Part shown: one piece after another, positions 1-64,000 of the stretch
Numbering within the stretch: position 1 is the first letter of the stretch
Layout: the number at the start of each line of letters is the position of its first letter
Virus record (IMG/VR): IMGVR_UViG_3300017527_000160
Span: 1 to 64,000 of that record
Source: a virus
Strand: one strand, 5' to 3'
Length of the DNA stretch: 64,000 bases
Translations under genes and position numbers: made by a program
Notes under the pieces: model-generated
What the model saw: the letters and a program-made list of their open reading frames with translations, nothing else
Databases searched by the model: none
Told to the model about the DNA's origin: nothing

Positions 1-357
1 AGACAAGCTGGTACTGGTATATTAGAAACTGTAACTGTTGATATTGAATGGATGTCTGGTGATGGGGTAACTCCAAGAGCTACAAAAACTATCGTTAAAT
101 ACCTTGATTTAGATGACGGTCTTAAAGGCAATCAAAAGGCAAGAGGTAGGTTGTTGAATAAGGCTAAAGGAGCTGCTATTCAACTGATAGGATTAGAAGC
201 TGGAAAAGCTTTTATGAGGACTTTAGGTTCTGAAATATCTCTTTATAAAGAAGGGGATTATGAAGTTCTTATTGACGGCATAAATGCTTCTGCTCAAAGT
301 CAAGAATTTAAAGATACTTTAGTTGGCATTCTTGATGTAAGTTATATTCCTGTATAA
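1..357 (+). CDS. C-terminal part of an unidentified phage protein (5' truncated)
   Basis: The reading frame is open from base 1, so the gene begins before the window and the first in-frame ATG at 52 is probably internal. The visible 118 residues are soluble, mixed alpha/beta, with a basic stretch rich in Lys, Arg and Gly and no Cys or membrane segment. Its stop codon shares one base with the start of the next gene (TAATG), which suggests co-translation with the small membrane proteins downstream. I do not recognise the family. It may be a virion or DNA-handling protein, but nothing visible decides this. Confidence 0.75.
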   Translation, partial: RQAGTGILETVTVDIEWMSGDGVTPRATKTIVKYLDLDDGLKGNQKARGRLLNKAKGAAIQLIGLEAGKAFMRTLGSEISLYKEGDYEVLIDGINASAQSQEFKDTLVGILDVSYIPV

Positions 358-761
358 TGGGCTACTTAGGCAACATATTTATTGGTGTAGACCAAACTGG
401 TAATGCAGTAGCTGGAGGTAATCCTGATTGCACTATATCTGGTAGGATAGGATACTATGCTAATCATGCTGATAAAAGTGTTCAGTGGTATTGGAAAGCA
501 CTGCAGTATTGTGTTAATACAACATTCTTCCCATTAGACGGACCGGATCATTGTCATTATGCTTACCATAACGACTGCAATGAGGAGTATATAGAACCTT
601 ACGGTGCCATGGTATTTCTGTTAAGCCTTATCACATTTGTAAGTTGTATGGTATTGATTTTACCATTTCACTTATTATGGTTATTCAATATTGTTAAACC
701 AAAGAGACAGCTTCCTTACAAGGAGTATCTTTTAAAAGAAGGAATATGCCAGAAGGTGTAG
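357..761 (+). CDS. Small conserved phage membrane protein, possible lysis-cassette member
   Basis: A 134-residue protein. The N-terminus reads GVDQTGNAVAGGNPDCTISGR; from memory, small phage proteins with a similar (L/V)DQ.GNA..GG.PD.TIS.R pattern often sit near endolysin genes, but their function is not settled. Residues about 82-112 are strongly hydrophobic (one long or two short membrane spans), followed by a basic cytoplasmic-type tail. There are several His and Cys residues between 50 and 80. It overlaps the upstream gene by one base and the downstream gene by 16. Location a few genes before the amidase is compatible with a role in lysis, which is an inference. Confidence 0.75.
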   Translation: MGYLGNIFIGVDQTGNAVAGGNPDCTISGRIGYYANHADKSVQWYWKALQYCVNTTFFPLDGPDHCHYAYHNDCNEEYIEPYGAMVFLLSLITFVSCMVLILPFHLLWLFNIVKPKRQLPYKEYLLKEGICQKV

Positions 762-1408
762 AAGATAAAATAGAAGCTGCTGAAAAGTGGTATGCTAAGT
801 TTCAGAAGAAACCGATCACTGCAATTATTGCTATTCTCATGTCCATGGGAACTTTGGGTGTAGGTGCTAAACTTGCGAGTATTGCGGATCCTTATATTAA
901 TGATGCTGTAATAGTTCAGGTAGAGACTACCAACTCTGACATGCAGGATGCATTAGTGATCTTTTGGGACTCTCTCTACAACGAAAGGAGCTCTTCCAAC
1001 AATGATGCTATTATAGATGAGTTAACAGACAAGATGTTAATGTTCACTGCAATGACTGGTAAGAAAGGTTTGAGTGATGAAGGTCTTATGGAGGAGATAG
1101 AGGAGAACTTTGACTTAGCAGACAGCTTGAAAGTCATGATGCCTGCCTTAAAGGAAACCACAGCTTGGGTTGAGGTCAAAAAGAATGAAGATGTAGAAGA
1201 TACCAGGTATGTAAAGTGCGGGTATGTCCTTTATGATACTAAAACAAAAAAGCCCAGATTTTTTGTAGACTGTGATAAACACGCTACACTCAGAGAGATA
1301 AAGCATGGCAGACCTTCTGGGGTTAATTTAAACTCACGCAGAGAAGTATTTTATTATAGAAACTCTGATGATAAGCCAATTATTTTATCATACCTTAGCA
1401 ACTATTAA
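746..1408 (+). CDS. Hypothetical protein with one N-terminal membrane segment
   Basis: A 220-residue protein that starts within the end of the preceding gene. Residues about 24-46 form a hydrophobic span (KPITAIIAILMSMGTLGVGA), after a short charged N-terminus; the rest is a soluble, acidic domain with helices and a C-terminal part of beta-type sequence. The arrangement resembles a membrane-anchored protein with its main domain on one side of the membrane. No enzyme motif was seen. With the two neighbouring membrane proteins it may belong to a lysis or membrane-remodelling cassette, but no known family was recognised. Confidence 0.75.
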   Translation: MPEGVEDKIEAAEKWYAKFQKKPITAIIAILMSMGTLGVGAKLASIADPYINDAVIVQVETTNSDMQDALVIFWDSLYNERSSSNNDAIIDELTDKMLMFTAMTGKKGLSDEGLMEEIEENFDLADSLKVMMPALKETTAWVEVKKNEDVEDTRYVKCGYVLYDTKTKKPRFFVDCDKHATLREIKHGRPSGVNLNSRREVFYYRNSDDKPIILSYLSNY

Positions 1409-1435
1409 TTGTCAAACATATAAAAAACCAACATT

Positions 1436-1771
1436 ATGAAAACGTTTATTAACAAGAGTACAGAGATCACAATGGCATTACCTCCGAAAGTTGAAGGTGG
1501 GGAACCGGAAACCTCAGTGATGTTATTTGCAGATTTAGCAAAAATGAGTCTTAACACAGCACCTCAAGGAGGCTGGACTACAGACGAGATGAGAACGCGT
1601 ATCAATATCACTGATAAGCTGGAAGATCTTAAAGTAGATGTTAAGGTGAAATTAGAAGATGCTGAATTTGAAAAGATACTTGAGTGCTCTAAAATAAAAT
1701 GGAACTTTATGCATAAGGATATTGTTGCATATGAAGACCATTTACTAGAACTTAAAACCGCTAAAAAATAA
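1436..1771 (+). CDS. Hypothetical soluble protein
   Basis: A 111-residue acidic protein with no membrane segment. The C-terminal half is helical and charged. The start is supported by an AACCAAC leader ending 3 bases before the ATG, a motif shared with several other genes here. It sits between a membrane-anchored protein and a holin-like protein, so it may share their expression. Function unknown. Confidence 0.7.
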   Translation: MKTFINKSTEITMALPPKVEGGEPETSVMLFADLAKMSLNTAPQGGWTTDEMRTRINITDKLEDLKVDVKVKLEDAEFEKILECSKIKWNFMHKDIVAYEDHLLELKTAKK

Positions 1772-1777
1772 CCACAC

Positions 1778-2110
1778 ATGGAACCCGTAACTTCTTTACC
1801 AATGGATCCTACAACTTCTTTACTATTTGGAGTTGCAGGCGCAGTGATATTAATACTACTTGCTGTAGTTGGATTCTTCTTAGCAAGGATTGTATCAGAT
1901 CTCAAATCTAACACTACAGAAATTGGTAAGAATAAAGGACGTATAGAACTTGTTGAACAACAACAGGAAAATGATATGCGCAGAATTGAAGAAGTTACCC
2001 AGTTGGAATTACGCACGATGTCTATTGGTATAAATCAATTGACATCCAATGTAAATACACTTGTCACAGCATTAGCTAAAAAGGGAATCGAAGCAGAGGA
2101 CAAGTCATAA
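1778..2110 (+). CDS. Holin-like protein: one membrane span followed by a coiled coil
   Basis: A 110-residue protein. Residues about 14-38 form a hydrophobic span rich in Val, Leu and Ile, followed by a long charged helix (about 40-105) with heptad-like spacing (IVSDLKSN, IELVEQQQ, MRRIEEV), typical of a coiled coil. A single span plus coiled coil is seen in some holin and holin-associated (XhlA-like) proteins. The endolysin lies two genes downstream, which supports a role in lysis. A spanin or another membrane scaffold are alternatives. The stop codon lies within a hairpin that may end the transcript. Confidence 0.65.
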   Translation: MEPVTSLPMDPTTSLLFGVAGAVILILLAVVGFFLARIVSDLKSNTTEIGKNKGRIELVEQQQENDMRRIEEVTQLELRTMSIGINQLTSNVNTLVTALAKKGIEAEDKS

Positions 2111-2122
2111 TTCTGTCCTCTG
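2094..2122 (+). terminator. Hairpin overlapping the stop codon, possible weak terminator
   Basis: CAGAGGACA (2094-2102) and TGTCCTCTG (2114-2122) form a perfect 9-bp stem with an 11-base loop. Only a short T run follows, so it is either a weak terminator or an mRNA 3' stabiliser. It directly precedes the -33 box of the next promoter. Confidence 0.55.
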
Positions 2123-2123
2123 A

Positions 2124-2156
2124 TTTGATATAGTCAATATAATTCAGTATATTATA
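2124..2156 (+). promoter_or_regulatory. Promoter, TTTG-N20-TATATTATA
   Basis: TTTG at 2124-2127, a 20-base spacer, then TATATTATA at 2148-2156. The layout equals the Bacteroidota vegetative promoter (TTTG, 19-21 nt, TAnnTTTG) but the -7 box has a phage-specific form that recurs before 15926, 16971, 22208 and 25510. Confidence 0.7.
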
Positions 2157-2212
2157 GTAAATAGACTGACTTATGAATATTACTCAGGACATCGTCTAGT
2201 TATTTATAAACT

Positions 2213-2244
2213 TTTGATATTTAAACTTATTTTAGTTACCTTTG
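2213..2244 (+). promoter_or_regulatory. Canonical Bacteroidota promoter, TTTG-N20-TACCTTTG
   Basis: TTTG at 2213-2216, a 20-base spacer and TACCTTTG at 2237-2244 match the Bacteroidota consensus exactly. It lies about 25 bases before the ATG at 2269. Its presence rules out the TTG at 2242 as the start of the downstream gene. Confidence 0.75.
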
Positions 2245-2268
2245 CCTGTAACTAAAAATAGATTTATA

Positions 2269-2664
2269 ATGTCAGAAGAAAACCAACAAGATTCTGCTCA
2301 GAAGGAATACTCCGAAGAAGAGCTCGCAAAGATGCGCGACAAGATGACTAAGTTCTATAAGGACGAAGCTAAGCATCTACAACCCCAAGCAGCATACTAT
2401 AGACTCCTAGCTGAGATCGAAGAGAACAAAGTTCGTAGATATTCTGCGATGGCTCAAGGTGCTCACATGTATGCTCAAGCTGAACAGGCTGAGAATGAAG
2501 CGAAAGCTGCAATGACTCAAGCTAAAGCTAAAGCAGAAGCAGAAGCAGCTGCAAAAGAGAATGGTAAAGTACCACCAAATGCGCCTGGTGATGCAGAACC
2601 AAAGGCAAAACCTACACCTCCTGCAATGGCTGAGAAAGCTCCACGTAAACTTAAAAAAGACTAA
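2269..2664 (+). CDS. Small helical Ala/Glu/Lys-rich protein conserved-looking in crAss-like phages
   Basis: A 131-residue protein. ATG 2269 is chosen because the upstream in-frame TTG at 2242 lies in a promoter -7 box. Residues about 15-95 are one long charged helix with a core reading FYKDEAKHLQPQAAYYRLLAEIEENKVRRY, and the tail is rich in Pro, Ala and Lys and likely disordered. From memory, short proteins with a similar FY....LKLQA.YE.LLA.IE core occur among crAss-like structural genes; function unknown. It is the first gene after the tandem promoters and is separated by one base from the amidase start. Confidence 0.8.
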   Translation: MSEENQQDSAQKEYSEEELAKMRDKMTKFYKDEAKHLQPQAAYYRLLAEIEENKVRRYSAMAQGAHMYAQAEQAENEAKAAMTQAKAKAEAEAAAKENGKVPPNAPGDAEPKAKPTPPAMAEKAPRKLKKD

Positions 2665-2665
2665 G

Positions 2666-3559
2666 ATGGTATATAAGAAAGGAAGTACAGGAAGGATGGT
2701 AAAAGCGATTCAAGAAACGCTAGGTTTACCTATAGACGGGCAATTCGGACCCAAGACTGAAGCTGCTGTTGTAGCATGGCAGATGGATCACAACTTAGTT
2801 GCTGATGGTATCGTAGGAAAGAAGACACTTGAGGAAATGGGTATCTTAGATACTGATATGAAGAAAGCATCTTTACGTTTAGCAAATGGTCTAAACATTC
2901 AGCAGGAGTTTCTTCCTAAAGGAGAATACATACAGAACGACCAACCTATTTTAAATGACTATGTGTTTATACATCATACGTCTGGTTGGAATAACCCGTT
3001 CAAAGTAATCAACTCTTGGGGTAGAGATGACCGTGGTAGAATCGCTACTGAGTTCGTCATTGGTGGACAGAACGTTAAGAATAACAATGATGACCATGAT
3101 GGTGTCACTGTTCAAGCATTCCCTGAAGGGTGTCAAGGTTGGCATCTAGGTCCAACTGGTTCAAGATACATGAATAGACATTCTGTAGGGATAGAGCTAT
3201 GCGCTTTCGGTTATCTTACTGATGACGGTAAGACTTACACGGGAACTACGGCTCACCAGGATCAGATCGTAGAATTAGCTGAGATTTTCCATAAACATGC
3301 TAAGTGGCATAAGTATTCGGATAAGCAACTGTATAGTCTTAAACGATTGTTACAGTACATAGCTTCTCGTGACAGTATTGATTTACAAGAAGGTTTAGTT
3401 AAGTGGATTCATAAGATGGGTGCTACGAAAGCATTCGGTTTCCAACAAGATGCTTATGAAGGAAAGGTAAAAGGTTTATTAACTCACACTAATGTTAGGA
3501 AGGATAAGACAGATTGCTTTCCACAACAGGAGTTAATAGATATGTTGTTAAGTCTGTAA
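2666..3559 (+). CDS. Endolysin: peptidoglycan-binding domain plus N-acetylmuramoyl-L-alanine amidase
   Basis: A 297-residue enzyme predicted to cut the bond between N-acetylmuramic acid and the stem peptide. Residues 1-62 form a PG_binding_1-type domain (GSTGRMVKAIQETLG, then DG.FGPKTEAAVVAWQ). Residues about 85-297 are an Amidase_2 (T7 lysozyme/AmpD-like) domain: H103/H104 in the IHHT strand, an Asn-Arg-His-Ser-Val-Gly-Ile-Glu strand, H274 in LTHTN and C284 in KTDC, which together fit a His-His-Cys zinc site. ATG 2666 is chosen over upstream in-frame starts because it follows the previous stop by one base. There is no signal peptide, so it would need a holin, and a holin-like gene lies at 1778. 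Confidence 0.93.
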   Translation: MVYKKGSTGRMVKAIQETLGLPIDGQFGPKTEAAVVAWQMDHNLVADGIVGKKTLEEMGILDTDMKKASLRLANGLNIQQEFLPKGEYIQNDQPILNDYVFIHHTSGWNNPFKVINSWGRDDRGRIATEFVIGGQNVKNNNDDHDGVTVQAFPEGCQGWHLGPTGSRYMNRHSVGIELCAFGYLTDDGKTYTGTTAHQDQIVELAEIFHKHAKWHKYSDKQLYSLKRLLQYIASRDSIDLQEGLVKWIHKMGATKAFGFQQDAYEGKVKGLLTHTNVRKDKTDCFPQQELIDMLLSL

Positions 3560-3571
3560 AACCAACATAAA

Positions 3572-3940
3572 ATGGCACAAGCAAATTTAGTATCCAAGAA
3601 GGTACGAATGGGTCATCGCGACATCATTAAGTATCAATTGGTAACACATTGCTTTATAAACGACATCCAACTCTCTAGCAATGAGTTGGACTGTCTTGCC
3701 TTACTAGGAGCTTATGGTGAACATGAGCTTTCTGAGTTTTGTAACATTGCTGTAGATGAGAAGATCTTTAAGACCGCTCAGACAGTAAGGAACTTCATGA
3801 CTAAGGCAGGTAAAGTAAACCTTGTTAACAAGGATCGTACAAACAAGAAGAGGATCTCACTGAGGGAAGAACTCAAAATACAAACAGAAGGGAATATAGT
3901 ATTAGACTTTAAAGTAGTTTATGTTACCGAAAGCGAGTAA
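3572..3940 (+). CDS. Conserved small helix-turn-helix-like protein near the terminase
   Basis: A 122-residue protein. The central part (SSNELDCLALLGAYGEHELSEFC, then TAQTVRNFMTKAGKVNLVNKD) has the helical pattern of a winged helix-turn-helix DNA-binding domain. From memory, crAss-like phages encode a similar protein (LALLG..G.LSL.EFC, QSVRN.I.K) beside the packaging genes. It could be a small terminase subunit or a transcription factor; the sequence does not decide. The AACCAAC leader at 3560-3566 precedes the ATG, and the gene overlaps the next by 20 bases. Confidence 0.8.
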   Translation: MAQANLVSKKVRMGHRDIIKYQLVTHCFINDIQLSSNELDCLALLGAYGEHELSEFCNIAVDEKIFKTAQTVRNFMTKAGKVNLVNKDRTNKKRISLREELKIQTEGNIVLDFKVVYVTESE

Positions 3941-4325
3941 ACACTATATACAACCTACGGCTGAAGAGCTAGACCTAGATGCACAACTTATAGAACATGC
4001 TGTATCATTTTACTATTCGACTTTGAGAAAAGCTCTGTCGGATTTAAAATGCTATAACATACAGGTTGAGAATATAGGTACGTTTAAAGCCAAGTCGAAA
4101 GAACTTCCTAAGCTGATTGCTAAGTATAACAAGCACCTGAGTGTACTCAACGTTGAAACTTTCAGAGGTATGCAAACCAAGAAAGATGTTGAGGGTAAAC
4201 TCGCAAAGGTTGTTGGACTACAAGATCAGATAAACGAAACTCGTGAGAGGAAGAAAGAATTTTTTAAAAACAAGAAGAATGGGAACACTGGGACAAATAT
4301 GGAAAGCAAGGAAACAGATCCTTGA
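3921..4325 (+). CDS. Conserved helical protein of the packaging region
   Basis: A 134-residue protein with helices and a central strand motif NIQVENIGTFKAKSKELPKLIAKYNKHL. From memory, crAss-like phages carry small proteins with the pattern FYW..VRK.LS.LK...I.V.NLGTF..K near the terminase, which matches the YYSTLRKALSDLKCYNIQVENIGTF segment here. The pattern is reminiscent of the core of HU/IHF-like folds, but that is a guess. The C-terminal 30 residues are charged, low-complexity and overlap the next gene. Confidence 0.8.
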   Translation: MLPKASKHYIQPTAEELDLDAQLIEHAVSFYYSTLRKALSDLKCYNIQVENIGTFKAKSKELPKLIAKYNKHLSVLNVETFRGMQTKKDVEGKLAKVVGLQDQINETRERKKEFFKNKKNGNTGTNMESKETDP

Positions 4326-4632
4326 GGGTGTTAAGAATACCGTTGTGAAAGATGAGTTCGTAGAACTTGTTGCTGCAAATAGAATGGAGATATGTAAAGC
4401 ATGTCCTAAGTTTGACGGTAAGTGTACTGTGGCAGGAACAGGTCCATGCTGTGGAGCTTGTGGATGTAGTCTTAAGTTTAAAGTCAGGTCTATGTCAACG
4501 TTCTGTGGAATGACTAATATAGGAGAAGATCCTAAGTGGATGGCAATAATGTCACAAGAAGAAGAGCAGAAAATGCTGGAGGAAGAATTAGTTTTGTTAG
4601 AAAAGACTAAGGATGAGCGGACAGATACCTGA
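4279..4632 (+). CDS. Small zinc-finger protein (Cys-rich)
   Basis: A 117-residue protein. ATG 4279 (MGTLGQIWK) is preferred to 4243 because it reduces the overlap with the upstream gene and gives a start typical of related proteins. The centre holds a Cys cluster: EICKACPKFDGKC, then GPCCGACGCSLKFKVRS and a later Cys, compatible with two Zn sites. From memory, Bacteroidota phages have small proteins with R.EIC..C..F...C..CGC.L..K.R next to the terminase. The C-terminus is a Glu-rich helix. Its role is unknown; nucleic-acid or protein binding is plausible. Confidence 0.82.
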   Translation: MGTLGQIWKARKQILEGVKNTVVKDEFVELVAANRMEICKACPKFDGKCTVAGTGPCCGACGCSLKFKVRSMSTFCGMTNIGEDPKWMAIMSQEEEQKMLEEELVLLEKTKDERTDT

Positions 4633-4903
4633 ACAAACTGATGGAGTAGCTGTTGTACACGGTAGCCACGCACGAGATCTGAACGAATATTATCCTAATG
4701 AGATGTTTGAAAGGAACTTGGTAGACTGGTATGAATGGTACTGCATTGAAGGGCACATCACTAAAGAAGAACATGCTAACGTAACAGCCATGCTTGCTTC
4801 AGAAGATAAAGAGAACTATACAGTTGCTATAGAAATAATAAAGATAATACAGACAAAATGGAACTTAAATTCACCGCAGAAAATCACAAGTACGAAACAG
4901 TAG
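4613..4903 (+). CDS. Hypothetical acidic helical protein
   Basis: A 96-residue acidic protein with mainly helical character (MFERNLVDWYEWYCIEGHITKEEHANVTAMLAS). It overlaps the zinc-finger gene by 20 bases and the nuclease gene by 46, so all three are probably translated from one mRNA. The ITKEEHANVTAMLASED segment resembles a short helix-turn-helix of the kind found in small phage accessory proteins, but there is no clear family. Confidence 0.7.
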   Translation: MSGQIPEQTDGVAVVHGSHARDLNEYYPNEMFERNLVDWYEWYCIEGHITKEEHANVTAMLASEDKENYTVAIEIIKIIQTKWNLNSPQKITSTKQ

Positions 4904-5682
4904 ATGATCCTAGTAAGAAGTGGGTTAGTGCTACTGGAATACTGAAAGGACTAACAGAACCGTTTGATCAGCTAGCAGTAGCTACAAGATCATCTAAGAG
5001 TAAGCGTTCCAAATGGTACGGATTAACTCCTAAAAGGATTATTGAAATATGGGATAAAGAAGCAAAACGTGCGACTGACTTGGGCTCATGGTATCATGAC
5101 CAAAGAGAGACAGATTTGCTGGCTTGCTCTACCGTACAACGAGATGGTAAAGACCTTCCCATCGTTCATCCTATACTCGACGGTCTTTTAAAGTTTGCTC
5201 CAGATCAACAGGTAGTGCCTGGTATTTACCCAGAACACTTCGTTTATTTGAAGAGTGCTTTGATATGCGGACAAGCCGATAGAGTAGAGGTTGTAGGGAA
5301 CAAGGTGAATGTTTATGACTACAAGACGAACAAAAAGATGCGTGAGGCGTATACTAATTGGGAGGGTAAGACTAAGATGATGTTGGGTCCTATAAGTCAT
5401 CTTGAGGATTCGGATCTCATACACTACGCTTTACAGCTAAGTATTTATATGTATATCATATTGAAGCATAACCATACACTTGAACCAGGTAAACTGGAGA
5501 TATCACACATCATGTTTGAAGTTGATTCTGTGGATGAATTTGGTTTCCCAACGTCAGCAATCGATGCTGCAGGAGATCCGATTATAAAAGAAATCGTACC
5601 TTACGAGTTACCATACCTTAAGAAGGAAGTGATGGCTATGATAAAGTACATAAAGATGAACCCTAAAGAATTCGGAAGATGA
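4858..5682 (+). CDS. PD-(D/E)XK superfamily nuclease (RecB/Cas4-like)
   Basis: A 274-residue protein with the ordered motifs of the PD-(D/E)XK fold: GSWYHDQRE (motif I, G..xH), Glu in YPEHFVY, GQADRVEVVGNKVNVYDYKTNKK (the metal-binding Asp and D-Y-K-T core), and YALQLSIYMYII (Q..xY). All catalytic positions look intact, so it should be an active Mg-dependent DNase. In crAss-like phages a PD-(D/E)XK nuclease gene next to the large terminase is common, and it may help to process DNA for packaging or recombination. It overlaps the next gene by 4 bases (ATGA). Confidence 0.88.
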   Translation: MELKFTAENHKYETVDDPSKKWVSATGILKGLTEPFDQLAVATRSSKSKRSKWYGLTPKRIIEIWDKEAKRATDLGSWYHDQRETDLLACSTVQRDGKDLPIVHPILDGLLKFAPDQQVVPGIYPEHFVYLKSALICGQADRVEVVGNKVNVYDYKTNKKMREAYTNWEGKTKMMLGPISHLEDSDLIHYALQLSIYMYIILKHNHTLEPGKLEISHIMFEVDSVDEFGFPTSAIDAAGDPIIKEIVPYELPYLKKEVMAMIKYIKMNPKEFGR

Positions 5683-6194
5683 TAAAGTTACTAGATATCC
5701 AGAACAAGGTTGTTATACCTACAGAGCATTGTCAAACTATCAAATGGCTCAAAGTCATACAGGATAAGTTTCCAGATGACTACATGAAATTATATGCTTA
5801 CATTTTCTACATGGCATGTCCTGGAGAAGCTAATCCTTACTTCAACCTTGTAATGGATCTTCGAGAGGAGACAGTGATCCAAGACATCGAAGTTAACAGA
5901 GATTTATTAGAAGAAGATGAAGTGATAGAGGCTGTGGAAAAAGCAACTAAGCTTTATGAAACACCTACTGTACGAGCGTACAAAGGTATCACTACCATGT
6001 TGGATAACATCACGGAGTATATGGAAACGACGAAACCTACTGCCGGTAGGGATGGAAATCTTCCAGCTATGATACGATTGGCTAAAGATTTTGATGATAT
6101 ACGTCAGTCTTATAAAGGTGTGGCAAAAGACTTAGCCGCAGAACAAGAGTCTCAGGTTCGTGGTGGACAGAACTTAGGATATGATCAAATATAA
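5679..6194 (+). CDS. Conserved protein directly upstream of terminase, possible small terminase subunit
   Basis: A 171-residue acidic, mostly helical protein. Key features are VVIPTEHC near the start, FPDDYMKLYAYIFYMACP, KLYETPTVRAYKGITTMLDNITEYM, and TAGRDGNLPAMIRLAKDFDDIRQSYKG. From memory, this pattern is highly conserved immediately before TerL in crAss-like phages. Position and size fit a small terminase subunit, but no HTH was recognised. Its stop overlaps the TerL start by one base (TAATG), so the two are very likely co-translated. Confidence 0.85.
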   Translation: MIKLLDIQNKVVIPTEHCQTIKWLKVIQDKFPDDYMKLYAYIFYMACPGEANPYFNLVMDLREETVIQDIEVNRDLLEEDEVIEAVEKATKLYETPTVRAYKGITTMLDNITEYMETTKPTAGRDGNLPAMIRLAKDFDDIRQSYKGVAKDLAAEQESQVRGGQNLGYDQI

Positions 6195-8398
6195 TGGAGA
6201 TACTAGACTTTCATAGACTGATACCTACGTACGATAACGGAACGTGGACAGAAACAGAGTTCACTGACCTGCAAGAGTTCCGTGATTTTGTTAAGAGTAC
6301 TTTTAGAGAACCCGGTAAGTATGAGTTCGATGAGACATCAGAATTATTTAATGCACAGGCCCGTCTGTTTAAATCACAAGGTGAAGCCTATTGCTTATCT
6401 GCTTTCAGAAGCAAAGACTTCATTAACTACTGGGATCTGGAGAAGCGCAAGTCTCGCGTTGGATGTATCTTCAAGAACAACGGTAAGGTTTGGTACTTAC
6501 CTCGTGACTATTATTTTTGGATTAATTTCCTTCCTATCTACGACAAGATCAAGAAAGACTTTGCCTTTGCGCAAGTATGGGATGTACAGTTACATATGGC
6601 TCTCTATGAGGAGTTAGCTGAACTTCATTACAAGCATGCGAGTATATTTAAGAAACGGCAGATAGCTTCGTCTTATTTTCACATGGGGAAACTGATCAAC
6701 AGGATCTGGTTTGAACCAGGAGCAATACTTAAGATGGGTGCATCCCTAAAGGATTTCATTAACCTTGCTGGATCTTGGAAGTTCTTGGAAGAGTACCGTG
6801 CATTTCTGAATGCGAACACTGCATGGTATCGACCGATGAATCCAGGTAAGGTATTAGAGTGGCAACAGAAGATTGAAGTAACTCAGGGTGGTAGAAAGAA
6901 AGATGTGGGTCTCAAAGGAATGATCACAGGTATGTCATTCGAGCAGAGTGATACAAAAGGTGTCGGTGGACCTTGTACAATCTTCTTCTATGAGGAGGGT
7001 GGTGTTGCAAGAACCGCTGATAAAACTTTCGAGTTTATCCGTCCTGCAATGCAAGCAGGAGATATTACCACAGGGCTGTTTATTATTGCAGGTTCTGTAG
7101 GTAAGCTTAAGGATGCTGGACCACTGAAAGACTTTACATATAATCCAGAAGCCAATGATATCTACGCAGTGGATACAGATCTTATCGATGAGAAGCGTAC
7201 TAAAGGAAAGAGCGGATTGTTTATTCCTGAACAATGGGGTATGCCTCCATATATCGATGAGCATGGTAACTCTCAAGTTGAACAAGCTCTTGCTTCACTA
7301 GAAGCTAAATTCGAGAAGTGGAAGAAAGAGTTATCACCAGAACGTTATCAGATACGTATCTCACAGCATCCTAGAAACATCAAGGAAGGATTCGCCCACA
7401 GGGAGGAGTCTAAGTTTCCAATGAGTTTAGTTACACATCAGAAACGTGAGATCGAAGAAAAGATGTATCCGTTTGAACTGATAGATCTCTCAGAAGATTT
7501 CGCAGGGAACCTTGTGGTAAAGAAGACTACTAAACCGCCTATCACTGATTTCCCAGTCAAGCCTAACATGGAGGATAAGACGGGAACCATAGTAGTATGG
7601 GAACGCCCGGGTGATAATCCTGAACATGGTGAGCATTACGCATCGATAGATCCCGTGTCAGAGGGAAAGACAACTACCTCTGATTCACTTTGTTCTATTT
7701 ATGTTTACAGGTCAGCTACTCAAGTGAAGCGTTACACTGAAGATGGTATAGAGAACTTTGTAGAGGGTGATAAGATTGTTGCTGCTTGGTGTGGTAGATT
7801 CGATGACATCAACAAGACACACGATCGCTTACGTATGATTATCGAGTGGTATAATGCACAGACCTTGATTGAGAATAACATCTCGCTGTTCATTCAGTAT
7901 ATGATCAAGATGAGAAAGCAGAAGTACTTGATCCCAAAGAACCAGGTTATATTCCTGAAGGAAGCTCAAGCAAACAAGACAGTATACCAAGACTACGGTT
8001 GGAAGAATACAGGTACTCTCTTCAAGAACCATATGCTGAACTATCTTATTGAGTGGCTTAAAGAAGTTGTTGAAGAAGACATCGATGACTTAGGTGTTAT
8101 CCAGAAGAAGCACTACGGGATTCGCAGGTTACCTGATATGATGGCATTGATTGAAATGGAACACTATGATGGTGTTGTCAATGTCGATAGATTGGTATCT
8201 TTGGCAGCGCTGATTGCGTTCGTTAAAGTACGAGAATCTAACGCTCCACGACCGGTCAAGGTAGAAAATGAAATAGGTAATGGCTTGGAAAAGTCGGAAA
8301 ATTTGTATAAATTAAAGAGTGGTGCCTTCAAGCATGTTGGGAGATCTAATAAGACTCAATCAACTAAACGTAGGTCGCCATTTAAACGTATTCGCTAG
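6194..8398 (+). CDS. terL: Terminase large subunit
   Basis: A 734-residue DNA-packaging motor and headful nuclease. The ATPase part has a deviant Walker A (R155-Q-I-A-S-S, with no classical GKS/T) and a Walker B of C-T-I-F-F-Y-E267-E268 type. The nuclease domain begins with ASIDPVSEG (D486 as first metal ligand), passes LIENNISLFIQYM, and ends with VNVDRLVSLAALIAFVK (D665). The whole reads like crAss-like TerL. It would work with the portal encoded immediately downstream. The stop is TAG and the portal ATG is the next codon in the same frame, so readthrough would fuse the two. The C-terminal basic tail (KRRSPFKRIR) is typical. Confidence 0.93.
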   Translation: MEILDFHRLIPTYDNGTWTETEFTDLQEFRDFVKSTFREPGKYEFDETSELFNAQARLFKSQGEAYCLSAFRSKDFINYWDLEKRKSRVGCIFKNNGKVWYLPRDYYFWINFLPIYDKIKKDFAFAQVWDVQLHMALYEELAELHYKHASIFKKRQIASSYFHMGKLINRIWFEPGAILKMGASLKDFINLAGSWKFLEEYRAFLNANTAWYRPMNPGKVLEWQQKIEVTQGGRKKDVGLKGMITGMSFEQSDTKGVGGPCTIFFYEEGGVARTADKTFEFIRPAMQAGDITTGLFIIAGSVGKLKDAGPLKDFTYNPEANDIYAVDTDLIDEKRTKGKSGLFIPEQWGMPPYIDEHGNSQVEQALASLEAKFEKWKKELSPERYQIRISQHPRNIKEGFAHREESKFPMSLVTHQKREIEEKMYPFELIDLSEDFAGNLVVKKTTKPPITDFPVKPNMEDKTGTIVVWERPGDNPEHGEHYASIDPVSEGKTTTSDSLCSIYVYRSATQVKRYTEDGIENFVEGDKIVAAWCGRFDDINKTHDRLRMIIEWYNAQTLIENNISLFIQYMIKMRKQKYLIPKNQVIFLKEAQANKTVYQDYGWKNTGTLFKNHMLNYLIEWLKEVVEEDIDDLGVIQKKHYGIRRLPDMMALIEMEHYDGVVNVDRLVSLAALIAFVKVRESNAPRPVKVENEIGNGLEKSENLYKLKSGAFKHVGRSNKTQSTKRRSPFKRIR

Positions 8399-11173
8399 AT
8401 GGAAATATATAACGCACTGGACTTAAAGTCTGGTAAAAAAACTAGAAGTAATAGGCTGTGGAATATATCACAACCTTTACAATTCCTACCTGTAGATGAG
8501 AAGGATGCCGATTGGGCTTCGTGGAATATGGATTGGCTTGAGTGGAACGGATTGAAACAACTCCGTAAGAACTCTCGAAAGCTAATGAAGAACTACAAGC
8601 TTGCTGCAGGTATTATTGATAAGCGTGATTATATCGCTGAGGATAACAACGAGATGAAAGATGTCGTTGCTCAATTAGCAGAAGATAGCGAGATGGAATC
8701 ACTGGAGCTGAAGTTCTATCCAATCATCCCTAACGTAGTCGATACACTGACTGCCGAGTTCGCTAAAAGAAACAAGAGAGTTACATTCCGTGCAGTAGAT
8801 GAATACACGCACAATGAGATCATAACTCGTAAGAGGGAGGAGATTGAAGATGTACTCGTGAAATGGGCTGAGTCAAAGCTTATGGAAGAGATGCTTGCAC
8901 AAGGGGCTGACCCAGAGGATCCAGAGATCCAGCAAATGATGCAAGAGAAAATGTCTCCTGAAAATTTAAAGACATTACCAGAGATCCAAGATTTCTATAG
9001 TAAGGACTATGAGGTTCTTGCGGAGAAGTGGGCTTCTAAGCAACACATCATCGATGAAGAACGTTTCAGAATGGATGAGCTTGAGGAAAGAGGTTTCCGT
9101 GATAAGCTTATTACTGATAGAGAGTTCTGGCATATGCATATGATGGAGGATGACTATGAGGTTGAGTTATGGAATCCTGTACTTACATTTTATCATAAGT
9201 CACCTGATGCACGATACATATCACAAGCTAACTATGTTGGTAAAGTTGAGATGATGACTGCGGCAGATGTTATTGACAAATACGGATGGAAGATGAACGA
9301 AGACCAACTACTTGGACTTCAACAAGCTTATCCTGTATCAGCTGCGGGTTACGCTATAGGTGGACAGCAGAATGATGGTTCTTACTATGATGCTACAAAG
9401 TCACATGAATGGAATACAAACTCACCTTCTTTACAGATGCGTCAGTACTTATCTGTGAACTCACAGAATGTACATAATAGTAATGATGTTGTCGAATGGG
9501 TATTAGGTGAGTCAGAAGACTATACAGATAACACTCAGATGTTGAGAGTTACTACAGCTTACTGGAAATCACAACGAAGAATCGGTCACTTGACTAAGGT
9601 TAGTGATGGTGGTAAGGTTACGAGTGAGATCATATCTGAAGAATATAAAATAACTGACAAGCCTGTATACAATACAAGCTTGATAAAGAATAAGACTGCA
9701 CAGAACTTATTGTTTGGGGAACACATTGAATGGGTTTGGATTAACCACTCTTGGGGTGGAATTAAAATCGGTCCTAACCAACCAACGTTCATAGGTATTG
9801 AAAACAATACTGGTGTAAATCCGATATACTTAGGTATCAATCAGAATCAAATGAAGCCGTTGAAGTTTCAGTTCAAAGGAGATAATACTCAATATGGTTC
9901 TAAACTTCCGGTAGAAGGGAGAATATTTTCAGACAGGAACACGAAGTCATCGTCATTGGTTGATTCAATGAAACCTTTCCAAATAGGATTCAACATTGTG
10001 AACAATCAGATCTCAGATATCCTTATCGATGAAATAGGTACTGTAGTGATGCTTGATCAAAACGCACTACCTAAGCACTCACTTGGTGAGGATTGGGGTA
10101 AAGGGAATCTTGCTAAAGCTTATGTAGCTATGAAGGATTTCAGCATGCTTCCTTTAGATGGTTCTATAACTAATACAGAAAGCCCATTGAATGGACAACA
10201 CTTCCAGCAGTTAGATCTATCACAGACACAACGTCTGATGTCTAGGATACAATTAGCACAGTTCTTTAAGCAACAAGCTTATGAACAGGTTGGTGTTAAT
10301 GCTCAAAGAATGGGACAACAGTTAGGAGCAAATACTACAGCCACAGAAGTGGAACAAACTCAAGTAGGTTCTCATGCACAAACGGAGATGCATTTCGTTG
10401 AACATTGTGATCACTTAATGCCTAGAGTACACCAAATGAGAACTGACCTGGCACAGTGGTATCATTCTACTAAACCTTCTATTCGTTTACAACACATGAC
10501 ATCTATGGATGAGCGTGTGAACTTTGAGATGAACGGGGAAGACTTATTACTAAAAGATATCAATTGTTACTGTACAACTAAAGCTAACCACAGGAAGATG
10601 TTAGAACAGATGCAACAATTGTCTGCGAATAACAATACTACTGGGGCATCTATATATGATCTCGGTAAGATCATGCAAGCTGATTCTATGGGAACTCTTA
10701 ACAGCGCACTTAAGTCTGTTGAGATGAAGAATGAAAAAGCTAAAGCAGATGAAAGAGCACAGGCACAACAAATGCAACAAGAAGCACTTGCCATGGCTGA
10801 GAAAGAGAAACAAATGCAAATCGATCACGATGCATCAGAAGCTGAGAAAGATAGACGTAAGGATATCCTTGTGGCTGAGATCAAGGCTAGTGGATTTGGT
10901 GCTATGCAAGATATGAATGAGAATAAGCAGTCTGACTTTGTGGATAACATGGAGAAGATAAAACGTACTGAATCATATCAGGATACAACTAACATCCAGA
11001 GAAGTAAGGTTGATCAGAACCGATCGCAACATGCCGATAAGATGGGCATAAAGCGTGAGGAGATGGCATTGAAAAGAGAGCAAAACGCAACTCAATTAGC
11101 TATTGCTAAGGAGAATAAGAATAAGTATGATGCTCCGAAAAACACTGGAACAAAAGATAAGAAAAAATCATAG
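8399..11173 (+). CDS. Portal protein
   Basis: A 924-residue protein in the expected place after TerL. The N-terminal part (RKNSRKLMKNYKLAAGIID, LELKFYPIIPNVVDTLTAEFAKRNKRVTFRAVDE) matches the crAss-like portal pattern: a wing region that starts with a long helical region. The centre holds the stem and crown part (VDSMKPFQIGFNIVNNQISDILIDEIGTVVMLDQNALPK, TATEVEQTQVGSHAQTEMHFVEHCDHLMPRVHQM). The C-terminal 180 residues are a long coiled coil rich in Gln, Met, Lys and Glu. Twelve copies would form the DNA channel. It abuts TerL with no gap. Confidence 0.92.
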   Translation: MEIYNALDLKSGKKTRSNRLWNISQPLQFLPVDEKDADWASWNMDWLEWNGLKQLRKNSRKLMKNYKLAAGIIDKRDYIAEDNNEMKDVVAQLAEDSEMESLELKFYPIIPNVVDTLTAEFAKRNKRVTFRAVDEYTHNEIITRKREEIEDVLVKWAESKLMEEMLAQGADPEDPEIQQMMQEKMSPENLKTLPEIQDFYSKDYEVLAEKWASKQHIIDEERFRMDELEERGFRDKLITDREFWHMHMMEDDYEVELWNPVLTFYHKSPDARYISQANYVGKVEMMTAADVIDKYGWKMNEDQLLGLQQAYPVSAAGYAIGGQQNDGSYYDATKSHEWNTNSPSLQMRQYLSVNSQNVHNSNDVVEWVLGESEDYTDNTQMLRVTTAYWKSQRRIGHLTKVSDGGKVTSEIISEEYKITDKPVYNTSLIKNKTAQNLLFGEHIEWVWINHSWGGIKIGPNQPTFIGIENNTGVNPIYLGINQNQMKPLKFQFKGDNTQYGSKLPVEGRIFSDRNTKSSSLVDSMKPFQIGFNIVNNQISDILIDEIGTVVMLDQNALPKHSLGEDWGKGNLAKAYVAMKDFSMLPLDGSITNTESPLNGQHFQQLDLSQTQRLMSRIQLAQFFKQQAYEQVGVNAQRMGQQLGANTTATEVEQTQVGSHAQTEMHFVEHCDHLMPRVHQMRTDLAQWYHSTKPSIRLQHMTSMDERVNFEMNGEDLLLKDINCYCTTKANHRKMLEQMQQLSANNNTTGASIYDLGKIMQADSMGTLNSALKSVEMKNEKAKADERAQAQQMQQEALAMAEKEKQMQIDHDASEAEKDRRKDILVAEIKASGFGAMQDMNENKQSDFVDNMEKIKRTESYQDTTNIQRSKVDQNRSQHADKMGIKREEMALKREQNATQLAIAKENKNKYDAPKNTGTKDKKKS

Positions 11174-11213
11174 CCATATAATGGTAAAATCTTCACTTGG
11201 ATATGAAAAAATT

Positions 11214-11245
11214 CAAACTTATCATGTTTATTTTTAATAAGTTTG
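11214..11245 (+). repeat. Inverted repeat before the scaffold gene
   Basis: CAAACTTAT (11214-11222) and ATAAGTTTG (11237-11245) form a perfect 9-bp stem with a 14-base loop. No T tract follows, so a terminator is doubtful. TATATTAAT at 11249-11257 lies just after it and resembles the phage -7 box, but no good TTTG is found at the right spacing. The arrangement resembles the inverted repeat at 16900-16932, so an operator or attenuator is possible. Confidence 0.45.
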
Positions 11246-11288
11246 TTGTATATTAATATTAGTTAGTCAATAACAAAACCAACAATAA

Positions 11289-12644
11289 ATGAGTAAAGAA
11301 GCAACAACTAGTGTGCAGAGTGTCGATGTCGACATAGATGCATTATTAGGAACAGGTGCTGACAACGTGATGCTAGCAGGGGAACCTGCAGTAGCTCCTT
11401 CCGCAAAAGAAGGGGATGAAAAGAAAAGTCTTTTCTCACCGATGTCCACTGACACATCGTTCCTTGACAAAGCGCCTAAACCCGCTAACGAAACAAAAAC
11501 TCCAGAGGAGGAAGCAGCTGAAAAGCTTGCCGCAGAAGATGCTGAGAAAGAAAGATTAGCAGCTGAAGCACAAAAGACTCCCGAGGAATTAGCAGCTGAG
11601 AAAGAAGCAGCAGAGGCTTTGGCTTTAGAGCCAGACCCCTTAGATTTATCAGGTGGTGGAGATCCAGTGGTTCCGGAACCAGACGATAAGAACAAAGGTG
11701 GTAGACCTTCCGCTTTAGTAACAGCAGCTAAGAAAATGATTACTGATGGGATCCTTACTCCTTTTGTCAACGACAAGGGTGAAGATGAACCAATCGATAA
11801 TTATACTGCTGAAGATTTTCAGGAGCTTATATCAGCTAACATGAAGAATCAAGAGAGTAAATTAGTAGATGAATTGCCTAAGCAGTTTATAGACCAATTG
11901 CCTCCTGAGATGCAACAAGCTTACGAGTATGTTGCTAATGGTGGAACTGATATGAAAGGTATGTTCCAAGCACTCGCAGCTTCTAACGAAGTAAGAGATC
12001 TTGACATCACTCATGAGAATGGACAGAAGCAGGCTGTAAGAGCTTACTTAAACGCTACCAACTTTGGTACACCCGAAGAGATCGAAGATAGAATCTACGC
12101 TCTTGAAGATAGAGGTGACCTGGAGAAGGAAGCAGGAGTATTTAAACCGAAACTGGATGCTATGCAAGAGCAGATCGTTCAGAAGAGAGTTTCAGATCAA
12201 GCAGCTTCAGCTAAGCAAAGGCAGGAACAATCTCAACAGTATATTGAGAATGTATATAAAACGTTAGAAACAGGGAAGCTAAACGGTATAGACCTAGACA
12301 ACAAGACACAGAATATGTTATATGCTGGTCTGGTACAGTCTAACTATCCATCGATTAGCGGAAAGCAAACAAATATGTTGGGACATCTCCTAGAGAAGTA
12401 CCAGTGGGTAGAACCGAGACATGATTTGATAGCAGAAGCGTTATGGTTACTTCAAGACCCTGAAGGATACAGAGGGAGTCTAGGAGCCAATGCAGAGAAA
12501 GCTGCAACGGAAAAGACCATGAGAACACTGAAGACTGAACAAGCTTCTAAGAGTGCAGCTAATACTGCTCCCGAAGAAAGCTCATCACCTTCAAGAAAAA
12601 GACCGGGGGTCAGACGACCTTCAAAGAACTTCTTCGGAAGATAA
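11289..12644 (+). CDS. Probable head scaffold or internal capsid assembly protein
   Basis: A 451-residue acidic protein located between portal and major capsid genes, the usual place for a scaffold. Residues 65-125 are Ala/Glu/Lys-rich coiled coil (EEEAAEKLAAEDAEKERLAAEA), residues 125-150 are Pro/Gly-rich linker, and the C-terminal half is helical with a basic end (SPSRKRPGVRRPSKNFFGR), typical of scaffolds that touch the capsid shell. No protease motif was seen. The AACCAAC leader at 11277-11283 precedes the start. Function is inferred from position and composition. Confidence 0.8.
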   Translation: MSKEATTSVQSVDVDIDALLGTGADNVMLAGEPAVAPSAKEGDEKKSLFSPMSTDTSFLDKAPKPANETKTPEEEAAEKLAAEDAEKERLAAEAQKTPEELAAEKEAAEALALEPDPLDLSGGGDPVVPEPDDKNKGGRPSALVTAAKKMITDGILTPFVNDKGEDEPIDNYTAEDFQELISANMKNQESKLVDELPKQFIDQLPPEMQQAYEYVANGGTDMKGMFQALAASNEVRDLDITHENGQKQAVRAYLNATNFGTPEEIEDRIYALEDRGDLEKEAGVFKPKLDAMQEQIVQKRVSDQAASAKQRQEQSQQYIENVYKTLETGKLNGIDLDNKTQNMLYAGLVQSNYPSISGKQTNMLGHLLEKYQWVEPRHDLIAEALWLLQDPEGYRGSLGANAEKAATEKTMRTLKTEQASKSAANTAPEESSSPSRKRPGVRRPSKNFFGR

Positions 12645-12691
12645 TAAAGTAGAAAACAAATAAATAAATAATAACTAAAACCCGTTACAAA

Positions 12692-14320
12692 ATGAGTACA
12701 CCAGTATTTAACAATGGCTTGTTTCTAAGAGATACCTCTTACAACGCAAGTTCACACGTTGATTCTTACCATTTAGCTAATATGCTAAAGGACTCTGAAC
12801 CTACGGACATGGGACCAGTGGATATCTGGGCTATGACGCAGAAGGTTGAGATGCCTCTTTATCAGATGTCTAACTTTGGAGGAAAGAACGTAATCGAAGT
12901 CGATAATATCCGTGGAGAGTGGAAATGGCAAACGCCTATTTCACAAGATCTTCCTTATATTATGGAAGATGTAGAACCATTGAACCTACAAAAAGGTATC
13001 GACGGAACTACTTTCAAAATCAAATTGAACAAGCGTGAGTTTGGTCATGGAGACATCATTACTTATGACAAGTATAATGGTGTTGAACTTATCGTATCTG
13101 CAGAAGATGATATCTTACCAATTGGTGATGGTTTTATCTACACAGTAGGTTTGATAAACAATGACTCTTACAAATTCTTAGACAGTAAGTTTTTGAAGTC
13201 AGGAACTAAATTCTTTAGAAAAGGTTCTGCAAGAGGTGAGTATGGAGAACGTTTCTCTGATATCTCTACTAAAAGTGGTTACAGAGAATTCTATAACTAC
13301 GTAGGTGGAGCTGAAGCTCACGTACATTATTCTATCTCTTCGAGAGCTGACATGGCTATCAAAGGTGGAATGAACGCAGATGGTACAGTACCAGTTACTG
13401 AGATCTGGAGAAATTTTGATAAATCTATGGATCCATCTGTATCTTCTATTGAAGGAATGGTTGAATCAATGGGTAAAGACTACGTTAAGAGAGCAATCGC
13501 TAACGGAGACTTATCAAGAAGTTTCTTAACTAGTTTAGAAGCTGCTCACTTGAGCAAGATCGCTACCGATATTGAGACTTACCTTATGTGGGGTCACGGT
13601 GGTAGAGTTCGTCAAGACGGACCAGATGACGTAAGGTTATCAGTAGGTCTTTGGAAACAATTGGATAACTCTTTCAAAAGAGTATACAACAAGTCTTCTT
13701 TCAACCTTGAGTTGTTTAGAGCTGAGTTGTATAACTTCTACGCAGGTAGAGTTGACTTCCAAGGTCCAGATCCACAAAGAAAAATCGTTATCCAAACAGG
13801 AATGGGTGGTATGCGAATGGTTAATGAAGCTATCAAACGTGAGGCTGCAGGTGAGAACTTGACAATCAACGCTGGCGAGAAGCAAGGTATTGGAGCAATC
13901 AAAGGACAAGGGATGAACCTTGGATTTGGATATGCTTACACTAGCTATGTGATCCCGTTCTTAGCGAACGTTGAGTTTGTAATTAACCCGGCATTTGATA
14001 ACGTTCACACGAACGATATTGAAAACCCAATCATTGATGGACATCCATTATCTTCTTACTCTTTCATTATCTTTGATATCACTGACAACACAAATGATAA
14101 CATCTATCAGTTGAAGTTGAAATGGGATTCTCAGTTGAAATGGTGGTACCAAAATGGTACAATGGATTATATGGGACGTTCTCAAGGATTCCAATCTTCT
14201 GGTCAGTTCAACGGATACAGAGTTTATATGACTCAATGTATGCCAGCGATCTGGGTGAAAGATCCAACTAAAGTATTGAAAATTGTTATGAGAAACCCGT
14301 TAACGGGAGGATCATTCTAA
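12692..14320 (+). CDS. Major capsid protein (crAss-like, HK97-fold expected)
   Basis: A 542-residue protein. Diagnostic stretches include MNLGFGYAYTSYVIPFLANVEFVINPAFDN, NPIIDGHPLSSYSFIIFDI, WDSQLKWWYQNGTMDYMGRSQGF and the end WVKDPTKVLKIVMRNPLTGG, which match the C-terminal pattern I remember for crAss-like capsid proteins. It would form the icosahedral shell. High expression is supported by a strong terminator 20 bases after its stop and by an A-rich leader. It is slightly longer than the approximately 490 residues typical of human-gut crAss phages, with extra sequence near residues 130-190. Confidence 0.9.
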   Translation: MSTPVFNNGLFLRDTSYNASSHVDSYHLANMLKDSEPTDMGPVDIWAMTQKVEMPLYQMSNFGGKNVIEVDNIRGEWKWQTPISQDLPYIMEDVEPLNLQKGIDGTTFKIKLNKREFGHGDIITYDKYNGVELIVSAEDDILPIGDGFIYTVGLINNDSYKFLDSKFLKSGTKFFRKGSARGEYGERFSDISTKSGYREFYNYVGGAEAHVHYSISSRADMAIKGGMNADGTVPVTEIWRNFDKSMDPSVSSIEGMVESMGKDYVKRAIANGDLSRSFLTSLEAAHLSKIATDIETYLMWGHGGRVRQDGPDDVRLSVGLWKQLDNSFKRVYNKSSFNLELFRAELYNFYAGRVDFQGPDPQRKIVIQTGMGGMRMVNEAIKREAAGENLTINAGEKQGIGAIKGQGMNLGFGYAYTSYVIPFLANVEFVINPAFDNVHTNDIENPIIDGHPLSSYSFIIFDITDNTNDNIYQLKLKWDSQLKWWYQNGTMDYMGRSQGFQSSGQFNGYRVYMTQCMPAIWVKDPTKVLKIVMRNPLTGGSF

Positions 14321-14340
14321 ATCATATCTTGTTAAGAATC

Positions 14341-14375
14341 GAAGGGGAGTTAGTTCATTCTCCCCTTCTTTTTTT
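14341..14375 (+). terminator. Strong Rho-independent terminator after the capsid gene
   Basis: GAAGGGGAG (14341-14349) pairs with CTCCCCTTC (14360-14368), a 9-bp GC-rich stem with a 10-base loop, followed directly by a T run to 14375. Confidence 0.88.
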
Positions 14376-14386
14376 ATTATATTTAC

Positions 14387-14410
14387 ACTGTCAGTTAATT
14401 AACCAACTAA
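14387..14410 (+). repeat. Leader repeat, copy 1 (5' of the 384-residue head protein)
   Basis: A 24-base block beginning ACTGTCAGTTA and ending TTAACCAACTAA is nearly identical to 18915-18937, differing by one inserted A. Both copies lie 12-15 bases before an ATG. Here it follows TATATTTA (14378-14385), which resembles a -7 box, so it may be the 5' end of an mRNA. Confidence 0.6.
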
Positions 14411-14422
14411 ACCAATAAGAAA

Positions 14423-15577
14423 ATGTCAGGAAAGACAACAGCACCAAAAGAGGGTGACTCAGCAGAAGTACTGGGTTCTCCAAACGCAACAACAATAGAG
14501 CCTTCTGTACCGAAGACGCTTTCACAAGAGATCGTGAAGCCTAAAGCAGGTAAAGACGCAAAAGCAGATCCAGAAGCTTTTAAAAAAGTATTCTCAAACG
14601 TAGGAAAGATTAACGTGAGACCTTACATAGATCCTGATAAGGAGAACATGGGGTTAGAAGATTACGGTATGATTATCTTCCCAGGAACACATCATGAAGA
14701 ACAGTTAGCTGCTCTTGAAAGAAACGGTCAAGTGAGATACATCACTGGATTAGATGAGTACGCTCCTGAAGTACAGAATATCCTTGACCCTGAAATGAAG
14801 GCAGCAGTGATCTTTAACATACGTTCAGTCGTAGCTCACCTAGAGAAGATGTTGGCTACCAACGTTATCAAAGTTAACGACGAAGAATTCTGGGCTAAAG
14901 TAAAGTTACTGAGACCAGATAACCACGAGTTCTGGGGAAAAATCTCTATGAGATGTGGTAACGATCCAGTGACACTAGAGCCAGGTAAAGATCCTTATGA
15001 TCTACTTAAGTTTATGGCTATAGAGGCTGGTGGATTTGATTTGATCGGGAAATCCAAAGAAGATGCTGATGCTATGCCAGTTGCACCTAAGTTCTTTTTA
15101 GATAAAGAAGTGTATACTGTATCTAAACGTACAAACTTCAAGAAATTACGTAACAAGGCTATCGGAATGTTGGACGTTATGTCTAACAAGAATGCTAGTA
15201 AGTTACTATATGTTACTAAAGCTATCGATAGCAATAGTACATCATACAAAACACACACTCCTTCAGATATCCTTTATGATGTAATGGATGACTATATTAA
15301 CGGAGCGGGTGTTGAACCTAACAAGACCAAAGCTGCTGAACATTTCATTACTACAGCTAGCTTAGATATGGAGACACTTAAGTTAAAAGCTATTGTGAAA
15401 GATGCTTCTTTCTACAAAGTAATTAGCTTGAAACCTGATGGTATGTTATACCATACACATTCTCAAACTATGTTAGGTAGAAACGTATCAGATGTTGTAA
15501 CTTACTTAAAGAGTCCTCTGAATGAAGACATGTTAGTTAAACTGATGGGTGAGATAGAGAAATTTTGGAATAACTAA
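14423..15577 (+). CDS. Conserved head-region protein, possible auxiliary capsid or cargo protein
   Basis: A 384-residue protein directly after the capsid gene. The first 55 residues are low-complexity and rich in Thr, Pro, Ala and Lys; the rest is a soluble alpha/beta domain with segments such as GMIIFPGTHHEEQLAALERNG and FFLDKEVYTVSKRTNFKKLRNKAIGML. I recognise no enzyme motif. Gene position fits an auxiliary head protein or a small cargo protein. The gene has its own leader after the capsid terminator, so its level may be set independently of capsid. Confidence 0.75.
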   Translation: MSGKTTAPKEGDSAEVLGSPNATTIEPSVPKTLSQEIVKPKAGKDAKADPEAFKKVFSNVGKINVRPYIDPDKENMGLEDYGMIIFPGTHHEEQLAALERNGQVRYITGLDEYAPEVQNILDPEMKAAVIFNIRSVVAHLEKMLATNVIKVNDEEFWAKVKLLRPDNHEFWGKISMRCGNDPVTLEPGKDPYDLLKFMAIEAGGFDLIGKSKEDADAMPVAPKFFLDKEVYTVSKRTNFKKLRNKAIGMLDVMSNKNASKLLYVTKAIDSNSTSYKTHTPSDILYDVMDDYINGAGVEPNKTKAAEHFITTASLDMETLKLKAIVKDASFYKVISLKPDGMLYHTHSQTMLGRNVSDVVTYLKSPLNEDMLVKLMGEIEKFWNN

Positions 15578-15588
15578 AACTAAATATT

Positions 15589-15816
15589 ATGGCTAAGAAG
15601 AATGCTAAAAAACCTGCAGCTAGTAAAAAAAAGAAACCTGCAGCAAAGAAAAAAGATAATCCTTTGGATGTAAACAAAGATGGTGTTGTTGACGCTAAGG
15701 ATGTTGCAGAAGTAACTGAGGCTGCTGCCAAAGAAGCTAAAGCTCCTGAAGTGGAGAAGAAGGATGCTGCTGCAGAAGCACTTGCTCGTAAGATCAGAAT
15801 GCGTAGAAGCAGATGA
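15589..15816 (+). CDS. Small basic protein: H1-like Lys/Ala tail with an EF-hand/dockerin-like loop
   Basis: A 75-residue protein. Residues 1-24 are almost only Lys, Ala and Pro, like a histone-H1 tail. Residues 27-38 read D-V-N-K-D-G-V-V-D-A-K-D, which matches a Ca-binding EF-hand/dockerin loop (acidic at 1, 3, 5, Gly at 6, hydrophobic at 8, Asp at 12). The end is basic (RKIRMRRSR). It may bind DNA in the head or a partner protein. It is followed by a strong terminator, so it ends the capsid-region unit. Confidence 0.78.
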   Translation: MAKKNAKKPAASKKKKPAAKKKDNPLDVNKDGVVDAKDVAEVTEAAAKEAKAPEVEKKDAAAEALARKIRMRRSR

Positions 15817-15840
15817 TCCAACTACTATAAACATATATTT

Positions 15841-15880
15841 AAACAAAGGCTAGGAATAACATCCTAGCCTTGTTTGTTTT
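15841..15880 (+). terminator. Strong Rho-independent terminator
   Basis: AAACAAAGGCTAGGA (15841-15855) pairs with TCCTAGCCTTGTTT (15862-15875), leaving a 6-base loop, followed by GTTTT. The T-rich end supplies the -33 TTTG of the next promoter. Confidence 0.87.
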
Positions 15881-15909
15881 GATATGTCAGTGAGAATTGG
15901 TATATTATA
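15878..15909 (+). promoter_or_regulatory. Promoter, TTTG-N19-TATATTATA
   Basis: TTTG at 15878-15881, 19 bases, TATATTATA at 15901-15909. The predicted transcription start is only about 10 bases before the ATG at 15926. Confidence 0.7.
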
Positions 15910-15925
15910 TACATAAACCTATTGT

Positions 15926-16633
15926 ATGAATAACACTACTATACAGCTTAAAACGAAGCAGAGACTGAATAAGTTATCTAGTAGCGACTATGATAACTTA
16001 CAACCATGGATGATTGTTGAGGCTTTCAACAAAGGCATGGTGAACTGGTGTAGACGAAACCTACACGGACTGAACGTTAAGCAGACAGGTGATGAGCAAT
16101 CTAAACGTAGGATTGATGATTTACAAATACTGTTGAAAGAAGAACCAGTGACTTTGACTGAGAGAGATCTCTTTGTTGAAACTACTAATGAGCTTCCTGA
16201 TGATTACTTTGAATGGAAAAGAATCAGTGCGAGTGGTGGCAGCGAATGCTGTGCCGATCCACGCAGGATGGTGATCTACCTAGCGGAGGAAGGAAACGTT
16301 GATGAGTTGCTTAGAGATAAGAACAAGCAACCAAACTTTGAATGGGCGGAGACCTTCTGTACTCTTAAGAGTAACAGAGTGCGTATCTACACGAATAACG
16401 AATTTACATTAGACAATGCAATACTATCGTACTACAAACAACCTAGACGAATTGAGATCGTAGGTGTAGTAGATCCTTATACAACTATCGCATCGACTGT
16501 TGAGGTTGAGTGTGAGTTTAAGGATGACATCGTTGAGTTACTGATAGATGAGGCTGCTAAAGTTCTCGCAGGAGATATAGAGTCTATGAACCAAGTACAA
16601 ACAGCTACTGGACAAGTAGAAGGAAATAACTAA
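15926..16633 (+). CDS. Head-to-tail adaptor/ring-like protein
   Basis: A 235-residue protein. The N-terminal half is helical (LQPWMIVEAFNKGMVNWCRRNLHG), the centre has beta strands, and the C-terminus reads DDIVELLIDEAAKVLAGDIESMNQVQ, the helix pattern I remember in crAss-like connector proteins (similar in role to P22 gp4/T7 gp11). The WKRISASGGSECC stretch and the YYKQPRRIEIVG strand are also typical. It would sit below the portal. It starts a new transcription unit with its own promoter. Confidence 0.78.
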   Translation: MNNTTIQLKTKQRLNKLSSSDYDNLQPWMIVEAFNKGMVNWCRRNLHGLNVKQTGDEQSKRRIDDLQILLKEEPVTLTERDLFVETTNELPDDYFEWKRISASGGSECCADPRRMVIYLAEEGNVDELLRDKNKQPNFEWAETFCTLKSNRVRIYTNNEFTLDNAILSYYKQPRRIEIVGVVDPYTTIASTVEVECEFKDDIVELLIDEAAKVLAGDIESMNQVQTATGQVEGNN

Positions 16634-16637
16634 TATT

Positions 16638-16889
16638 ATGAGAAAGACAAGTAACAAAACAAACTCTGCTAAAGTGATGAAACACTTTAACGATAAGTTA
16701 GACGCAAAGCGTGTAGCCGCATATAAAACAGGTGGACCTGTTGAACAACCGGCACTTTCGGAAGAGACTAAAGCTGATATGCTAGCTTATGGTAAGCATA
16801 TGGCAGATGCTGAATCTGTGAATGCTAAACATGCTAAAAATAGCAAGAAGATCAGAAGAGGTAAGAGAAGTGTTAAGGCTAAGTTTTAA
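16638..16889 (+). CDS. Small basic protein of unknown function
   Basis: An 83-residue Lys-rich protein (KTSNKTNSAKVMKHFNDKLDAKR at the start, KKIRRGKRSVKAKF at the end), with no Cys. It starts 4 bases after the adaptor stop and shares its promoter. Its basic charge suggests binding to DNA, RNA or an acidic virion surface; no family recognised. Confidence 0.72.
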   Translation: MRKTSNKTNSAKVMKHFNDKLDAKRVAAYKTGGPVEQPALSEETKADMLAYGKHMADAESVNAKHAKNSKKIRRGKRSVKAKF

Positions 16890-16899
16890 CTTTTTTCAC

Positions 16900-16932
16900 A
16901 TAACTCTTTGTAGGATAACAAAAAAGAGTTAT
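16900..16932 (+). repeat. Perfect inverted repeat spanning a promoter
   Basis: ATAACTCTTT (16900-16909) and AAAGAGTTAT (16923-16932) form a 10-bp stem with a 13-base loop. The left arm contains the -33 TTTG and the right arm runs into the -7 TATATTATA. No T tract follows, so an operator, or a hairpin that ends the upstream message inefficiently, are both possible. Confidence 0.6.
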
Positions 16933-16938
16933 ATTATA
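16907..16938 (+). promoter_or_regulatory. Promoter, TTTG-N19-TATATTATA
   Basis: TTTG at 16907-16910, 19 bases, TATATTATA at 16930-16938. It drives the single gene 16971-18284, giving a leader of about 27 bases. Confidence 0.72.
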
Positions 16939-16970
16939 AGTATCTATTTATTAATTAAAACATAAAAATT

Positions 16971-18284
16971 ATGTGCGCTTATTTTAATCATGCTTACAAG
17001 AAAAGCTTCGTATCTACGAAAGGAGATCAAGCTGAAGTAGTTGCAACATCTTCTGGTCTTACTGGTGGTGTCTTAACTACTGTTGATGTTCATGTTAGCG
17101 AAATGAAGAATACTGCAGCTCCTTACGCTTTAGGTGTAGGTACTGTTGGTTTATTCAACGCTAAGACGAACTTGTCAGTGACTTCTGCGGAAATCGCTGT
17201 TTCATGTTGCCCGTTCTACCTTGCTGCGGCTTCTTTAAAACTTAAAGATAAACAAGGACCGTTTCATGGCGGATACCAAGAATCAAACAAATCTAAGGTA
17301 ATCAACCCTAAGTATGTTCGTAAGACTTACTTCGTTGATCCTAATGCTGCTGGAGCTGCTCACGTACAAGTTGGTGGGACAGATGACAACGTTGCTGGAA
17401 ACGCTGATTGTGAGAAGGAATTCTTATGCGGTGAGTCTTACTACTTAAGAGTAGAAGTTAAAGGAACGGCTGCTTTAAGATTTGCTAACCATAACTTATA
17501 CCAAACGCTTCAAGCAGATGGTGGATGTTGTGATGATCCGAGTGCGCCTGTACCTGTAACGTCTGACGTTATATACAGACAATGGGTTACTCAAATTGCT
17601 GAGAGTCCTTATTTAAAAGATTTCATCTTACCTATCTTGGTTGTTGATGGTGATTCTTTTGCATATGATGAGGCTTCTGCTGCAGCTGCTGGATTAGCGG
17701 TAGGAAAGATTTTAGCTAACGCACCTGTTGCTGCAGTTAATTCTGGAATGATCCTAATGGGAGCTTACGTAGACACTAAGTTTGGTGACTGTACATTCCA
17801 ATGTTCAGATTACTACGGTATAGAGCCTGTTCAAATTTTTGCTTCTGAAGTAGACTTAAACGGAGACCCATGTACCTTTGAAGGTTTATGTATAGTTGAA
17901 GATTGCCCTGGAATACAAGCTAATGGAACTGGAGAGCAAAAGGTAAGAGATGTGATTTTATCAGAATCTTACTTAACTAACTTCATGTCTAGTGACTTGA
18001 GAATCCGTGAGATTACTCAAGGGACTGCAGTATATGATGTGATTGATAGAACAGCAATGTATGCTTCTTTCTTCATCTTACACTCTGTGCCTCGTTTCAA
18101 CAACCCATCTGGGACGTTTGATAACGATCAGTACTTGCTTGAGATTATCGGTGATACCGCTATGACAGCTTATTTAGCTGCTGAGTTCACTGCTTTAGAA
18201 GCAGCTGGATGTATCTCTTGTGAATTACCTGAAGATTTATCTCAAGTAACACCTTGTGTTATACCTGCTTTACCAACAGTGTAA
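16971..18284 (+). CDS. Abundant-looking Cys-rich virion protein
   Basis: A 437-residue protein rich in Ala, Gly, Asp and Cys, with Cys pairs (SCCPF, GGCCDDP, CISCELP) and long beta-rich stretches. No catalytic motif or membrane span was seen. It is isolated as a single-gene unit between its own promoter and a very strong terminator, which usually marks a protein needed in many copies. Candidates are an auxiliary capsid protein, a head fibre or a major tail component. The C-terminal part (DVIDRTAMYASFFILHSVPRFNNPSGTFDNDQYLLEIIGDTAMTAY) is mostly helical. Function inferred from context only. Confidence 0.72.
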   Translation: MCAYFNHAYKKSFVSTKGDQAEVVATSSGLTGGVLTTVDVHVSEMKNTAAPYALGVGTVGLFNAKTNLSVTSAEIAVSCCPFYLAAASLKLKDKQGPFHGGYQESNKSKVINPKYVRKTYFVDPNAAGAAHVQVGGTDDNVAGNADCEKEFLCGESYYLRVEVKGTAALRFANHNLYQTLQADGGCCDDPSAPVPVTSDVIYRQWVTQIAESPYLKDFILPILVVDGDSFAYDEASAAAAGLAVGKILANAPVAAVNSGMILMGAYVDTKFGDCTFQCSDYYGIEPVQIFASEVDLNGDPCTFEGLCIVEDCPGIQANGTGEQKVRDVILSESYLTNFMSSDLRIREITQGTAVYDVIDRTAMYASFFILHSVPRFNNPSGTFDNDQYLLEIIGDTAMTAYLAAEFTALEAAGCISCELPEDLSQVTPCVIPALPTV

Positions 18285-18308
18285 GTAGATAACATAAATC
18301 TAAATACT

Positions 18309-18348
18309 AAAGGAGAGTTGAGTGTATACTCTTCTCTCCTTTTTTTTT
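18309..18348 (+). terminator. Very strong Rho-independent terminator
   Basis: AAAGGAGAG (18309-18317) pairs with CTCTCCTTT (18334-18342). An inner GAGT/ACTC stem extends the hairpin, and a run of Ts follows to 18348. It ends the single-gene unit upstream. Confidence 0.92.
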
Positions 18349-18366
18349 ATCTTTAAAGAAAAAACG

Positions 18367-18915
18367 ATGAGACATGTACTGAGCCTTGAAGCTCCCAAAA
18401 CTTTAAATTGTTCAATTTTAAGAGTGATTGACACCTCTGTGTATAGCCCGGATGTTCCCGTGGAATGCCCTATACTAAACGTAACTTTACCAGGGTTTAA
18501 CTCTTCGGTAGAGCTAGGTGAATCAGATATTGCTCCAGGATTCTCACTTGTACTTACAGCTTGTAACCTCGAAGTACAGACGACTGGATGTGGTACAACT
18601 TACAATAGTTTACCTGATGGAGTATACATCCTAAAGTATAGTGTCAGTCCTAATGATCAAGTGTATGTTGAGTATAACCATCTACGTACAACTAAACTAC
18701 GTATAAGATACCAGAAGATTCTATGTGAGCTAGATATAGCTAACTGTGAGCCTTCAGCTGCTGTAAAGAAGAAGATGGCTTTACTTAAAGATATTGACAT
18801 GTACATCCAAGCTGCTGAAGCAAAGGTTGAAACTTGCCTTGATCCAGCAAAAGGAATGCAACTTTATACTTATGCTAAAGATCTTTTAGCTAAATTTGAT
18901 TGCAAGACTTGTTAA
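18367..18915 (+). CDS. Conserved structural protein of Bacteroidota phages
   Basis: A 182-residue protein. ATG 18367 is chosen because the in-frame start at 18322 lies inside the terminator. The N-terminal half is beta-rich (ECPILNVTLPGF, TACNLEVQTTGCGTTYNSLPDGVYILKYSVSPNDQVYVEYNHLRTTKL), the C-terminal half has helices and conserved Cys residues (LCELDIANCEPS, CLDPAKGMQLYTYAKDLL). From memory, very similar proteins occur in tail regions of many Bacteroidota phages, usually followed by a tiny zinc-ribbon protein, as here. Role not established, probably an appendage chaperone or structural part. Confidence 0.8.
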   Translation: MRHVLSLEAPKTLNCSILRVIDTSVYSPDVPVECPILNVTLPGFNSSVELGESDIAPGFSLVLTACNLEVQTTGCGTTYNSLPDGVYILKYSVSPNDQVYVEYNHLRTTKLRIRYQKILCELDIANCEPSAAVKKKMALLKDIDMYIQAAEAKVETCLDPAKGMQLYTYAKDLLAKFDCKTC

Positions 18916-18937
18916 CTGTCAGTTATTAACCAACTAA
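18915..18937 (+). repeat. Leader repeat, copy 2 (5' of the small zinc-ribbon gene)
   Basis: A 23-base block starting at the last base of the preceding stop codon is nearly identical to 14387-14410 (one base shorter). It contains AACCAAC and lies 14 bases before the ATG at 18952. No terminator or promoter precedes this copy, so the element may act in RNA rather than as a promoter. Confidence 0.6.
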
Positions 18938-18951
18938 CAAAAACCAAAATT

Positions 18952-19080
18952 ATGAATTGTCCAAATTGTAAAACGAGATTAACATGCGGGTGCCAGAAGA
19001 GAAAAGCTAAAGACGGTACTGCTTGTTGTCAATCATGTTTAGCACAGGTAGAAGCGAAAGCTGCTGCAACTAAAAAATAA
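18952..19080 (+). CDS. Tiny zinc-ribbon-like protein (42 residues)
   Basis: MNCPNCKTRLTCGCQKR, then DGTACCQSCLAQ. The pattern C-x2-C-x6-C-x-C followed by a C-C-x2-C group is typical of a small zinc ribbon. It has a dedicated leader and ends 5 bases before the fibre gene. From memory, tiny proteins of this type follow the upstream conserved structural gene in several Bacteroidota phages. It is below the usual annotation length cut-off and could easily be missed. A zinc-dependent assembly helper is a guess. Confidence 0.78.
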   Translation: MNCPNCKTRLTCGCQKRKAKDGTACCQSCLAQVEAKAAATKK

Positions 19081-19085
19081 ATACT

Positions 19086-21269
19086 ATGGCTCATAGCTTA
19101 ACCATCACATCTACTTCGTTTCCGGACGGAGGTTTGATTCCAGTATCACATAAGAATGCTACATCGTGTGGTGAAGCGAACATCAGCCCTCAATTATCCT
19201 GGACTACAGGAGGTGATCTGCTACCCAGTATGGTAGAAAAGTATGAGATGGGTGTATGGGATCCTAATTCAGGAAACTTCCTTCATTGGCGCGTGGAAGG
19301 CATAGACCCTACTCAATTATCTATCGCAGAAAATGGTGCTTGGATAGGCACACCTATAATCACTCCGTCAGGATGGGGGACAGGTGATGCTGCTAACGGT
19401 TGGAACGGACCGTGTGCTCAGAGTTCGGGTGCTAATGTTTATAATATCCAGGTGAGAGCTTATATCTTACCTGAGTATCAAGACTTTCTCAAGGACGCTA
19501 CTGCAAAACATGGTGTAGAAACAGTTGAGTCACCTATATATACTTTTATAGATAATAATATTAACGTATCTCCACCGCCTACAATAGCTGATTGTGATCA
19601 ACTAGGATGTGATCCAGGTTCAGAACTTGTGGATGAGAAGTGTCAGACCATAACTTCAATACCAGTTACTATAGGTGCTACTGTATATACTGCTGCTGCA
19701 GGAGATACTAGTCTTGATTACGGTAAGAGTGGTACACGATTCTACGAAGATGCTGATGCTTATATCTTTCCTCTTAATGGTGATGATGCTACATCTGAAC
19801 TTTTTGATAATGATGGTGCGGGTATAATATTACCCTATACTGTAATCAATACAGACTTACCACCTTGGGATCACGCTGGAGTTTCACTACTTGAAGGGCG
19901 ATTGAATATTGCAGGACTCTGGACTACTGAGCCTGGTATAGGTATGCCAACCAATGAATGGATTGGTTTTAGTACATGTATCACAGTGCCTTCAACAGGT
20001 AAATACTCTATAGGTCTTGGTGCTGATAATAGAATGAGATTTAGTTTGAATGGTGTATTGATTGCACACTTCGATACTACTATCGATAAGAACCATAAGT
20101 ACTGGCATGTTATTGAGATGAACCTCAACGAAGGTCTTAACATCATAGAGATGGAAGGATACAATAGTGGTAGTAATGCTGCCTTTGGTGCTGAAATTTA
20201 TAATACGGATATTGCTACACTAAAGCTTTTAGCTTCAGAAGCAGCTTTAGAACCATATATAGAATGGTCAACTAGAGATAGAATCGGGAACGACTTCAAT
20301 GTAGGTGAGGTTTCAGGATATACTTGTCCAGAAGGAACTGCATACGATAGTTGTGCAGGTGGTCAATGTACTTCGATAACTTATAGCGATCCTACTGCTC
20401 AAGCTTGCTGTTGGTTAATAGAGAATTGCAAAGATCCTGAAGAAACATATCTTATACATATGGATGCAGGAGAGACTGAGGTTATATATAACCAATCAGT
20501 ATATGCCTTTGGTGGACACGCAATCTTATTAAATAAGTGCTTCACAGTAATTGAATTAGCACTATGTCCGATACCTGATCTAGCAGATGTAACAGTTACT
20601 GCAACACATGGTGTTGATAATTGTATGGCATGTGATCCATCGATTAAATTAGAATCATGTTTGAATCCAGGAGAGTTTACATATGTTTCAATGGATGGTG
20701 ATCTTATTCTAATTGAAGGTAACATATATGAACTTGATCAGTTAGAAGGATGTCAAATATATGTAGGAACAGATTCAGAACATCCTCCTAGTAAAACTGA
20801 TGTTATTGTTGTTACTGATTATGAAGCAGATGACTGCTTAGTTTGTATACCATGTTATGAGTTTAGAAACTGTGACACGGGTGTTGCAATCACTGTAAGA
20901 TTCGCAGAGGGTTTCTCTCCTAATGAAGATGATTTCTTTGTGTATGGATTAGCAGGAGACCCTGCTTTAGAAGACATATGCTGGCAACTTGCTGGTGAGG
21001 CTTCTTGTCCTGGTCTAGCTGATTACGAAGATGTTACTATTGTGAAAGACTATGAGTGTGCCAACTGTGAGACTTGCATACCTTACTATAAATTAACGAA
21101 TTGTATAGATCCAGAGGACATCATGTTCATCCAGTGGGGGAAACTAGCACCACCTTTAACACCAGGTACTGCTTATATATTTGACTTTACACCTAATCCT
21201 GATGAATGTTATACGGCAGAGCTGCAGTTTGGTCTTTGTCCTGATTCTGAATTGATACCTATACCTTAA
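19086..21269 (+). CDS. Large fibre/appendage protein: PEBP-like, PA14-like and Cys-repeat modules
   Basis: A 727-residue protein. Residues 1-145 resemble the PEBP/YbhB-YbcL fold: FPDGGLIPVSHKNATSCGEANISPQLSW, an exposed DPNSGNFLHWRV (D-P...H) and a WNGPCAQSSGANVY segment matching the GPCPPSGTHRY motif. Residues about 278-372 resemble a PA14-type sugar-binding domain (TVPSTGKYSIGLGADNRMRFSLNG, LNIIEMEGYNSG). From about 438 on there are four modules of 70-80 residues with the pattern (Y/W)x(L/F)xxCxxP...C...LCP...DVTV...C..C. It is probably a receptor-binding or adhesion protein. The last module is cut by a TAA and continues in another frame in the next gene. Confidence 0.78.
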   Translation: MAHSLTITSTSFPDGGLIPVSHKNATSCGEANISPQLSWTTGGDLLPSMVEKYEMGVWDPNSGNFLHWRVEGIDPTQLSIAENGAWIGTPIITPSGWGTGDAANGWNGPCAQSSGANVYNIQVRAYILPEYQDFLKDATAKHGVETVESPIYTFIDNNINVSPPPTIADCDQLGCDPGSELVDEKCQTITSIPVTIGATVYTAAAGDTSLDYGKSGTRFYEDADAYIFPLNGDDATSELFDNDGAGIILPYTVINTDLPPWDHAGVSLLEGRLNIAGLWTTEPGIGMPTNEWIGFSTCITVPSTGKYSIGLGADNRMRFSLNGVLIAHFDTTIDKNHKYWHVIEMNLNEGLNIIEMEGYNSGSNAAFGAEIYNTDIATLKLLASEAALEPYIEWSTRDRIGNDFNVGEVSGYTCPEGTAYDSCAGGQCTSITYSDPTAQACCWLIENCKDPEETYLIHMDAGETEVIYNQSVYAFGGHAILLNKCFTVIELALCPIPDLADVTVTATHGVDNCMACDPSIKLESCLNPGEFTYVSMDGDLILIEGNIYELDQLEGCQIYVGTDSEHPPSKTDVIVVTDYEADDCLVCIPCYEFRNCDTGVAITVRFAEGFSPNEDDFFVYGLAGDPALEDICWQLAGEASCPGLADYEDVTIVKDYECANCETCIPYYKLTNCIDPEDIMFIQWGKLAPPLTPGTAYIFDFTPNPDECYTAELQFGLCPDSELIPIP

Positions 21270-21279
21270 AAATACTAGT

Positions 21280-21684
21280 ATGATATACGATGAAACTAAT
21301 ATAACAGATGAGTACGTTGACTGTCCTGCATGTAATGCAGTTTGCTACAAACTCATTGATTGTATAAATGAAGCGCACCATGTTACTGTCTCTACAAGTA
21401 ATCCTGCTTTTGCAATATACGTAGGTAAAGTTATCAAATGGATTGATGAAGCAGATGCTCCTGATTTTGTAGAGCACTGTGCTACAGTAGAAGTATATGT
21501 TTGTCGTAAAGAAACTTTACCTACTCCTGACATAACAGTTATAGATTGTTATGACACTTGTGAAGAATGTCTATATGTAGAACCGGAACCAGTGGAACCA
21601 CCTATAGTAACTGGTAGAAAAGTATTACCTGGATATGATGTAGCTGATTGTGTAACCCCTTCTAAATGCGATGATTGTGAGTAA
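21280..21684 (+). CDS. Short Cys-repeat protein, apparent continuation of the fibre modules
   Basis: A 134-residue protein starting 10 bases after the fibre stop, in the +1 frame. Its first residues (DETNITDEYVDCPAC) look like the tail end of the fourth module of the upstream protein (compare VTIVKDYECANCETC), and then a full fifth module follows (CYKLIDCINEAHHVTV ... CATVEVYVCRKETLPTPDITVIDCYDTCEEC). It ends with a Pro/Glu-rich linker and CDDCE. It may be a separate subunit made by reinitiation, the product of a frameshift, or a fragment from an old indel. Confidence 0.7.
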   Translation: MIYDETNITDEYVDCPACNAVCYKLIDCINEAHHVTVSTSNPAFAIYVGKVIKWIDEADAPDFVEHCATVEVYVCRKETLPTPDITVIDCYDTCEECLYVEPEPVEPPIVTGRKVLPGYDVADCVTPSKCDDCE

Positions 21685-22135
21685 CTTTGAACAAATACAA
21701 TATCACGACAAGGTTGTCTGTGATTTTGCTGAGATGATGTATAAGAAGATGGCTTCTATACGATATGGTGTTAAATTCTGCTGTGATAAAGGTGCTGAGG
21801 CTAGTGCCTTTCGTCAAACACTAATCAAGAAAGAAGCTTTGGATCTGAATGCTATATTTAATCCTGTTATAAATAATGTAGTGCAAGGAACAGGCGGTGT
21901 ACGAATTTCTGGACCATGTAGTCAAATAGCTGTTGACTCAGGTCGAGGTGGTGGTATTATAACATATACACCTTGTGGAAGCTTTACTCCTGCGCAAATA
22001 TTATTTCCTAAAAACTACAGTGGACCTATTGAAACAATCTGTTATGAGGTTAATATTGGCTATGTAGTATCAGAACTTCCTGGTGAAGATGAACATGAGT
22101 TATCTGTTGCCTTAGAAGGTGATTGTGTAGTGTAG
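21671..22135 (+). CDS. Conserved appendage protein of Bacteroidota phages
   Basis: A 154-residue protein that overlaps the previous gene by 14 bases; a GTG at 21677 is an alternative start. Its pattern VVCDFAEMMYKKMASIRYGVKFCCD, a central GTGGVRISGPC and the beta-rich C-terminus (SGPIETICYEVNIGYVVSEL) suggest a globular helical head with a beta tail. I recall similar proteins next to fibre genes in Bacteroidota phages. No enzyme motif. It likely belongs to the same appendage as the flanking Cys-rich proteins. Confidence 0.72.
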   Translation: MIVSNFEQIQYHDKVVCDFAEMMYKKMASIRYGVKFCCDKGAEASAFRQTLIKKEALDLNAIFNPVINNVVQGTGGVRISGPCSQIAVDSGRGGGIITYTPCGSFTPAQILFPKNYSGPIETICYEVNIGYVVSELPGEDEHELSVALEGDCVV

Positions 22136-22160
22136 GCCATGGTAATCCTTGCACATAATA

Positions 22161-22192
22161 TTGGTTAGATGAATAAAAATTTGTATATTATA
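22161..22192 (+). promoter_or_regulatory. Promoter, TTG-N20-TATATTATA
   Basis: TTGG at 22161-22164 gives an imperfect -33 box (TTG) with a spacer of 20 to TATATTATA at 22184-22192. The predicted start is about 10 bases before the ATG at 22208, so the leader is very short. Confidence 0.6.
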
Positions 22193-22207
22193 TAATAAGA
22201 TTTTAGT

Positions 22208-23752
22208 ATGAAACCTACAAACTCAAAAGAAAATGGCTGCGACCCGATCTCTAGTAACTGTGTAATATGGCAGGGACCAGACATTGATTGCATCAGTCTT
22301 TGCAAAGGAGACAGTGTTAGCACAGTGGTTAACGCATTAGCTGAAGAGCTTTGCAAACTAATGGAAATGTTCAACATTGATAACTTTGACTTATCATGTA
22401 TGAATCTTGCGGAGTGTACTCCAAAGGATTTTGTAGCACTCATCAATTTACTTATTGAAAAGATCTGTGAAGACAATGCCATTCCTACCGAAGGAGAGGT
22501 TTCTGGCGGATGTCCTGATTGTGTTGTTAACATATGTGAACTATTTCATTATCAAAATCCTCAAGGAGATACTGTTACCACTATGCAACTACAAGACTAT
22601 GTTCTTGCAATAGGGAATAGAGTGTGTACAATCGCAGGACAAATAGGAACAATCAATACTACCTTAGCTGGACATAACGTTAGAATAACAGCTTTAGAAG
22701 AAGCAGGTGACCCTACGTTTGAGTTACCTATGCTTACACCAGTATGTGTATTACCAGCAGTACCTGCTACCATGGATTTAGTATTAGCTGAAGTTGAGGC
22801 ACAGTTTTGTGCACTTAGAACAGCTACTGGAAATACTACAGCAATAACAGTAGCACTACAAGCTGCTTGTCTCGGGTTAAACGACGCGGACAAATTGCAA
22901 GGGACTGGTCTAATGAAAAATATACCAGGGTGGAATAACCCTGTAACTAACTTATCTGAATCTATAACTAACTTATGGCTCACAGTATGTGACATGAGAA
23001 ACGCAATAACGTTCATTCAAAATAACTGTTGTGATACAGGTTGCTCTGCAATTGATTTGATTATAACAGCTACATTGAATAGCCCTACAGAATTAAGACT
23101 TGACTTCTCCGGAAGCATACCTGCTAATTATCAGGATCAAGGTATAGGATCTACTATAGAAATCACTGAAACTTATGGTGGAGGTGGACCACAAACACTT
23201 AGTGGGCAGATGATCAAAGCTGCATTCGATTCAGTTCAACCTATAATAATAACACTTTCTGGTATCAATGGTGCTTTAGATCTGACTATTAAAACAACAT
23301 ACAGATTTACGGATCCTGTGTTAGAAACACTATGTGAGAACTTGATACAATCATCTGCATTAGGTACAGACACTTGTCCTGACTTAATATTTCTTTCAGA
23401 CTACGCTGCTATCAACTACGGATTTACGTGGAACGGAACTCTTCCTACGACGCTTGTTGCTGAAATATGGAATGATTCTCAAACAATATTATTACAGTCT
23501 AATGTATTAAGTGTAACTACACCATCACCTACATTTGACTTCTTCAACTTAACTCCAGGAACTACTTATAAAGTGAGACTGGTTATAGGAGGAGTACCAT
23601 GTGAATTTGAAACGATTGACACTTTATCGTATGTATGTATACCAGTAGGTGTATTAGCAACAACATTTGACTATATAACTTCTCCTGAAGGAACTACAGA
23701 CGGAACAACAATAACAGGATGGCAAGCCGTATATGATGCCGCTCATCCATAA
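22208..23752 (+). CDS. Appendage/fibre protein with C-terminal FN3-like domain
   Basis: A 514-residue Cys-rich protein. The start SSNCVIWQGPDIDCISLCKGDSVSTVVNALAEELC is, from memory, a conserved signature in Bacteroidota phage appendage proteins. The middle is helical and coiled-coil-like (GNRVCTIAGQIGTINTTLAGHNVRITALEEAG), and the C-terminus has two beta domains, the last with an FN3-type strand (PTFDFFNLTPGTTYKVRLVIGG). It probably trimerises or forms a long fibre on the virion. Its own promoter precedes it. Host recognition is plausible but unproven. Confidence 0.76.
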   Translation: MKPTNSKENGCDPISSNCVIWQGPDIDCISLCKGDSVSTVVNALAEELCKLMEMFNIDNFDLSCMNLAECTPKDFVALINLLIEKICEDNAIPTEGEVSGGCPDCVVNICELFHYQNPQGDTVTTMQLQDYVLAIGNRVCTIAGQIGTINTTLAGHNVRITALEEAGDPTFELPMLTPVCVLPAVPATMDLVLAEVEAQFCALRTATGNTTAITVALQAACLGLNDADKLQGTGLMKNIPGWNNPVTNLSESITNLWLTVCDMRNAITFIQNNCCDTGCSAIDLIITATLNSPTELRLDFSGSIPANYQDQGIGSTIEITETYGGGGPQTLSGQMIKAAFDSVQPIIITLSGINGALDLTIKTTYRFTDPVLETLCENLIQSSALGTDTCPDLIFLSDYAAINYGFTWNGTLPTTLVAEIWNDSQTILLQSNVLSVTTPSPTFDFFNLTPGTTYKVRLVIGGVPCEFETIDTLSYVCIPVGVLATTFDYITSPEGTTDGTTITGWQAVYDAAHP

Positions 23753-23763
23753 ACTAAAGAACA

Positions 23764-24294
23764 ATGGCTAAAGATTGCGGACATAACGTACCATGTGGAT
23801 GTGGTGACAAAGCACTAACTACTCCACCACCTTGTAATGCATCAGATGCATGTGAAGGAGAATCATGTGCAGAGTTATTTTCTGATGCATGTATAGTGCA
23901 TACAGGGAATACATTTAGAGTACCTGGTCCAAACGGAGAAGTAATAGTATATAACGGTGAAAGGCTCAGTGCAATCCTAGAGAAGCTTGTATTAGCAGCT
24001 CAAGGCTTTAAAAATGAAGATCCTGCTACGGGTCTTGTTGTTAAAACACAAACGGCTGACTCAGTTACAATCTCATTCTACGGTAGTGCTGTAGCATATG
24101 ATTGTGAAATAGAAGACTTAGATACAGCAGGAACGACTATTGTATCAGCAACGCAAGTTGCAACGACACCTCAACCTAAGTGGGAAGTTACTTTCACAGG
24201 ATTGGTATCGAATGCCTTAGACTATACACATAGCGTTACAATCACAGATCCTGCTACTGGAGCAGAGAGTGTGGTATTGCTTTTAAATATATAA
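23764..24294 (+). CDS. Small Cys-rich appendage protein with a beta-sandwich end
   Basis: A 176-residue protein. The N-terminus is a Cys knot-like segment (CGHNVPCGCGDK, CNASDACEGESCAELFSDAC), followed by a short helix (GERLSAILEKLVLAAQG) and an FN3-like domain (residues about 90-176: SVTISFYGSAVAYDCEIEDLD, WEVTFTGLVSNALDYTHSVTITD). It lies between two larger Cys-rich proteins and is probably part of the same appendage. From memory, the MAKDCG...CGC start with a TTPPPC motif recurs in this phage group. Confidence 0.74.
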   Translation: MAKDCGHNVPCGCGDKALTTPPPCNASDACEGESCAELFSDACIVHTGNTFRVPGPNGEVIVYNGERLSAILEKLVLAAQGFKNEDPATGLVVKTQTADSVTISFYGSAVAYDCEIEDLDTAGTTIVSATQVATTPQPKWEVTFTGLVSNALDYTHSVTITDPATGAESVVLLLNI

Positions 24295-24304
24295 ACCAAA
24301 CGAA

Positions 24305-25330
24305 ATGGCAAAATTTACAATAAACTTTACAGCTAACACTATAGGTAAGCACTTCGTAGGTTGGAGAACTTACAATGATATTGCTTTGCCTTTCCATAAT
24401 GTGGAGGTGGTTGACGTACTTGCTCCAGGAGCTCACGGTGCTGATATAGAAATAGACGGTAACGTATACTGTGCACATAGTGATATAGAATATACAGGAT
24501 ATATTGTTGCAGCATGTGAACTACAGGATCCGGATACTCTTGAGAATACAGGTATTCCTGATCCGTCAGATGATACAAACGCTAATGGTATTCCTGATGG
24601 TGCTTTCACTTGGGCTGAAACAATTTTAGAACAGACAGATCCTTGTATAGAGACAGACATCCTTTGTGAGTCTGTAGCAATCGATAGTCTTATTGTTGTT
24701 GACGATGGTACAAGTGGTTGTAGTTCAGGGACGTTCCCTTTAACTTTCACTGAAGTATCACCAGGTGATGAGATTATAGCAGCTACAGGAACAGTTACTT
24801 ATCTTGGTGGTGTAGTATCATCAACTAACATAACTGCAGGAGGTCAATATAAAGTTCCTCCAGTGGTAACAGCGTTAGGTGTTTCATGTAACAGTACTCC
24901 AGTATTTACTGCAGTAATGGTAGCTTCTTGTCCACCGTTGGACTTAACGCCATATGATTGCGCTTCACAAAATGACTTAACGGATACACCTATTTATACT
25001 ATAAACTATGGTGAGACCGTAACAATATGTGCTGATGATTCAACCCTTGGTGGTTTGTCTGATCAGTTTTTAGCTACAGCTGTAGGTAACTGCCACTGCC
25101 AAGATTGCGCAGGGGTGACTATAGATGCTTCAGGATCAGCGTCAGGTTCAGGTAAGGTCTCTTACCAAACTTGTTGGGATGGAAGTAACCTATTAGGTGA
25201 GGTGACTCTTGTGACGCAAGTAGTTGACTTCGGTAGCATAACTCAATTGGGATGCATCATCCCCGATACAATCGCTATAGATCAAGGAACATTAGATGTT
25301 GACTTCATAGTCACTTCTGGACCTTGCTAG
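24305..25330 (+). CDS. Cys-rich fibre protein with a thrombospondin-3-like Ca loop
   Basis: A 341-residue beta-rich protein. Residues 35-72 (VEVVDVLAPGAHGADIEIDGNVYCAHSDIEYTGYIV) look like a small beta domain. Residues 90-98 read D-T-N-A-N-G-I-P-D, matching the thrombospondin type-3/dockerin-like calcium loop. The rest is Thr/Ser/Gly-rich with scattered Cys, and the end CHCQDCAGVTIDASGSASGSGKVSYQTC suggests a capping domain. It ends the appendage block and is followed by a strong terminator. Its exact role is unknown. Confidence 0.74.
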   Translation: MAKFTINFTANTIGKHFVGWRTYNDIALPFHNVEVVDVLAPGAHGADIEIDGNVYCAHSDIEYTGYIVAACELQDPDTLENTGIPDPSDDTNANGIPDGAFTWAETILEQTDPCIETDILCESVAIDSLIVVDDGTSGCSSGTFPLTFTEVSPGDEIIAATGTVTYLGGVVSSTNITAGGQYKVPPVVTALGVSCNSTPVFTAVMVASCPPLDLTPYDCASQNDLTDTPIYTINYGETVTICADDSTLGGLSDQFLATAVGNCHCQDCAGVTIDASGSASGSGKVSYQTCWDGSNLLGEVTLVTQVVDFGSITQLGCIIPDTIAIDQGTLDVDFIVTSGPC

Positions 25331-25384
25331 GATTGTTTTGAAAGGTGTCATGGTTTGTTGGTTCTACTATGACTGACAACGGAG

Positions 25385-25421
25385 AAGCCCTTGATACTTG
25401 TTATCGAGGGCTTTTCTTTTT
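25385..25421 (+). terminator. Rho-independent terminator
   Basis: AAGCCCTTGATA (25385-25396) pairs with TATCGAGGGCTT (25402-25413), a 12-bp stem with one G-T pair and a 5-base loop, followed by a T-rich run. The rest of the 179-base gap holds a promoter and nothing else I can see. Confidence 0.87.
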
Positions 25422-25472
25422 ATCTTGTGTTTATAAAGTTTTATCTTTACTGCTTTACACATCGAGTGTTTA

Positions 25473-25505
25473 TTTGCAAAACCGGTAAAATTTGCCTATA
25501 TTATA
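25473..25505 (+). promoter_or_regulatory. Promoter, TTTG-N20-TATATTATA, very close to the start codon
   Basis: TTTG at 25473-25476, a 20-base spacer and TATATTATA at 25497-25505 match the phage consensus exactly. The ATG at 25510 is only 5 bases after the -7 box, so the transcript would be leaderless or nearly so. Confidence 0.75.
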
Positions 25506-25509
25506 TAGT

Positions 25510-26091
25510 ATGAAACCTGTCAAGAAACCTGATTTAAACGCACCTAGATTCCGAGAAAAAAGGATAAGTGTACTTACTTCTAATACGCTTAAAGCGTTCA
25601 AGAAGAAGTATCCTCAATATAGTGATGTAGAGTTAAAGAGGTTCAAAGAAATCATCATGACCTTCAATCAAAAGATTGTTGATGGCGTGATTGATAACAG
25701 GAATGGTGTTGAACTACCTGATGGCTTAGGTTGTATTTTTATGGGCTCATGTCCTAAACCTAAGAAAGAGAACATTGATTTCGCTAGGTCTATTGAGTTT
25801 GGACATAAGGCTACATACAGAAATTGGGATTCAGATAACAAGCTTCTGAAGATCTTTTATACGAACCATAATACTAAGTATCCGTTTCACAACAAACAGG
25901 TGTGGTCTTTCAAAGCTGTTAAGCAGTTTCGGAAAGCAGCATCTATAGCTTTCAGAGAGAACTACATGATGTATATCGAAGTAGATCCAACGGCTAAGAT
26001 CTCAGCAATGTTTGATCGTCACCGTAAGAAAGAATATATCAAGAACCTTAAACCTGTTGTACCGGACAACTACGATGAATTTAAAATGTAA
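25510..26091 (+). CDS. crAss-like protein commonly annotated as IHF-like, tail/neck region
   Basis: A 193-residue basic protein. ATG 25510 is chosen because the in-frame start at 25492 lies in the promoter. The core VELPDGLGCIFMGSCPKPKKENIDFARSIEFGHKATYRNWDSDNKLLKIFYTN, followed by WSFKAVKQFRKAASIAFRENYMMYIEVDP, matches the pattern I remember for crAss-like proteins labelled integration host factor subunit (L..LG.I, IDF..S...G, RN..SDG). Whether it bends DNA or is a virion part is unclear; position among tail genes favours a structural role. Confidence 0.78.
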   Translation: MKPVKKPDLNAPRFREKRISVLTSNTLKAFKKKYPQYSDVELKRFKEIIMTFNQKIVDGVIDNRNGVELPDGLGCIFMGSCPKPKKENIDFARSIEFGHKATYRNWDSDNKLLKIFYTNHNTKYPFHNKQVWSFKAVKQFRKAASIAFRENYMMYIEVDPTAKISAMFDRHRKKEYIKNLKPVVPDNYDEFKM

Positions 26092-26094
26092 GCA

Positions 26095-26772
26095 ATGGCA
26101 ACTACTGTAGGACTATCAATATCAAGAGTACGTAACGTACTGAAGGCAGTGAAAGAGGATCCGTTTATGACGGACCGTTTTCTATATAGCCTTATCATGA
26201 AGTATGCAAAGACTTTGATAAAGCGTGAATCCAAGATGGAAAACATCTACAAGCATAAGAGCTTGTTCAGAGAACTACCGTGTGTAGAACTTATTGACGT
26301 AGATAAAGTGGAAGCTTGCTGTACAGGTATAACTACGGGCTGTACTATAAAGAGAAGTAAACATAAACTTCCTGAATTGCTATCGATTGACTCAGGTCCT
26401 GTCATCAGATCTGTATCGACATTAGACTACTCGCAAGATGCTCTGGATACTTTGCCGACACTGTATACCAACATGACTAAGACATCGACCTTTAAATATA
26501 ACAAGCAGAATTACTACTGGTTTTCAGAAGGATATTTATTCATCCCTAATGTAGAATGGGAAGCGGTAAGAGTGGACGGGGTATTCGATGAAGACATCTC
26601 GGGTTCTTTATGTAATGTTGATCCAACGGAGTGCACTACAGAACAGGACAGAGAGTTAGCTATTCCGGAACACCTGTTCTCTGAGATAGAACAAATGGTT
26701 TTAAAAGAAGTATTAACTGCTGGACAGATTCCTTCGGATGGAGCTGATGACGGACAAAATATAATGAGATAA
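26095..26772 (+). CDS. Tail-barrel ring-like protein
   Basis: A 225-residue protein with an N-terminal helical part (SISRVRNVLKAVKEDPFMTDRFLYSLIMKYAKTLIKRESKM), a Cys cluster (VEACCTGITTGCTI) and a segment YYWFSEGYLFIPNVEWEAVRVDGVFDED, which is typical of ring proteins in the tail barrel of crAss-like phages (structural strand followed by a conserved V.V.G.F). It overlaps the next gene by one base, so the two ring-like proteins are likely made together. Assignment is from context and pattern, not from a search. Confidence 0.75.
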   Translation: MATTVGLSISRVRNVLKAVKEDPFMTDRFLYSLIMKYAKTLIKRESKMENIYKHKSLFRELPCVELIDVDKVEACCTGITTGCTIKRSKHKLPELLSIDSGPVIRSVSTLDYSQDALDTLPTLYTNMTKTSTFKYNKQNYYWFSEGYLFIPNVEWEAVRVDGVFDEDISGSLCNVDPTECTTEQDRELAIPEHLFSEIEQMVLKEVLTAGQIPSDGADDGQNIMR

Positions 26773-27770
26773 TGAGTTTCAACTACACACTAAAATATAG
26801 AACTTTCGACTCGCTTATGGCGGATGTTGCAAGTGACTTTAAGAAGTACCAGCTTCAAGATCTTATCGATCCGCAGGATGTTATCAAGGTAGCTAAGCGT
26901 GTGAACTATGACTTAGGTTTACGTATACACAAAGTGAAACAAGTTGTACTTAACGTAGAGAAAGGTAAAGTTCGTATGCCTAATGATTTTTACATACTAG
27001 ACTTTGCTCTAAGTGTGGGTGACTACTCAGTCAAACAATATTTACCCCAAGGAACTAACGTACAAGAAACGATTGTAGGGAAAATAACTCCTGAATATCT
27101 GGAAGCTCCTCCTGAAGTAATTGACTTATGTGAAGTGCCGTTGGCTGAAGAACCATGTGATCCTTGTGATCCGTGTGCGCAATGTGGACAAGATACACAG
27201 TGCGAGCCATGCAATACCTGTTGTGCTAATCCCGACTCTTGCTCAATTAACTGTAGTGGAGAACTGGTTCAGTTAACACAAGTGTTAACATCTCAGACAA
27301 GACATTACAATAGAATAGAACCTTTGAGAATAACTCAGAATACAGAAGACATCAGTGATGACTGTCCTAACTTATATTGGGATAGTGTATTGACTGCGGT
27401 TATTAGAGACGGATGGTTATACACCAGCTTTGAGACTGGTAAAGTATACTTGAATTATCAGGGTCACCTTGAGGATGATGAAGGGAACCTACTTGTTCCT
27501 GATCATGATATGTTAAACGAGTACTATGAGTACGCAGTGAAGCAGCGTATCATTGAGAACTTGATTATGAATGATGAAGAAGTTAATCCTAACAAGATGC
27601 AATTGATTGAACAGAGGTTCAGAGTTGCTAGGGCCAATGCGACTTCCATTGTGAATACTCCAAACTTCGGAGAGTTAAAAGAATTATTTCAGGCTAATAG
27701 AAATGCACAGTACTCTAAGTACTATGACATGTTCGCGTCTTATCCAAGAATCTCAAGCAGAATTAGATAA
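26772..27770 (+). CDS. Tail ring/tubular-like protein with a 10-Cys insert
   Basis: A 332-residue protein. The N-terminus (RTFDSLMADVASDFKKYQLQDLIDPQDVIKVAKRVNYDLGLRIHKVKQVVLNVEKGKVRMPNDFY) and the C-terminus (YYEYAVKQRIIENLIMNDEEVNPNKMQLIEQRFRVARANA) match a crAss-like tail protein family of the T7 gp11/P22 gp4-like tubular role. In the middle, residues about 129-163 hold ten Cys in 35 residues (PCDPCDPCAQCGQ and further), a pattern that looks like a metal-binding or disulphide-rich insertion. It sits 2 bases before the giant hub gene. Confidence 0.78.
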   Translation: MSFNYTLKYRTFDSLMADVASDFKKYQLQDLIDPQDVIKVAKRVNYDLGLRIHKVKQVVLNVEKGKVRMPNDFYILDFALSVGDYSVKQYLPQGTNVQETIVGKITPEYLEAPPEVIDLCEVPLAEEPCDPCDPCAQCGQDTQCEPCNTCCANPDSCSINCSGELVQLTQVLTSQTRHYNRIEPLRITQNTEDISDDCPNLYWDSVLTAVIRDGWLYTSFETGKVYLNYQGHLEDDEGNLLVPDHDMLNEYYEYAVKQRIIENLIMNDEEVNPNKMQLIEQRFRVARANATSIVNTPNFGELKELFQANRNAQYSKYYDMFASYPRISSRIR

Positions 27771-27772
27771 TT

Positions 27773-30700
27773 ATGGCAAAGCAGAGACCACAACAAACCA
27801 GCTCAGGTGAGTCCGGGAGTTTCGATAAGAACCTAACGGAAGATATGGATGGGATGCATAAAGCTCCTAATCAATGGACTCAAGCCCGTAATGCTGTAAA
27901 CAATACAATCAAAGGTGATGTAGGTGAACTTAGTAATGAGGCATCTAACTACTTATGTACCGTTGCTCCGTACACCATCATAGGGAACATACACATAGGT
28001 GGTGATGAGTGGGCTGTCTATTCAACAGATGATACCAACTCAGAGATAGGAATCTTTAAAGAGGATTCATGTACATACATTACCGTAGTTAACGATCCGT
28101 GTTTAAATTTCGATAGGGAGAATCTAATTAAAGGTGTTGGTCGTACAGCTCACAACTGTGGGCGTAGAGTATACTGGGACGACGGAGCAAATCCTACAAG
28201 AGTCCTAGATCTTGATGATGTGCCATGGGTGCAAGAATGTGAAGTTGTTGATTCATGTAACATATGTGAAGACACAGATGTTCTTGATTGTGATAAAATA
28301 AGGTTAGCTCCTATCTACAACGATCTTGCTTTCCACACACAACGTGGTAATTCTTCTGGTCAATTATTGAATGGTTCTTATTATGTGGTTGGAGCATATT
28401 TAATTGAGGGTGTGAGGGTCACTGACTTCTCGTTACCTTCTAACATCACTCCGCTCTTTACTCATCAGAATCTTTCTTCTTCATTGGACATTATTGTGAG
28501 TGAGGCGGATCAAGAGTTTGATGAATTTGAATTAGCGCTTGTACAAGTGGCTAACTTTAATACTGTAGTGGTATCATTAGGTGTATACTCTACTAGACAG
28601 AAGCTTATAACATTAGACACTCTGGATCAGAAGCTACCTGCTTTAGAAGGAGGCGTAGCTACAATCCTACAAAATAATAACATTGTTGATCGTTCAGATG
28701 CTGTATTTAGAAATGGGCCCTATTTAATACGTACGGGTGCAACTGATAAGCTTGACTTCAACTACCAACCATTAGCAAATCAGATTACTACTAAGTGGGC
28801 TTCTGTTGAATATGATGCCGAGTATTATAGAAACGCTGGTACTAATACTGGATACATGAGAGATGAGGTTTATCCTTATTTCATACGTTGGAAGTATAAC
28901 ACTGGTGATAAGAGTAACTCGTATCATATACCAGGACGAATAGGAACTCCTCAAGAGATGGGCCCTGTTGCTGGACAAGATGTATTACCTGATGATAACG
29001 GACTAACTGCTGGTACTCCGGTGCAATACTGGCAAGTATATAACACGGCAACTATTGATCCTTTACCTGCGCCTGGAACTGAAGAGATACTTCCTGATGG
29101 AGGAAAGGTTATCGCAACTGGTGATATGGCGTTCTGGGAATCGAGCGAGATATACGATGATGATAATCCTGACATGTGGAATGCGGGGACTGGTAACTTA
29201 GCGCACGACCTTTGTGGTAAGAGAATAAGACATCATAAGTTTCCCGATAATGCTACTGATACTTCAGCAGCAATGGTCACGAATCATTACGATCCTGCTA
29301 ACGGTGAGACTATCCGAATCATGGGTGTTCAGTTTGATAATATTCAAGCACCTGTAGATAACGATGGTAACCCTCTGACTAATATCGTAGGGTATGAGAT
29401 CTTGAGAGGATCTCGTGAAGGGAACAAGACTGTTCTTGCTAAAGGGATGATTAATAACATGCGTTCATATACGACTGTTGATAATCTGAATCAACCTCAA
29501 GACACTAAAGAATTTTTATATCCTAACTACCCTTTTAATCCTACGGCACCTGCTCCTAATAACTGGGAGATAAGTCAGACATATCCTGGAGTTGTTGTTG
29601 ATCACTTCTTGTCAAGTCAAGGTACAGAATATGATGGACCCAATCTTCTTCAAGGAGCTACGGATGCTCTAAATAATAGTAATGCTTATTTAAAAAACGA
29701 TATACCTATTGGTGTACCTTTCCTTGGACACTATCCCGCTTTAAGTAATATCAAAAAAGATATTGTAACATTCCATTCTCCTGAGACTAACTTTAGAGAT
29801 CCTTTCTTATCTGCTAAAGAAATGAAAATTTATGGTGAGTTACACGGAACAATGCAGGGTAACTTTGAATTTCCAAAGGATCACCCGCGTCATAAGTTTA
29901 TTACGAATACTTCATTTGTATTGAGTGCTATTCTAGGAATCGGTTACGCTTTGATTGCAACTGAGGGTGAGAAGAGTACTAGTTATAATGCACCAACTAT
30001 TGATTTCGGTGGGACATACACTCAAGTAGGTGTATCAACTGGTAGTACTGGTTTGATTGGACCATCCGCTGCATCTGCTGCAGCAATGACCGCTGCTGTA
30101 AGTGCTGCAGCTGGTTCTAATATTATCGCTAACGCTGCTCTGAATCAAAGTATGTTAAGTTTGCTGATGTCTGTCGGTGGTATAGATCCTAACACAGCTA
30201 GAGATAAAGCTTTAGAAACCGCAGGAGCTGTGGCTGGTGGTGTAGGTGGTGCAGGTAGCACAACTAATTACAACCGTGTGTCTTCACCATGGAGTTCTAC
30301 ACCTGATTTACTTAGGATATTACAAGGTGTGCCTAGTTTCTTATCTTACTGGGGAGAGGGTATTAACAAGATGTTGAATATCATATATGCATTCACTCCA
30401 TATAGACAATATGCTTTACAACAAGTATCGCATTCTTTCTATGATGAATTTGCTAGACCGGACTTAGGACACATACGAAGAGAGATTACTAATCAGCAGT
30501 ATGTTAATCCTGAGATGCAAGACTTTGCACGGGACTACAAGATAAATAATATTTACAGATCTCGAACAGTAGCTGTAAAACTCGGTGAGGACCTATCCCT
30601 ACCGTATAAAAGAGTAGATGATTCCCAAGCACTATTTTCAGATGTATGGGACAGAGACTTAGACTCTATTGTTTGGGGAAAAGAAGAGAGTATAAACAAA

Positions 30701-33469
30701 ACTTTTGAAAGACCTACCTCATCACACTATGTGGCAATGAAGCAACGTATTGATAATCAGTACGGACAGATAGCAAGCATCATGCAGGTACCCGTATCGC
30801 AGGATTCAACACCTATTACGCAAACCAAGTCTAACGTGATGTTTAACGGTGATACTTATATCGGTAGGTATACTGAAAAGAATACAATGTTCTTCTTCTA
30901 TGATTGGCTTAAGGGTCAGCTAGATGGAGCGACGTATGACTATAAGTTACGTAAGATGATTACGCATCCTCGATTCTGGATGGATACAGATCCGTTTGAT
31001 ATTGGAGAGTTCGTTAGAAGTTTAGGTAGTATATTTGCAAGCCAAACAGGAGCACCTGCAGGGTTTGATCCTTTCATGCTCGATCCTGTTGCTGTAGCTT
31101 TAGTTACACCAGGTTCTCCTACATTCACACCTGGTGCACCAACACCTGTTTGTAATTGTATTACAAGAACTGATTGTCTTCTTGAGCAATCACCTTATAA
31201 TGCAGCTAATGATTTAGATGATATATGCTCATTGGAAGCAGAGGTTTACCAACTTGACTTATATGCTAACTTCTTAAATGATTGTGCTTGTTACAATGAT
31301 CATACTGCTGATGGATGTAATGAAGATAATGATCAACCGAATCCTACAATTGCTTCTGAAGAATATAACGGATATCTTAATCCTCCTATAGCAGCAGGTG
31401 TACCAGATCCTAACGGAGGTGTCGGACCAGCAGGTGGTTGTGATGGTCAATACCAACCATACAATAGTATTACAAATAACTGTTCTATATGCCCTACTTG
31501 GAATAATCCTGATGGATTATTTGATGATGATGGACCTAGTGGGAAATGGAAAAGAAAGATTAATAGAGTTAATAGAAAGCTTTCTAAAGCTCAAAAGAAA
31601 CTTGAAAAGAAGAAAGGTAAACTTTACGATAAATACTTAGATGGATTAGATGGTGATCAAGGTGGTTTCTTATCAGATCTTACAGCTGGTATTCAAACAC
31701 CCTCTGATAAGTTTGCATTCGATATGAAGAAGCCTGGTAGATTCAGACTTGCTGTGAAAGAAGCTTACATGTATCTATTCAATTCAGGTGTACGTGACTT
31801 CTTTGTAGAAACAGAAGTTAATATTGACTACAGAGACTGGGGTGATAAAGAAGAAGAACGTCATTATGATTACCGTGAGAACACTACTTTAAGAAACATC
31901 TTCAGTACAGATCATATCAAGAGCGGTAACTTCTACCTATATGATTATAGTTTAAGTATTGGAAAGATCTACCACAACTATGTTAGTTGGGGTAATGTTC
32001 AAGCCAGAGACTATAAGCCAGCTCTTGCTGAGAGTTGTTTCACATACCGTCCGAAGAGAATGCTTTATTCTTTACAACAAGGACTGGAAAACAAGAAGGA
32101 TAACTGGCGTGTATTCTTACCGTTGAATTATAAAGACTTTACGAGTAGACCAATAGCAGTTAAACCTATTGGAAAGAACGGTGCATTAATTCTGTTCGAT
32201 ACAGAAAGCCCGGTGATGATCCAAGGGTCTGAACAGATAGATCTTAATAGTGGTACCAAACTTACGATAGGTGACGGTGCACTGTTTGATCAAGCGTTAC
32301 AGAACTTGGCGAATGCTGAATATCCTCATGAGTACGGTTCGTGTCAAAACAGATTGGCCATAGCTAATACTCCTGTCGGGATGTATTACATGAGTCAGAA
32401 CCAAGGGAAGATATTCCAGATCGGTCAACAGCTTAAAGAGATTTCAAATCAAGGAATGAAGTGGTGGTTTGCTAAATACTTACCGTACCAGTTGACACAA
32501 CATCCGACAGCGTTTAGAGATGTTAATGGTGACAACCGTGTATTCACTCTGAATGATAACCCAGTGGTCGGGATCGGCTGTCAAGTTATATTTGATAATG
32601 AGAATCAGATTGTATTCTTCTGTAAGAAGGATTGGATTATCCGTGACGATACTGGAGTAGATCTTGTATGGATTGAAGGTAAGATGTTTGATGTGTGTTC
32701 TGATGGGGTTCCGTTAGGACTACAGGTGGAACTTGGAGATCCTGATTATTTCAAACCTGCCTCTTGGACAGCGTCGTATGACCCTAAGTCTGGTGGATGG
32801 ATTGGATATCATGATTGGCATCCTGATCTAGTATTACCTTCTAAGAAAACTTTTATGACTACCAAGGCTGATGGTCTTTGGGTTCATGCTGACAGATGTG
32901 ATAGTTATTGTAATTTCTACGGTGTTGATTATCCGTTTGAGATTGAGTATGCTCTTCACACTCAAAGTCAAGTTAACACATTACGTAACGTTATGTACAT
33001 GATGGAAGTATATGTGTATGATGAAAATTGTGACGATAGGTTCCATGTACTTGACTTTAACTTCGATGAAGCTGTGGTTTATAACTCTGAACAGTGTTCA
33101 GGATTATTGAAACTGAACTTGACTCCTAAGAATAACGCTCCTGAACTAGTGACTTATCCTAGAATCAACTTTGCTAACATAGATATACTGTACGCTAAGG
33201 AAGAACATAAATATAGATTTAATCAGTTTTGGGATATAACTGATGACCGTGGTGAGTTTAGTACGGTAGAAAGAGTTATATTTAACACCGAAGCAAACGG
33301 GTACATCAAAGTTCTTAACCCTAACAACTTGGATTACAACAAGAGTCAGATAGAGAGAAAGAAGTTCCGTCACTATAAAAACACTGTGCTGTTGCGAAGA
33401 CTAGTATCTGGTAATAAGAATATGGTTGTAGCACTCGCAGTACAAATGAACTTAAATTCACCAAGATAA
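27773..33469 (+). CDS. Giant tail hub/stabilisation protein (P22 gp10-like family)
   Basis: An 1898-residue protein. The start (FDKNLTEDMDGMHKAPNQWTQARNAVNNTIKGDVGELSNEASNYLC, then IGNIHIGGDEWAVYSTDDTNSEIGIF) matches the crAss-like stabilisation protein pattern and suggests beta-propeller-like repeats. Unusual regions are an Ala-rich hydrophobic stretch (about 709-805), a Cys-rich segment (about 1125-1185) and a basic helix (about 1255-1300). The C-terminal 500 residues resume the hub fold (MYYMSQNQGKIFQIGQQLKEIS, GGWIGYHDWHPDLVLPSKKTFMTT). It probably closes the tail. It overlaps the next gene by one base. Confidence 0.83.
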   Translation: MAKQRPQQTSSGESGSFDKNLTEDMDGMHKAPNQWTQARNAVNNTIKGDVGELSNEASNYLCTVAPYTIIGNIHIGGDEWAVYSTDDTNSEIGIFKEDSCTYITVVNDPCLNFDRENLIKGVGRTAHNCGRRVYWDDGANPTRVLDLDDVPWVQECEVVDSCNICEDTDVLDCDKIRLAPIYNDLAFHTQRGNSSGQLLNGSYYVVGAYLIEGVRVTDFSLPSNITPLFTHQNLSSSLDIIVSEADQEFDEFELALVQVANFNTVVVSLGVYSTRQKLITLDTLDQKLPALEGGVATILQNNNIVDRSDAVFRNGPYLIRTGATDKLDFNYQPLANQITTKWASVEYDAEYYRNAGTNTGYMRDEVYPYFIRWKYNTGDKSNSYHIPGRIGTPQEMGPVAGQDVLPDDNGLTAGTPVQYWQVYNTATIDPLPAPGTEEILPDGGKVIATGDMAFWESSEIYDDDNPDMWNAGTGNLAHDLCGKRIRHHKFPDNATDTSAAMVTNHYDPANGETIRIMGVQFDNIQAPVDNDGNPLTNIVGYEILRGSREGNKTVLAKGMINNMRSYTTVDNLNQPQDTKEFLYPNYPFNPTAPAPNNWEISQTYPGVVVDHFLSSQGTEYDGPNLLQGATDALNNSNAYLKNDIPIGVPFLGHYPALSNIKKDIVTFHSPETNFRDPFLSAKEMKIYGELHGTMQGNFEFPKDHPRHKFITNTSFVLSAILGIGYALIATEGEKSTSYNAPTIDFGGTYTQVGVSTGSTGLIGPSAASAAAMTAAVSAAAGSNIIANAALNQSMLSLLMSVGGIDPNTARDKALETAGAVAGGVGGAGSTTNYNRVSSPWSSTPDLLRILQGVPSFLSYWGEGINKMLNIIYAFTPYRQYALQQVSHSFYDEFARPDLGHIRREITNQQYVNPEMQDFARDYKINNIYRSRTVAVKLGEDLSLPYKRVDDSQALFSDVWDRDLDSIVWGKEESINKTFERPTSSHYVAMKQRIDNQYGQIASIMQVPVSQDSTPITQTKSNVMFNGDTYIGRYTEKNTMFFFYDWLKGQLDGATYDYKLRKMITHPRFWMDTDPFDIGEFVRSLGSIFASQTGAPAGFDPFMLDPVAVALVTPGSPTFTPGAPTPVCNCITRTDCLLEQSPYNAANDLDDICSLEAEVYQLDLYANFLNDCACYNDHTADGCNEDNDQPNPTIASEEYNGYLNPPIAAGVPDPNGGVGPAGGCDGQYQPYNSITNNCSICPTWNNPDGLFDDDGPSGKWKRKINRVNRKLSKAQKKLEKKKGKLYDKYLDGLDGDQGGFLSDLTAGIQTPSDKFAFDMKKPGRFRLAVKEAYMYLFNSGVRDFFVETEVNIDYRDWGDKEEERHYDYRENTTLRNIFSTDHIKSGNFYLYDYSLSIGKIYHNYVSWGNVQARDYKPALAESCFTYRPKRMLYSLQQGLENKKDNWRVFLPLNYKDFTSRPIAVKPIGKNGALILFDTESPVMIQGSEQIDLNSGTKLTIGDGALFDQALQNLANAEYPHEYGSCQNRLAIANTPVGMYYMSQNQGKIFQIGQQLKEISNQGMKWWFAKYLPYQLTQHPTAFRDVNGDNRVFTLNDNPVVGIGCQVIFDNENQIVFFCKKDWIIRDDTGVDLVWIEGKMFDVCSDGVPLGLQVELGDPDYFKPASWTASYDPKSGGWIGYHDWHPDLVLPSKKTFMTTKADGLWVHADRCDSYCNFYGVDYPFEIEYALHTQSQVNTLRNVMYMMEVYVYDENCDDRFHVLDFNFDEAVVYNSEQCSGLLKLNLTPKNNAPELVTYPRINFANIDILYAKEEHKYRFNQFWDITDDRGEFSTVERVIFNTEANGYIKVLNPNNLDYNKSQIERKKFRHYKNTVLLRRLVSGNKNMVVALAVQMNLNSPR

Positions 33470-36171
33470 TGAGCTTAAACAGATCTCAGCTACACCAAGA
33501 TAAGAAGAAGACGGCAGCTCCGTCCTACCAAAAGAAGAACCCGAATGTAAAAAGCTTGGAGATAGAACTTGATCAAGATGCTATTGACTACTATAGGTCT
33601 CAGGGTTACACTGTTGAATACATAGACGGTGGTGACGTACCTGAGTTTGAAGAGGGTGGTATTATATCTGACCACGGATGGGAGTATAAGCAGGAAGGCG
33701 ATAATATTTTAACTAAGCAAACGGATTCACCTGATTGGATTACGGCTACGGGTGATGCTAAAAAAGCAATACAGGATAAACATTTCGCTAAACCAGCGCC
33801 ACCAGCAGCTATTGAGACAGGACATACTCAGCTTGATAGGAATGAAAGAGCGGCATCTGGGGAAGGGATTAGATTTTTACAACAAGGTTTAGCTGATAAT
33901 GATTACTACTTAGGGCCCAAAGGGGTTGATGGCTTTGATGGTGACTTTACTCAAGAAGCTTTAAGGGCACAACAAAATGGGATCTCAGCAGAAGACTATA
34001 ACAAAAGATTTTCTTCCCAAGAATTAAGCAGTCTTCCTGGAGTTAATGTGCCGTCATCAGTTGTGGAAAATGCACAAGGTAATAACCGACCAGTATCTTC
34101 CAGACTTTCAGCTGCTGCAGAAACATCTATACAGGAGAACGAAACTCCTAATTCAAATGCTGTACAAGTAGATAAAGAAAAAGGATGGTCAGCACCGAAA
34201 GCAGAAGAATATACTTATTCACCTATAGTTGATTTAGGGGATGAAGTTTATCAGCATGTTGATGATTTTATATATGACACAGATGATCTTCAACCGTTTA
34301 GTGATGTACAAGAAAGCTTTAAGCAGGTTCATGTAGAGTCCGATCATTCATGTCTTAAAGGAGCTTTAAATTGCAATGCTCAATTTGTATCTCAGAAAAC
34401 AGGTGCACAATCAGTCAGAGGATTGATGACACAGCTTGAACGAGCTGATCAAACTAGATACAGTATACCTAGTAGAGATGCTCATGGTGACTCCGATTTT
34501 AAGCATAGTCCTGGATACGACGCTTGGGAGATCAGTGATGCTTTGGTTGGTGAAGGATTAGCTACAGACATGTGGAGAATAGAACCGGGTTCAGATGAAT
34601 CTGGTGGTGAAGGTAAAGAATGGAAAGTACCGAAAGACTTAGATGAGAATTATATCAAAGCTGGTAAAATACCTTTAGGTGCTATGGTTATGCAGGGTGA
34701 GGCTAATAGAGATTCACATAGATTAAATGATGAACAAGGGATGTATACTCCTAAAGAATATGGTGGAAAAAGTAGCCATGCTTCAGGTGTTGTAGGATTC
34801 GCAAAAGATGGTGTCCCTTTGATATATGACTACGGAAAACTTAGACGAATAGATGATCCGCTGCTGGCAATCAATCGTATTGTCATCCCTAAAGGATATG
34901 AGAACTATACTTACGGCAACCTTCAAAAAGGTAAGAAAGCTCGTCTGGATAACTTAGGTTATAAAAAGGAAGATAACGATAGTAAATTCGTTGTGGATAA
35001 AGATCTCAAACCTTATGTGAATAATATCAGAAGAGGTACACATAAGAACAAGGTTAAGATAGGTTCTGACTATAACATCAAGTCTGATGTTATGGATAAA
35101 CTTGCAGATAGAGTTATCGGAATTTCAGGAAGAGAAACTAATTTTGGTAATCATGGTAAGGAATCTATTTCAGCACCACGACGAGCTCTTATTGAACTTG
35201 AAAGTGATTGGACAAGTAATACATTTAAACCTGCATATAAAACTATACAGGAGATAGGTGTTGATGAAAAGAAAGGTAAGGCTGATTGGGAGATTGAAAT
35301 AATGGCTAATGAAGCTCTTGGCTTAGGTGAGACATACAATCATGATAAGATAGAACACAGGAATGCGTTCAAAGAAAAATATAAAGAACTTAGAGCGAAA
35401 CATCCTCGATCCACTGGTAAAGATAAGGATGTAATGAACTCTTCTGTAGGGCCATTCGCTCTCAAGAACTTATCTAAGTATGCTCAAGATGAACTTGGTT
35501 TAGATAAGAATACAATGTACGGCATGAGCATTGATGATAAAGATGAGTTTGAAAGAGGAGCTCAAGGTTCTTTAGTTCACTTGGTAGAAGATTATGTGAA
35601 CTTAAGATCAAAATACCCTAGGGATGAATACACTGATGATCAGATCATTGACTTAGCTACCATTGCTTATAACAATAAAGGGAAAGCTTATAGTGAGGAG
35701 TTTGCTGAATATTTCATCAAGAATAAACAGTCAGGTAGACAAGATAATTACTTGGAAGATGTAAAGAAGTTAGAGCATAAATATGGTTATAATAGTGCGA
35801 GGAAAAAGCAATACGATATAGATCAAAGGGCAGCTAAATCTGCAGCTTGGGCCCAAGAACATGAGGGTGTTATAGCACCTGAAAGAACTCAAGAAGAACA
35901 GGCCGGATATGATGCACGATCTCAAAGAGCTTCCGATACAGTACCTGAAATACGGGCTGAATCTACTGGCATGAATCAACCTGCCGCTAACTATTATCCT
36001 AATATTCAACTGAACGCTCCTGGTCAAGGTAGAACCAGTGTTAAGGCAGCTGCTGCACCAAGATCAAGAAGTACTCCTAAAACACCACCAAACCTTCATC
36101 GTAGGAATTTTAGAAAAGATGGTGGGGAAGCTAAAGACTTTCTGAAGGACTACGTTTTAAGAAACTTGTAA
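33469..36171 (+). CDS. Tail-associated multidomain peptidoglycan hydrolase
   Basis: A 900-residue protein following the hub. Residues about 133-170 resemble a peptidoglycan-binding repeat (LQQGLADNDYYLGPKGVDGFDGDFTQEALRAQQ). Residues about 290-480 look like a papain-like NlpC/P60-type or CHAP-type domain, with C302 (or C295) and H437 (SSHASGVVGF) as candidate catalytic residues. Residues about 545-780 resemble a lysozyme/transglycosylase (ISGRETNFGNHG, SSVGPFALKN, ATIAYNNKG). A Gly-Gly motif (VPEFEEGGIISDHGWEY) precedes these domains. It would cut the cell wall at entry. Domain assignments are tentative. Confidence 0.76.
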   Translation: MSLNRSQLHQDKKKTAAPSYQKKNPNVKSLEIELDQDAIDYYRSQGYTVEYIDGGDVPEFEEGGIISDHGWEYKQEGDNILTKQTDSPDWITATGDAKKAIQDKHFAKPAPPAAIETGHTQLDRNERAASGEGIRFLQQGLADNDYYLGPKGVDGFDGDFTQEALRAQQNGISAEDYNKRFSSQELSSLPGVNVPSSVVENAQGNNRPVSSRLSAAAETSIQENETPNSNAVQVDKEKGWSAPKAEEYTYSPIVDLGDEVYQHVDDFIYDTDDLQPFSDVQESFKQVHVESDHSCLKGALNCNAQFVSQKTGAQSVRGLMTQLERADQTRYSIPSRDAHGDSDFKHSPGYDAWEISDALVGEGLATDMWRIEPGSDESGGEGKEWKVPKDLDENYIKAGKIPLGAMVMQGEANRDSHRLNDEQGMYTPKEYGGKSSHASGVVGFAKDGVPLIYDYGKLRRIDDPLLAINRIVIPKGYENYTYGNLQKGKKARLDNLGYKKEDNDSKFVVDKDLKPYVNNIRRGTHKNKVKIGSDYNIKSDVMDKLADRVIGISGRETNFGNHGKESISAPRRALIELESDWTSNTFKPAYKTIQEIGVDEKKGKADWEIEIMANEALGLGETYNHDKIEHRNAFKEKYKELRAKHPRSTGKDKDVMNSSVGPFALKNLSKYAQDELGLDKNTMYGMSIDDKDEFERGAQGSLVHLVEDYVNLRSKYPRDEYTDDQIIDLATIAYNNKGKAYSEEFAEYFIKNKQSGRQDNYLEDVKKLEHKYGYNSARKKQYDIDQRAAKSAAWAQEHEGVIAPERTQEEQAGYDARSQRASDTVPEIRAESTGMNQPAANYYPNIQLNAPGQGRTSVKAAAAPRSRSTPKTPPNLHRRNFRKDGGEAKDFLKDYVLRNL

Positions 36172-36234
36172 CCGGATAAACCTCGTATATTTGACGGTTA
36201 TGTCGGAGAAATTTCTTATATTTAATATAATAGC

Positions 36235-38913
36235 ATGCTTATGAAAAGGAAAGTGAGAATCAGTAAACCGTGTATGGATTGTGGAGGAAGTGTTCCTCAT
36301 ATGAATACAGGTGGTGTAAATCCTATGGAAGCACAACAGCAAGCTCCAGTGAAAGAGAGCGCTGTAGGAATGTGTACTGGTACTAATTTCGGAGGACCTG
36401 GTTGTCCAAAAGGATCTCAACAATATGAGATAGCTTTAAAGTTCCGTAAAGAAGAAGCTCTTCAGAAAAAGAAAGAAATAGATTCTGTTGCAGAACAGGG
36501 CGCAAATATTGACAGTGTTACTGGTAAACGGAACGCAGCTTTCAAAGATCATATAGCAAGAAACACTACTAACGTTATGGCTGAAGAGGAGATGATCCGT
36601 GCCATAACGCAACCGCAACATCAGATGCCTGATGGTACAATGATGCCAGGTGCACAGCACATAAGTCAGTACGGTGGTGTTCCTGAATTTGTTGTAGGTG
36701 GAAACATGGGTCCTCAAACTCAACAAGAATGGAACGATTCCAATAAGTTTGGTCAGGCTAAGTTTGATCAACAATTTGGCATCCCTATGGAAAAGATAAC
36801 TCCTAAACCTGTTGTTACAGATGTCGAAGCTATAATAGATGCTGGACAATTTGGAGATCAGTCTGGACAACAAGGGCTTGCGAATGACACCGACCTAGCG
36901 AAGACTACAGTCAAAAGAAAGAGCGGGTTACTGAATAACTTAAAGAATGCTTTTGGTCCTAATGGACTTGCTTTAGACGCTATAGCACAGTTTGGAGAAA
37001 ATAGAACTGAACCTGACTTTGCGGCAATGATGGATGCTACTACACATGCTGATCAAGCTTTCACATCAAGCAGAGATGTTGATAGAGGTGCAATCGGCTT
37101 TAATGATTTTGGATTAGCGAGAGGTGCTGATGATTTTGGTGTTGCTCAGTTTAAAGGAACAGCACCAAGAAACATAAGTAAGTATGGTGGAGTTCCTAAG
37201 TTTGAGTATGCTGGTCAACCCAACTTTGGTTATAAAGGCAACGAGCAAACTAACATGTTGATAAAAGCTCAACAAGAAAAAGAGCAAGGTAACCAAATCT
37301 GGGGACAGATGGCAGATAACTTTGCTAATGCTGATTTGAGTGATCAATGGAAAACAAAAACCAAAGTAATCGATAACGATCCTAATGATGGTATCGATAC
37401 TAAGGGTTGGTACAAAGACTATAATAAAGCTTATAAAAAAAATTACAATAACAGTATGGATAATAATATGTTTGCTAATATGTTCGCTAAAATGATGATG
37501 GGTGGACAGAACTTACCACAAAGAGCACCAGGCGGACCTGGTCAAGATATTCCTTGGTATGCTGCAGGATGGGCTGCCGATAAAGAGATGCTTGGTAATC
37601 TATTTGGTTATGATAACAGCATGGAACAAAGAAGGATTAATGCAGCCAATACTCCAGAAGCAACTAGAGTTTCAAATCCAGGCAGATATAATACTCCTGT
37701 AGTTCACGATGCAGCTTATGATGAAAACATGGCCGCTGCTGCTGAACGAAAAGAACATGAAGATCTTATAGCAAGAACTACTGCAGAAAGAGATGCGAAT
37801 GTTTCTGCTACAGAACGAAAAAGACAATTGTTTAACATTGCCCGACAACAAAAAGCTGCAAATGCTCCAGAAGGTGCTGATGCAATAGAAGAAGCTAGAC
37901 AACAAAGAAATACTAATAGCGATTCTAGAAGTACTACTACATCTGAAAAAGATGCTGCGGAAACAACTACTGCGAAAGAGGAGGCGGTAACTGAAGGTAA
38001 CTACACTCCACCTGAAGAAACAACAGAAGGTGAAACAGTGACAGATCCTCATGGTAATGTAACGTTTGTTCAACCTAACAGAGGTCAAGCACCTATTGCT
38101 ACTGACTACAACTACTTGAGTAAGATCAACATGAGAGCTAATCCTTTCAGAAGAAAAGGTCATCAAAGAGTGAAGAGTTATGAGTTCACACATGGTATAC
38201 GTGGTAACGGTCAACCTGCTGCTCCTACTGATGGAGGTGGTGCTGGAGGATTTGATCCTAATAACATCACTCCTGAAGAGATGACCATGCTTACAAATAT
38301 GATGAACGCTAAGAAGAGTGAAGCTAATGCTGTAGATGCTACCACGGATAACACAATGAATTATGAAGATGCCATGGCTCAACAATATGCGGGCATGCCT
38401 CAGATTGATAAGAACGGTTTTCCTATTGCACAACCAGCTCCCGATGATATAAGTAACTTAAGTGGTCAATCTACTGGAGACTATGCTGATTATAAAAGAT
38501 ATGGCGGAGATAACATGTATGCTGTAGGTGGTCCTGAAGGTGGTTACGGTACTCCAGGATATGGTGTTCCGGATGTTACTCCTCAAGCTGCTCCAGTTGC
38601 CCCATGGTTTGTTCAAGATCAAGCAACCATGGCTGATGCAATGAGGAATAGACCTATGAACGGTCCATCTAATGTAGAACGTGCTGAACTTATGACACCA
38701 CGACCAACTATAGGTGCTGAACCTACGGATATAGCTAAACGTGAGTATATGGATAAACTGAACGAGTTTGAAAATAGACAGCGGGCTAATATGTTTGCTC
38801 CAACCAAACAATATGGTGGTGATGCAATGTTCCAAGAGGGTGGTGAGTACGATATGACTCCTGATCAAGTTGCAGCATTCTTACAAGCAGGTGGTCAAAT
38901 AGAATATATTTAA
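36235..38913 (+). CDS. Large low-complexity virion/cargo protein with YGG motifs
   Basis: An 892-residue protein rich in Asn, Gln, Met, Ala and Gly. The start has Cys pairs (KPCMDCGGSVPHM, CTGTNFGGPGCPKGSQ). Four short motifs of the type (Q/K)YGG.x..F..GG or YGG..M..xGG occur near 145, 310, 760 and 860, and the end reads GGEYDMTPDQVAAFLQAGGQIEYI, a C-terminal module that I recall in related large phages. ATG 36241 is an alternative start. The rest looks disordered. It probably enters the capsid with the other large proteins or assembles with the tail; no catalytic motif was seen. Confidence 0.74.
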   Translation: MLMKRKVRISKPCMDCGGSVPHMNTGGVNPMEAQQQAPVKESAVGMCTGTNFGGPGCPKGSQQYEIALKFRKEEALQKKKEIDSVAEQGANIDSVTGKRNAAFKDHIARNTTNVMAEEEMIRAITQPQHQMPDGTMMPGAQHISQYGGVPEFVVGGNMGPQTQQEWNDSNKFGQAKFDQQFGIPMEKITPKPVVTDVEAIIDAGQFGDQSGQQGLANDTDLAKTTVKRKSGLLNNLKNAFGPNGLALDAIAQFGENRTEPDFAAMMDATTHADQAFTSSRDVDRGAIGFNDFGLARGADDFGVAQFKGTAPRNISKYGGVPKFEYAGQPNFGYKGNEQTNMLIKAQQEKEQGNQIWGQMADNFANADLSDQWKTKTKVIDNDPNDGIDTKGWYKDYNKAYKKNYNNSMDNNMFANMFAKMMMGGQNLPQRAPGGPGQDIPWYAAGWAADKEMLGNLFGYDNSMEQRRINAANTPEATRVSNPGRYNTPVVHDAAYDENMAAAAERKEHEDLIARTTAERDANVSATERKRQLFNIARQQKAANAPEGADAIEEARQQRNTNSDSRSTTTSEKDAAETTTAKEEAVTEGNYTPPEETTEGETVTDPHGNVTFVQPNRGQAPIATDYNYLSKINMRANPFRRKGHQRVKSYEFTHGIRGNGQPAAPTDGGGAGGFDPNNITPEEMTMLTNMMNAKKSEANAVDATTDNTMNYEDAMAQQYAGMPQIDKNGFPIAQPAPDDISNLSGQSTGDYADYKRYGGDNMYAVGGPEGGYGTPGYGVPDVTPQAAPVAPWFVQDQATMADAMRNRPMNGPSNVERAELMTPRPTIGAEPTDIAKREYMDKLNEFENRQRANMFAPTKQYGGDAMFQEGGEYDMTPDQVAAFLQAGGQIEYI

Positions 38914-38924
38914 AAGTAATAAGC

Positions 38925-41270
38925 ATGAAGGTTAAGATAACTAAAGTACCGAACAAGAGGCACGGAGGAACCAACGGAAGCGCTACGCAAATGCACAGCG
39001 GTCAACAAACTCCTCCTACTGATGCTATGGCTGACCCACGTACTGGGAAGTTCCATGGTGGGAATACTCCTGAGATCCAGATTAACAGAACTCTGAAACC
39101 TACTTCAAGAGAGAACGCTACTTTGGAAGCTGAGAAAGGTGAGACTGTTATAACGAACTTGCAACAGGATGGTATACCTGAGTTCTATAAGATTGGCGGT
39201 AAGCCTCACTCAAGAGGTGGTACTCCATTGAATCTGCCGAAGAGTTCTTTTATCTTCTCTAAGGATAAGAAACTTAAGATCAAGGATCCTGATGTTCTAA
39301 ACATGTTTGGTAAGACTGGTAAGGCTGCGAAGAAAGCTTATACTCCAGCTGACCTATCGAAGAAATATGACATTAATTTCTACAGAGAAATCTTAGCCAA
39401 TCCATTTTCAGATAAGCTTCAAAGAGAAACTGCTGAGATGATGATTGCTAACTACAATCTAAAACTAGGTGCATTAGCACTGACACAGGAATCTATGAAA
39501 GGATTTGATGCAGGTATACCTGAAGTTGCTCAACCTTATATGGAAGCAGTGGGTATTTCTCCTGATGATCTTATCTTATCCGAGCCTCCTGCTCAAGAAC
39601 AGTTACAACAGTTTCAAGGTGGTGGTGCTTATATGGGTGCTCCTTCTTCTAAGAGAGTTCGTATTAAGAGTTTACCTCGATTTGATAATGGTGGACCAGG
39701 TGATAAGAAAGCTCCTAAAGTATCTAGTAAACCTACAGCTAAACAGAACATACCTAAAGGTGCTGTTCAATGGGATCCTAAAGCAGACGGTTATGATCCA
39801 AGTAAAGTTAAAGAAGGTCACTATATCATGAAAGATGGTAGATGGCGTAAAGTAACTGGTTACAAGAAAGCTGAATACCAAGGTGACTTTAAAGATGAGA
39901 AGCTTGGTGATTGGAGTGATGATTACGGAATGCTTGTAGAGACATTTGAAAAAGATGATGCTCTTATGGATGCTATGTACACTAAGTACATGGCGACTCT
40001 GAATAAGACTCAACCAGGAAGGAACTTAACCCAAGCACAAATAGACGCTGCTAAACAGTTAAGTCCTGAAGAAGTATGGGAGAACTTCAAGTATAAGCAG
40101 AAGTCTAACTTCGCTGTACAAAATCAACTAGGTGATCTTAGTGAAGCTGATAAAAAAGATTTATGGGATAGTAATCCTAAACTAGCTGCAGAGGCTGCTG
40201 ATAAAGCTGGCTTCCCTGCGTTAGATACAGAACACATTGCTGCTTTCCAAGCTGCTTACATTGGTATGAATGAACTTAGTAATGACCCTGAGTTTAAGGA
40301 TAAACTGAAAAACTTCGGTATGATCCAAACTGGTAGAGGTGATGAGCAAGTATCTGGTACAGGTGAGGGAACAATCTCACAAGTAGATGGTTGGGATGGT
40401 AACACAACATCAGGACAAGTTATGGTTCCTATAGCATCAGAGATGATGACTGAAGATGTTGCTGATATTAAAGCTGATCCTGAAGTAGTAACTCCGGAAG
40501 TTAAACATCTGGCTGAGACTAAAGCTCAAGAACGTACTCCGTTCTGGACTGAAGATAACATGAACGTGGCTAGAGATTTCGGTAACTTGATGTCCGTTAA
40601 GAAGTATAGACCGTGGCAAGCTACACCAGCGTTCGAGACAGCTGATCCAGCATTCGTAGATTTCAGAGGTGCTGCTAATAGATTAGCTGCTAACACAGCG
40701 GGTCTTGCAAAAGGAGCTTCTAACTTTGGCCCGGGAACATATGGTACTCTTGCTAGTAACGTACAAGGTCAAATGGCTAATAACATATTGAAGTTACAAG
40801 AACAGGAAATGGCTAAGAATGTTGACACGGCAAATAGATTCGAGTTAACTAACACTGCTGCTATCAATGCATACAATCAACAGAAAGCTGCTCAAGACAC
40901 TAAGCTTTGGGATAAGAATGCAATCATGAATCAGCAGTTCGATAACTCTAAGATGGCTCTTAGAAATAACTTAGCGAACAGCATGAGAGACAGGTGGACT
41001 AATAGAGGGAAGACTCAGAATCTTAACCTTATGTCTGACCAATTTAGCATCGATCCTCTTACTGGATTCAAAACGTTTACTGGAGATAATAGAGATATTG
41101 ACCCTGCTCAACAAGGTACAGCGCTTACAGATCTTGCTACTACAATTAAGAACGAGAATGCTGGTATGACGTACGATGAAGCATTGAAATGGGCTAAGGC
41201 AAACAAGGGCATACAAACACCACAGCTTCCTGTAGGAGTTAATTATCCGGGTGCTGCACCAACCACATAA
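38925..41270 (+). CDS. Conserved large virion/cargo protein
   Basis: A 781-residue protein. Residues about 40-220 hold a strongly patterned domain: TLEAEKGETVITN, GIPEFYKIGGKPHSRGGTPLNLPKSSFIFS, KLKIKDPDVLNMFGKTGKAAKKAYTPADLSKKYDIN, TAEMMIANYNLKLGALALTQESMKGF. From memory this pattern is widely conserved in large Bacteroidota phages, where it sits among ejected proteins. The remaining part is linker-rich with helical segments. The motif PRFDNGGPGDKKAP at about 245 resembles the GG motifs of the neighbouring proteins. Function unknown. Confidence 0.78.
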   Translation: MKVKITKVPNKRHGGTNGSATQMHSGQQTPPTDAMADPRTGKFHGGNTPEIQINRTLKPTSRENATLEAEKGETVITNLQQDGIPEFYKIGGKPHSRGGTPLNLPKSSFIFSKDKKLKIKDPDVLNMFGKTGKAAKKAYTPADLSKKYDINFYREILANPFSDKLQRETAEMMIANYNLKLGALALTQESMKGFDAGIPEVAQPYMEAVGISPDDLILSEPPAQEQLQQFQGGGAYMGAPSSKRVRIKSLPRFDNGGPGDKKAPKVSSKPTAKQNIPKGAVQWDPKADGYDPSKVKEGHYIMKDGRWRKVTGYKKAEYQGDFKDEKLGDWSDDYGMLVETFEKDDALMDAMYTKYMATLNKTQPGRNLTQAQIDAAKQLSPEEVWENFKYKQKSNFAVQNQLGDLSEADKKDLWDSNPKLAAEAADKAGFPALDTEHIAAFQAAYIGMNELSNDPEFKDKLKNFGMIQTGRGDEQVSGTGEGTISQVDGWDGNTTSGQVMVPIASEMMTEDVADIKADPEVVTPEVKHLAETKAQERTPFWTEDNMNVARDFGNLMSVKKYRPWQATPAFETADPAFVDFRGAANRLAANTAGLAKGASNFGPGTYGTLASNVQGQMANNILKLQEQEMAKNVDTANRFELTNTAAINAYNQQKAAQDTKLWDKNAIMNQQFDNSKMALRNNLANSMRDRWTNRGKTQNLNLMSDQFSIDPLTGFKTFTGDNRDIDPAQQGTALTDLATTIKNENAGMTYDEALKWAKANKGIQTPQLPVGVNYPGAAPTT

Positions 41271-41323
41271 ACATATGAGGTTTGGTAAACTTATATTATT
41301 TTTGACAAAGTAAAAGAAAAAAC

Positions 41324-44300
41324 ATGGCTACTTATTTACAAGGCGTAACAGACTATATTCCACAGGTACAACCGTTTGCACCTGATTTTAACTTCTACGC
41401 AAAGTCTTTGCAGTTCAGCCAAGGAAAGCATGATGCTGCTAGAAAACAACTAAGTAATATATATGGCTCGCTTTTGAACGCTCCTCTTACTAGAGAAGAT
41501 AACACTGAGGCTAGAGATAAATTCTTCAAGACAATAGACCAAGACATCCAAAAGATGGCGGGCATGGATTTATCATTGAATCAAAACGTACATGCTGCCA
41601 AAGGGGTGTTCAACCAGATGCTTGATAACAAAGCTATTGTTAAAGATATGGTTTGGAGTAAGCAATGGCAGGGACAAATGAGGAAGTCTCAAAGCTTTAA
41701 GAACTGTGTGGATCCAGAGAAATGTGGTGGAGCATGGTGGGAAGGTGGAGACAAAGCTCTACAATATAATAGACAAGAGTTCATGAACGCTAGTGCGGAA
41801 GATGCTATGGGTATGGGTGTTCAAGAGTTTGTATCATACCAAGATGTTACCAAGAGAGCGCTTGCAATGGCGAAGGAAGCTGATTTGAATGTATCGATTG
41901 ACCAAGTTACAGGTCAGTGGATCACTACTACTAAGAATGGACCTCAACTAATCGGGAAACAACTACAGAGTCTTTTCATGGGTTCTATAGGTAAAGATCC
42001 AAAGGTTAAGCAGTACTATGAAACTAAAGCGTCCAATCAAAGAAAGGATTTTATGTACGGTAATAAAGACCAGTATGGTTCTTTAGAAGCTGCAGAACAA
42101 GCATACTTACAAGAAGTTACACCTACACTTGAAAAGTACTATGGTGAAAAGAAAGTTGAGTTAGAAGATGCTGTTGCTCAAAATGAGAAGAAAGTTAAGA
42201 AGATCAATGAGGCTATAGAGAATGCTCCTGCTGATAAGAGATCTGAGATGGAAAAGTTACGTGATGAACTTCAGGGCAGAGGTAAGCTATACGATTCATC
42301 CCTAGAGGATGTAACAGAGAATGAAGGTCAGGTTGCTGTAGCACAACGTAATCAAAGATATTCAGGACGACAAGCGGATGCCATGCTTGCAGGCATAGAT
42401 TTACATAATGAGATAGGTAAAGCTGCTGAAGTGATGTCGTATAGAAACTACGAACAAAGTGTAGCGGTTAATCCTTACGGCATGGAAGCTGTTCAACAAA
42501 GGAATCGATTAAAGTTTGAGGCGCTGAAGCAACACAATAGAAAAGAATTAGAGCGGTATAAGCTTACAGCTAAAGGTGAATATGAGAATATGATTGCAAC
42601 TGGTGGAGCTGAAGCAAACAATGCTCAAACTATAACGGATGTTGCAGGGTCTTCTGCTGTAGGTAACATGGATCCTGCATCAGCTGAATATAAGAGCAGG
42701 GTCATGAATCAGTTTTCAGAAGAACGTGATGAACACAGGATTGATGTAAGTGGTAATGAACTTAGTCTTATTGAACAAACTTTACAACATGTTACAGGAG
42801 CTGCTGAAGGTGGTGATGCTCAAGCAAGAGAAGATTATGTTAACATATTTAATTCATTCAATGCCGCTGTACGTTCTAGTGAAGAAAATGTACGAGAGAA
42901 TGGTGCAGAATGGGCAGATACATGGAATGAACTTGATGCAATGAAACTGCAACAAATTGCTTTAGCTGTAGAGAAAGCCAACACAATAGATGAAAAGTAT
43001 GCCATAGCTAAACAGTACAAAGCTAATTGGAAAGATATGGTTTCAGGTGGTCAAATAGATATGTTCTATGAAAAAGGGGTTATGCCACTTTTAGATAGAA
43101 ACAAAGGTAACGATGCATTGAGAGATTACTTATCTCCAGTATACGCACTTAATCAAAAGAGCATGCTTGCTATTGAAACTAAGAAGAAAGGTTTAGAGTT
43201 AATGGATTCATGGGTTGCAGATAATCATGAGTCAGTTATGACTGGTGTTAATGGAGATGGTAGATATACTAAAATGGATAGACATGCTCTTCAGTCTTAT
43301 GTAGATGATAAAGGTCATGTTGTACCAGAAGATGTATTCATTGCTAACATGATGAAGAAAGGTTATACTGAACAACAAGCTGTTAACAAATTTAGAGGAG
43401 ATGTTGAAAGTCCTTATTCAGGTTGGCTGAGTAGAGAAACTCAGATAGGTTTGGATTACGTAATGGGTGGATTTGGTGAGAGTGGGCAGGAGAACGCAGA
43501 AAAATACTTAAGACAAGAACGTTTATCAAAAGGACGTGGTATCCATAGTTTATGGACTGAAGCTTTTTCACAACATGCTAATCCAGAAGGTGATCAAGCT
43601 TGGTTAGGTCTTACTGGAGCAGGTGATCTGACAGCTATGGGTCAACGTTACAGTACTGTAGATCCTGCGCAATATAAGAGTATCGGTACAATGGGTATTA
43701 ACGGGGCATTGAATGATGCTTTGAATAGTAAAAATGCTATCTTCAGATATGGTGGTTTTGAAAATACCATACAAGAAGATATTGCTGATGTAAGGAACTT
43801 AGCGGATCAGTTACGTATTGATATGGGAACAATGACCAATCCTAAAACTGTTGCTAGACCTATGTTAGATGTGACAAGCGTTCAGGTTGCTGGAGGAAAC
43901 AGTGATTATATGGCAGTCAATGTTAAGATGAGTGAGATGTACAGAAAGAAATATAAAGGAAGTGAAAACTCTCCAGGGATAATGGGTCAACAACTTTTAT
44001 CCAATGAAGGGTTCACTATGTATATTCCAAAGAATGAAGCTACTAACTTATTCTATACAGGTTCACAGAAGACAGTATACGAACAAGCAATGAACTGGAA
44101 GAAAGAGATACCGTTTGATGCTTATCCTAACTACTTTAAAGATACTAAGCTAACTAGTACTCCTAGTGGAGCATATAAGTTTGCAGGATACGGTAAAGTA
44201 ACTAACGAAGATGGTACTACTAAATGGGAGTACTTTCAAAAAGAAGTACCGTACAGTAAAGATTTAAACGGTATTGTAGATACCTACACTAAGTGGCAGT

Positions 44301-44371
44301 CAGAACATGCTGCCTTAAACATGGCAGGTGAAGAACAGATTCGTTTAAATAATCAACATCAAAATCAATAA
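41324..44371 (+). CDS. Conserved large helical virion/ejection protein
   Basis: A 1015-residue, mostly helical protein. The start YLQGVTDYIPQVQPFAPDFNFYAKSLQFSQGKHDAARKQLSNIYGSLLNAPLTREDNTEARDKFFKTIDQDIQKMAGMDLSLNQNV matches a pattern I remember at the beginning of ejection-type proteins in large Bacteroidota phages. Long coiled-coil regions lie near 280-345. A weak -7 element (TATTTTTG at 41297-41304) is seen upstream but no -33 box fits. The gene is followed after 3 bases by the next ejection protein. Confidence 0.78.
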   Translation: MATYLQGVTDYIPQVQPFAPDFNFYAKSLQFSQGKHDAARKQLSNIYGSLLNAPLTREDNTEARDKFFKTIDQDIQKMAGMDLSLNQNVHAAKGVFNQMLDNKAIVKDMVWSKQWQGQMRKSQSFKNCVDPEKCGGAWWEGGDKALQYNRQEFMNASAEDAMGMGVQEFVSYQDVTKRALAMAKEADLNVSIDQVTGQWITTTKNGPQLIGKQLQSLFMGSIGKDPKVKQYYETKASNQRKDFMYGNKDQYGSLEAAEQAYLQEVTPTLEKYYGEKKVELEDAVAQNEKKVKKINEAIENAPADKRSEMEKLRDELQGRGKLYDSSLEDVTENEGQVAVAQRNQRYSGRQADAMLAGIDLHNEIGKAAEVMSYRNYEQSVAVNPYGMEAVQQRNRLKFEALKQHNRKELERYKLTAKGEYENMIATGGAEANNAQTITDVAGSSAVGNMDPASAEYKSRVMNQFSEERDEHRIDVSGNELSLIEQTLQHVTGAAEGGDAQAREDYVNIFNSFNAAVRSSEENVRENGAEWADTWNELDAMKLQQIALAVEKANTIDEKYAIAKQYKANWKDMVSGGQIDMFYEKGVMPLLDRNKGNDALRDYLSPVYALNQKSMLAIETKKKGLELMDSWVADNHESVMTGVNGDGRYTKMDRHALQSYVDDKGHVVPEDVFIANMMKKGYTEQQAVNKFRGDVESPYSGWLSRETQIGLDYVMGGFGESGQENAEKYLRQERLSKGRGIHSLWTEAFSQHANPEGDQAWLGLTGAGDLTAMGQRYSTVDPAQYKSIGTMGINGALNDALNSKNAIFRYGGFENTIQEDIADVRNLADQLRIDMGTMTNPKTVARPMLDVTSVQVAGGNSDYMAVNVKMSEMYRKKYKGSENSPGIMGQQLLSNEGFTMYIPKNEATNLFYTGSQKTVYEQAMNWKKEIPFDAYPNYFKDTKLTSTPSGAYKFAGYGKVTNEDGTTKWEYFQKEVPYSKDLNGIVDTYTKWQSEHAALNMAGEEQIRLNNQHQNQ

Positions 44372-44374
44372 AAG

Positions 44375-47300
44375 ATGGCTGAAGAAAATAGCAGTACTCC
44401 TGTATCAGATCTGGATAATGTAGATTCAAGTAGTTTTTTACCTAAAGGTTTGCCGCCACTGGAAATGGATCCCGAGTTATCTTCTTACTTAGTAGAACAA
44501 GGGGTAATAGAAGCACCTACTGAACCTAGTGTTAAACCTGGTAGTGGTCAATCAATGCGTGATAGCTTGTTTGATTTTCAAACAGCTGACTTAGGTATTG
44601 CTACAGATCCATTCAAAATGGGTAAAGAGGTTCATGCTGATTTTCGTAACCCTCATAATCAGAATCAATTCTATGAAAGGTATGCTTCTCATAGTGAGTT
44701 TGAGAACTTAGGTTTCAATCCGTTCAGAGATAACGAAGCGCTGTATAATGAGAACTCTAATATGTTCGAGGAACTTGGTAGATCATTCGGTCAGTGGACT
44801 GGATTGGTAGGTCTTGGTTTCAAAGATGCTGCTGGCTTTGGGGATTTAACTGATAGAGATAATGCCGCAGAGATGGAACGTGCTATGGCTGTAGGTTCAT
44901 CTTCTAAAGGTGGTTTTACTGGTTTCACTAATAACTTATTTTTAAACTCAGGATACACTGTTGGTATTATGGGTGAGCTTGCTTTGGAAGAAGTAGGAAT
45001 GCTTGGTGTAGAAGCTGCTCTCGGTATAGGTACTGTAGCTACAGGTGGTGCTGCTGCTCCAGCATTAGCGGCAAACACTGGACTGATGGCTAGTAGAGCT
45101 GCCAGAGCTTTCGGTAAGATAAAGACCGCACTTGGTGCTAGTTACAGTTTGAGTAAACAGCTTGGTAATCTAAAAGACATTAACAAGGCTAGATCCATGT
45201 GGAGTAAAGGTCTTGGTAAAGCAGGAAAGATAATTAACCCTTTTGAAAATACTGTAGACCTTTATCGTAATAAAAGTAAACTGGATCATCTTAACAAATG
45301 GCAAAAGACATACAAAGGTTTTGCTGAGATGTATAAGGATGTTAGAAACTTCCGTTTGGCGTGGGGTGAAGGTGCTCTTGAAGGAGGTATGATTCAAAAT
45401 CAAATGGAGCGTGAACTCCTGGCTGATTTTAGAGCAGAGAATGGACGTGGTCCTAACGAAGAAGAAGGTCAGGAGATTATAGATACAGCAAGACGTGCGG
45501 GTGTTACAACATCTGTTATCAATATGCCAGTCATCATGCTGTCCAATAAACTTGTGTTTGATGGATTACTTGGTCGTGGTAGATTTAAAAATCTTTATGC
45601 TGATGTTATTGAGACAGGTCATGCAGGAAAAATAATATTTAAGCCGGGTGTTAAAGGAGCGAAAGCTTATAACAAAATGGCTACAGGTCTACAAGGTAGA
45701 TGGGACTATATAAAGAGCCCTCGAATGTGGGCTGCAGGTGCTGCGAAGTATGGTAAGGCAAACATTGCTGAAGGTCTTCAAGAGGTTTTTCAGGAAACGA
45801 TAACTGGTGCTTCTGAGGATTACTATGGTGCCATGTATAGAGGTGATGCTAATCGTGGCGGATATATGTCTTCTATAGTAGGTAATCTTGTTAAACAAGT
45901 AGGCCCGCAAGGTCTTGAGACTTTCATGTCAGGGTTCTTGATGGGAGGTATGGTTGGTCCTGTCTCTACTGGAGTGGGTAACATAACTCAAGCTATCGGT
46001 GGTAACTCAGCAGGTTTTGCTGACAGTCGTGCGGGTAAAATTGGTACTGCTATAGGTAACCAATTTACTAAGATGAGTAAGGGTCAAGAAGCTTATCAGA
46101 AAAAAGTAGATGAGCAGACGGATCAAGCTACTAAAAGAAATACAAAGCTTGAGAAAGATATAGAAACACTGAATGAGTTCTATGAAGATCCTACAAAATA
46201 CTTTTCACCTGAACTAGAAAACCTCGTATCGCAAAAGGCATACAAAGAAGCCATGGATGAGGCTGAAAAGAGAGGTGACAAAAGAATGTTCCATGATATG
46301 GCTGACAGTGCAGAGACCAAGCATGTCATGACAGCCTTGAAGTATGGTAGACTAGATGGTCATATCACTAGAATGGAAGAGATGAAACAGTTCAGTGCAG
46401 AAGAATTTAAAACTCTGAACACAGAACTATCTCAAGAAGACTTTAATTTTAAAATAGATGCTTCAATAGATCGTGCTAAGAAGATTCAATCTACTTGGGA
46501 CTATGCATCAAAGAAATTTCCAAATCCTTTTACTCCGTATAAATATAGACCTGGTACAGATAAGTTCAAGGAAGAAGCTATGAAACAAGTTGTTTGGAAT
46601 AATGCTATCGAAGAGATGGTGTTCCAACAAGAAAGTTTTAATAGAGCCCTAGAAAGACAACAGTCTATTTATCAAAACATACATGAAACTGCAGGTTTAA
46701 AGAAGATGTCTACTAGCGATATCAATGTATTGTTTGATGAGCAAAGTGTTTTAAGTGAGATAGGGCTTTTAAAAATGGAGCTGGAAGGTAACGAAAATAC
46801 TGTAGGATTAAAACAATCAGAAGCTTTGACACCTGATATGAAGCAGATGATTGCTAAGAAAGATGCTAAACTTAAAGCACTCGAAGCATATGATAAAGCT
46901 TTAAAAGAATTTAAAAGTTCTAAAACTGAAGAGGTTGATGAACCTACAGTTAATGCTTTACATAAAGCATATAAAGAGTACATGTCTGTTATGGCAGAGC
47001 AAAGTGGTGAACACCTTAATGTAGATAAGCTTGATGCTTCTTTCGAGGCTTTGGCTGATTCACATTTGTTAACGGCTAGAGCAGGTGATTTGAACAGAGC
47101 TGTTAATATCCTATCAGACCCTAAGAACTTTCTCTCAATGGTTGATAGAAAGAATGCTCGAATAAAAGTTCTTTATGATAATAGAGAGGTTGAAATAAGA
47201 AAATCATTAGAGGAGTTCAGAAAATTAGCTGAGAAAAATGAAATGCTTAACAGGCTATACGACGAAGGTATGTTCTTCGATCCTAAAGATCTTGCTCTAC

Positions 47301-49504
47301 TAGAGAGTGAAGGGAAGATGCCTGTAAACTTCTACTATGCTGATACAACAGATGGTCATAAGCAAGGTGAGGTTCTTAGAACATCTGCTGATTATGCTAA
47401 AGCTATTGGTATTGTAACCAAAGCTATGAAAGCTCAAGGTATTGATGTTGAGGATATCATCATAATGGAGCAGGATGCTAACGCATATACCTCACAGTCT
47501 CGTAGAAAATCAGCGGGTGATGCGAGAACGTATGTAGATCTAGCTCAAGAATTTGGTTTCGATCCAGAAAAGGATTCATCAGAAGTACCTCTAGTAGATG
47601 TACTGGAAGCAATTATTGCAAATGAACATGGGTACAATACTGAACATGAGATAGCATTAGCTCAACAGTTACTTAAGAAAGCGGATTCAAAAGAGACTGT
47701 AACATTCTCTAGGAAGGAGAAGACTCCAGGTGCATACACTTCTGCTGGTGCTGTAGTTGATCCACGATACAGTTCAGATGAATATCATCAAGGAAGAACC
47801 GGTCATCCTATCGAACATGTTATTCTCCATACTGAGATTAAACGTAGAGTCTTCGAGGCTACAAAAGGTGATGCTGATTTTAAGAAGAACATGACACGAC
47901 TTTGGACTGAAGCTCGTACAGCATACGCTGAGTTATCACCAGAAGCACAAGCTGCTATGGACGGTGTTACACTTGACCTATTCCAAAACCTAGATTCATT
48001 CATGGCAGCAGCTATGAGTAATCCTACGTTCCAAGAGTTCTTAGCTACAGTTCATACGAAAGTTGAGACTACAAAAAGCGTTTGGCAAAAATTCGTTGAC
48101 GCTATAATGGCTCACTTGAAAGGAGCTACATTAGGACACAACGGTACAGTATTGAATGCTGCTTTAGATTTAATAACAGCTAAGATCGAGGGTATTGGTG
48201 TTGCTCCAACTAAGACAGCAACAGAGGCAGAGACAACCACTGCTCCAACTAAAACTACAGCAGAGACTAAAGGTATCGTAGCTAATACAATGCCTCCTAG
48301 TCAGATGAAGAAGGATCATCCGGATCTATGGCAAACACTTGTTGATTTATACAAGGAACAGAATATCGATCTTATAAGTCAACCTGGTTCAATAGGTGAC
48401 GAGGCTTTACTTCCTGGTTTTGAATCTATGTCTGATGAAGAGATTGGTAAGTCTCCACAGTTTGCTGCATACATTAAAGGACCGTGGCCAAAAGCATCTG
48501 CTGCTATTTATTCATATAATAAATCATTGGTTAAGCCTACAGTTGAAGTTCCGTTAGGAAGTACTGAGGATGTGAGTAATGAGGAGATAGATGAGTTTAA
48601 GAAATCTAAATTTGTATCCCGTGCTCGAATAGTGAAGATGGCTGAGAAGCAGGAGAAAGGTACGCCTCACACTCTTCGTGAGAAGATGTTACTTAAAAAT
48701 GATATCGTTCGTGCTGGGGTTGAACACTACCTGGACACTAAAGCTAAAAAACCACCAACAATTGTTACCGGTGAAATGAAAGAGCAGTTACGTGAGTTAG
48801 GGTTCTCTGAGAATCAAATCAAAACGTTACATGCTAGACCTGAAGAAGCTTGGAGATTAATCAATGAGGGTATCACTAACGATGAACTTAACGCAACAGC
48901 TCAATCAGCTGCAGCGACACCGTCTACTTTGAATAAATCAGGCGAATTGTTTCATGCAGAAATGGGAGCTATCCTTGAAGGCATATACGATTATCAAACT
49001 CTTGAGCAGGCTGAACAAGAATTGGTTCACATCACAGAGACTCGTAGCGATGAGATGACTAATGCTGGTTTAACAGAAGAAGATTTTGAGGGTTGGATTG
49101 GAAAAGCCTTGCAAAGAATAGCATTTAATTTTACCTTTGAGGATATCCAAGTAGGAGAAGTTCTTATAATGGGTGGCGCATATAAAGTCCAATATAGAGT
49201 GGAACAAAAAAGCGGTAGTGAACTTTATGTAGAACCTGTTGCCGGTGGTAAAGGTACCTGGATAAAAAAGAACGAGATCCATGATAAAATTGAATACAGA
49301 TATAACATAGCTATGAATGATCCGAGAGTAAAGTTTGATGAATCAGAACCTGTTACAGAAGAGGAGAAAGTATTCGCTGAAGAAACTATGGAAGCTACTG
49401 TAGAAATCAATAGTGCGGAAGCTATTAAAGAGGATTTAGAACAAGCAGGCACCATGACTGCAGCTGAAAGAATGGCAAAACTCAAGAACAATAAAAAGTG
49501 TTAA
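44375..49504 (+). CDS. Giant ejection-type protein with membrane-like helices and a degraded zincin region
   Basis: A 1709-residue protein. Hydrophobic helices near 211-240 (Gly/Ala-rich) and 512-535 could insert into membranes during DNA ejection; coiled coil dominates 565-930. Residues about 1140-1265 look like a zinc-metalloprotease fold in which the active-site helix reads H1152-T-E-I-K instead of HExxH. The later stretch LDLFQNLDSFMAAAMSNPTFQEFL resembles the third-ligand helix of such proteases (normally NxEEF.AE...NP.F), also without the usual Glu. This points to an inactive copy. It ends 4 bases before the polymerase-like gene. Confidence 0.76.
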   Translation: MAEENSSTPVSDLDNVDSSSFLPKGLPPLEMDPELSSYLVEQGVIEAPTEPSVKPGSGQSMRDSLFDFQTADLGIATDPFKMGKEVHADFRNPHNQNQFYERYASHSEFENLGFNPFRDNEALYNENSNMFEELGRSFGQWTGLVGLGFKDAAGFGDLTDRDNAAEMERAMAVGSSSKGGFTGFTNNLFLNSGYTVGIMGELALEEVGMLGVEAALGIGTVATGGAAAPALAANTGLMASRAARAFGKIKTALGASYSLSKQLGNLKDINKARSMWSKGLGKAGKIINPFENTVDLYRNKSKLDHLNKWQKTYKGFAEMYKDVRNFRLAWGEGALEGGMIQNQMERELLADFRAENGRGPNEEEGQEIIDTARRAGVTTSVINMPVIMLSNKLVFDGLLGRGRFKNLYADVIETGHAGKIIFKPGVKGAKAYNKMATGLQGRWDYIKSPRMWAAGAAKYGKANIAEGLQEVFQETITGASEDYYGAMYRGDANRGGYMSSIVGNLVKQVGPQGLETFMSGFLMGGMVGPVSTGVGNITQAIGGNSAGFADSRAGKIGTAIGNQFTKMSKGQEAYQKKVDEQTDQATKRNTKLEKDIETLNEFYEDPTKYFSPELENLVSQKAYKEAMDEAEKRGDKRMFHDMADSAETKHVMTALKYGRLDGHITRMEEMKQFSAEEFKTLNTELSQEDFNFKIDASIDRAKKIQSTWDYASKKFPNPFTPYKYRPGTDKFKEEAMKQVVWNNAIEEMVFQQESFNRALERQQSIYQNIHETAGLKKMSTSDINVLFDEQSVLSEIGLLKMELEGNENTVGLKQSEALTPDMKQMIAKKDAKLKALEAYDKALKEFKSSKTEEVDEPTVNALHKAYKEYMSVMAEQSGEHLNVDKLDASFEALADSHLLTARAGDLNRAVNILSDPKNFLSMVDRKNARIKVLYDNREVEIRKSLEEFRKLAEKNEMLNRLYDEGMFFDPKDLALLESEGKMPVNFYYADTTDGHKQGEVLRTSADYAKAIGIVTKAMKAQGIDVEDIIIMEQDANAYTSQSRRKSAGDARTYVDLAQEFGFDPEKDSSEVPLVDVLEAIIANEHGYNTEHEIALAQQLLKKADSKETVTFSRKEKTPGAYTSAGAVVDPRYSSDEYHQGRTGHPIEHVILHTEIKRRVFEATKGDADFKKNMTRLWTEARTAYAELSPEAQAAMDGVTLDLFQNLDSFMAAAMSNPTFQEFLATVHTKVETTKSVWQKFVDAIMAHLKGATLGHNGTVLNAALDLITAKIEGIGVAPTKTATEAETTTAPTKTTAETKGIVANTMPPSQMKKDHPDLWQTLVDLYKEQNIDLISQPGSIGDEALLPGFESMSDEEIGKSPQFAAYIKGPWPKASAAIYSYNKSLVKPTVEVPLGSTEDVSNEEIDEFKKSKFVSRARIVKMAEKQEKGTPHTLREKMLLKNDIVRAGVEHYLDTKAKKPPTIVTGEMKEQLRELGFSENQIKTLHARPEEAWRLINEGITNDELNATAQSAAATPSTLNKSGELFHAEMGAILEGIYDYQTLEQAEQELVHITETRSDEMTNAGLTEEDFEGWIGKALQRIAFNFTFEDIQVGEVLIMGGAYKVQYRVEQKSGSELYVEPVAGGKGTWIKKNEIHDKIEYRYNIAMNDPRVKFDESEPVTEEEKVFAEETMEATVEINSAEAIKEDLEQAGTMTAAERMAKLKNNKKC

Positions 49505-49508
49505 TACT

Positions 49509-52500
49509 ATGAAGTGTACAATTGTAGGAGCTAACCAACGCGATGTGCGTGTGGTTGTCGCAGGTGATATTTTCGATTTGATGAAAGCAGGTAAGCCTGT
49601 AGATGTGAAAGCATTGTCATTGAATATGTACAACGCAATGTACGACGCAGAACAAAAGAACAACACGGAAGCCTTAGCATATGCAAGGCTTGTTCCTTTT
49701 ATGGTGCAACAGTTAATGGGTGTTGATGCAACTATCTTAAAGCATGTTGTGGAATCAAAGGTGGATCTTGGTGAACTTGCCAATACACAGATTGCTGCTC
49801 AAGATGCTGAGACAGGTTTAAAGTATGTTGAAGAATGGTTAGGTGTTCGTGAGAATGGATTGAAAGAATCATTAGCTGCTGCTCAACCAAAGAAAGCAAA
49901 AAAAAAACCTGGTAGACAAGCAAAGCTTTTTGCTGATGAGGTTGTTAAGCTTGGTGATACTGTACAAATACTTAGTGGTAAAGGTAAAGGTGAGGTAGTT
50001 ACTGTTACTGAAGACCATGGTGATAAGGTAAGATTATCCAATGGTGTACTTAGAAAAAAGACTAGAGTTAAATTGAAGGCACAAACTTCTGTGCCTGTTG
50101 CTGCTCCTGTTAAATTAACAATTCGACAAAAAGTTATAAGAAGTTTAGAGCTTGACTTGAAGCAATCAGATGAGAGCAAGTTCCCAATGTCTGCTGCTGC
50201 AAGACGTAAAGTACAAGCTCAGTTGGATCAGTTGAAAGCTGAAGAAGCTGGTAAAGCGCCTGTCAAAAAGAAAGACGGTTGGTCAAGAGAAGATATCATG
50301 GAGGATGCTCATAATCAACATCAAGCTGGTGTTGATGATTGGTATGCTAATAAGAAAAAACAAATAGCTGAGGAAGAGGCTGTTCTATCAACTGGAAGCG
50401 AAAACTTAGAAACTGGCGCACCGGAAGGTGATCCTGGTGTAGGACCGACACCTATTTCTGTTGAAGAAGTTATGGCACTGCCTGTAGAGGAGTTCACTAG
50501 ATGGTTCATCACTCACGGATTAATAAGTGGGAACGAGACTGGTTTAAATCAACGCCCTTATATAGGTGGAAGATCGCCTGCTGATTTACGAGCTGTTGTT
50601 AATAGAATTAAATTGGGTAAGACTCATAAGAAGGATGGGACTATATTGAAAAGCGTAGCTGACTTCTATGCGGACATGGCTGAGATCCAAAAGAATAATG
50701 ATGAGTTCCCGATGATTAAAGGTACTGGTGGTAAGAATGATGGACGAACAGGTTCACCACCACTTAGTGCAATTATACAAAGTGGATTGGATATGGCCAA
50801 AGGTGGTCCAGTTGATGAAGTAGATGAGGATTCAAAAGAAGAGGTAACACCTAAACCACGTAATAAGAATTATTTACAAGGAGCACTTAAGAGTGTTATC
50901 GATGGTGTTGTGAAAGCTTTCAACGCTCATGCCCCATCATGGATGACTACATCTGGAAATGAGACTGGTTATAATGTGGGTGAAGTTAGTGCAAGGATAC
51001 CTACCGCAGCAAGTAAAGCAGCTTATGCTGCACAACGTACGATCTTAAGATTGATGGAAGATGGAAACATCCAAGACAGTAAAGATCTCAAAGTTAACGG
51101 TAGGACAGGTGTATTCTTGACTGCTAAGTTTGCTGACGGTCGTATCAGAATGACTCTTACAGATAAGAACGGTGATGCTATTTTATTTGACGGTAACGAT
51201 CAGCCTGCACTGGATGGTAATCCTAGAGAATATGGTATGCGTGCCGTAGACAAATTCTTCGATAAGGAAGGTAATGTGAAGACAACAGGGAAACGTTTCA
51301 ATGAGATGGTTGATGCTTTGATTAACGCTAAGCCTCACCTTACTAGAACAAGAGCTGTGAATATTCTTAAAGCAGAGGTTGAACATATCCAAGCTGTTAG
51401 AGAATACATCAATAAGGATCAAGAGAATAACTCTCTTGAATTTTCAATAAGCGGTGGTTCTCTTGGTTATATCCAAGTAGGATTTTCACCTAAAGAACTT
51501 ACATCAGTTAGTAAACTGAGCGATAAGGTTACAATGAAGCTGTCCACTAAAGCCGACAACATCGGTGAGGAAGGGCATGTGTATGCCACTTCGGATGAGA
51601 TGGAAGGTGACTGGATTCCTATCGAACGACCAGGTCTTAGAGATACACCTTTTGCTGATGTTGTTGAATCATTATTGTTTGATGAGAACTTAACAGATAA
51701 GGATGGTAAGCTCTTGAATGCTGTAGATAGAGCAAAGCACATAGATAAATATGTCGGTACGAACAAGGAGAGTGAGATACTATTTGATTATGATATCGGT
51801 ACTAAGAAAGTTAAACGACTTGTTATAGGTAATACTGTGATCATCGATGTTGAGAAAGGTATCAGAGATTTAGAGGTGGGTAAGATTGCTTATAAGCAGT
51901 TGTTAGCAAAGAATAACAAGGGTACTAGTTTCCCAACACTTAAGATGCATGTGAATGCAGATGCTTTAGCTAGAAGAGATTTCATGTCTGTAAGTATAGC
52001 GGACGGTGTTGTAACTACAGAAGGGAAAAATACCAGAGTGCATATGGCTGAGCAAGGGTTCATGATCCAGACCCCTGATGTTGCATCTGACGGTATGATC
52101 AGAAAGGTTAATGCATACTTCACTTTTAAGTTAAGTGAGAAAGGTGACCAAGCGTTAAATGGTAAAGCTGTTGCTGAAGAAGAAGCAAAGATTGCTGAAC
52201 AGAATACTGAAGAGATTGAAGAGAACGAGGATGATGCTTGGCAGAAAGCAATGGATGCTAAGATGAAAGCGCTTCAAGATAAAAACAAACCATTGGATGA
52301 AGATGAAGATGATCGTTTATTCAGAAGCTTGGATGTAAAGAATCAGAATCGAGCAGCTACTGCTGAACAGATAAAAGAAGCTAGAGACTGGTACGAGAAA
52401 CACCCTCTTAGTAAACACATTCCGTTCAAGACAATGTTTGAACAAATGAATAAGGATGGTGTTGCTCAATGGACTGTTGAAGGAATCACTTTATTTAAAG

Positions 52501-55500
52501 GTGCTGACTACAGTGACTTATATCATGAGGCATGGCACGGGTTCACTCAGACTATGTTGACTAAACAACAAAAGACTGATTTGTATAAAGAACTTGGCAG
52601 GAAAGTAGGGTCGTTTAAAGACTACAACGGACGAATGGTTTCTTTTGCTGCAGCTAATGAGAAACAACTTGAAGAGCATTTAGCTGAAGAGTTTAGAAGC
52701 TTTATGCTTAAAGGTAAGAAGGCTACCACAGCTGGACCTAAACAATTGTCTTTCTTTAAGAAGATCTTAGCTATACTGAAAGCTCTTTTCAATAACTCGC
52801 ACATCGATCAGGTTATCATGGACGCTAAGTTCGATAGCAAGGTTAGTGAATTGTTTGAGAAGATGAGAGTTGGTAACCTTGCGGGGTATACATTTTCTCA
52901 AGCTAATGCTAACTTTGGTAAACTGAATCAAGGGATAACAGCTATACCTGGTAATGAAATAAAAGAAGGTGTGGAAAGCTTGAACTACCAAACATCAGCT
53001 GAACTTAATAACATGATGGATGCATACTTAGCAGAGTATGTAACAGTCATGAATCAAGGGTTGGATTCTGCGGGACAGGCTCGTGTAAAGAAATTGAATA
53101 CTGAGTTACAAGATACTGAGAATTTAAATCAAGCTGAACAAAAAGCTAAGCGAGATGAACTTGATGCATTGCTTAACAACGATGCTGCTAGTTATAAGTA
53201 TTCATCATTGATTGTAAGTGACCCAGACGTACTTACTACAGGTTACTTCTATGCACAAGGAAAGTTTCAAAGACTTAAAGCTTCTTTATCTGCGAAAGTG
53301 AAGAAAGAAACAGACCCTGTTCAGAAAGCTAGTGATCTTAAAGATCTTAAGATGATTGAATTTGCTTTAGATCAGTTTGGTAACATAGATGATATCTATA
53401 GTAATCAGAGTGCTGATGGTACTGTAGCATATGGTTTGATAGGATACCACATGCAAAGGTCTAAGTTATTTCAAGACAGCAGACCTACACAAGAGGAAAT
53501 TGCTGATGAACAGAAAGGACCTGTTGCAAAGAGAGCATTCGATAGAGCGGGTAATGAATCTTCTTTAAAGGAGATGGCTTCCGCTGAAATCTTATACCTA
53601 TTGAAAACACTTCCTCAAGTTGAGAAGAATGATGAAGGTGAATGGGTACCAGTTACAAATAGATTTGATGTTAATGAATTGGCACCGTTTCAAACTACAT
53701 GGAACAGAATGGTCAGAGCTACTGAGAACATCCAGGACTTCGATCAGATGTATGATAAGTTGCAAGAAGAGGCAGTTAAGTTTCCCGTCCTAGAGGAATT
53801 ATTGAAACGTATGGGAGATCCTCATTCGAGTAAAGTTAACACCGAGCATACCTTATGGACACAGTTGTTTAAAACATTCTCGAAGAGTAGAGTTCCTCTT
53901 ATTCAGATGACTGTAGAACAACAGGGTAGAGGAGTTAATGTTAAATGGGAAGCTAGAGTAGGTGAGGCATTCAATGCTGACTACGCTATCGGAAGACAAT
54001 GGCAATCGATGTTCACTGGTGCAGAACCAAGTGAGTTTATCAAGAATACTATAGAAGGGAACTACATGGACCTTGCTGCCATCATTAAGAAGTTTCCTCA
54101 TCATAGTGCAGCATCTGCTAATCCTTTTGAATTTTTCCATGCGATAGGGATGCCATTATCGGATAATCCTGAAATAAGAAATGAACTGAAAGCTAATCTT
54201 GGTACGTATGGTCCTGGGCATTTCCATGATGAGATCATGAAATTGAAAGGTGCAGGAACGCGTGTAGAAAGATTGGATCAAATAACAGAAGAAGTTAATG
54301 GTCGTTACAAAGATCTAATGAAACTAGAGGCTCGTTATTCAGATGTATTCTCTAGCTTCATGGTGACTAATGCTGAAGGTAATACTCAATTTGAGCATAC
54401 CTTGAACAACAGTATGACTATGATGGTGAATGCTGTTAATAATTCCATTGACTATAATGACATGGTTTCTAAACCGCACTTGGCTCATCTTGATATAAAT
54501 AAGAATCCGTTTGCAAAGTCATCTCTTTGGTTAAAAGCGATGTTCAATCTTGATGGAAGCCCTGACATAAATAGTATAGGTAAAGACGGTAAGTCTAACC
54601 ATAACCCTAATTACGGTGAGAGGAGAGTGACTAAGTCTGGAGATTTTGTGACTTTGCGTTTGACTAATCTTAGTGGTGTGCTTGCTAAGACTATGGGTGA
54701 TGAAACTGGAACAGGTGTATCTTCTGCAGGAGCAGATGAGTACAGTAAGTTAATCATGGATCTTCAGTTATCATATAGCGGTATGCCTGAGCTTATGCGT
54801 CATGCTGATAAAGGAACTTCTTTTACAATTACCATAGATGGTCCATTAGATATAGATTCTCAACCTACCGATAACTATGTTCCTATCGGGGACTTTGCTG
54901 CAGGTGGAAGATTCAGAGAGAAGACAGTTGATAGATTATCTCCACACATTGTTGCTGAGATGAGTCGTATGCGTATACTAAGAGGCATGACTAACATGGA
55001 CGGTACTCCTAAAATGGATGTACCTTTCGATGTTGACTATATCATGAATGGTCAACAGTTTGTTGCTTTTGAAGATGTCTTGAGTGATGGTACTAAAGCT
55101 GCTTTGAAAAAGATTGCTTTCAGTGAAGAGAACATAGAGGACGCTGTTGAAGCAATGCGTGAAACCATCAATGCTGATTTGACGAAATACTTTGACAAGC
55201 AGTATGAAGAAGTAAACAAGAAATTCGATGATGCATTCTTCCTTGCTGATAACATCCAGGAGGATATGTCACGTAAAGGAATTACAGGTAACAAAAGAGA
55301 AGCGGCTATCCGTTCTTATGTTCACAACAGTTGGATCCATAACATTGAATCCATTGCTGTAATCTACGGAGATCTTGCTCAGTATAACCATGCTAAAGAA
55401 GGTTTCCACAAAAGGAATGCCGGTGGTGGTTCTACTGGTGACATCTATCGTTATGATAAAACGATGGCTAAGAACATCAATGATAATTATTACAAGTCTA

Positions 55501-58500
55501 GCTACGCTGCTAAGCATGCTAATAGATTAGGTATCACTGAACGACGTTACTTTGGTGGAACTATGTCTACAGCTATTATCGAAGATCAGGAGATTCGTTC
55601 TGTATATATGGACGAGTATGAAGAGGCGTTCGGTGAAGATGCTTACAAGCTTGGTAACTATGCTAAACAGAATGAAGGTGATGCCCAAGGTTTGATTACT
55701 TTTGATTCATACCGTGAATTGAAAGTTGCAGAGGGTACCTGGAGTAATGAACAGGATGCTTTGTTTAAGAAGATTGTTAACGGAGAGAAAGTTTCTAGTA
55801 GAGATGTTGCACAGTTCTTCCCGGTAATCAAAGCTCAATATTGGGGACCACTTGCAAACGATACAGCACTCCCTGTTATGGCTTTCCATAAGTATTCTTT
55901 ATTCCCGATGACTCCTAGTGTGATCAAAGGAAAGAAGATGGAAAAGCTTCACGATAAGATGGTGAAGGAAGGGATTGGATATGTAACATTTGAATCAGGT
56001 TCTAAGGTCGGTACTATTAGTAAGACTGCTAAGGTAAAGAAGAATGAGAAGACAGGTGAAATAGAGAAGGTTTCAAGAGGATACGATAAAGTATATACTG
56101 AAGGTGAAGCACTTGACCCTAACATCATGGATCCTAAGATGGAAGATGCTGATGGGAATTATGTTGAACACTTTACTAAGAATGATATTCACTTACACTA
56201 TTTGAAGAATCAGTTAGAGATTCACGATGAAAGGAAAGGTAACGTTATCTTCTCTACTCAGTTAAGAAAACTTATTGAGGATGGCTTGATGGCTAATGGT
56301 GTACCAAGTGATTTCATGATGAAGGAAAGTTTAGGTGGATCTAAAGTTGTAGCTGAACGTAAAGCAGAATGGGCTAAGATAGAAGCTAAGTGGGATACTA
56401 TGTCTCCAGAAGCTCAACAGAAAACATCTAAGAAGTATGGTCTACTGAAGGACTACGAAAAGAATATTAACAGGCTGACTCAATACGCTAAGGAGAAGCT
56501 CCTGGAAGAAATCAATTGGCAAGAAATTGTTGATCCGAAGACTGGTGAGAAAAGCCTGAAGGGTGATATGAAGAATCTGTTAGAGCTAGTTCGTTCAGAA
56601 TTAGTTAGACAAGATCTTGGACAACACTCTATTGATTTTATCCAGACGAATACTGACGGGACTATCAAACATGATTTATCATTATCACTGAATGTAGAAC
56701 AGATTGAGAAGTTACTTAACGCCATGATGGTGAAGAAACTTATCAAGCAGAAAGTTAATGGTGAAGGTTTGATCCAGGTAGCTGCTACATTGATGGAAGA
56801 CATGGCTGCTGAACAGGGTCGTGACTTTAGGAATCCTACAGAAGAGGACTTAGCGAAGTGGGGGTCGAAAGATCTTCCGCACTATAGACCTAACCAAGGA
56901 CCGAACGGAGAGACGACGGCAGCGAAAGTTAAAGTTGCACTTGCCGGTGACTTTAGGCATCTACTTAAGATGACTTCTGTTCAAGAGCTTGCTAAAGAAC
57001 AACGTATAATAGATATTGCAAAAGCTAAGGGAGGAAGTTGGACAGCGGCACATGTTGCTCTAAATGAACTTATCAAAGATGAGGAGTGGCTGAATGAAGG
57101 ACGTAACCGTGAGATGGTTTCTATGATCGGTGTGAGAATACCAGTACAGGGACTTAACTCTATGGAGTTTATGGAAGTGTACGAATTCCTACCCGAAGAA
57201 GCGGGCTCGGTGATTGTGCCTCCTACCGAAATTGTAACCAAGTCTGGAGCCGATTTCGATGTTGATAAGATGACTGTGATGATGCCTAACATTCTTAGTT
57301 TGAATGGGAGTGTTGAATTAGCTACATCCGATTTGGCTACTAAACCTAAAGAGACTTTAAAGGAAGAACGAGATGCTCTAGTACAGAAGATTAGTGATAT
57401 CAGAGAAGAGCATAAAGAAGCCCGTAAAGATAAAGAAACTAGATTCACTGCTGAAGAGCGTGAGATCTTAGATGATACCAAGTCAAGGATTCGTGATGAA
57501 CAGAGAAAAATCAAGAGTCTGAAGAAACAATGGCTCGATACATCACGTCAATATAAATCACCAAGAGTAATCAAACGAATGAAAGCTCTTGAAGAAAGTA
57601 TTGATGCTGCTCAGTTTAAGAAAATGTCTTTAGAAGAAACAGAAGACATGTACTATAACACTTTACCTGGTGATAGATTGAAACATATACTTTCTGAACC
57701 ACAAGCAGAACTTGCTATAATACGTAGACAACTTGCTTCACTTACAGATAAGCCTATCCAAAATGACATCATGAATAGTATACGTGCTGTTCTTGAGTTA
57801 CCGGATAACTTTAAACCATTGGTTATGCCTAACAGTACTGAGTTACTTACAGGTCAAGATAACGATGGTTTAGCTCAAGAGATGGAACCACACGTTGTTG
57901 ATACTAATAAGTTTGATAATGTTCACTCTACGAAAAGATATCAAGGACCGAAAGGTGATAGGATCTCAGCAACCAGAGTTTTAGAAGTTGGTTACAACCT
58001 TGAGAAGCATATGAAGAATGCAATCGGTAAACAAACACTTGCTTTGGGAGCGGTTGATAACACGTATAACACTCTCTTCAATAGGATTGGTGCTTATATG
58101 AATCCTCGGGTTCATTCTGAAGCTCAGTATGATGCGGCAAGAAGGCAAGAAAAGAAAGATAAAAAGAAGCTAACTCAAAAGCAGAAAGATGTCTTGAAGG
58201 AATATAGTGAGCAAAGAATCATGCTTAACCATAATACAATGGATATAGAAGGTAGTGATGCTATCTCATTATCACACATCAATGATGCTGCTGGTACACC
58301 TATATCAGATGTTGTCAATCAGTTGATTAACGGTTGGGTGGATATTGCTGCTGATGCTTTTGTATTTAACTTACAAGGTAATAAGGAGATCTCACCAGTA
58401 CTGTTATTTATGGTGCAAGCGGGTGTTCCAATTGATGAAGCTGTATACTTTGTTTCTAATCCACTGGTTAGAGAATATGTTAAGGAGCAGAAGCTTGCTA

Positions 58501-61364
58501 ACAGTACATTCGGTATGGCTCTTGGTACAACACCTACAATCGACGTTGTTGATGCTGAAGGTAATAGTAGAGTAGTTCCTGCGCCACAGATGGCTCAGTT
58601 CAAATCTAAAGGTAGAGTTTTATCACGTCACTTCCAAGGTGTTACTGATGGTACTCAGAGAACCATAAATGAACTTGGTAGAGAAAGGCAAGCGAATGCT
58701 AATGATTATAAAGGTAGAACTAAATTTGATAAAGAAGAGTTAAAGAAAGCTGCTAAAAGTAAAATGGGTGCTCGTGAAATCACTGAATTCGATAAGGATG
58801 TGTTTGTTCACTTCCTTGAGATAGAGAACATGAGTAAAGCTGTTAAGGATATGAAGATGAGAACTAATGTGGATACATCGAAAGATGCTACATTGTTCGA
58901 GGCTCAGGATAGAATTACTATGATTGAACAGATCAAGAGAGACGGTAAGTTCCCTGCAGAGATGGTTGATAAGATCCGAGTGGATTCACCTATCGCTAGT
59001 TTCTTTATACAAGACTTCCAAATCGATTTACTTGGCGATGCGTTTCCACTAAGGAACCATGAGGTAATTAACAACTTCATCCAAGGTGTTGAGTTCGACG
59101 ATTGGAAAAACACTTATGGTCTAAAAGATAAAGCAATCATCAACTGGAAATCAGATATGATAAACTATATCTTCCAGAATGAACTTAAGTATTTTGATGT
59201 CGATAAGATAACTCACTATAAAGGTAGAAGATTAACTTCAAGAACAGCTGCTCAAGCAACTAGTAAGGTTAACTTAGGTACTGAAACAGCTCCTAAAAGT
59301 GGTAATGTAATAATTGATGCAGTTAAAGGTAGAGAACCTCAACCTGGAGCAATAACAGCATTCAGAACTAAAGGTAAAACAGAGCAAAATATGATCGATG
59401 CTCTTAAGGATGATGCTGTTGGAAATCCTTTTGGTCCTTATGGGGCTATAAAAGAAGAGACTGCTGTATCAGTTACTAGATTCTTAGATTGGTTAGAAGG
59501 TAAAGCAGATACAAATGTAATGCAAGATTATAGAAATGCAATTCTTGCTAAACAAAATGAATTAGCTAATAAAGACATTTATTACTATAAAGATTTAAGC
59601 AGACCTTCTCATGCTACAGCTTTAGATTACTTTTTAAATAAATCAACACAACAAACCAGTGATGCCGGAATGGCTGTTGAAGATGTATTCTTAACTAGAC
59701 ATGGTGCGTATGCCAAAGACGGGAAGATGTATATTGATAAAGCTCAGTTAAAAACTGACTTTGCTAATAAAACTTATACGCAAAAGCCTATCACTCAAGA
59801 AGAATATGCTAAAGAAACACACGAAGCTGTATCTCAAGGTGAGACACCTACACACATGCGTCTTACTGCACCAGTATCAAACTTGGCGTTTAGTACAGAG
59901 AATGAGTATATCCAGTTTGTGATGGAAAGAGAATCTTTGAGAGAGGCGAGACCTTTATCTAAGTTACTAAGTTCGGAAAAAGATTGGAGTGAATCAAACT
60001 CAAAGTTTAAAGCAGTTGTTGATCGCTTCATGTATGAGAACAAGATCAAGGTGGGTCAAAGTAAAGACGCACATGCTGAATGGGTTGTGGCTATGGCTTA
60101 TGAAGTTTATCTTAGAGATGTCGCATTGGCTAGAACTAATAACCACTGGCACATGTTCCGTGGTGAAGACACATATGCTCATGAGTTTGCTAGAATCAAA
60201 CGTAACTATCCTGTTTTATCAACGCATTTTTCTTTGATGAATGCTCTTGATTTTAAAGGGAGTATGGGATGGAAAAACCTTGCACTGAATCAAAGTGAAC
60301 TTGATGGTGATCAGACTAATGTGTTACATGAGAACTTACAAGACTTAGCTGACAGCAGTAAACTACAAGAGCTTCTACCAGAGGCTTCTCAAATGGAGAT
60401 CGATGAGATCAAAGAACATTTTGAGAACTTCCATACAGTAGCATTCTTGCAATCAGGTATGAGTCAGGGTAGTCGATTCTCAATGACTCAGTTTGTATCG
60501 CAAGATCAGATGATAAGGTTGATGGAGAAACCTCTACAAAATCTTAACACGTTACTCGCAAGTAACAACCCGCTTAAGCAAGTGTTCTTAGAGGAGTATC
60601 ATCATAGATGGGTGCAGCAGAATTCCGCTGCTAGTAGAAACACAAGAATTCGTGGTAAGAATATGAATAACAATGTTACATTATTAGATAGTAACACGAT
60701 TGGTCAAGGTGTTCAGACTACTGAACCAGCTCAACAAAGAATAACAACTATCGGGGCTCAACCGGCTTTGATCAGTGAGCGAGGTTACTCTGGGTTTAAT
60801 ATCTCACAAACAAATGCTGAGAAGTATTTAGAGAAGTATCCTAATTTTACTTTCGTATATGATTTTGCTATCGATAATCAAATGGGTGCTGCAGGGGCTA
60901 ACAGTAACAGAAACTTTCACGGTAAAGGTCCTAACGCAATAGGTCTCCCTACATTGTTTAAGTATTCACCTGGTAATGATAAAACCGGAACACGACCTGA
61001 TCTCATAAGAGATGTTGACGGGAAGGTGAGTGACAAAGTGAAGGAAGTTATTGATCATGCTATCGATCAGATGGTAGATAATATGAACAGCGGACAGACG
61101 TTGCAATTCGATAGAGAAGGATACGGTCAGTATATGATTGAATCAAAAGACGGTGCTCCTCGTTTAGCACCTCAAACTTTCTTATATTTGTCGAAGCAGT
61201 TGCTTGAAAGAGTTCAGTTCGTTAACCCTGGTTATTTGAAAACTCAATCAGGTAAGGTGGCGACACAAGCAGGTCAAGCGGTCACTGATGCTTCTATCTG
61301 GCAAGAGGTTCAGAATGAAATGAGTGATGATGCAGTGAGAGATTTTATAAAACAATGTCTATAA
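49509..61364 (+). CDS. Giant virion RNA polymerase-like polyprotein with a zincin domain
   Basis: A 3951-residue protein, one of the longest phage genes. Residues about 145-190 carry a KOW-like motif (GDTVQILSGKGKGEVVTVTE). H1006-E-A-W-H1010 with a later EEHLAEEF suits an active zincin. Two double-psi barrel candidates follow: the first near 2107-2167 has K2128 (FHKYSLFP) and K2166 (SGSKVG), like the Lys pair of the beta-type barrel; the second has IRIP-type VRIPVQGLNSMEF and D2582-F-D2584-V-D2586, matching the NADFDGD motif of the beta-prime catalytic centre. The C-terminus has GNPFGPYG (about 3305) and a Gly-rich strand near 3783-3823. crAss-like phages package such polymerases. Catalysis is inferred. 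Confidence 0.83.
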   Translation: MKCTIVGANQRDVRVVVAGDIFDLMKAGKPVDVKALSLNMYNAMYDAEQKNNTEALAYARLVPFMVQQLMGVDATILKHVVESKVDLGELANTQIAAQDAETGLKYVEEWLGVRENGLKESLAAAQPKKAKKKPGRQAKLFADEVVKLGDTVQILSGKGKGEVVTVTEDHGDKVRLSNGVLRKKTRVKLKAQTSVPVAAPVKLTIRQKVIRSLELDLKQSDESKFPMSAAARRKVQAQLDQLKAEEAGKAPVKKKDGWSREDIMEDAHNQHQAGVDDWYANKKKQIAEEEAVLSTGSENLETGAPEGDPGVGPTPISVEEVMALPVEEFTRWFITHGLISGNETGLNQRPYIGGRSPADLRAVVNRIKLGKTHKKDGTILKSVADFYADMAEIQKNNDEFPMIKGTGGKNDGRTGSPPLSAIIQSGLDMAKGGPVDEVDEDSKEEVTPKPRNKNYLQGALKSVIDGVVKAFNAHAPSWMTTSGNETGYNVGEVSARIPTAASKAAYAAQRTILRLMEDGNIQDSKDLKVNGRTGVFLTAKFADGRIRMTLTDKNGDAILFDGNDQPALDGNPREYGMRAVDKFFDKEGNVKTTGKRFNEMVDALINAKPHLTRTRAVNILKAEVEHIQAVREYINKDQENNSLEFSISGGSLGYIQVGFSPKELTSVSKLSDKVTMKLSTKADNIGEEGHVYATSDEMEGDWIPIERPGLRDTPFADVVESLLFDENLTDKDGKLLNAVDRAKHIDKYVGTNKESEILFDYDIGTKKVKRLVIGNTVIIDVEKGIRDLEVGKIAYKQLLAKNNKGTSFPTLKMHVNADALARRDFMSVSIADGVVTTEGKNTRVHMAEQGFMIQTPDVASDGMIRKVNAYFTFKLSEKGDQALNGKAVAEEEAKIAEQNTEEIEENEDDAWQKAMDAKMKALQDKNKPLDEDEDDRLFRSLDVKNQNRAATAEQIKEARDWYEKHPLSKHIPFKTMFEQMNKDGVAQWTVEGITLFKGADYSDLYHEAWHGFTQTMLTKQQKTDLYKELGRKVGSFKDYNGRMVSFAAANEKQLEEHLAEEFRSFMLKGKKATTAGPKQLSFFKKILAILKALFNNSHIDQVIMDAKFDSKVSELFEKMRVGNLAGYTFSQANANFGKLNQGITAIPGNEIKEGVESLNYQTSAELNNMMDAYLAEYVTVMNQGLDSAGQARVKKLNTELQDTENLNQAEQKAKRDELDALLNNDAASYKYSSLIVSDPDVLTTGYFYAQGKFQRLKASLSAKVKKETDPVQKASDLKDLKMIEFALDQFGNIDDIYSNQSADGTVAYGLIGYHMQRSKLFQDSRPTQEEIADEQKGPVAKRAFDRAGNESSLKEMASAEILYLLKTLPQVEKNDEGEWVPVTNRFDVNELAPFQTTWNRMVRATENIQDFDQMYDKLQEEAVKFPVLEELLKRMGDPHSSKVNTEHTLWTQLFKTFSKSRVPLIQMTVEQQGRGVNVKWEARVGEAFNADYAIGRQWQSMFTGAEPSEFIKNTIEGNYMDLAAIIKKFPHHSAASANPFEFFHAIGMPLSDNPEIRNELKANLGTYGPGHFHDEIMKLKGAGTRVERLDQITEEVNGRYKDLMKLEARYSDVFSSFMVTNAEGNTQFEHTLNNSMTMMVNAVNNSIDYNDMVSKPHLAHLDINKNPFAKSSLWLKAMFNLDGSPDINSIGKDGKSNHNPNYGERRVTKSGDFVTLRLTNLSGVLAKTMGDETGTGVSSAGADEYSKLIMDLQLSYSGMPELMRHADKGTSFTITIDGPLDIDSQPTDNYVPIGDFAAGGRFREKTVDRLSPHIVAEMSRMRILRGMTNMDGTPKMDVPFDVDYIMNGQQFVAFEDVLSDGTKAALKKIAFSEENIEDAVEAMRETINADLTKYFDKQYEEVNKKFDDAFFLADNIQEDMSRKGITGNKREAAIRSYVHNSWIHNIESIAVIYGDLAQYNHAKEGFHKRNAGGGSTGDIYRYDKTMAKNINDNYYKSSYAAKHANRLGITERRYFGGTMSTAIIEDQEIRSVYMDEYEEAFGEDAYKLGNYAKQNEGDAQGLITFDSYRELKVAEGTWSNEQDALFKKIVNGEKVSSRDVAQFFPVIKAQYWGPLANDTALPVMAFHKYSLFPMTPSVIKGKKMEKLHDKMVKEGIGYVTFESGSKVGTISKTAKVKKNEKTGEIEKVSRGYDKVYTEGEALDPNIMDPKMEDADGNYVEHFTKNDIHLHYLKNQLEIHDERKGNVIFSTQLRKLIEDGLMANGVPSDFMMKESLGGSKVVAERKAEWAKIEAKWDTMSPEAQQKTSKKYGLLKDYEKNINRLTQYAKEKLLEEINWQEIVDPKTGEKSLKGDMKNLLELVRSELVRQDLGQHSIDFIQTNTDGTIKHDLSLSLNVEQIEKLLNAMMVKKLIKQKVNGEGLIQVAATLMEDMAAEQGRDFRNPTEEDLAKWGSKDLPHYRPNQGPNGETTAAKVKVALAGDFRHLLKMTSVQELAKEQRIIDIAKAKGGSWTAAHVALNELIKDEEWLNEGRNREMVSMIGVRIPVQGLNSMEFMEVYEFLPEEAGSVIVPPTEIVTKSGADFDVDKMTVMMPNILSLNGSVELATSDLATKPKETLKEERDALVQKISDIREEHKEARKDKETRFTAEEREILDDTKSRIRDEQRKIKSLKKQWLDTSRQYKSPRVIKRMKALEESIDAAQFKKMSLEETEDMYYNTLPGDRLKHILSEPQAELAIIRRQLASLTDKPIQNDIMNSIRAVLELPDNFKPLVMPNSTELLTGQDNDGLAQEMEPHVVDTNKFDNVHSTKRYQGPKGDRISATRVLEVGYNLEKHMKNAIGKQTLALGAVDNTYNTLFNRIGAYMNPRVHSEAQYDAARRQEKKDKKKLTQKQKDVLKEYSEQRIMLNHNTMDIEGSDAISLSHINDAAGTPISDVVNQLINGWVDIAADAFVFNLQGNKEISPVLLFMVQAGVPIDEAVYFVSNPLVREYVKEQKLANSTFGMALGTTPTIDVVDAEGNSRVVPAPQMAQFKSKGRVLSRHFQGVTDGTQRTINELGRERQANANDYKGRTKFDKEELKKAAKSKMGAREITEFDKDVFVHFLEIENMSKAVKDMKMRTNVDTSKDATLFEAQDRITMIEQIKRDGKFPAEMVDKIRVDSPIASFFIQDFQIDLLGDAFPLRNHEVINNFIQGVEFDDWKNTYGLKDKAIINWKSDMINYIFQNELKYFDVDKITHYKGRRLTSRTAAQATSKVNLGTETAPKSGNVIIDAVKGREPQPGAITAFRTKGKTEQNMIDALKDDAVGNPFGPYGAIKEETAVSVTRFLDWLEGKADTNVMQDYRNAILAKQNELANKDIYYYKDLSRPSHATALDYFLNKSTQQTSDAGMAVEDVFLTRHGAYAKDGKMYIDKAQLKTDFANKTYTQKPITQEEYAKETHEAVSQGETPTHMRLTAPVSNLAFSTENEYIQFVMERESLREARPLSKLLSSEKDWSESNSKFKAVVDRFMYENKIKVGQSKDAHAEWVVAMAYEVYLRDVALARTNNHWHMFRGEDTYAHEFARIKRNYPVLSTHFSLMNALDFKGSMGWKNLALNQSELDGDQTNVLHENLQDLADSSKLQELLPEASQMEIDEIKEHFENFHTVAFLQSGMSQGSRFSMTQFVSQDQMIRLMEKPLQNLNTLLASNNPLKQVFLEEYHHRWVQQNSAASRNTRIRGKNMNNNVTLLDSNTIGQGVQTTEPAQQRITTIGAQPALISERGYSGFNISQTNAEKYLEKYPNFTFVYDFAIDNQMGAAGANSNRNFHGKGPNAIGLPTLFKYSPGNDKTGTRPDLIRDVDGKVSDKVKEVIDHAIDQMVDNMNSGQTLQFDREGYGQYMIESKDGAPRLAPQTFLYLSKQLLERVQFVNPGYLKTQSGKVATQAGQAVTDASIWQEVQNEMSDDAVRDFIKQCL

Positions 61365-61373
61365 TATAACAGT

Positions 61374-64000
61374 ATGTCTAGTTGTCCAAATAAAAGTTTT
61401 AAAACAGATAGTAACCAAGAGAAGAGCGACTGGGCTCTTTTAGAAGAAGGTGTAGGTTACTTTGAAGCAATGCGTGATTACCTTGAAACAGGTGGTGAAA
61501 TCAGAACACCTGAACAGGTTAAAGATAAGCTTGCCATGAGGAAAGAAGTACCAGGATCTGCAATGAGCCCTGAATCAACAATTCCTTCAGGTGAATTCAC
61601 TCTTGCTGATATAGCTAATGATCAACTTAAACAGACTGAGGACTTCGGTATAAACACTGATCAGTTAAAATCTACTAGAGCAATCGAGCTAGCAAACAAA
61701 ATGTCTGCTGCTTTAGGTATCCAGTATGAGTTGGTTACTGCGCAACAGGCGGCACTGATCACACAGAATGCTAAGAACCCATGGAATGGAGAAGGAGCTT
61801 TCTTTGTTGGTGGTAAGGTTTACTTTATCCAAGAGAAGATGACCAGTGACATGGTGTTGCATGAGTTCGCACACCCGCTGGTTCGAGTAATCTCTAAAGA
61901 AAACCCTGCACTATTTGATAAGCTTTATAACGACATAGCTAATACAACAGAGGGACAGGAAGTAATACAAGCAGTGACCGATCACTATAAAGCGCTTGAA
62001 CCTGGTTCAGCATACTTTAAGGAAGAGGTAATTGTAAAAGTACTGGAGAAGCATGGGGCACAAAAACTATCGAAGGAAAAGGTTCAGGGACCGTTTGCAA
62101 AAGCTATTGCTGAATTCCTATTTGCGATTAAACAACTTCTACGTAAGAGGTTCGGTAAGCATATCAAAATTTCTAAACTTTCTACAGACACTTCTTTAGA
62201 TGAGTTAGCTGACATACTTACTGCTGGAGATAAGATCTCTATTGATACTGAGTTGATTTCTGAGGAGGACATCGTAGCGTATAACAAAGAGGCAGAAGCT
62301 GAGGTGAACAATGATTTGAATACTGTTCGTAATCAGGACATCCAAGCTACGGTGAATGATTTCTACGATAAGATCACGGATCATATGCAGGAGTTGATGC
62401 ATAATGAGAACTATGCTGAGTTAGCGGATGTTCTAGTAGACAGCAACCAGGTTAAGATGTACCAAGCAATGAAGGGTAATCTTAAACCTCATCATAAGGC
62501 AATGATGAGTAAAGCTAACGCAACTCTGGAATCTGCTGAGGAGAGTAGAAAAAGGGTGAATGCCTTGACAAATACTTTGTTCCGTTTAGAGGATGTGATG
62601 AAGAAGATGTATGAGCATACTAAAGATATTGCTACTTATCCAGATACACAGGATAACATGCAGAAGGCTTATTACTACAAGAAGTTTACAGATCACTGGC
62701 AAGAGTTCATGACTGACTTGAAAAATACGTTGGAGAATGAAGCCAACGGTGTTGATTCAAGATCGGAGATAGTAGCCCTAGTGAATGCTATAGAATCAGA
62801 TATTAGTAAGACCGGTAAGATAATCGATAAGATGTATGCCGACGGATCAAGAGATGCTTTATACGAACAACTAGTTCCTATGAATAGAGCCATCTCTGAA
62901 AGATATGAAGAGCGTATAGCTAACTTGAGAGAGAAGGGTGCATCTCCAGAACGTATAGATAAAGTATTTACAGAGTATCATGGTGTCAACCAAGCTGACA
63001 AGAAGATCATGGATACTTTAACTGCCAAGTATAAGGCAGGTACTATAACTACTACTGAACAGAATACACTTGATCAACTCGTAGTAAAAGGAAAGAAAGG
63101 ATTATCTATCAGTAAGGATAAGATAGAACTACTACTGAAAGGTAGAATGGGTGATGCTAACTGGTTTAGTTCATACCTAGAAGGATACTTATATAACTCT
63201 GACCCTATTGTGGGTGGTTTGGCTTTGTTTGTTAAGAATGCTACGAACGATGTGATGATAGTAGCGCAACAAAAATACAATGACTTCGCCAATGATATCA
63301 GAGATGACCTTAAGGCTGCGGGATACAATCCAAACCGTGTAGGTAAACTTGGTAAGGACGTGGGTCGTAAAGATAAAATTGCACGTATCAATGAGGAAGG
63401 TATCCTTGAAGAAGCTGAGGTATGGTCTTTCAAACAAGAGTTTGGTAATGGTTTCCGTTATGACCAAGATGCTCTCAAGAAGACAATGCAGTTAGCTGAG
63501 GAAGCTCATGAGACTAACAATACACCTGAGACTAAAGCGGCTTTTATAAAGGCTGAGAAAGAGTATAAGAAATTTGAGCGTGACTATATGCATCAACAAT
63601 TCACTGATGCATACTATGCTCGTGAGGAGCTGTTTGAAGATGACCCGGTCGGGGAAGCTGCTGGTTTCGCTAGGAGAGAAATACTAGATGATATGCAAGA
63701 GCTTACCTCTCACGCTAAGACTCAGTCTGACCACCTAGAGATTGCCGATGAGCTTGATGCTATATGGCGTAAGTATCGTTTACTGCATAGTAACTATGAC
63801 CACAACGGTAAGCTCAAGACTGGTGATGATTTGGAAATAGCTAAGAGACTTCGTACTTATAGACAAGAGTCACAAGAGCTGCACGAGTATACTGTAAGAA
63901 AGGGTGCGTTCGAGAATGCATACTTTAACTTTCAACAGGAACTTAGAAATCAAAACATAGAAGAGAATACTACCGATCCTGAGTCTGAGTGGAACAAGAA
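61374..64000 (+). CDS. Large protein with intact HExxH zinc-protease motif (3' truncated by window)
   Basis: The frame is open from the ATG at 61374 to the end of the window (875 codons, no stop), starting 9 bases after the polymerase stop. Residues about 100-270 form a zincin-like domain: QYELVTAQQAALI, GGKVYFIQEKMTSDMVLH163-E-F-A-H167, and a helix FKEEVIVKVLEKHG that could supply the third zinc ligand. After this the sequence is strongly charged and helical, with long coiled-coil character to the end. It is the last of six giant genes and is probably also a packaged protein. Protease activity is inferred from the motif. Confidence 0.8.
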   Translation, partial: MSSCPNKSFKTDSNQEKSDWALLEEGVGYFEAMRDYLETGGEIRTPEQVKDKLAMRKEVPGSAMSPESTIPSGEFTLADIANDQLKQTEDFGINTDQLKSTRAIELANKMSAALGIQYELVTAQQAALITQNAKNPWNGEGAFFVGGKVYFIQEKMTSDMVLHEFAHPLVRVISKENPALFDKLYNDIANTTEGQEVIQAVTDHYKALEPGSAYFKEEVIVKVLEKHGAQKLSKEKVQGPFAKAIAEFLFAIKQLLRKRFGKHIKISKLSTDTSLDELADILTAGDKISIDTELISEEDIVAYNKEAEAEVNNDLNTVRNQDIQATVNDFYDKITDHMQELMHNENYAELADVLVDSNQVKMYQAMKGNLKPHHKAMMSKANATLESAEESRKRVNALTNTLFRLEDVMKKMYEHTKDIATYPDTQDNMQKAYYYKKFTDHWQEFMTDLKNTLENEANGVDSRSEIVALVNAIESDISKTGKIIDKMYADGSRDALYEQLVPMNRAISERYEERIANLREKGASPERIDKVFTEYHGVNQADKKIMDTLTAKYKAGTITTTEQNTLDQLVVKGKKGLSISKDKIELLLKGRMGDANWFSSYLEGYLYNSDPIVGGLALFVKNATNDVMIVAQQKYNDFANDIRDDLKAAGYNPNRVGKLGKDVGRKDKIARINEEGILEEAEVWSFKQEFGNGFRYDQDALKKTMQLAEEAHETNNTPETKAAFIKAEKEYKKFERDYMHQQFTDAYYAREELFEDDPVGEAAGFARREILDDMQELTSHAKTQSDHLEIADELDAIWRKYRLLHSNYDHNGKLKTGDDLEIAKRLRTYRQESQELHEYTVRKGAFENAYFNFQQELRNQNIEENTTDPESEWNK

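What the first reader, a model, noticed from the sequence alone, without database searches (positions are those of the whole stretch)
19086..19530. PEBP-like domain at the tip of a phage fibre protein
The N-terminal 145 residues follow the YbhB/PEBP pattern (PDGG.IP, ISPQLSW, D-P...HW, GPC..SG..VY). PEBP proteins bind phosphate-containing ligands such as phospholipid head groups. In an adhesion protein this could recognise a surface lipid or phosphorylated glycan, or be reused as a structural fold.
Basis: partly seen in the sequence, partly recalled or inferred. Interest (0 to 1): 0.6.

Follow-up and report, generated by a model that had tools for sequence, protein, structure and literature searches.

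The report
Lipid-binding-protein fold on phage adhesin
A crAss-like phage carries a PEBP domain (a fold best known from cellular phosphate- and lipid-head-group-binding proteins) at the outer end of an exchangeable surface protein, and the domain belongs to a virus-only branch of the PEBP family that is also built into structural proteins of other tailed phages, so it is probably a host-binding module, although its ligand is unknown.

Summary
Residues 1-158 of the 727-aa ORF at 19086-21269 form a PEBP domain: Pfam PF01161 is just over its cut-off, hhalign against cellular PEBPs gives 99%, and Foldseek's eight best PDB matches to an AlphaFold model are all PEBPs (YbhB, YbcL, Rv2140c, CT736). 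The window belongs to a crAss-like phage. The ORF fills a variable slot between two conserved virion genes. About 30 relatives carry proteins there with a shared C-terminal part, cysteine repeats and different N-terminal modules (Ycf48-like BNR propeller, PKD/Ig, PA14-like). Only the window carries PEBP. Its closest counterpart starts directly at the PA14-like module, so the PEBP domain is a clean N-terminal addition. Unexpectedly, the domain is not a captured host YbhB. It sits in a distinct viral PEBP clade (support 100/98) found in T4-like baseplate-hub-type proteins, sheath-bearing myophages, Ig-repeat proteins and a subtilase fusion. The clade keeps the anion-pocket residues. The window copy keeps Asp70, His86, Gly108 and Tyr120 but has Pro111-Pro112 changed to Ala-Gln and His118 to Asn. 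Most likely it is a swappable receptor-binding cap on a virion adhesin. Ligand binding is inferred; tail versus head location is unresolved.

The parts
19086..19559 (+). PEBP domain, residues 1-158 of the 727-aa ORF
   Evidence: PF01161; hhalign 99% vs cellular PEBPs; AlphaFold/Foldseek; viral clade
19086..21269 (+). 727-aa modular virion adhesin: PEBP, PA14-like module, cysteine-rich repeats
   Evidence: slot comparison
19563..20405 (+). PA14-like beta module (res 160-440), shared with L005 and L013 and with 44 viral loci
   Evidence: weak PF07691 (below cut-off); AlphaFold model too poor to use
20406..21269 (+). cysteine-rich repeats of the type C..C..Y.L.NC (res 441-727), the stalk-like repeats of the slot proteins
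21280..21684 (+). ORF continuing the repeats; in most relatives fused to the gene upstream
   Evidence: matches residues 469-584 of the single L005 ORF
21671..22135 (+). conserved C-terminal (virion-anchor-like) part of the slot protein, here a separate ORF
   Evidence: residues ~10-65 conserved in 19 of the slot loci
18322..18915 (+). conserved virion gene bounding the slot upstream (ATG at 18367)
   Evidence: 51-63% identity across ten relatives
22208..23752 (+). conserved N-terminus, coiled-coil-like protein bounding the slot downstream
   Evidence: weak fibritin-type match
12692..14320 (+). crAss-like major capsid protein (identifies the phage)
   Evidence: PF23898 E 1.9e-32; phrog_11589

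Best explanation
The domain is a true PEBP fold used as an exchangeable N-terminal cap of a virion surface protein of a crAss-like phage. The protein's conserved C-terminal part (encoded by the downstream ORFs in this phage) holds it to the particle, cysteine-rich repeats make a stalk, and the outer end carries modules that differ from phage to phage; here they are PA14-like plus PEBP. The PEBP module comes from a viral PEBP lineage that has moved between tailed phages and been attached to different structural proteins. Its most likely job is to bind an anionic or phosphorylated group on the host surface through the conserved Asp-His-Tyr pocket, or with a retuned rim, and so help attachment. 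Shown: fold, domain boundary, slot variability, viral clade. Inferred: surface exposure, outer position, ligand binding, role in adsorption.
For: PEBP identity. crAss-like virion context. Exchangeable slot with conserved flanks and C-terminus and varied N-terminal domains of adhesive type. The closest counterpart, L005, begins at the PA14-like module, so PEBP is an N-terminal addition. The domain has higher GC than almost all same-size stretches of the phage's large structural genes (43.9%, top 2%). The same domain occurs in T4-like hub-type proteins, myophage proteins with sheath genes, Ig-repeat proteins and a subtilase fusion. One viral clade, support 100/98, window nested with L233/L270/L272 at 97/90. 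Core pocket residues kept.
Against: No experiment or structure shows ligand binding or particle location. The window copy has lost three pocket positions that all other aligned viral members keep (PP to AQ, His118 to Asn). None of the 35 larger relatives' records searched has PEBP, so the domain is not needed by this phage lineage. The viral clade was collected with signature patterns, which favours finding members that look alike.
Confidence: 0.62

Rival explanations
1. The PEBP fold is reused only as a structural or spacer module (like Ig or PKD domains in phage decoration proteins), with no ligand.
For: Window copy lost PP and His118 and the DPDAP loop; other caps in the slot are Ig/PKD-type; viral PEBPs lack the C-terminal helix block of cellular PEBPs; L255 joins PEBP pieces to Ig repeats.
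Against: Asp70, His86, Gly108 and Tyr120 equivalents are kept in the window and all core pocket residues in nearly all viral relatives across very different proteins, which a pure spacer would not need.
Confidence: 0.25
2. The protein is a head decoration or head fibre rather than a tail appendage.
For: The slot lies between a gene weakly like crAss001 ring protein gp35 and one weakly like gp40, where crAss001 encodes the auxiliary capsid protein and tail-hub proteins (PMC10172136); one relative in the slot matches 'Hoc-like head decoration' families.
Against: The downstream conserved gene 22208-23752 has a coiled-coil, fibritin-like stretch and begins a run of appendage-like genes; no direct evidence either way.
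Confidence: 0.3
3. A captured host YbhB/YbcL gene (a moron) fused by chance, working inside the cell.
For: YbhB/YbcL-type genes do occur as accessory genes in E. coli phages.
Against: Window domain is in a viral clade apart from YbcL and all cellular PEBPs; it is an in-frame module of a virion-type protein; the viral NGWxGPxPxxG signature was absent from 396 + 292 genomes of the phyla of L120 (a Bacteroidetes MAG) and L136 (Desmonostoc).
Confidence: 0.05

Closest known systems
PEBP family PF01161, bacterial YbhB/YbcL branch (E. coli YbhB 1fjj, YbcL 1fux, M. tuberculosis Rv2140c 4beg, Chlamydia CT736 3n08)
   Same: Fold, NISPxLSW, D(70), HW(86), GP, Y(120) positions
   Different: Fused into a virion-type protein; DPDAP loop shortened; viral 'ENGxW...NGWxGP' segment; no C-terminal helix block; window lacks PP and His118
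Viral PEBP clade found here (L092/L218, L222, L233/L247, L240, L241, L227/L269, L270, L272, L225, L255/L264)
   Same: Shared signature HWxVxxI(D/N)P...N..W...NGWxGP; 36-40% identity; virion-type carrier proteins
   Different: Others keep PPxG and His118; different carrier proteins (T4-like hub-type, subtilase, Ig repeats)
Modular crassvirus tail/head appendages (crAss001 gp21-gp26, gp29; BACON proteins)
   Same: Variable appendage proteins with exchangeable ligand-binding domains, described for Crassvirales (PMC10172136, PMC10136315)
   Different: No PEBP domain found in those papers; slot at another place in the gene order and no detectable sequence similarity to crAss001 appendage proteins

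Membership tests
PEBP (PF01161) | profile score over the curated cut-off | tested here: met
   24.3 vs 24 bits; viral relatives 40-69 bits
PEBP (PF01161) | PEBP fold | tested here: met
   Foldseek top eight PDB matches all PEBP, TM 0.62-0.66 by query length; the alignment given to AlphaFold contained PEBPs, so hhalign is the cleaner test
PEBP (PF01161) | anion pocket: Asp70, His86, Gly108, Gly110, Pro111-112, His118, Tyr120 | tested here: inconclusive
   Asp, His86, Gly108, Tyr kept; Gly110 to Cys, PP to AQ, His118 to Asn; pocket list from PMC8539980
PEBP (PF01161) | binding of phosphate-type ligand | not testable with these tools
   needs protein biochemistry
Crassvirales-like phage | crAss-type major capsid protein, portal and terminase | tested here: met
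   PF23898 1.9e-32; portal and TerL PHROGs
tail fibre / receptor-binding protein | location on the tail | not testable with these tools
   gene order only; no significant match to crAss001 fibre or hub proteins
exchangeable adhesin slot | conserved flanks and one conserved end, variable other end | tested here: met

The most novel reading that the evidence does not exclude
Tailed phages own a distinct virion-borne PEBP lineage, traded between unrelated phages and mounted on different structural proteins, that recognises phosphorylated or lipid head groups on the host surface: a receptor-binding chemistry not described for phages in the papers searched.
Probability: 0.35. Interest if true: 0.7.

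Novelty: new variant of a known kind. Interest (0 to 1): 0.5.

Why it matters
Receptor-binding modules of environmental crAss-like phages are almost unknown. A PEBP cap gives a concrete, testable guess at the receptor chemistry, and a defined viral PEBP clade gives a sequence handle for finding the same module in other uncultured phages. PEBP function in prokaryotes is itself poorly understood.

Tried and rejected
tblastn of the whole ORF and the domain against isolate phages: no match. Single-protein scans of viral contigs: nothing. Eight-sequence PEBP alignment: no stretch conserved enough to search with. Sequence searches of the flanking proteins against PDB and profile comparison with crAss001 proteins: no significant assignment, only weak hints of ring proteins. 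AlphaFold of the PA14-like module: mean pLDDT 41.6, not used. A combined alignment of slot proteins and PEBPs misaligned and was not used. First tree with two viral members warned of long-branch joining; the larger set resolved it. The top BFVD match (surface repeat protein of uncultured phage MedDCM-OCT-S31-C1) has a low TM-score and was not followed. Paper searches found no PEBP in phage virions.

Full report
What is there. Pfam PF01161 matches residues 26-130 at E 4.5e-5, 24.3 bits against a cut-off of 24, and it is the only PEBP match in the 99,915-base virus record that holds the window. Because that score is marginal, four further tests were made. A comparison of the single window sequence with a profile of 38 cellular PEBPs, containing no viral member, gives 99% probability. 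tblastn finds bacterial genes annotated YbhB/YbcL. The AlphaFold model (mean pLDDT 77.9) finds only PEBP structures among PDB matches with E<=0.001. And viral relatives found later score 40-69 bits with the same Pfam model. The domain is real. The AlphaFold alignment included PEBPs, so that test leans towards the fold; the profile comparison does not.

Which phage. TerL, portal and a crAss-type major capsid protein lie at 6194-14320. The closest isolate by capsid protein is Leptolyngbya phage Lbo-JY46 at 29% identity, then gut crAss-like and Cellulophaga phages. Eighty relatives with 78-90% capsid identity were taken from IMG/VR.

The slot. Between a conserved gene (18322-18915) and another (22208-23752) lies a gene whose product varies strongly among relatives, about 460-960 aa, in a gap of 1.7-3.8 kb where both flanks are seen. 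The C-terminal part matching window ORF 21671-22135 is kept in 19 loci. Cysteine-rich repeats fill the middle. The N-terminal ends differ: Ycf48-like BNR domains in four, PKD/Ig-type repeats, PA14-like modules and others. In the window this protein is split into three ORFs; a split at the same boundary occurs in L031/L032, and others in L025 and L082, so splitting recurs. In L005, the closest counterpart, the protein begins directly with the PA14-like module to which the window's PEBP domain is joined. The PEBP stretch has higher GC (43.9%) than 98% of same-size stretches in the phage's large genes. No PEBP was found in 35 larger related records. So the PEBP domain looks like a recent N-terminal addition in an exchanging adhesin-like slot.

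Where the domain comes from. It is not a plain captured host gene. A PEBP domain with the same unusual segment turned up inside a 1065-aa protein of another virus that matches the T4-like 'baseplate hub subunit and tail lysozyme' family. DNA patterns built on the shared signature then found about ten further viral PEBP-bearing loci, all confirmed by Pfam where scanned: a second T4-like hub-type protein, 840-900-aa proteins in contigs with contractile-sheath genes, one record with a gp23 capsid gene, a subtilase fusion, Ig-repeat proteins, and small stand-alone proteins. A maximum-likelihood tree puts ten viral sequences on one side of a branch (100/98) apart from 35 other PEBPs (34 cellular and the YbcL-type phage gene); the window groups with L233, L270 and L272 (97/90). 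A DNA pattern for the signature was absent from 396 and 292 genomes sampled from the phyla of a Bacteroidetes MAG (L120) and of Desmonostoc (L136). Caveat: the viral members were collected by that signature, and the window's own copy does not carry the full pattern.

Pocket. Mapped to human PEBP1, the window keeps Asp70, His86, Gly108 and Tyr120, has Phe for Trp84, loses Ala73-Pro74 with a shortened loop, and has Cys, Ala, Gln and Asn at 110, 111, 112 and 118 (pocket definition from PMC8539980). The other aligned viral members keep PP and His118, except that L225 and others vary around them. So the family probably keeps an anion site, while the window copy is altered and may have changed ligand or become structural.

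Mechanism and limits. The most likely reading is a receptor-binding cap: C-terminus at the particle, repeats as stalk, PA14-like and PEBP modules outermost. That the slot encodes a virion protein is inferred from its conserved virion neighbours. Tail versus head location is open: flanking proteins are too far from crAss001 to be assigned, with only weak matches to ring proteins gp35, gp40 and gp43 in the right order; in crAss001 the stretch between gp35 and gp40 encodes the auxiliary capsid and tail-hub proteins (PMC10172136). Ligand binding was not tested.

Novelty. PEBP proteins and modular crassvirus appendages are both known. A virion-borne viral PEBP clade, and a PEBP cap on a crAss-like adhesin, were not found in the papers searched; the library is open-access only, so this is not proof that nobody has described them.

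Noticed in passing
window 21269-21684: The slot protein is split into three ORFs in three frames; the second and third overlap by 14 bases and their homologues in L005 are one continuous ORF. Real gene splitting or an assembly frameshift cannot be told apart here.
   Followed up: partly
L018, L020, L033, L034 slot proteins: Ycf48/BNR beta-propeller domains (photosystem II assembly factor family) as N-terminal caps of the same crAss-like virion slot.
   Followed up: no
L174-L217: The PA14-like module (YWHV...FGAEIY) occurs in 44 viral loci, many crAss-like, others in different phages, including a 380-kb contig (L187).
   Followed up: partly
L225:357-2588: A viral protein fusing a subtilase (S8) domain to a viral-clade PEBP domain.
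   Followed up: no
L255, L264: PEBP pieces in swapped order within Ig-repeat proteins (the NGWxGP...Y part precedes the N-terminal part), looking like a circular permutation or two partial copies.
   Followed up: no
window 12692-14320 vs PP438436.1: Closest isolate by capsid protein is a phage of the cyanobacterium Leptolyngbya, so the host of this crAss-like lineage need not be Bacteroidota.
   Followed up: no
window 49509-61364: A single 3951-aa ORF downstream of the virion genes, not examined.
   Followed up: no

Follow-up and report, generated by a model that had tools for sequence, protein, structure and literature searches.

A giant single-chain RNA polymerase with the ordinary family motif DFD[V/I]D in an environmental crAss-like phage

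The present analysis indicates that the 3951-residue protein encoded at 49509-61364 (+) is almost certainly the DNA-dependent virion RNA polymerase of a crAss-like phage of ~100 kb from an environmental lineage, built as a single chain and carrying the ordinary DFD[V/I]D motif. The window, i.e., the whole stretch of DNA analysed, comprises bases 1-64000 (64,000 nucleotides) of a 99,915-base IMG/VR virus record. Previously, a note made from the sequence of this stretch had described a protein of that length, and the open reading frame, with its ATG start and no internal stop, bears this out. Homologues of the protein include phi14:2 gp66 and crAss001 gp50. It adds one sequence to a well-described enzyme family, the crAss-like virion polymerases, whose function has been published (PMC7886860, PMC10136315, PMC10172136).

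When compared with all PDB chain sequences, the protein had a sole match, 6VR4, the gp66 virion RNA polymerase of the crAss-like Cellulophaga phage phi14:2. The E-value was 7.5e-21 in a single-sequence search, where residues 2038-2173 and 2528-2619 matched on their own, and 1.1e-45 with a 38-sequence profile. Chance does not account for the match: none of 50 shuffled copies of the protein gave one at E <= 1. This gp66-family homology is significant along both barrels. Searches of Pfam and PHROGs with the whole 3951-aa protein returned nothing useful. The DFDxD word by itself is weak evidence, because 47 of 1000 shuffled versions of the protein contain it.

The earlier note had further placed two lysines ~415 residues before DFDVD, and all five residues are found at those positions, with the codons of K2128 and K2166 at 55890 and 56004 and those of D2582, D2584 and D2586 at 57252, 57258 and 57264. 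Both lysines lie in the beta-like (DPBB-B) barrel segment (55803-56030, +; phmmer stretch 2038-2173 against 6VR4). The beta-prime-like (DPBB-A) catalytic segment, residues 2530-2600 (57096-57308, +; phmmer stretch 2528-2619), reads RIPVQGLNSMEFMEVYEFL...GADFDVDKM, and the catalytic stretch of the polymerase as such reads VRIPVQGLNSMEF...GADFDVDKM. Within it, the putative Mg-binding DFDVD triad occupies 57252-57266 (+). By alignment, K2128 and K2166 correspond to K1027 and K1065 of gp66, and the three aspartates to D1361, D1363 and D1365. The two lysines and three aspartates are invariant in the 38-sequence alignment (positions 189, 227, 643, 645 and 647, to which 1939 is added to obtain protein numbering). 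A third gp66-matching stretch, residues 2930-2991 (58296-58481, +), is weak alone (i-Evalue 1.7) and is probably the bridge-helix region.

The predicted structure points in the same direction. The core, residues 1940-3130, was modelled with AlphaFold at moderate quality (mean pLDDT 68, pTM 0.67), with low confidence for barrel A. Its fold match to 6VR4 and the order of the aligned segments indicate two double-psi barrels in one chain, the beta-like one first. Foldseek of this core against the PDB retrieved only 6VR4 (E = 2.6e-23; the next match had E 1.5) and returned no cellular polymerases, and against viral models it gave a long list of crAss-like polymerases. Of the two structures with which the earlier note had proposed to compare the fold, phi14:2 gp66 was thus recovered and QDE-1 was not, as no QDE-1 chain appeared among the PDB matches at E <= 10; the link of such polymerases to QDE-1 is known only through gp66 (PMC10770324). 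In two-barrel single-chain polymerases, the connector is described as running from DPBB-B to DPBB-A (PMC10770324), and the barrel order here agrees. Since pLDDT falls below 50 in the loop with the Asp triad, the putative clustering of lysines and aspartates in space is deduced from the gp66 alignment. Taken with the sequence, alignment and fold matches to 6VR4, the proposal of a single-chain two-barrel crAss-like polymerase, beta-like then beta-prime-like, holds.

By this reading, the beta-like double-psi barrel would supply K2128 and K2166, preceding in the same chain a beta-prime-like barrel whose D2582, D2584 and D2586 would bind Mg2+. Judging from its homology to gp66, the polymerase is likely to be packed in the capsid and, as in its relatives, would be ejected alongside the DNA and carry out early transcription with no need for the host enzyme. 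For phi14:2, packaging of the polymerase in virions, its injection and rifampicin-resistant early transcription have been reported (PMC10136315, PMC7886860).

The window polymerase shares with phi14:2 gp66 the barrel order, both lysines, the three aspartates and the motifs RIPxQG and KxGxDFDxDKM, at ~22% identity in the core. However, gp66 has 2180 aa against 3951 here, and lacks the N-terminal ~1150 residues that bear the HExxH module described below. A decayed or structural paralogue, in which the fold is kept and polymerase function lost, could be imagined from this far greater length and from the fact that the support for catalysis is homology. Yet every catalytic residue is invariant, and conservation along the protein peaks at residues 2551-2600, where mean identity to relatives is 74%. 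Moreover, when the 99.9-kb record was scanned with the DFD-x-D DNA pattern GAYTTYGAYNTNGAY, there was one other match, which lies antisense to the gene holding it; therefore, no second candidate polymerase is seen by this pattern. We regard such decay as having a negligible chance of being correct. As for the length, we retrieved 80 environmental relatives, and the giant size is ordinary because the relatives' polymerases mostly span 3.1-4.9 thousand residues. The longest reaches 4904 aa, and the idea of an unusual size was dropped.

The earlier note had treated the glycine between the second and third aspartates as invariant, and had suggested that its replacement by valine could change catalysis or fidelity. 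The glycine is indeed the rule in cellular beta-prime, but it is never found in the gp66 family. Among 40 non-redundant sequences (the window protein and 39 relatives), this residue was Val in 28, Ile in 12 and Gly in none; all 53 ORFs gave 39 V and 14 I. Among named phages, Val occurs in crAss001 gp50 (SDFDVDKL) and crAssphage gp44, and Ile in phi14:2 gp66 (DFDID) and crAss002 gp33. Sequences that share 41-54% core identity with the window include both forms. As judged from the aligned sequences, DFDVD is the normal form of the family motif DFD[V/I]D, because Val or Ile stands there in 40 of 40; therefore, no protein-specific change of catalysis or fidelity is implied. A functionally altered polymerase could be argued from Val standing where cellular beta-prime (NADFDGD) and P23-45 gp96 (DFDGD; PMC10770324) have Gly. 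We consider it very improbable: Val/Ile is fixed family-wide, so that nothing sets the window polymerase apart, and the structurally solved phi14:2 gp66, with Ile, is reported to be active in vitro (PMC10136315). It would be a mistake to take the "missing glycine" for a lead.

The preferred reading, an ordinary crAss-like virion polymerase, also matches the gene neighbourhood, which is conserved. The polymerase gene is flanked by a gp47-like and a gp49-like gene, within the transcription/cargo block that is usual for crAss phages. Upstream, a 1709-aa protein (44375-49504, +) is a homologue of crAss001 gp47, an RNAP-associated cargo protein (family profile E 4.6e-24). Downstream, a 1967-aa protein (61374-64000, +, continuing to record position 67277) is homologous to crAss001 gp49 (E 2e-73) and to phi14:2 gp65 (E 7.8e-44). 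The three large cargo proteins gp47, gp49 and gp50 are thus shared with Bacteroides phage crAss001, where all have been detected in virions (PMC10172136). As here, the phi14:2 polymerase gene lies in a cargo/transcription block and a gp65-like gene comes next. Earlier in the window, PHROG matches identify TerL, portal and major head protein; in tblastn, TerL retrieved mostly crAss-like phages at ~24% identity. The crAss-type TerL, portal and major capsid protein, along with the ~100-kb genome, place the phage in the order Crassvirales. A search of the window with Rfam gave zero matches. The downstream gp49-like protein carries a second HExxH (HEFAH, window 61860-61874). Near the C-terminus of this RNAP-associated protein, outside the window, lies a partial LysM match (record 66159-66230) at E 8.3e-6, which is above the Pfam cut-off.

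The N-terminal region of the polymerase carries a fused zincin-like HExxH module (52326-52988, +; residues 940-1160) with HEAWH at 52524-52538 (residues 1006-1010), in which H, E and H are invariant in 27 sequences. Residues 940-1160 show homology to the crAss001 gp47 C-terminus (E 1.6e-12) and also to the polymerase chains of cr108_1, cr1_1, cr4_1 and cr118_1. A zincin-RNAP fusion peculiar to the window phage is ruled out by its presence in these four, and the annotation of crAssphage gp45 likewise describes a fusion to a zincin protease. In crAss001, in contrast, HExxH ends a separate gp47 on the strand opposite to gp50, whereas here it lies in the polymerase chain. The arrangement here resembles the giant RNAPs of Suoliviridae (cr1_1, cr4_1 and cr118_1; 4491-4946 aa), where HExxH and RNAP form one chain followed by a gp49-like gene, although their N-terminal region is longer. 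In Foldseek, the HExxH region had no match below E 0.5, which leaves the zincin fold unconfirmed; a profile search of the region against PDB sequences returned nothing.

The N4 vRNAP has an unrelated, T7-like fold. An HExxH or metallopeptidase domain is reported both in this giant ejected polymerase of coliphage N4 (PMC12633501) and in that of P23-45, gp96 (PMC10770324), which, unlike the window protein, is fused to a tape measure. That the module is an active metalloprotease working during ejection, and that its recurrence in N4 vRNAP and P23-45 gp96 is independent, is a speculative and rather unlikely reading. Such a protease might trim the giant chain, open a self-inhibited polymerase or cut host proteins. 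If true, the recurrence of HExxH in N4 vRNAP and P23-45 gp96 would mark something that ejected giant polymerases need in general. The question raised is what role the recurring module plays in them.

The window protein also contains two inserts. A charged helical insert 3′ of the motif (residues 2601-2745; 57309-57743, +) is mostly missing in relatives (occupancy 0.17-0.53) and is predicted as helices in the AlphaFold model. A KOW-like insert (residues 147-190; 49947-50078, +) has an occupancy of 0.00, being present in the window protein only and in 0 of 39 compared relatives; its matches to Pfam KOW (E 0.014) and to uL24 (E 0.0057) are weak.

Some observations concern the relatives' records. 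Public entries label crAss-like polymerases as DNA helicase, exonuclease V or nuclear pore complex-like (cr118_1, cr50_1 and cr8_1), and the polymerase ORF of cr4_1 contains 38 in-frame stops under table 11. In cr108_1, the polymerase gene breaks in the DxDxD region (locus sequence 17446-17737): one ORF ends there, and the next begins with LYDIDKM 290 bases after the break, which is possibly an intron or another insertion.
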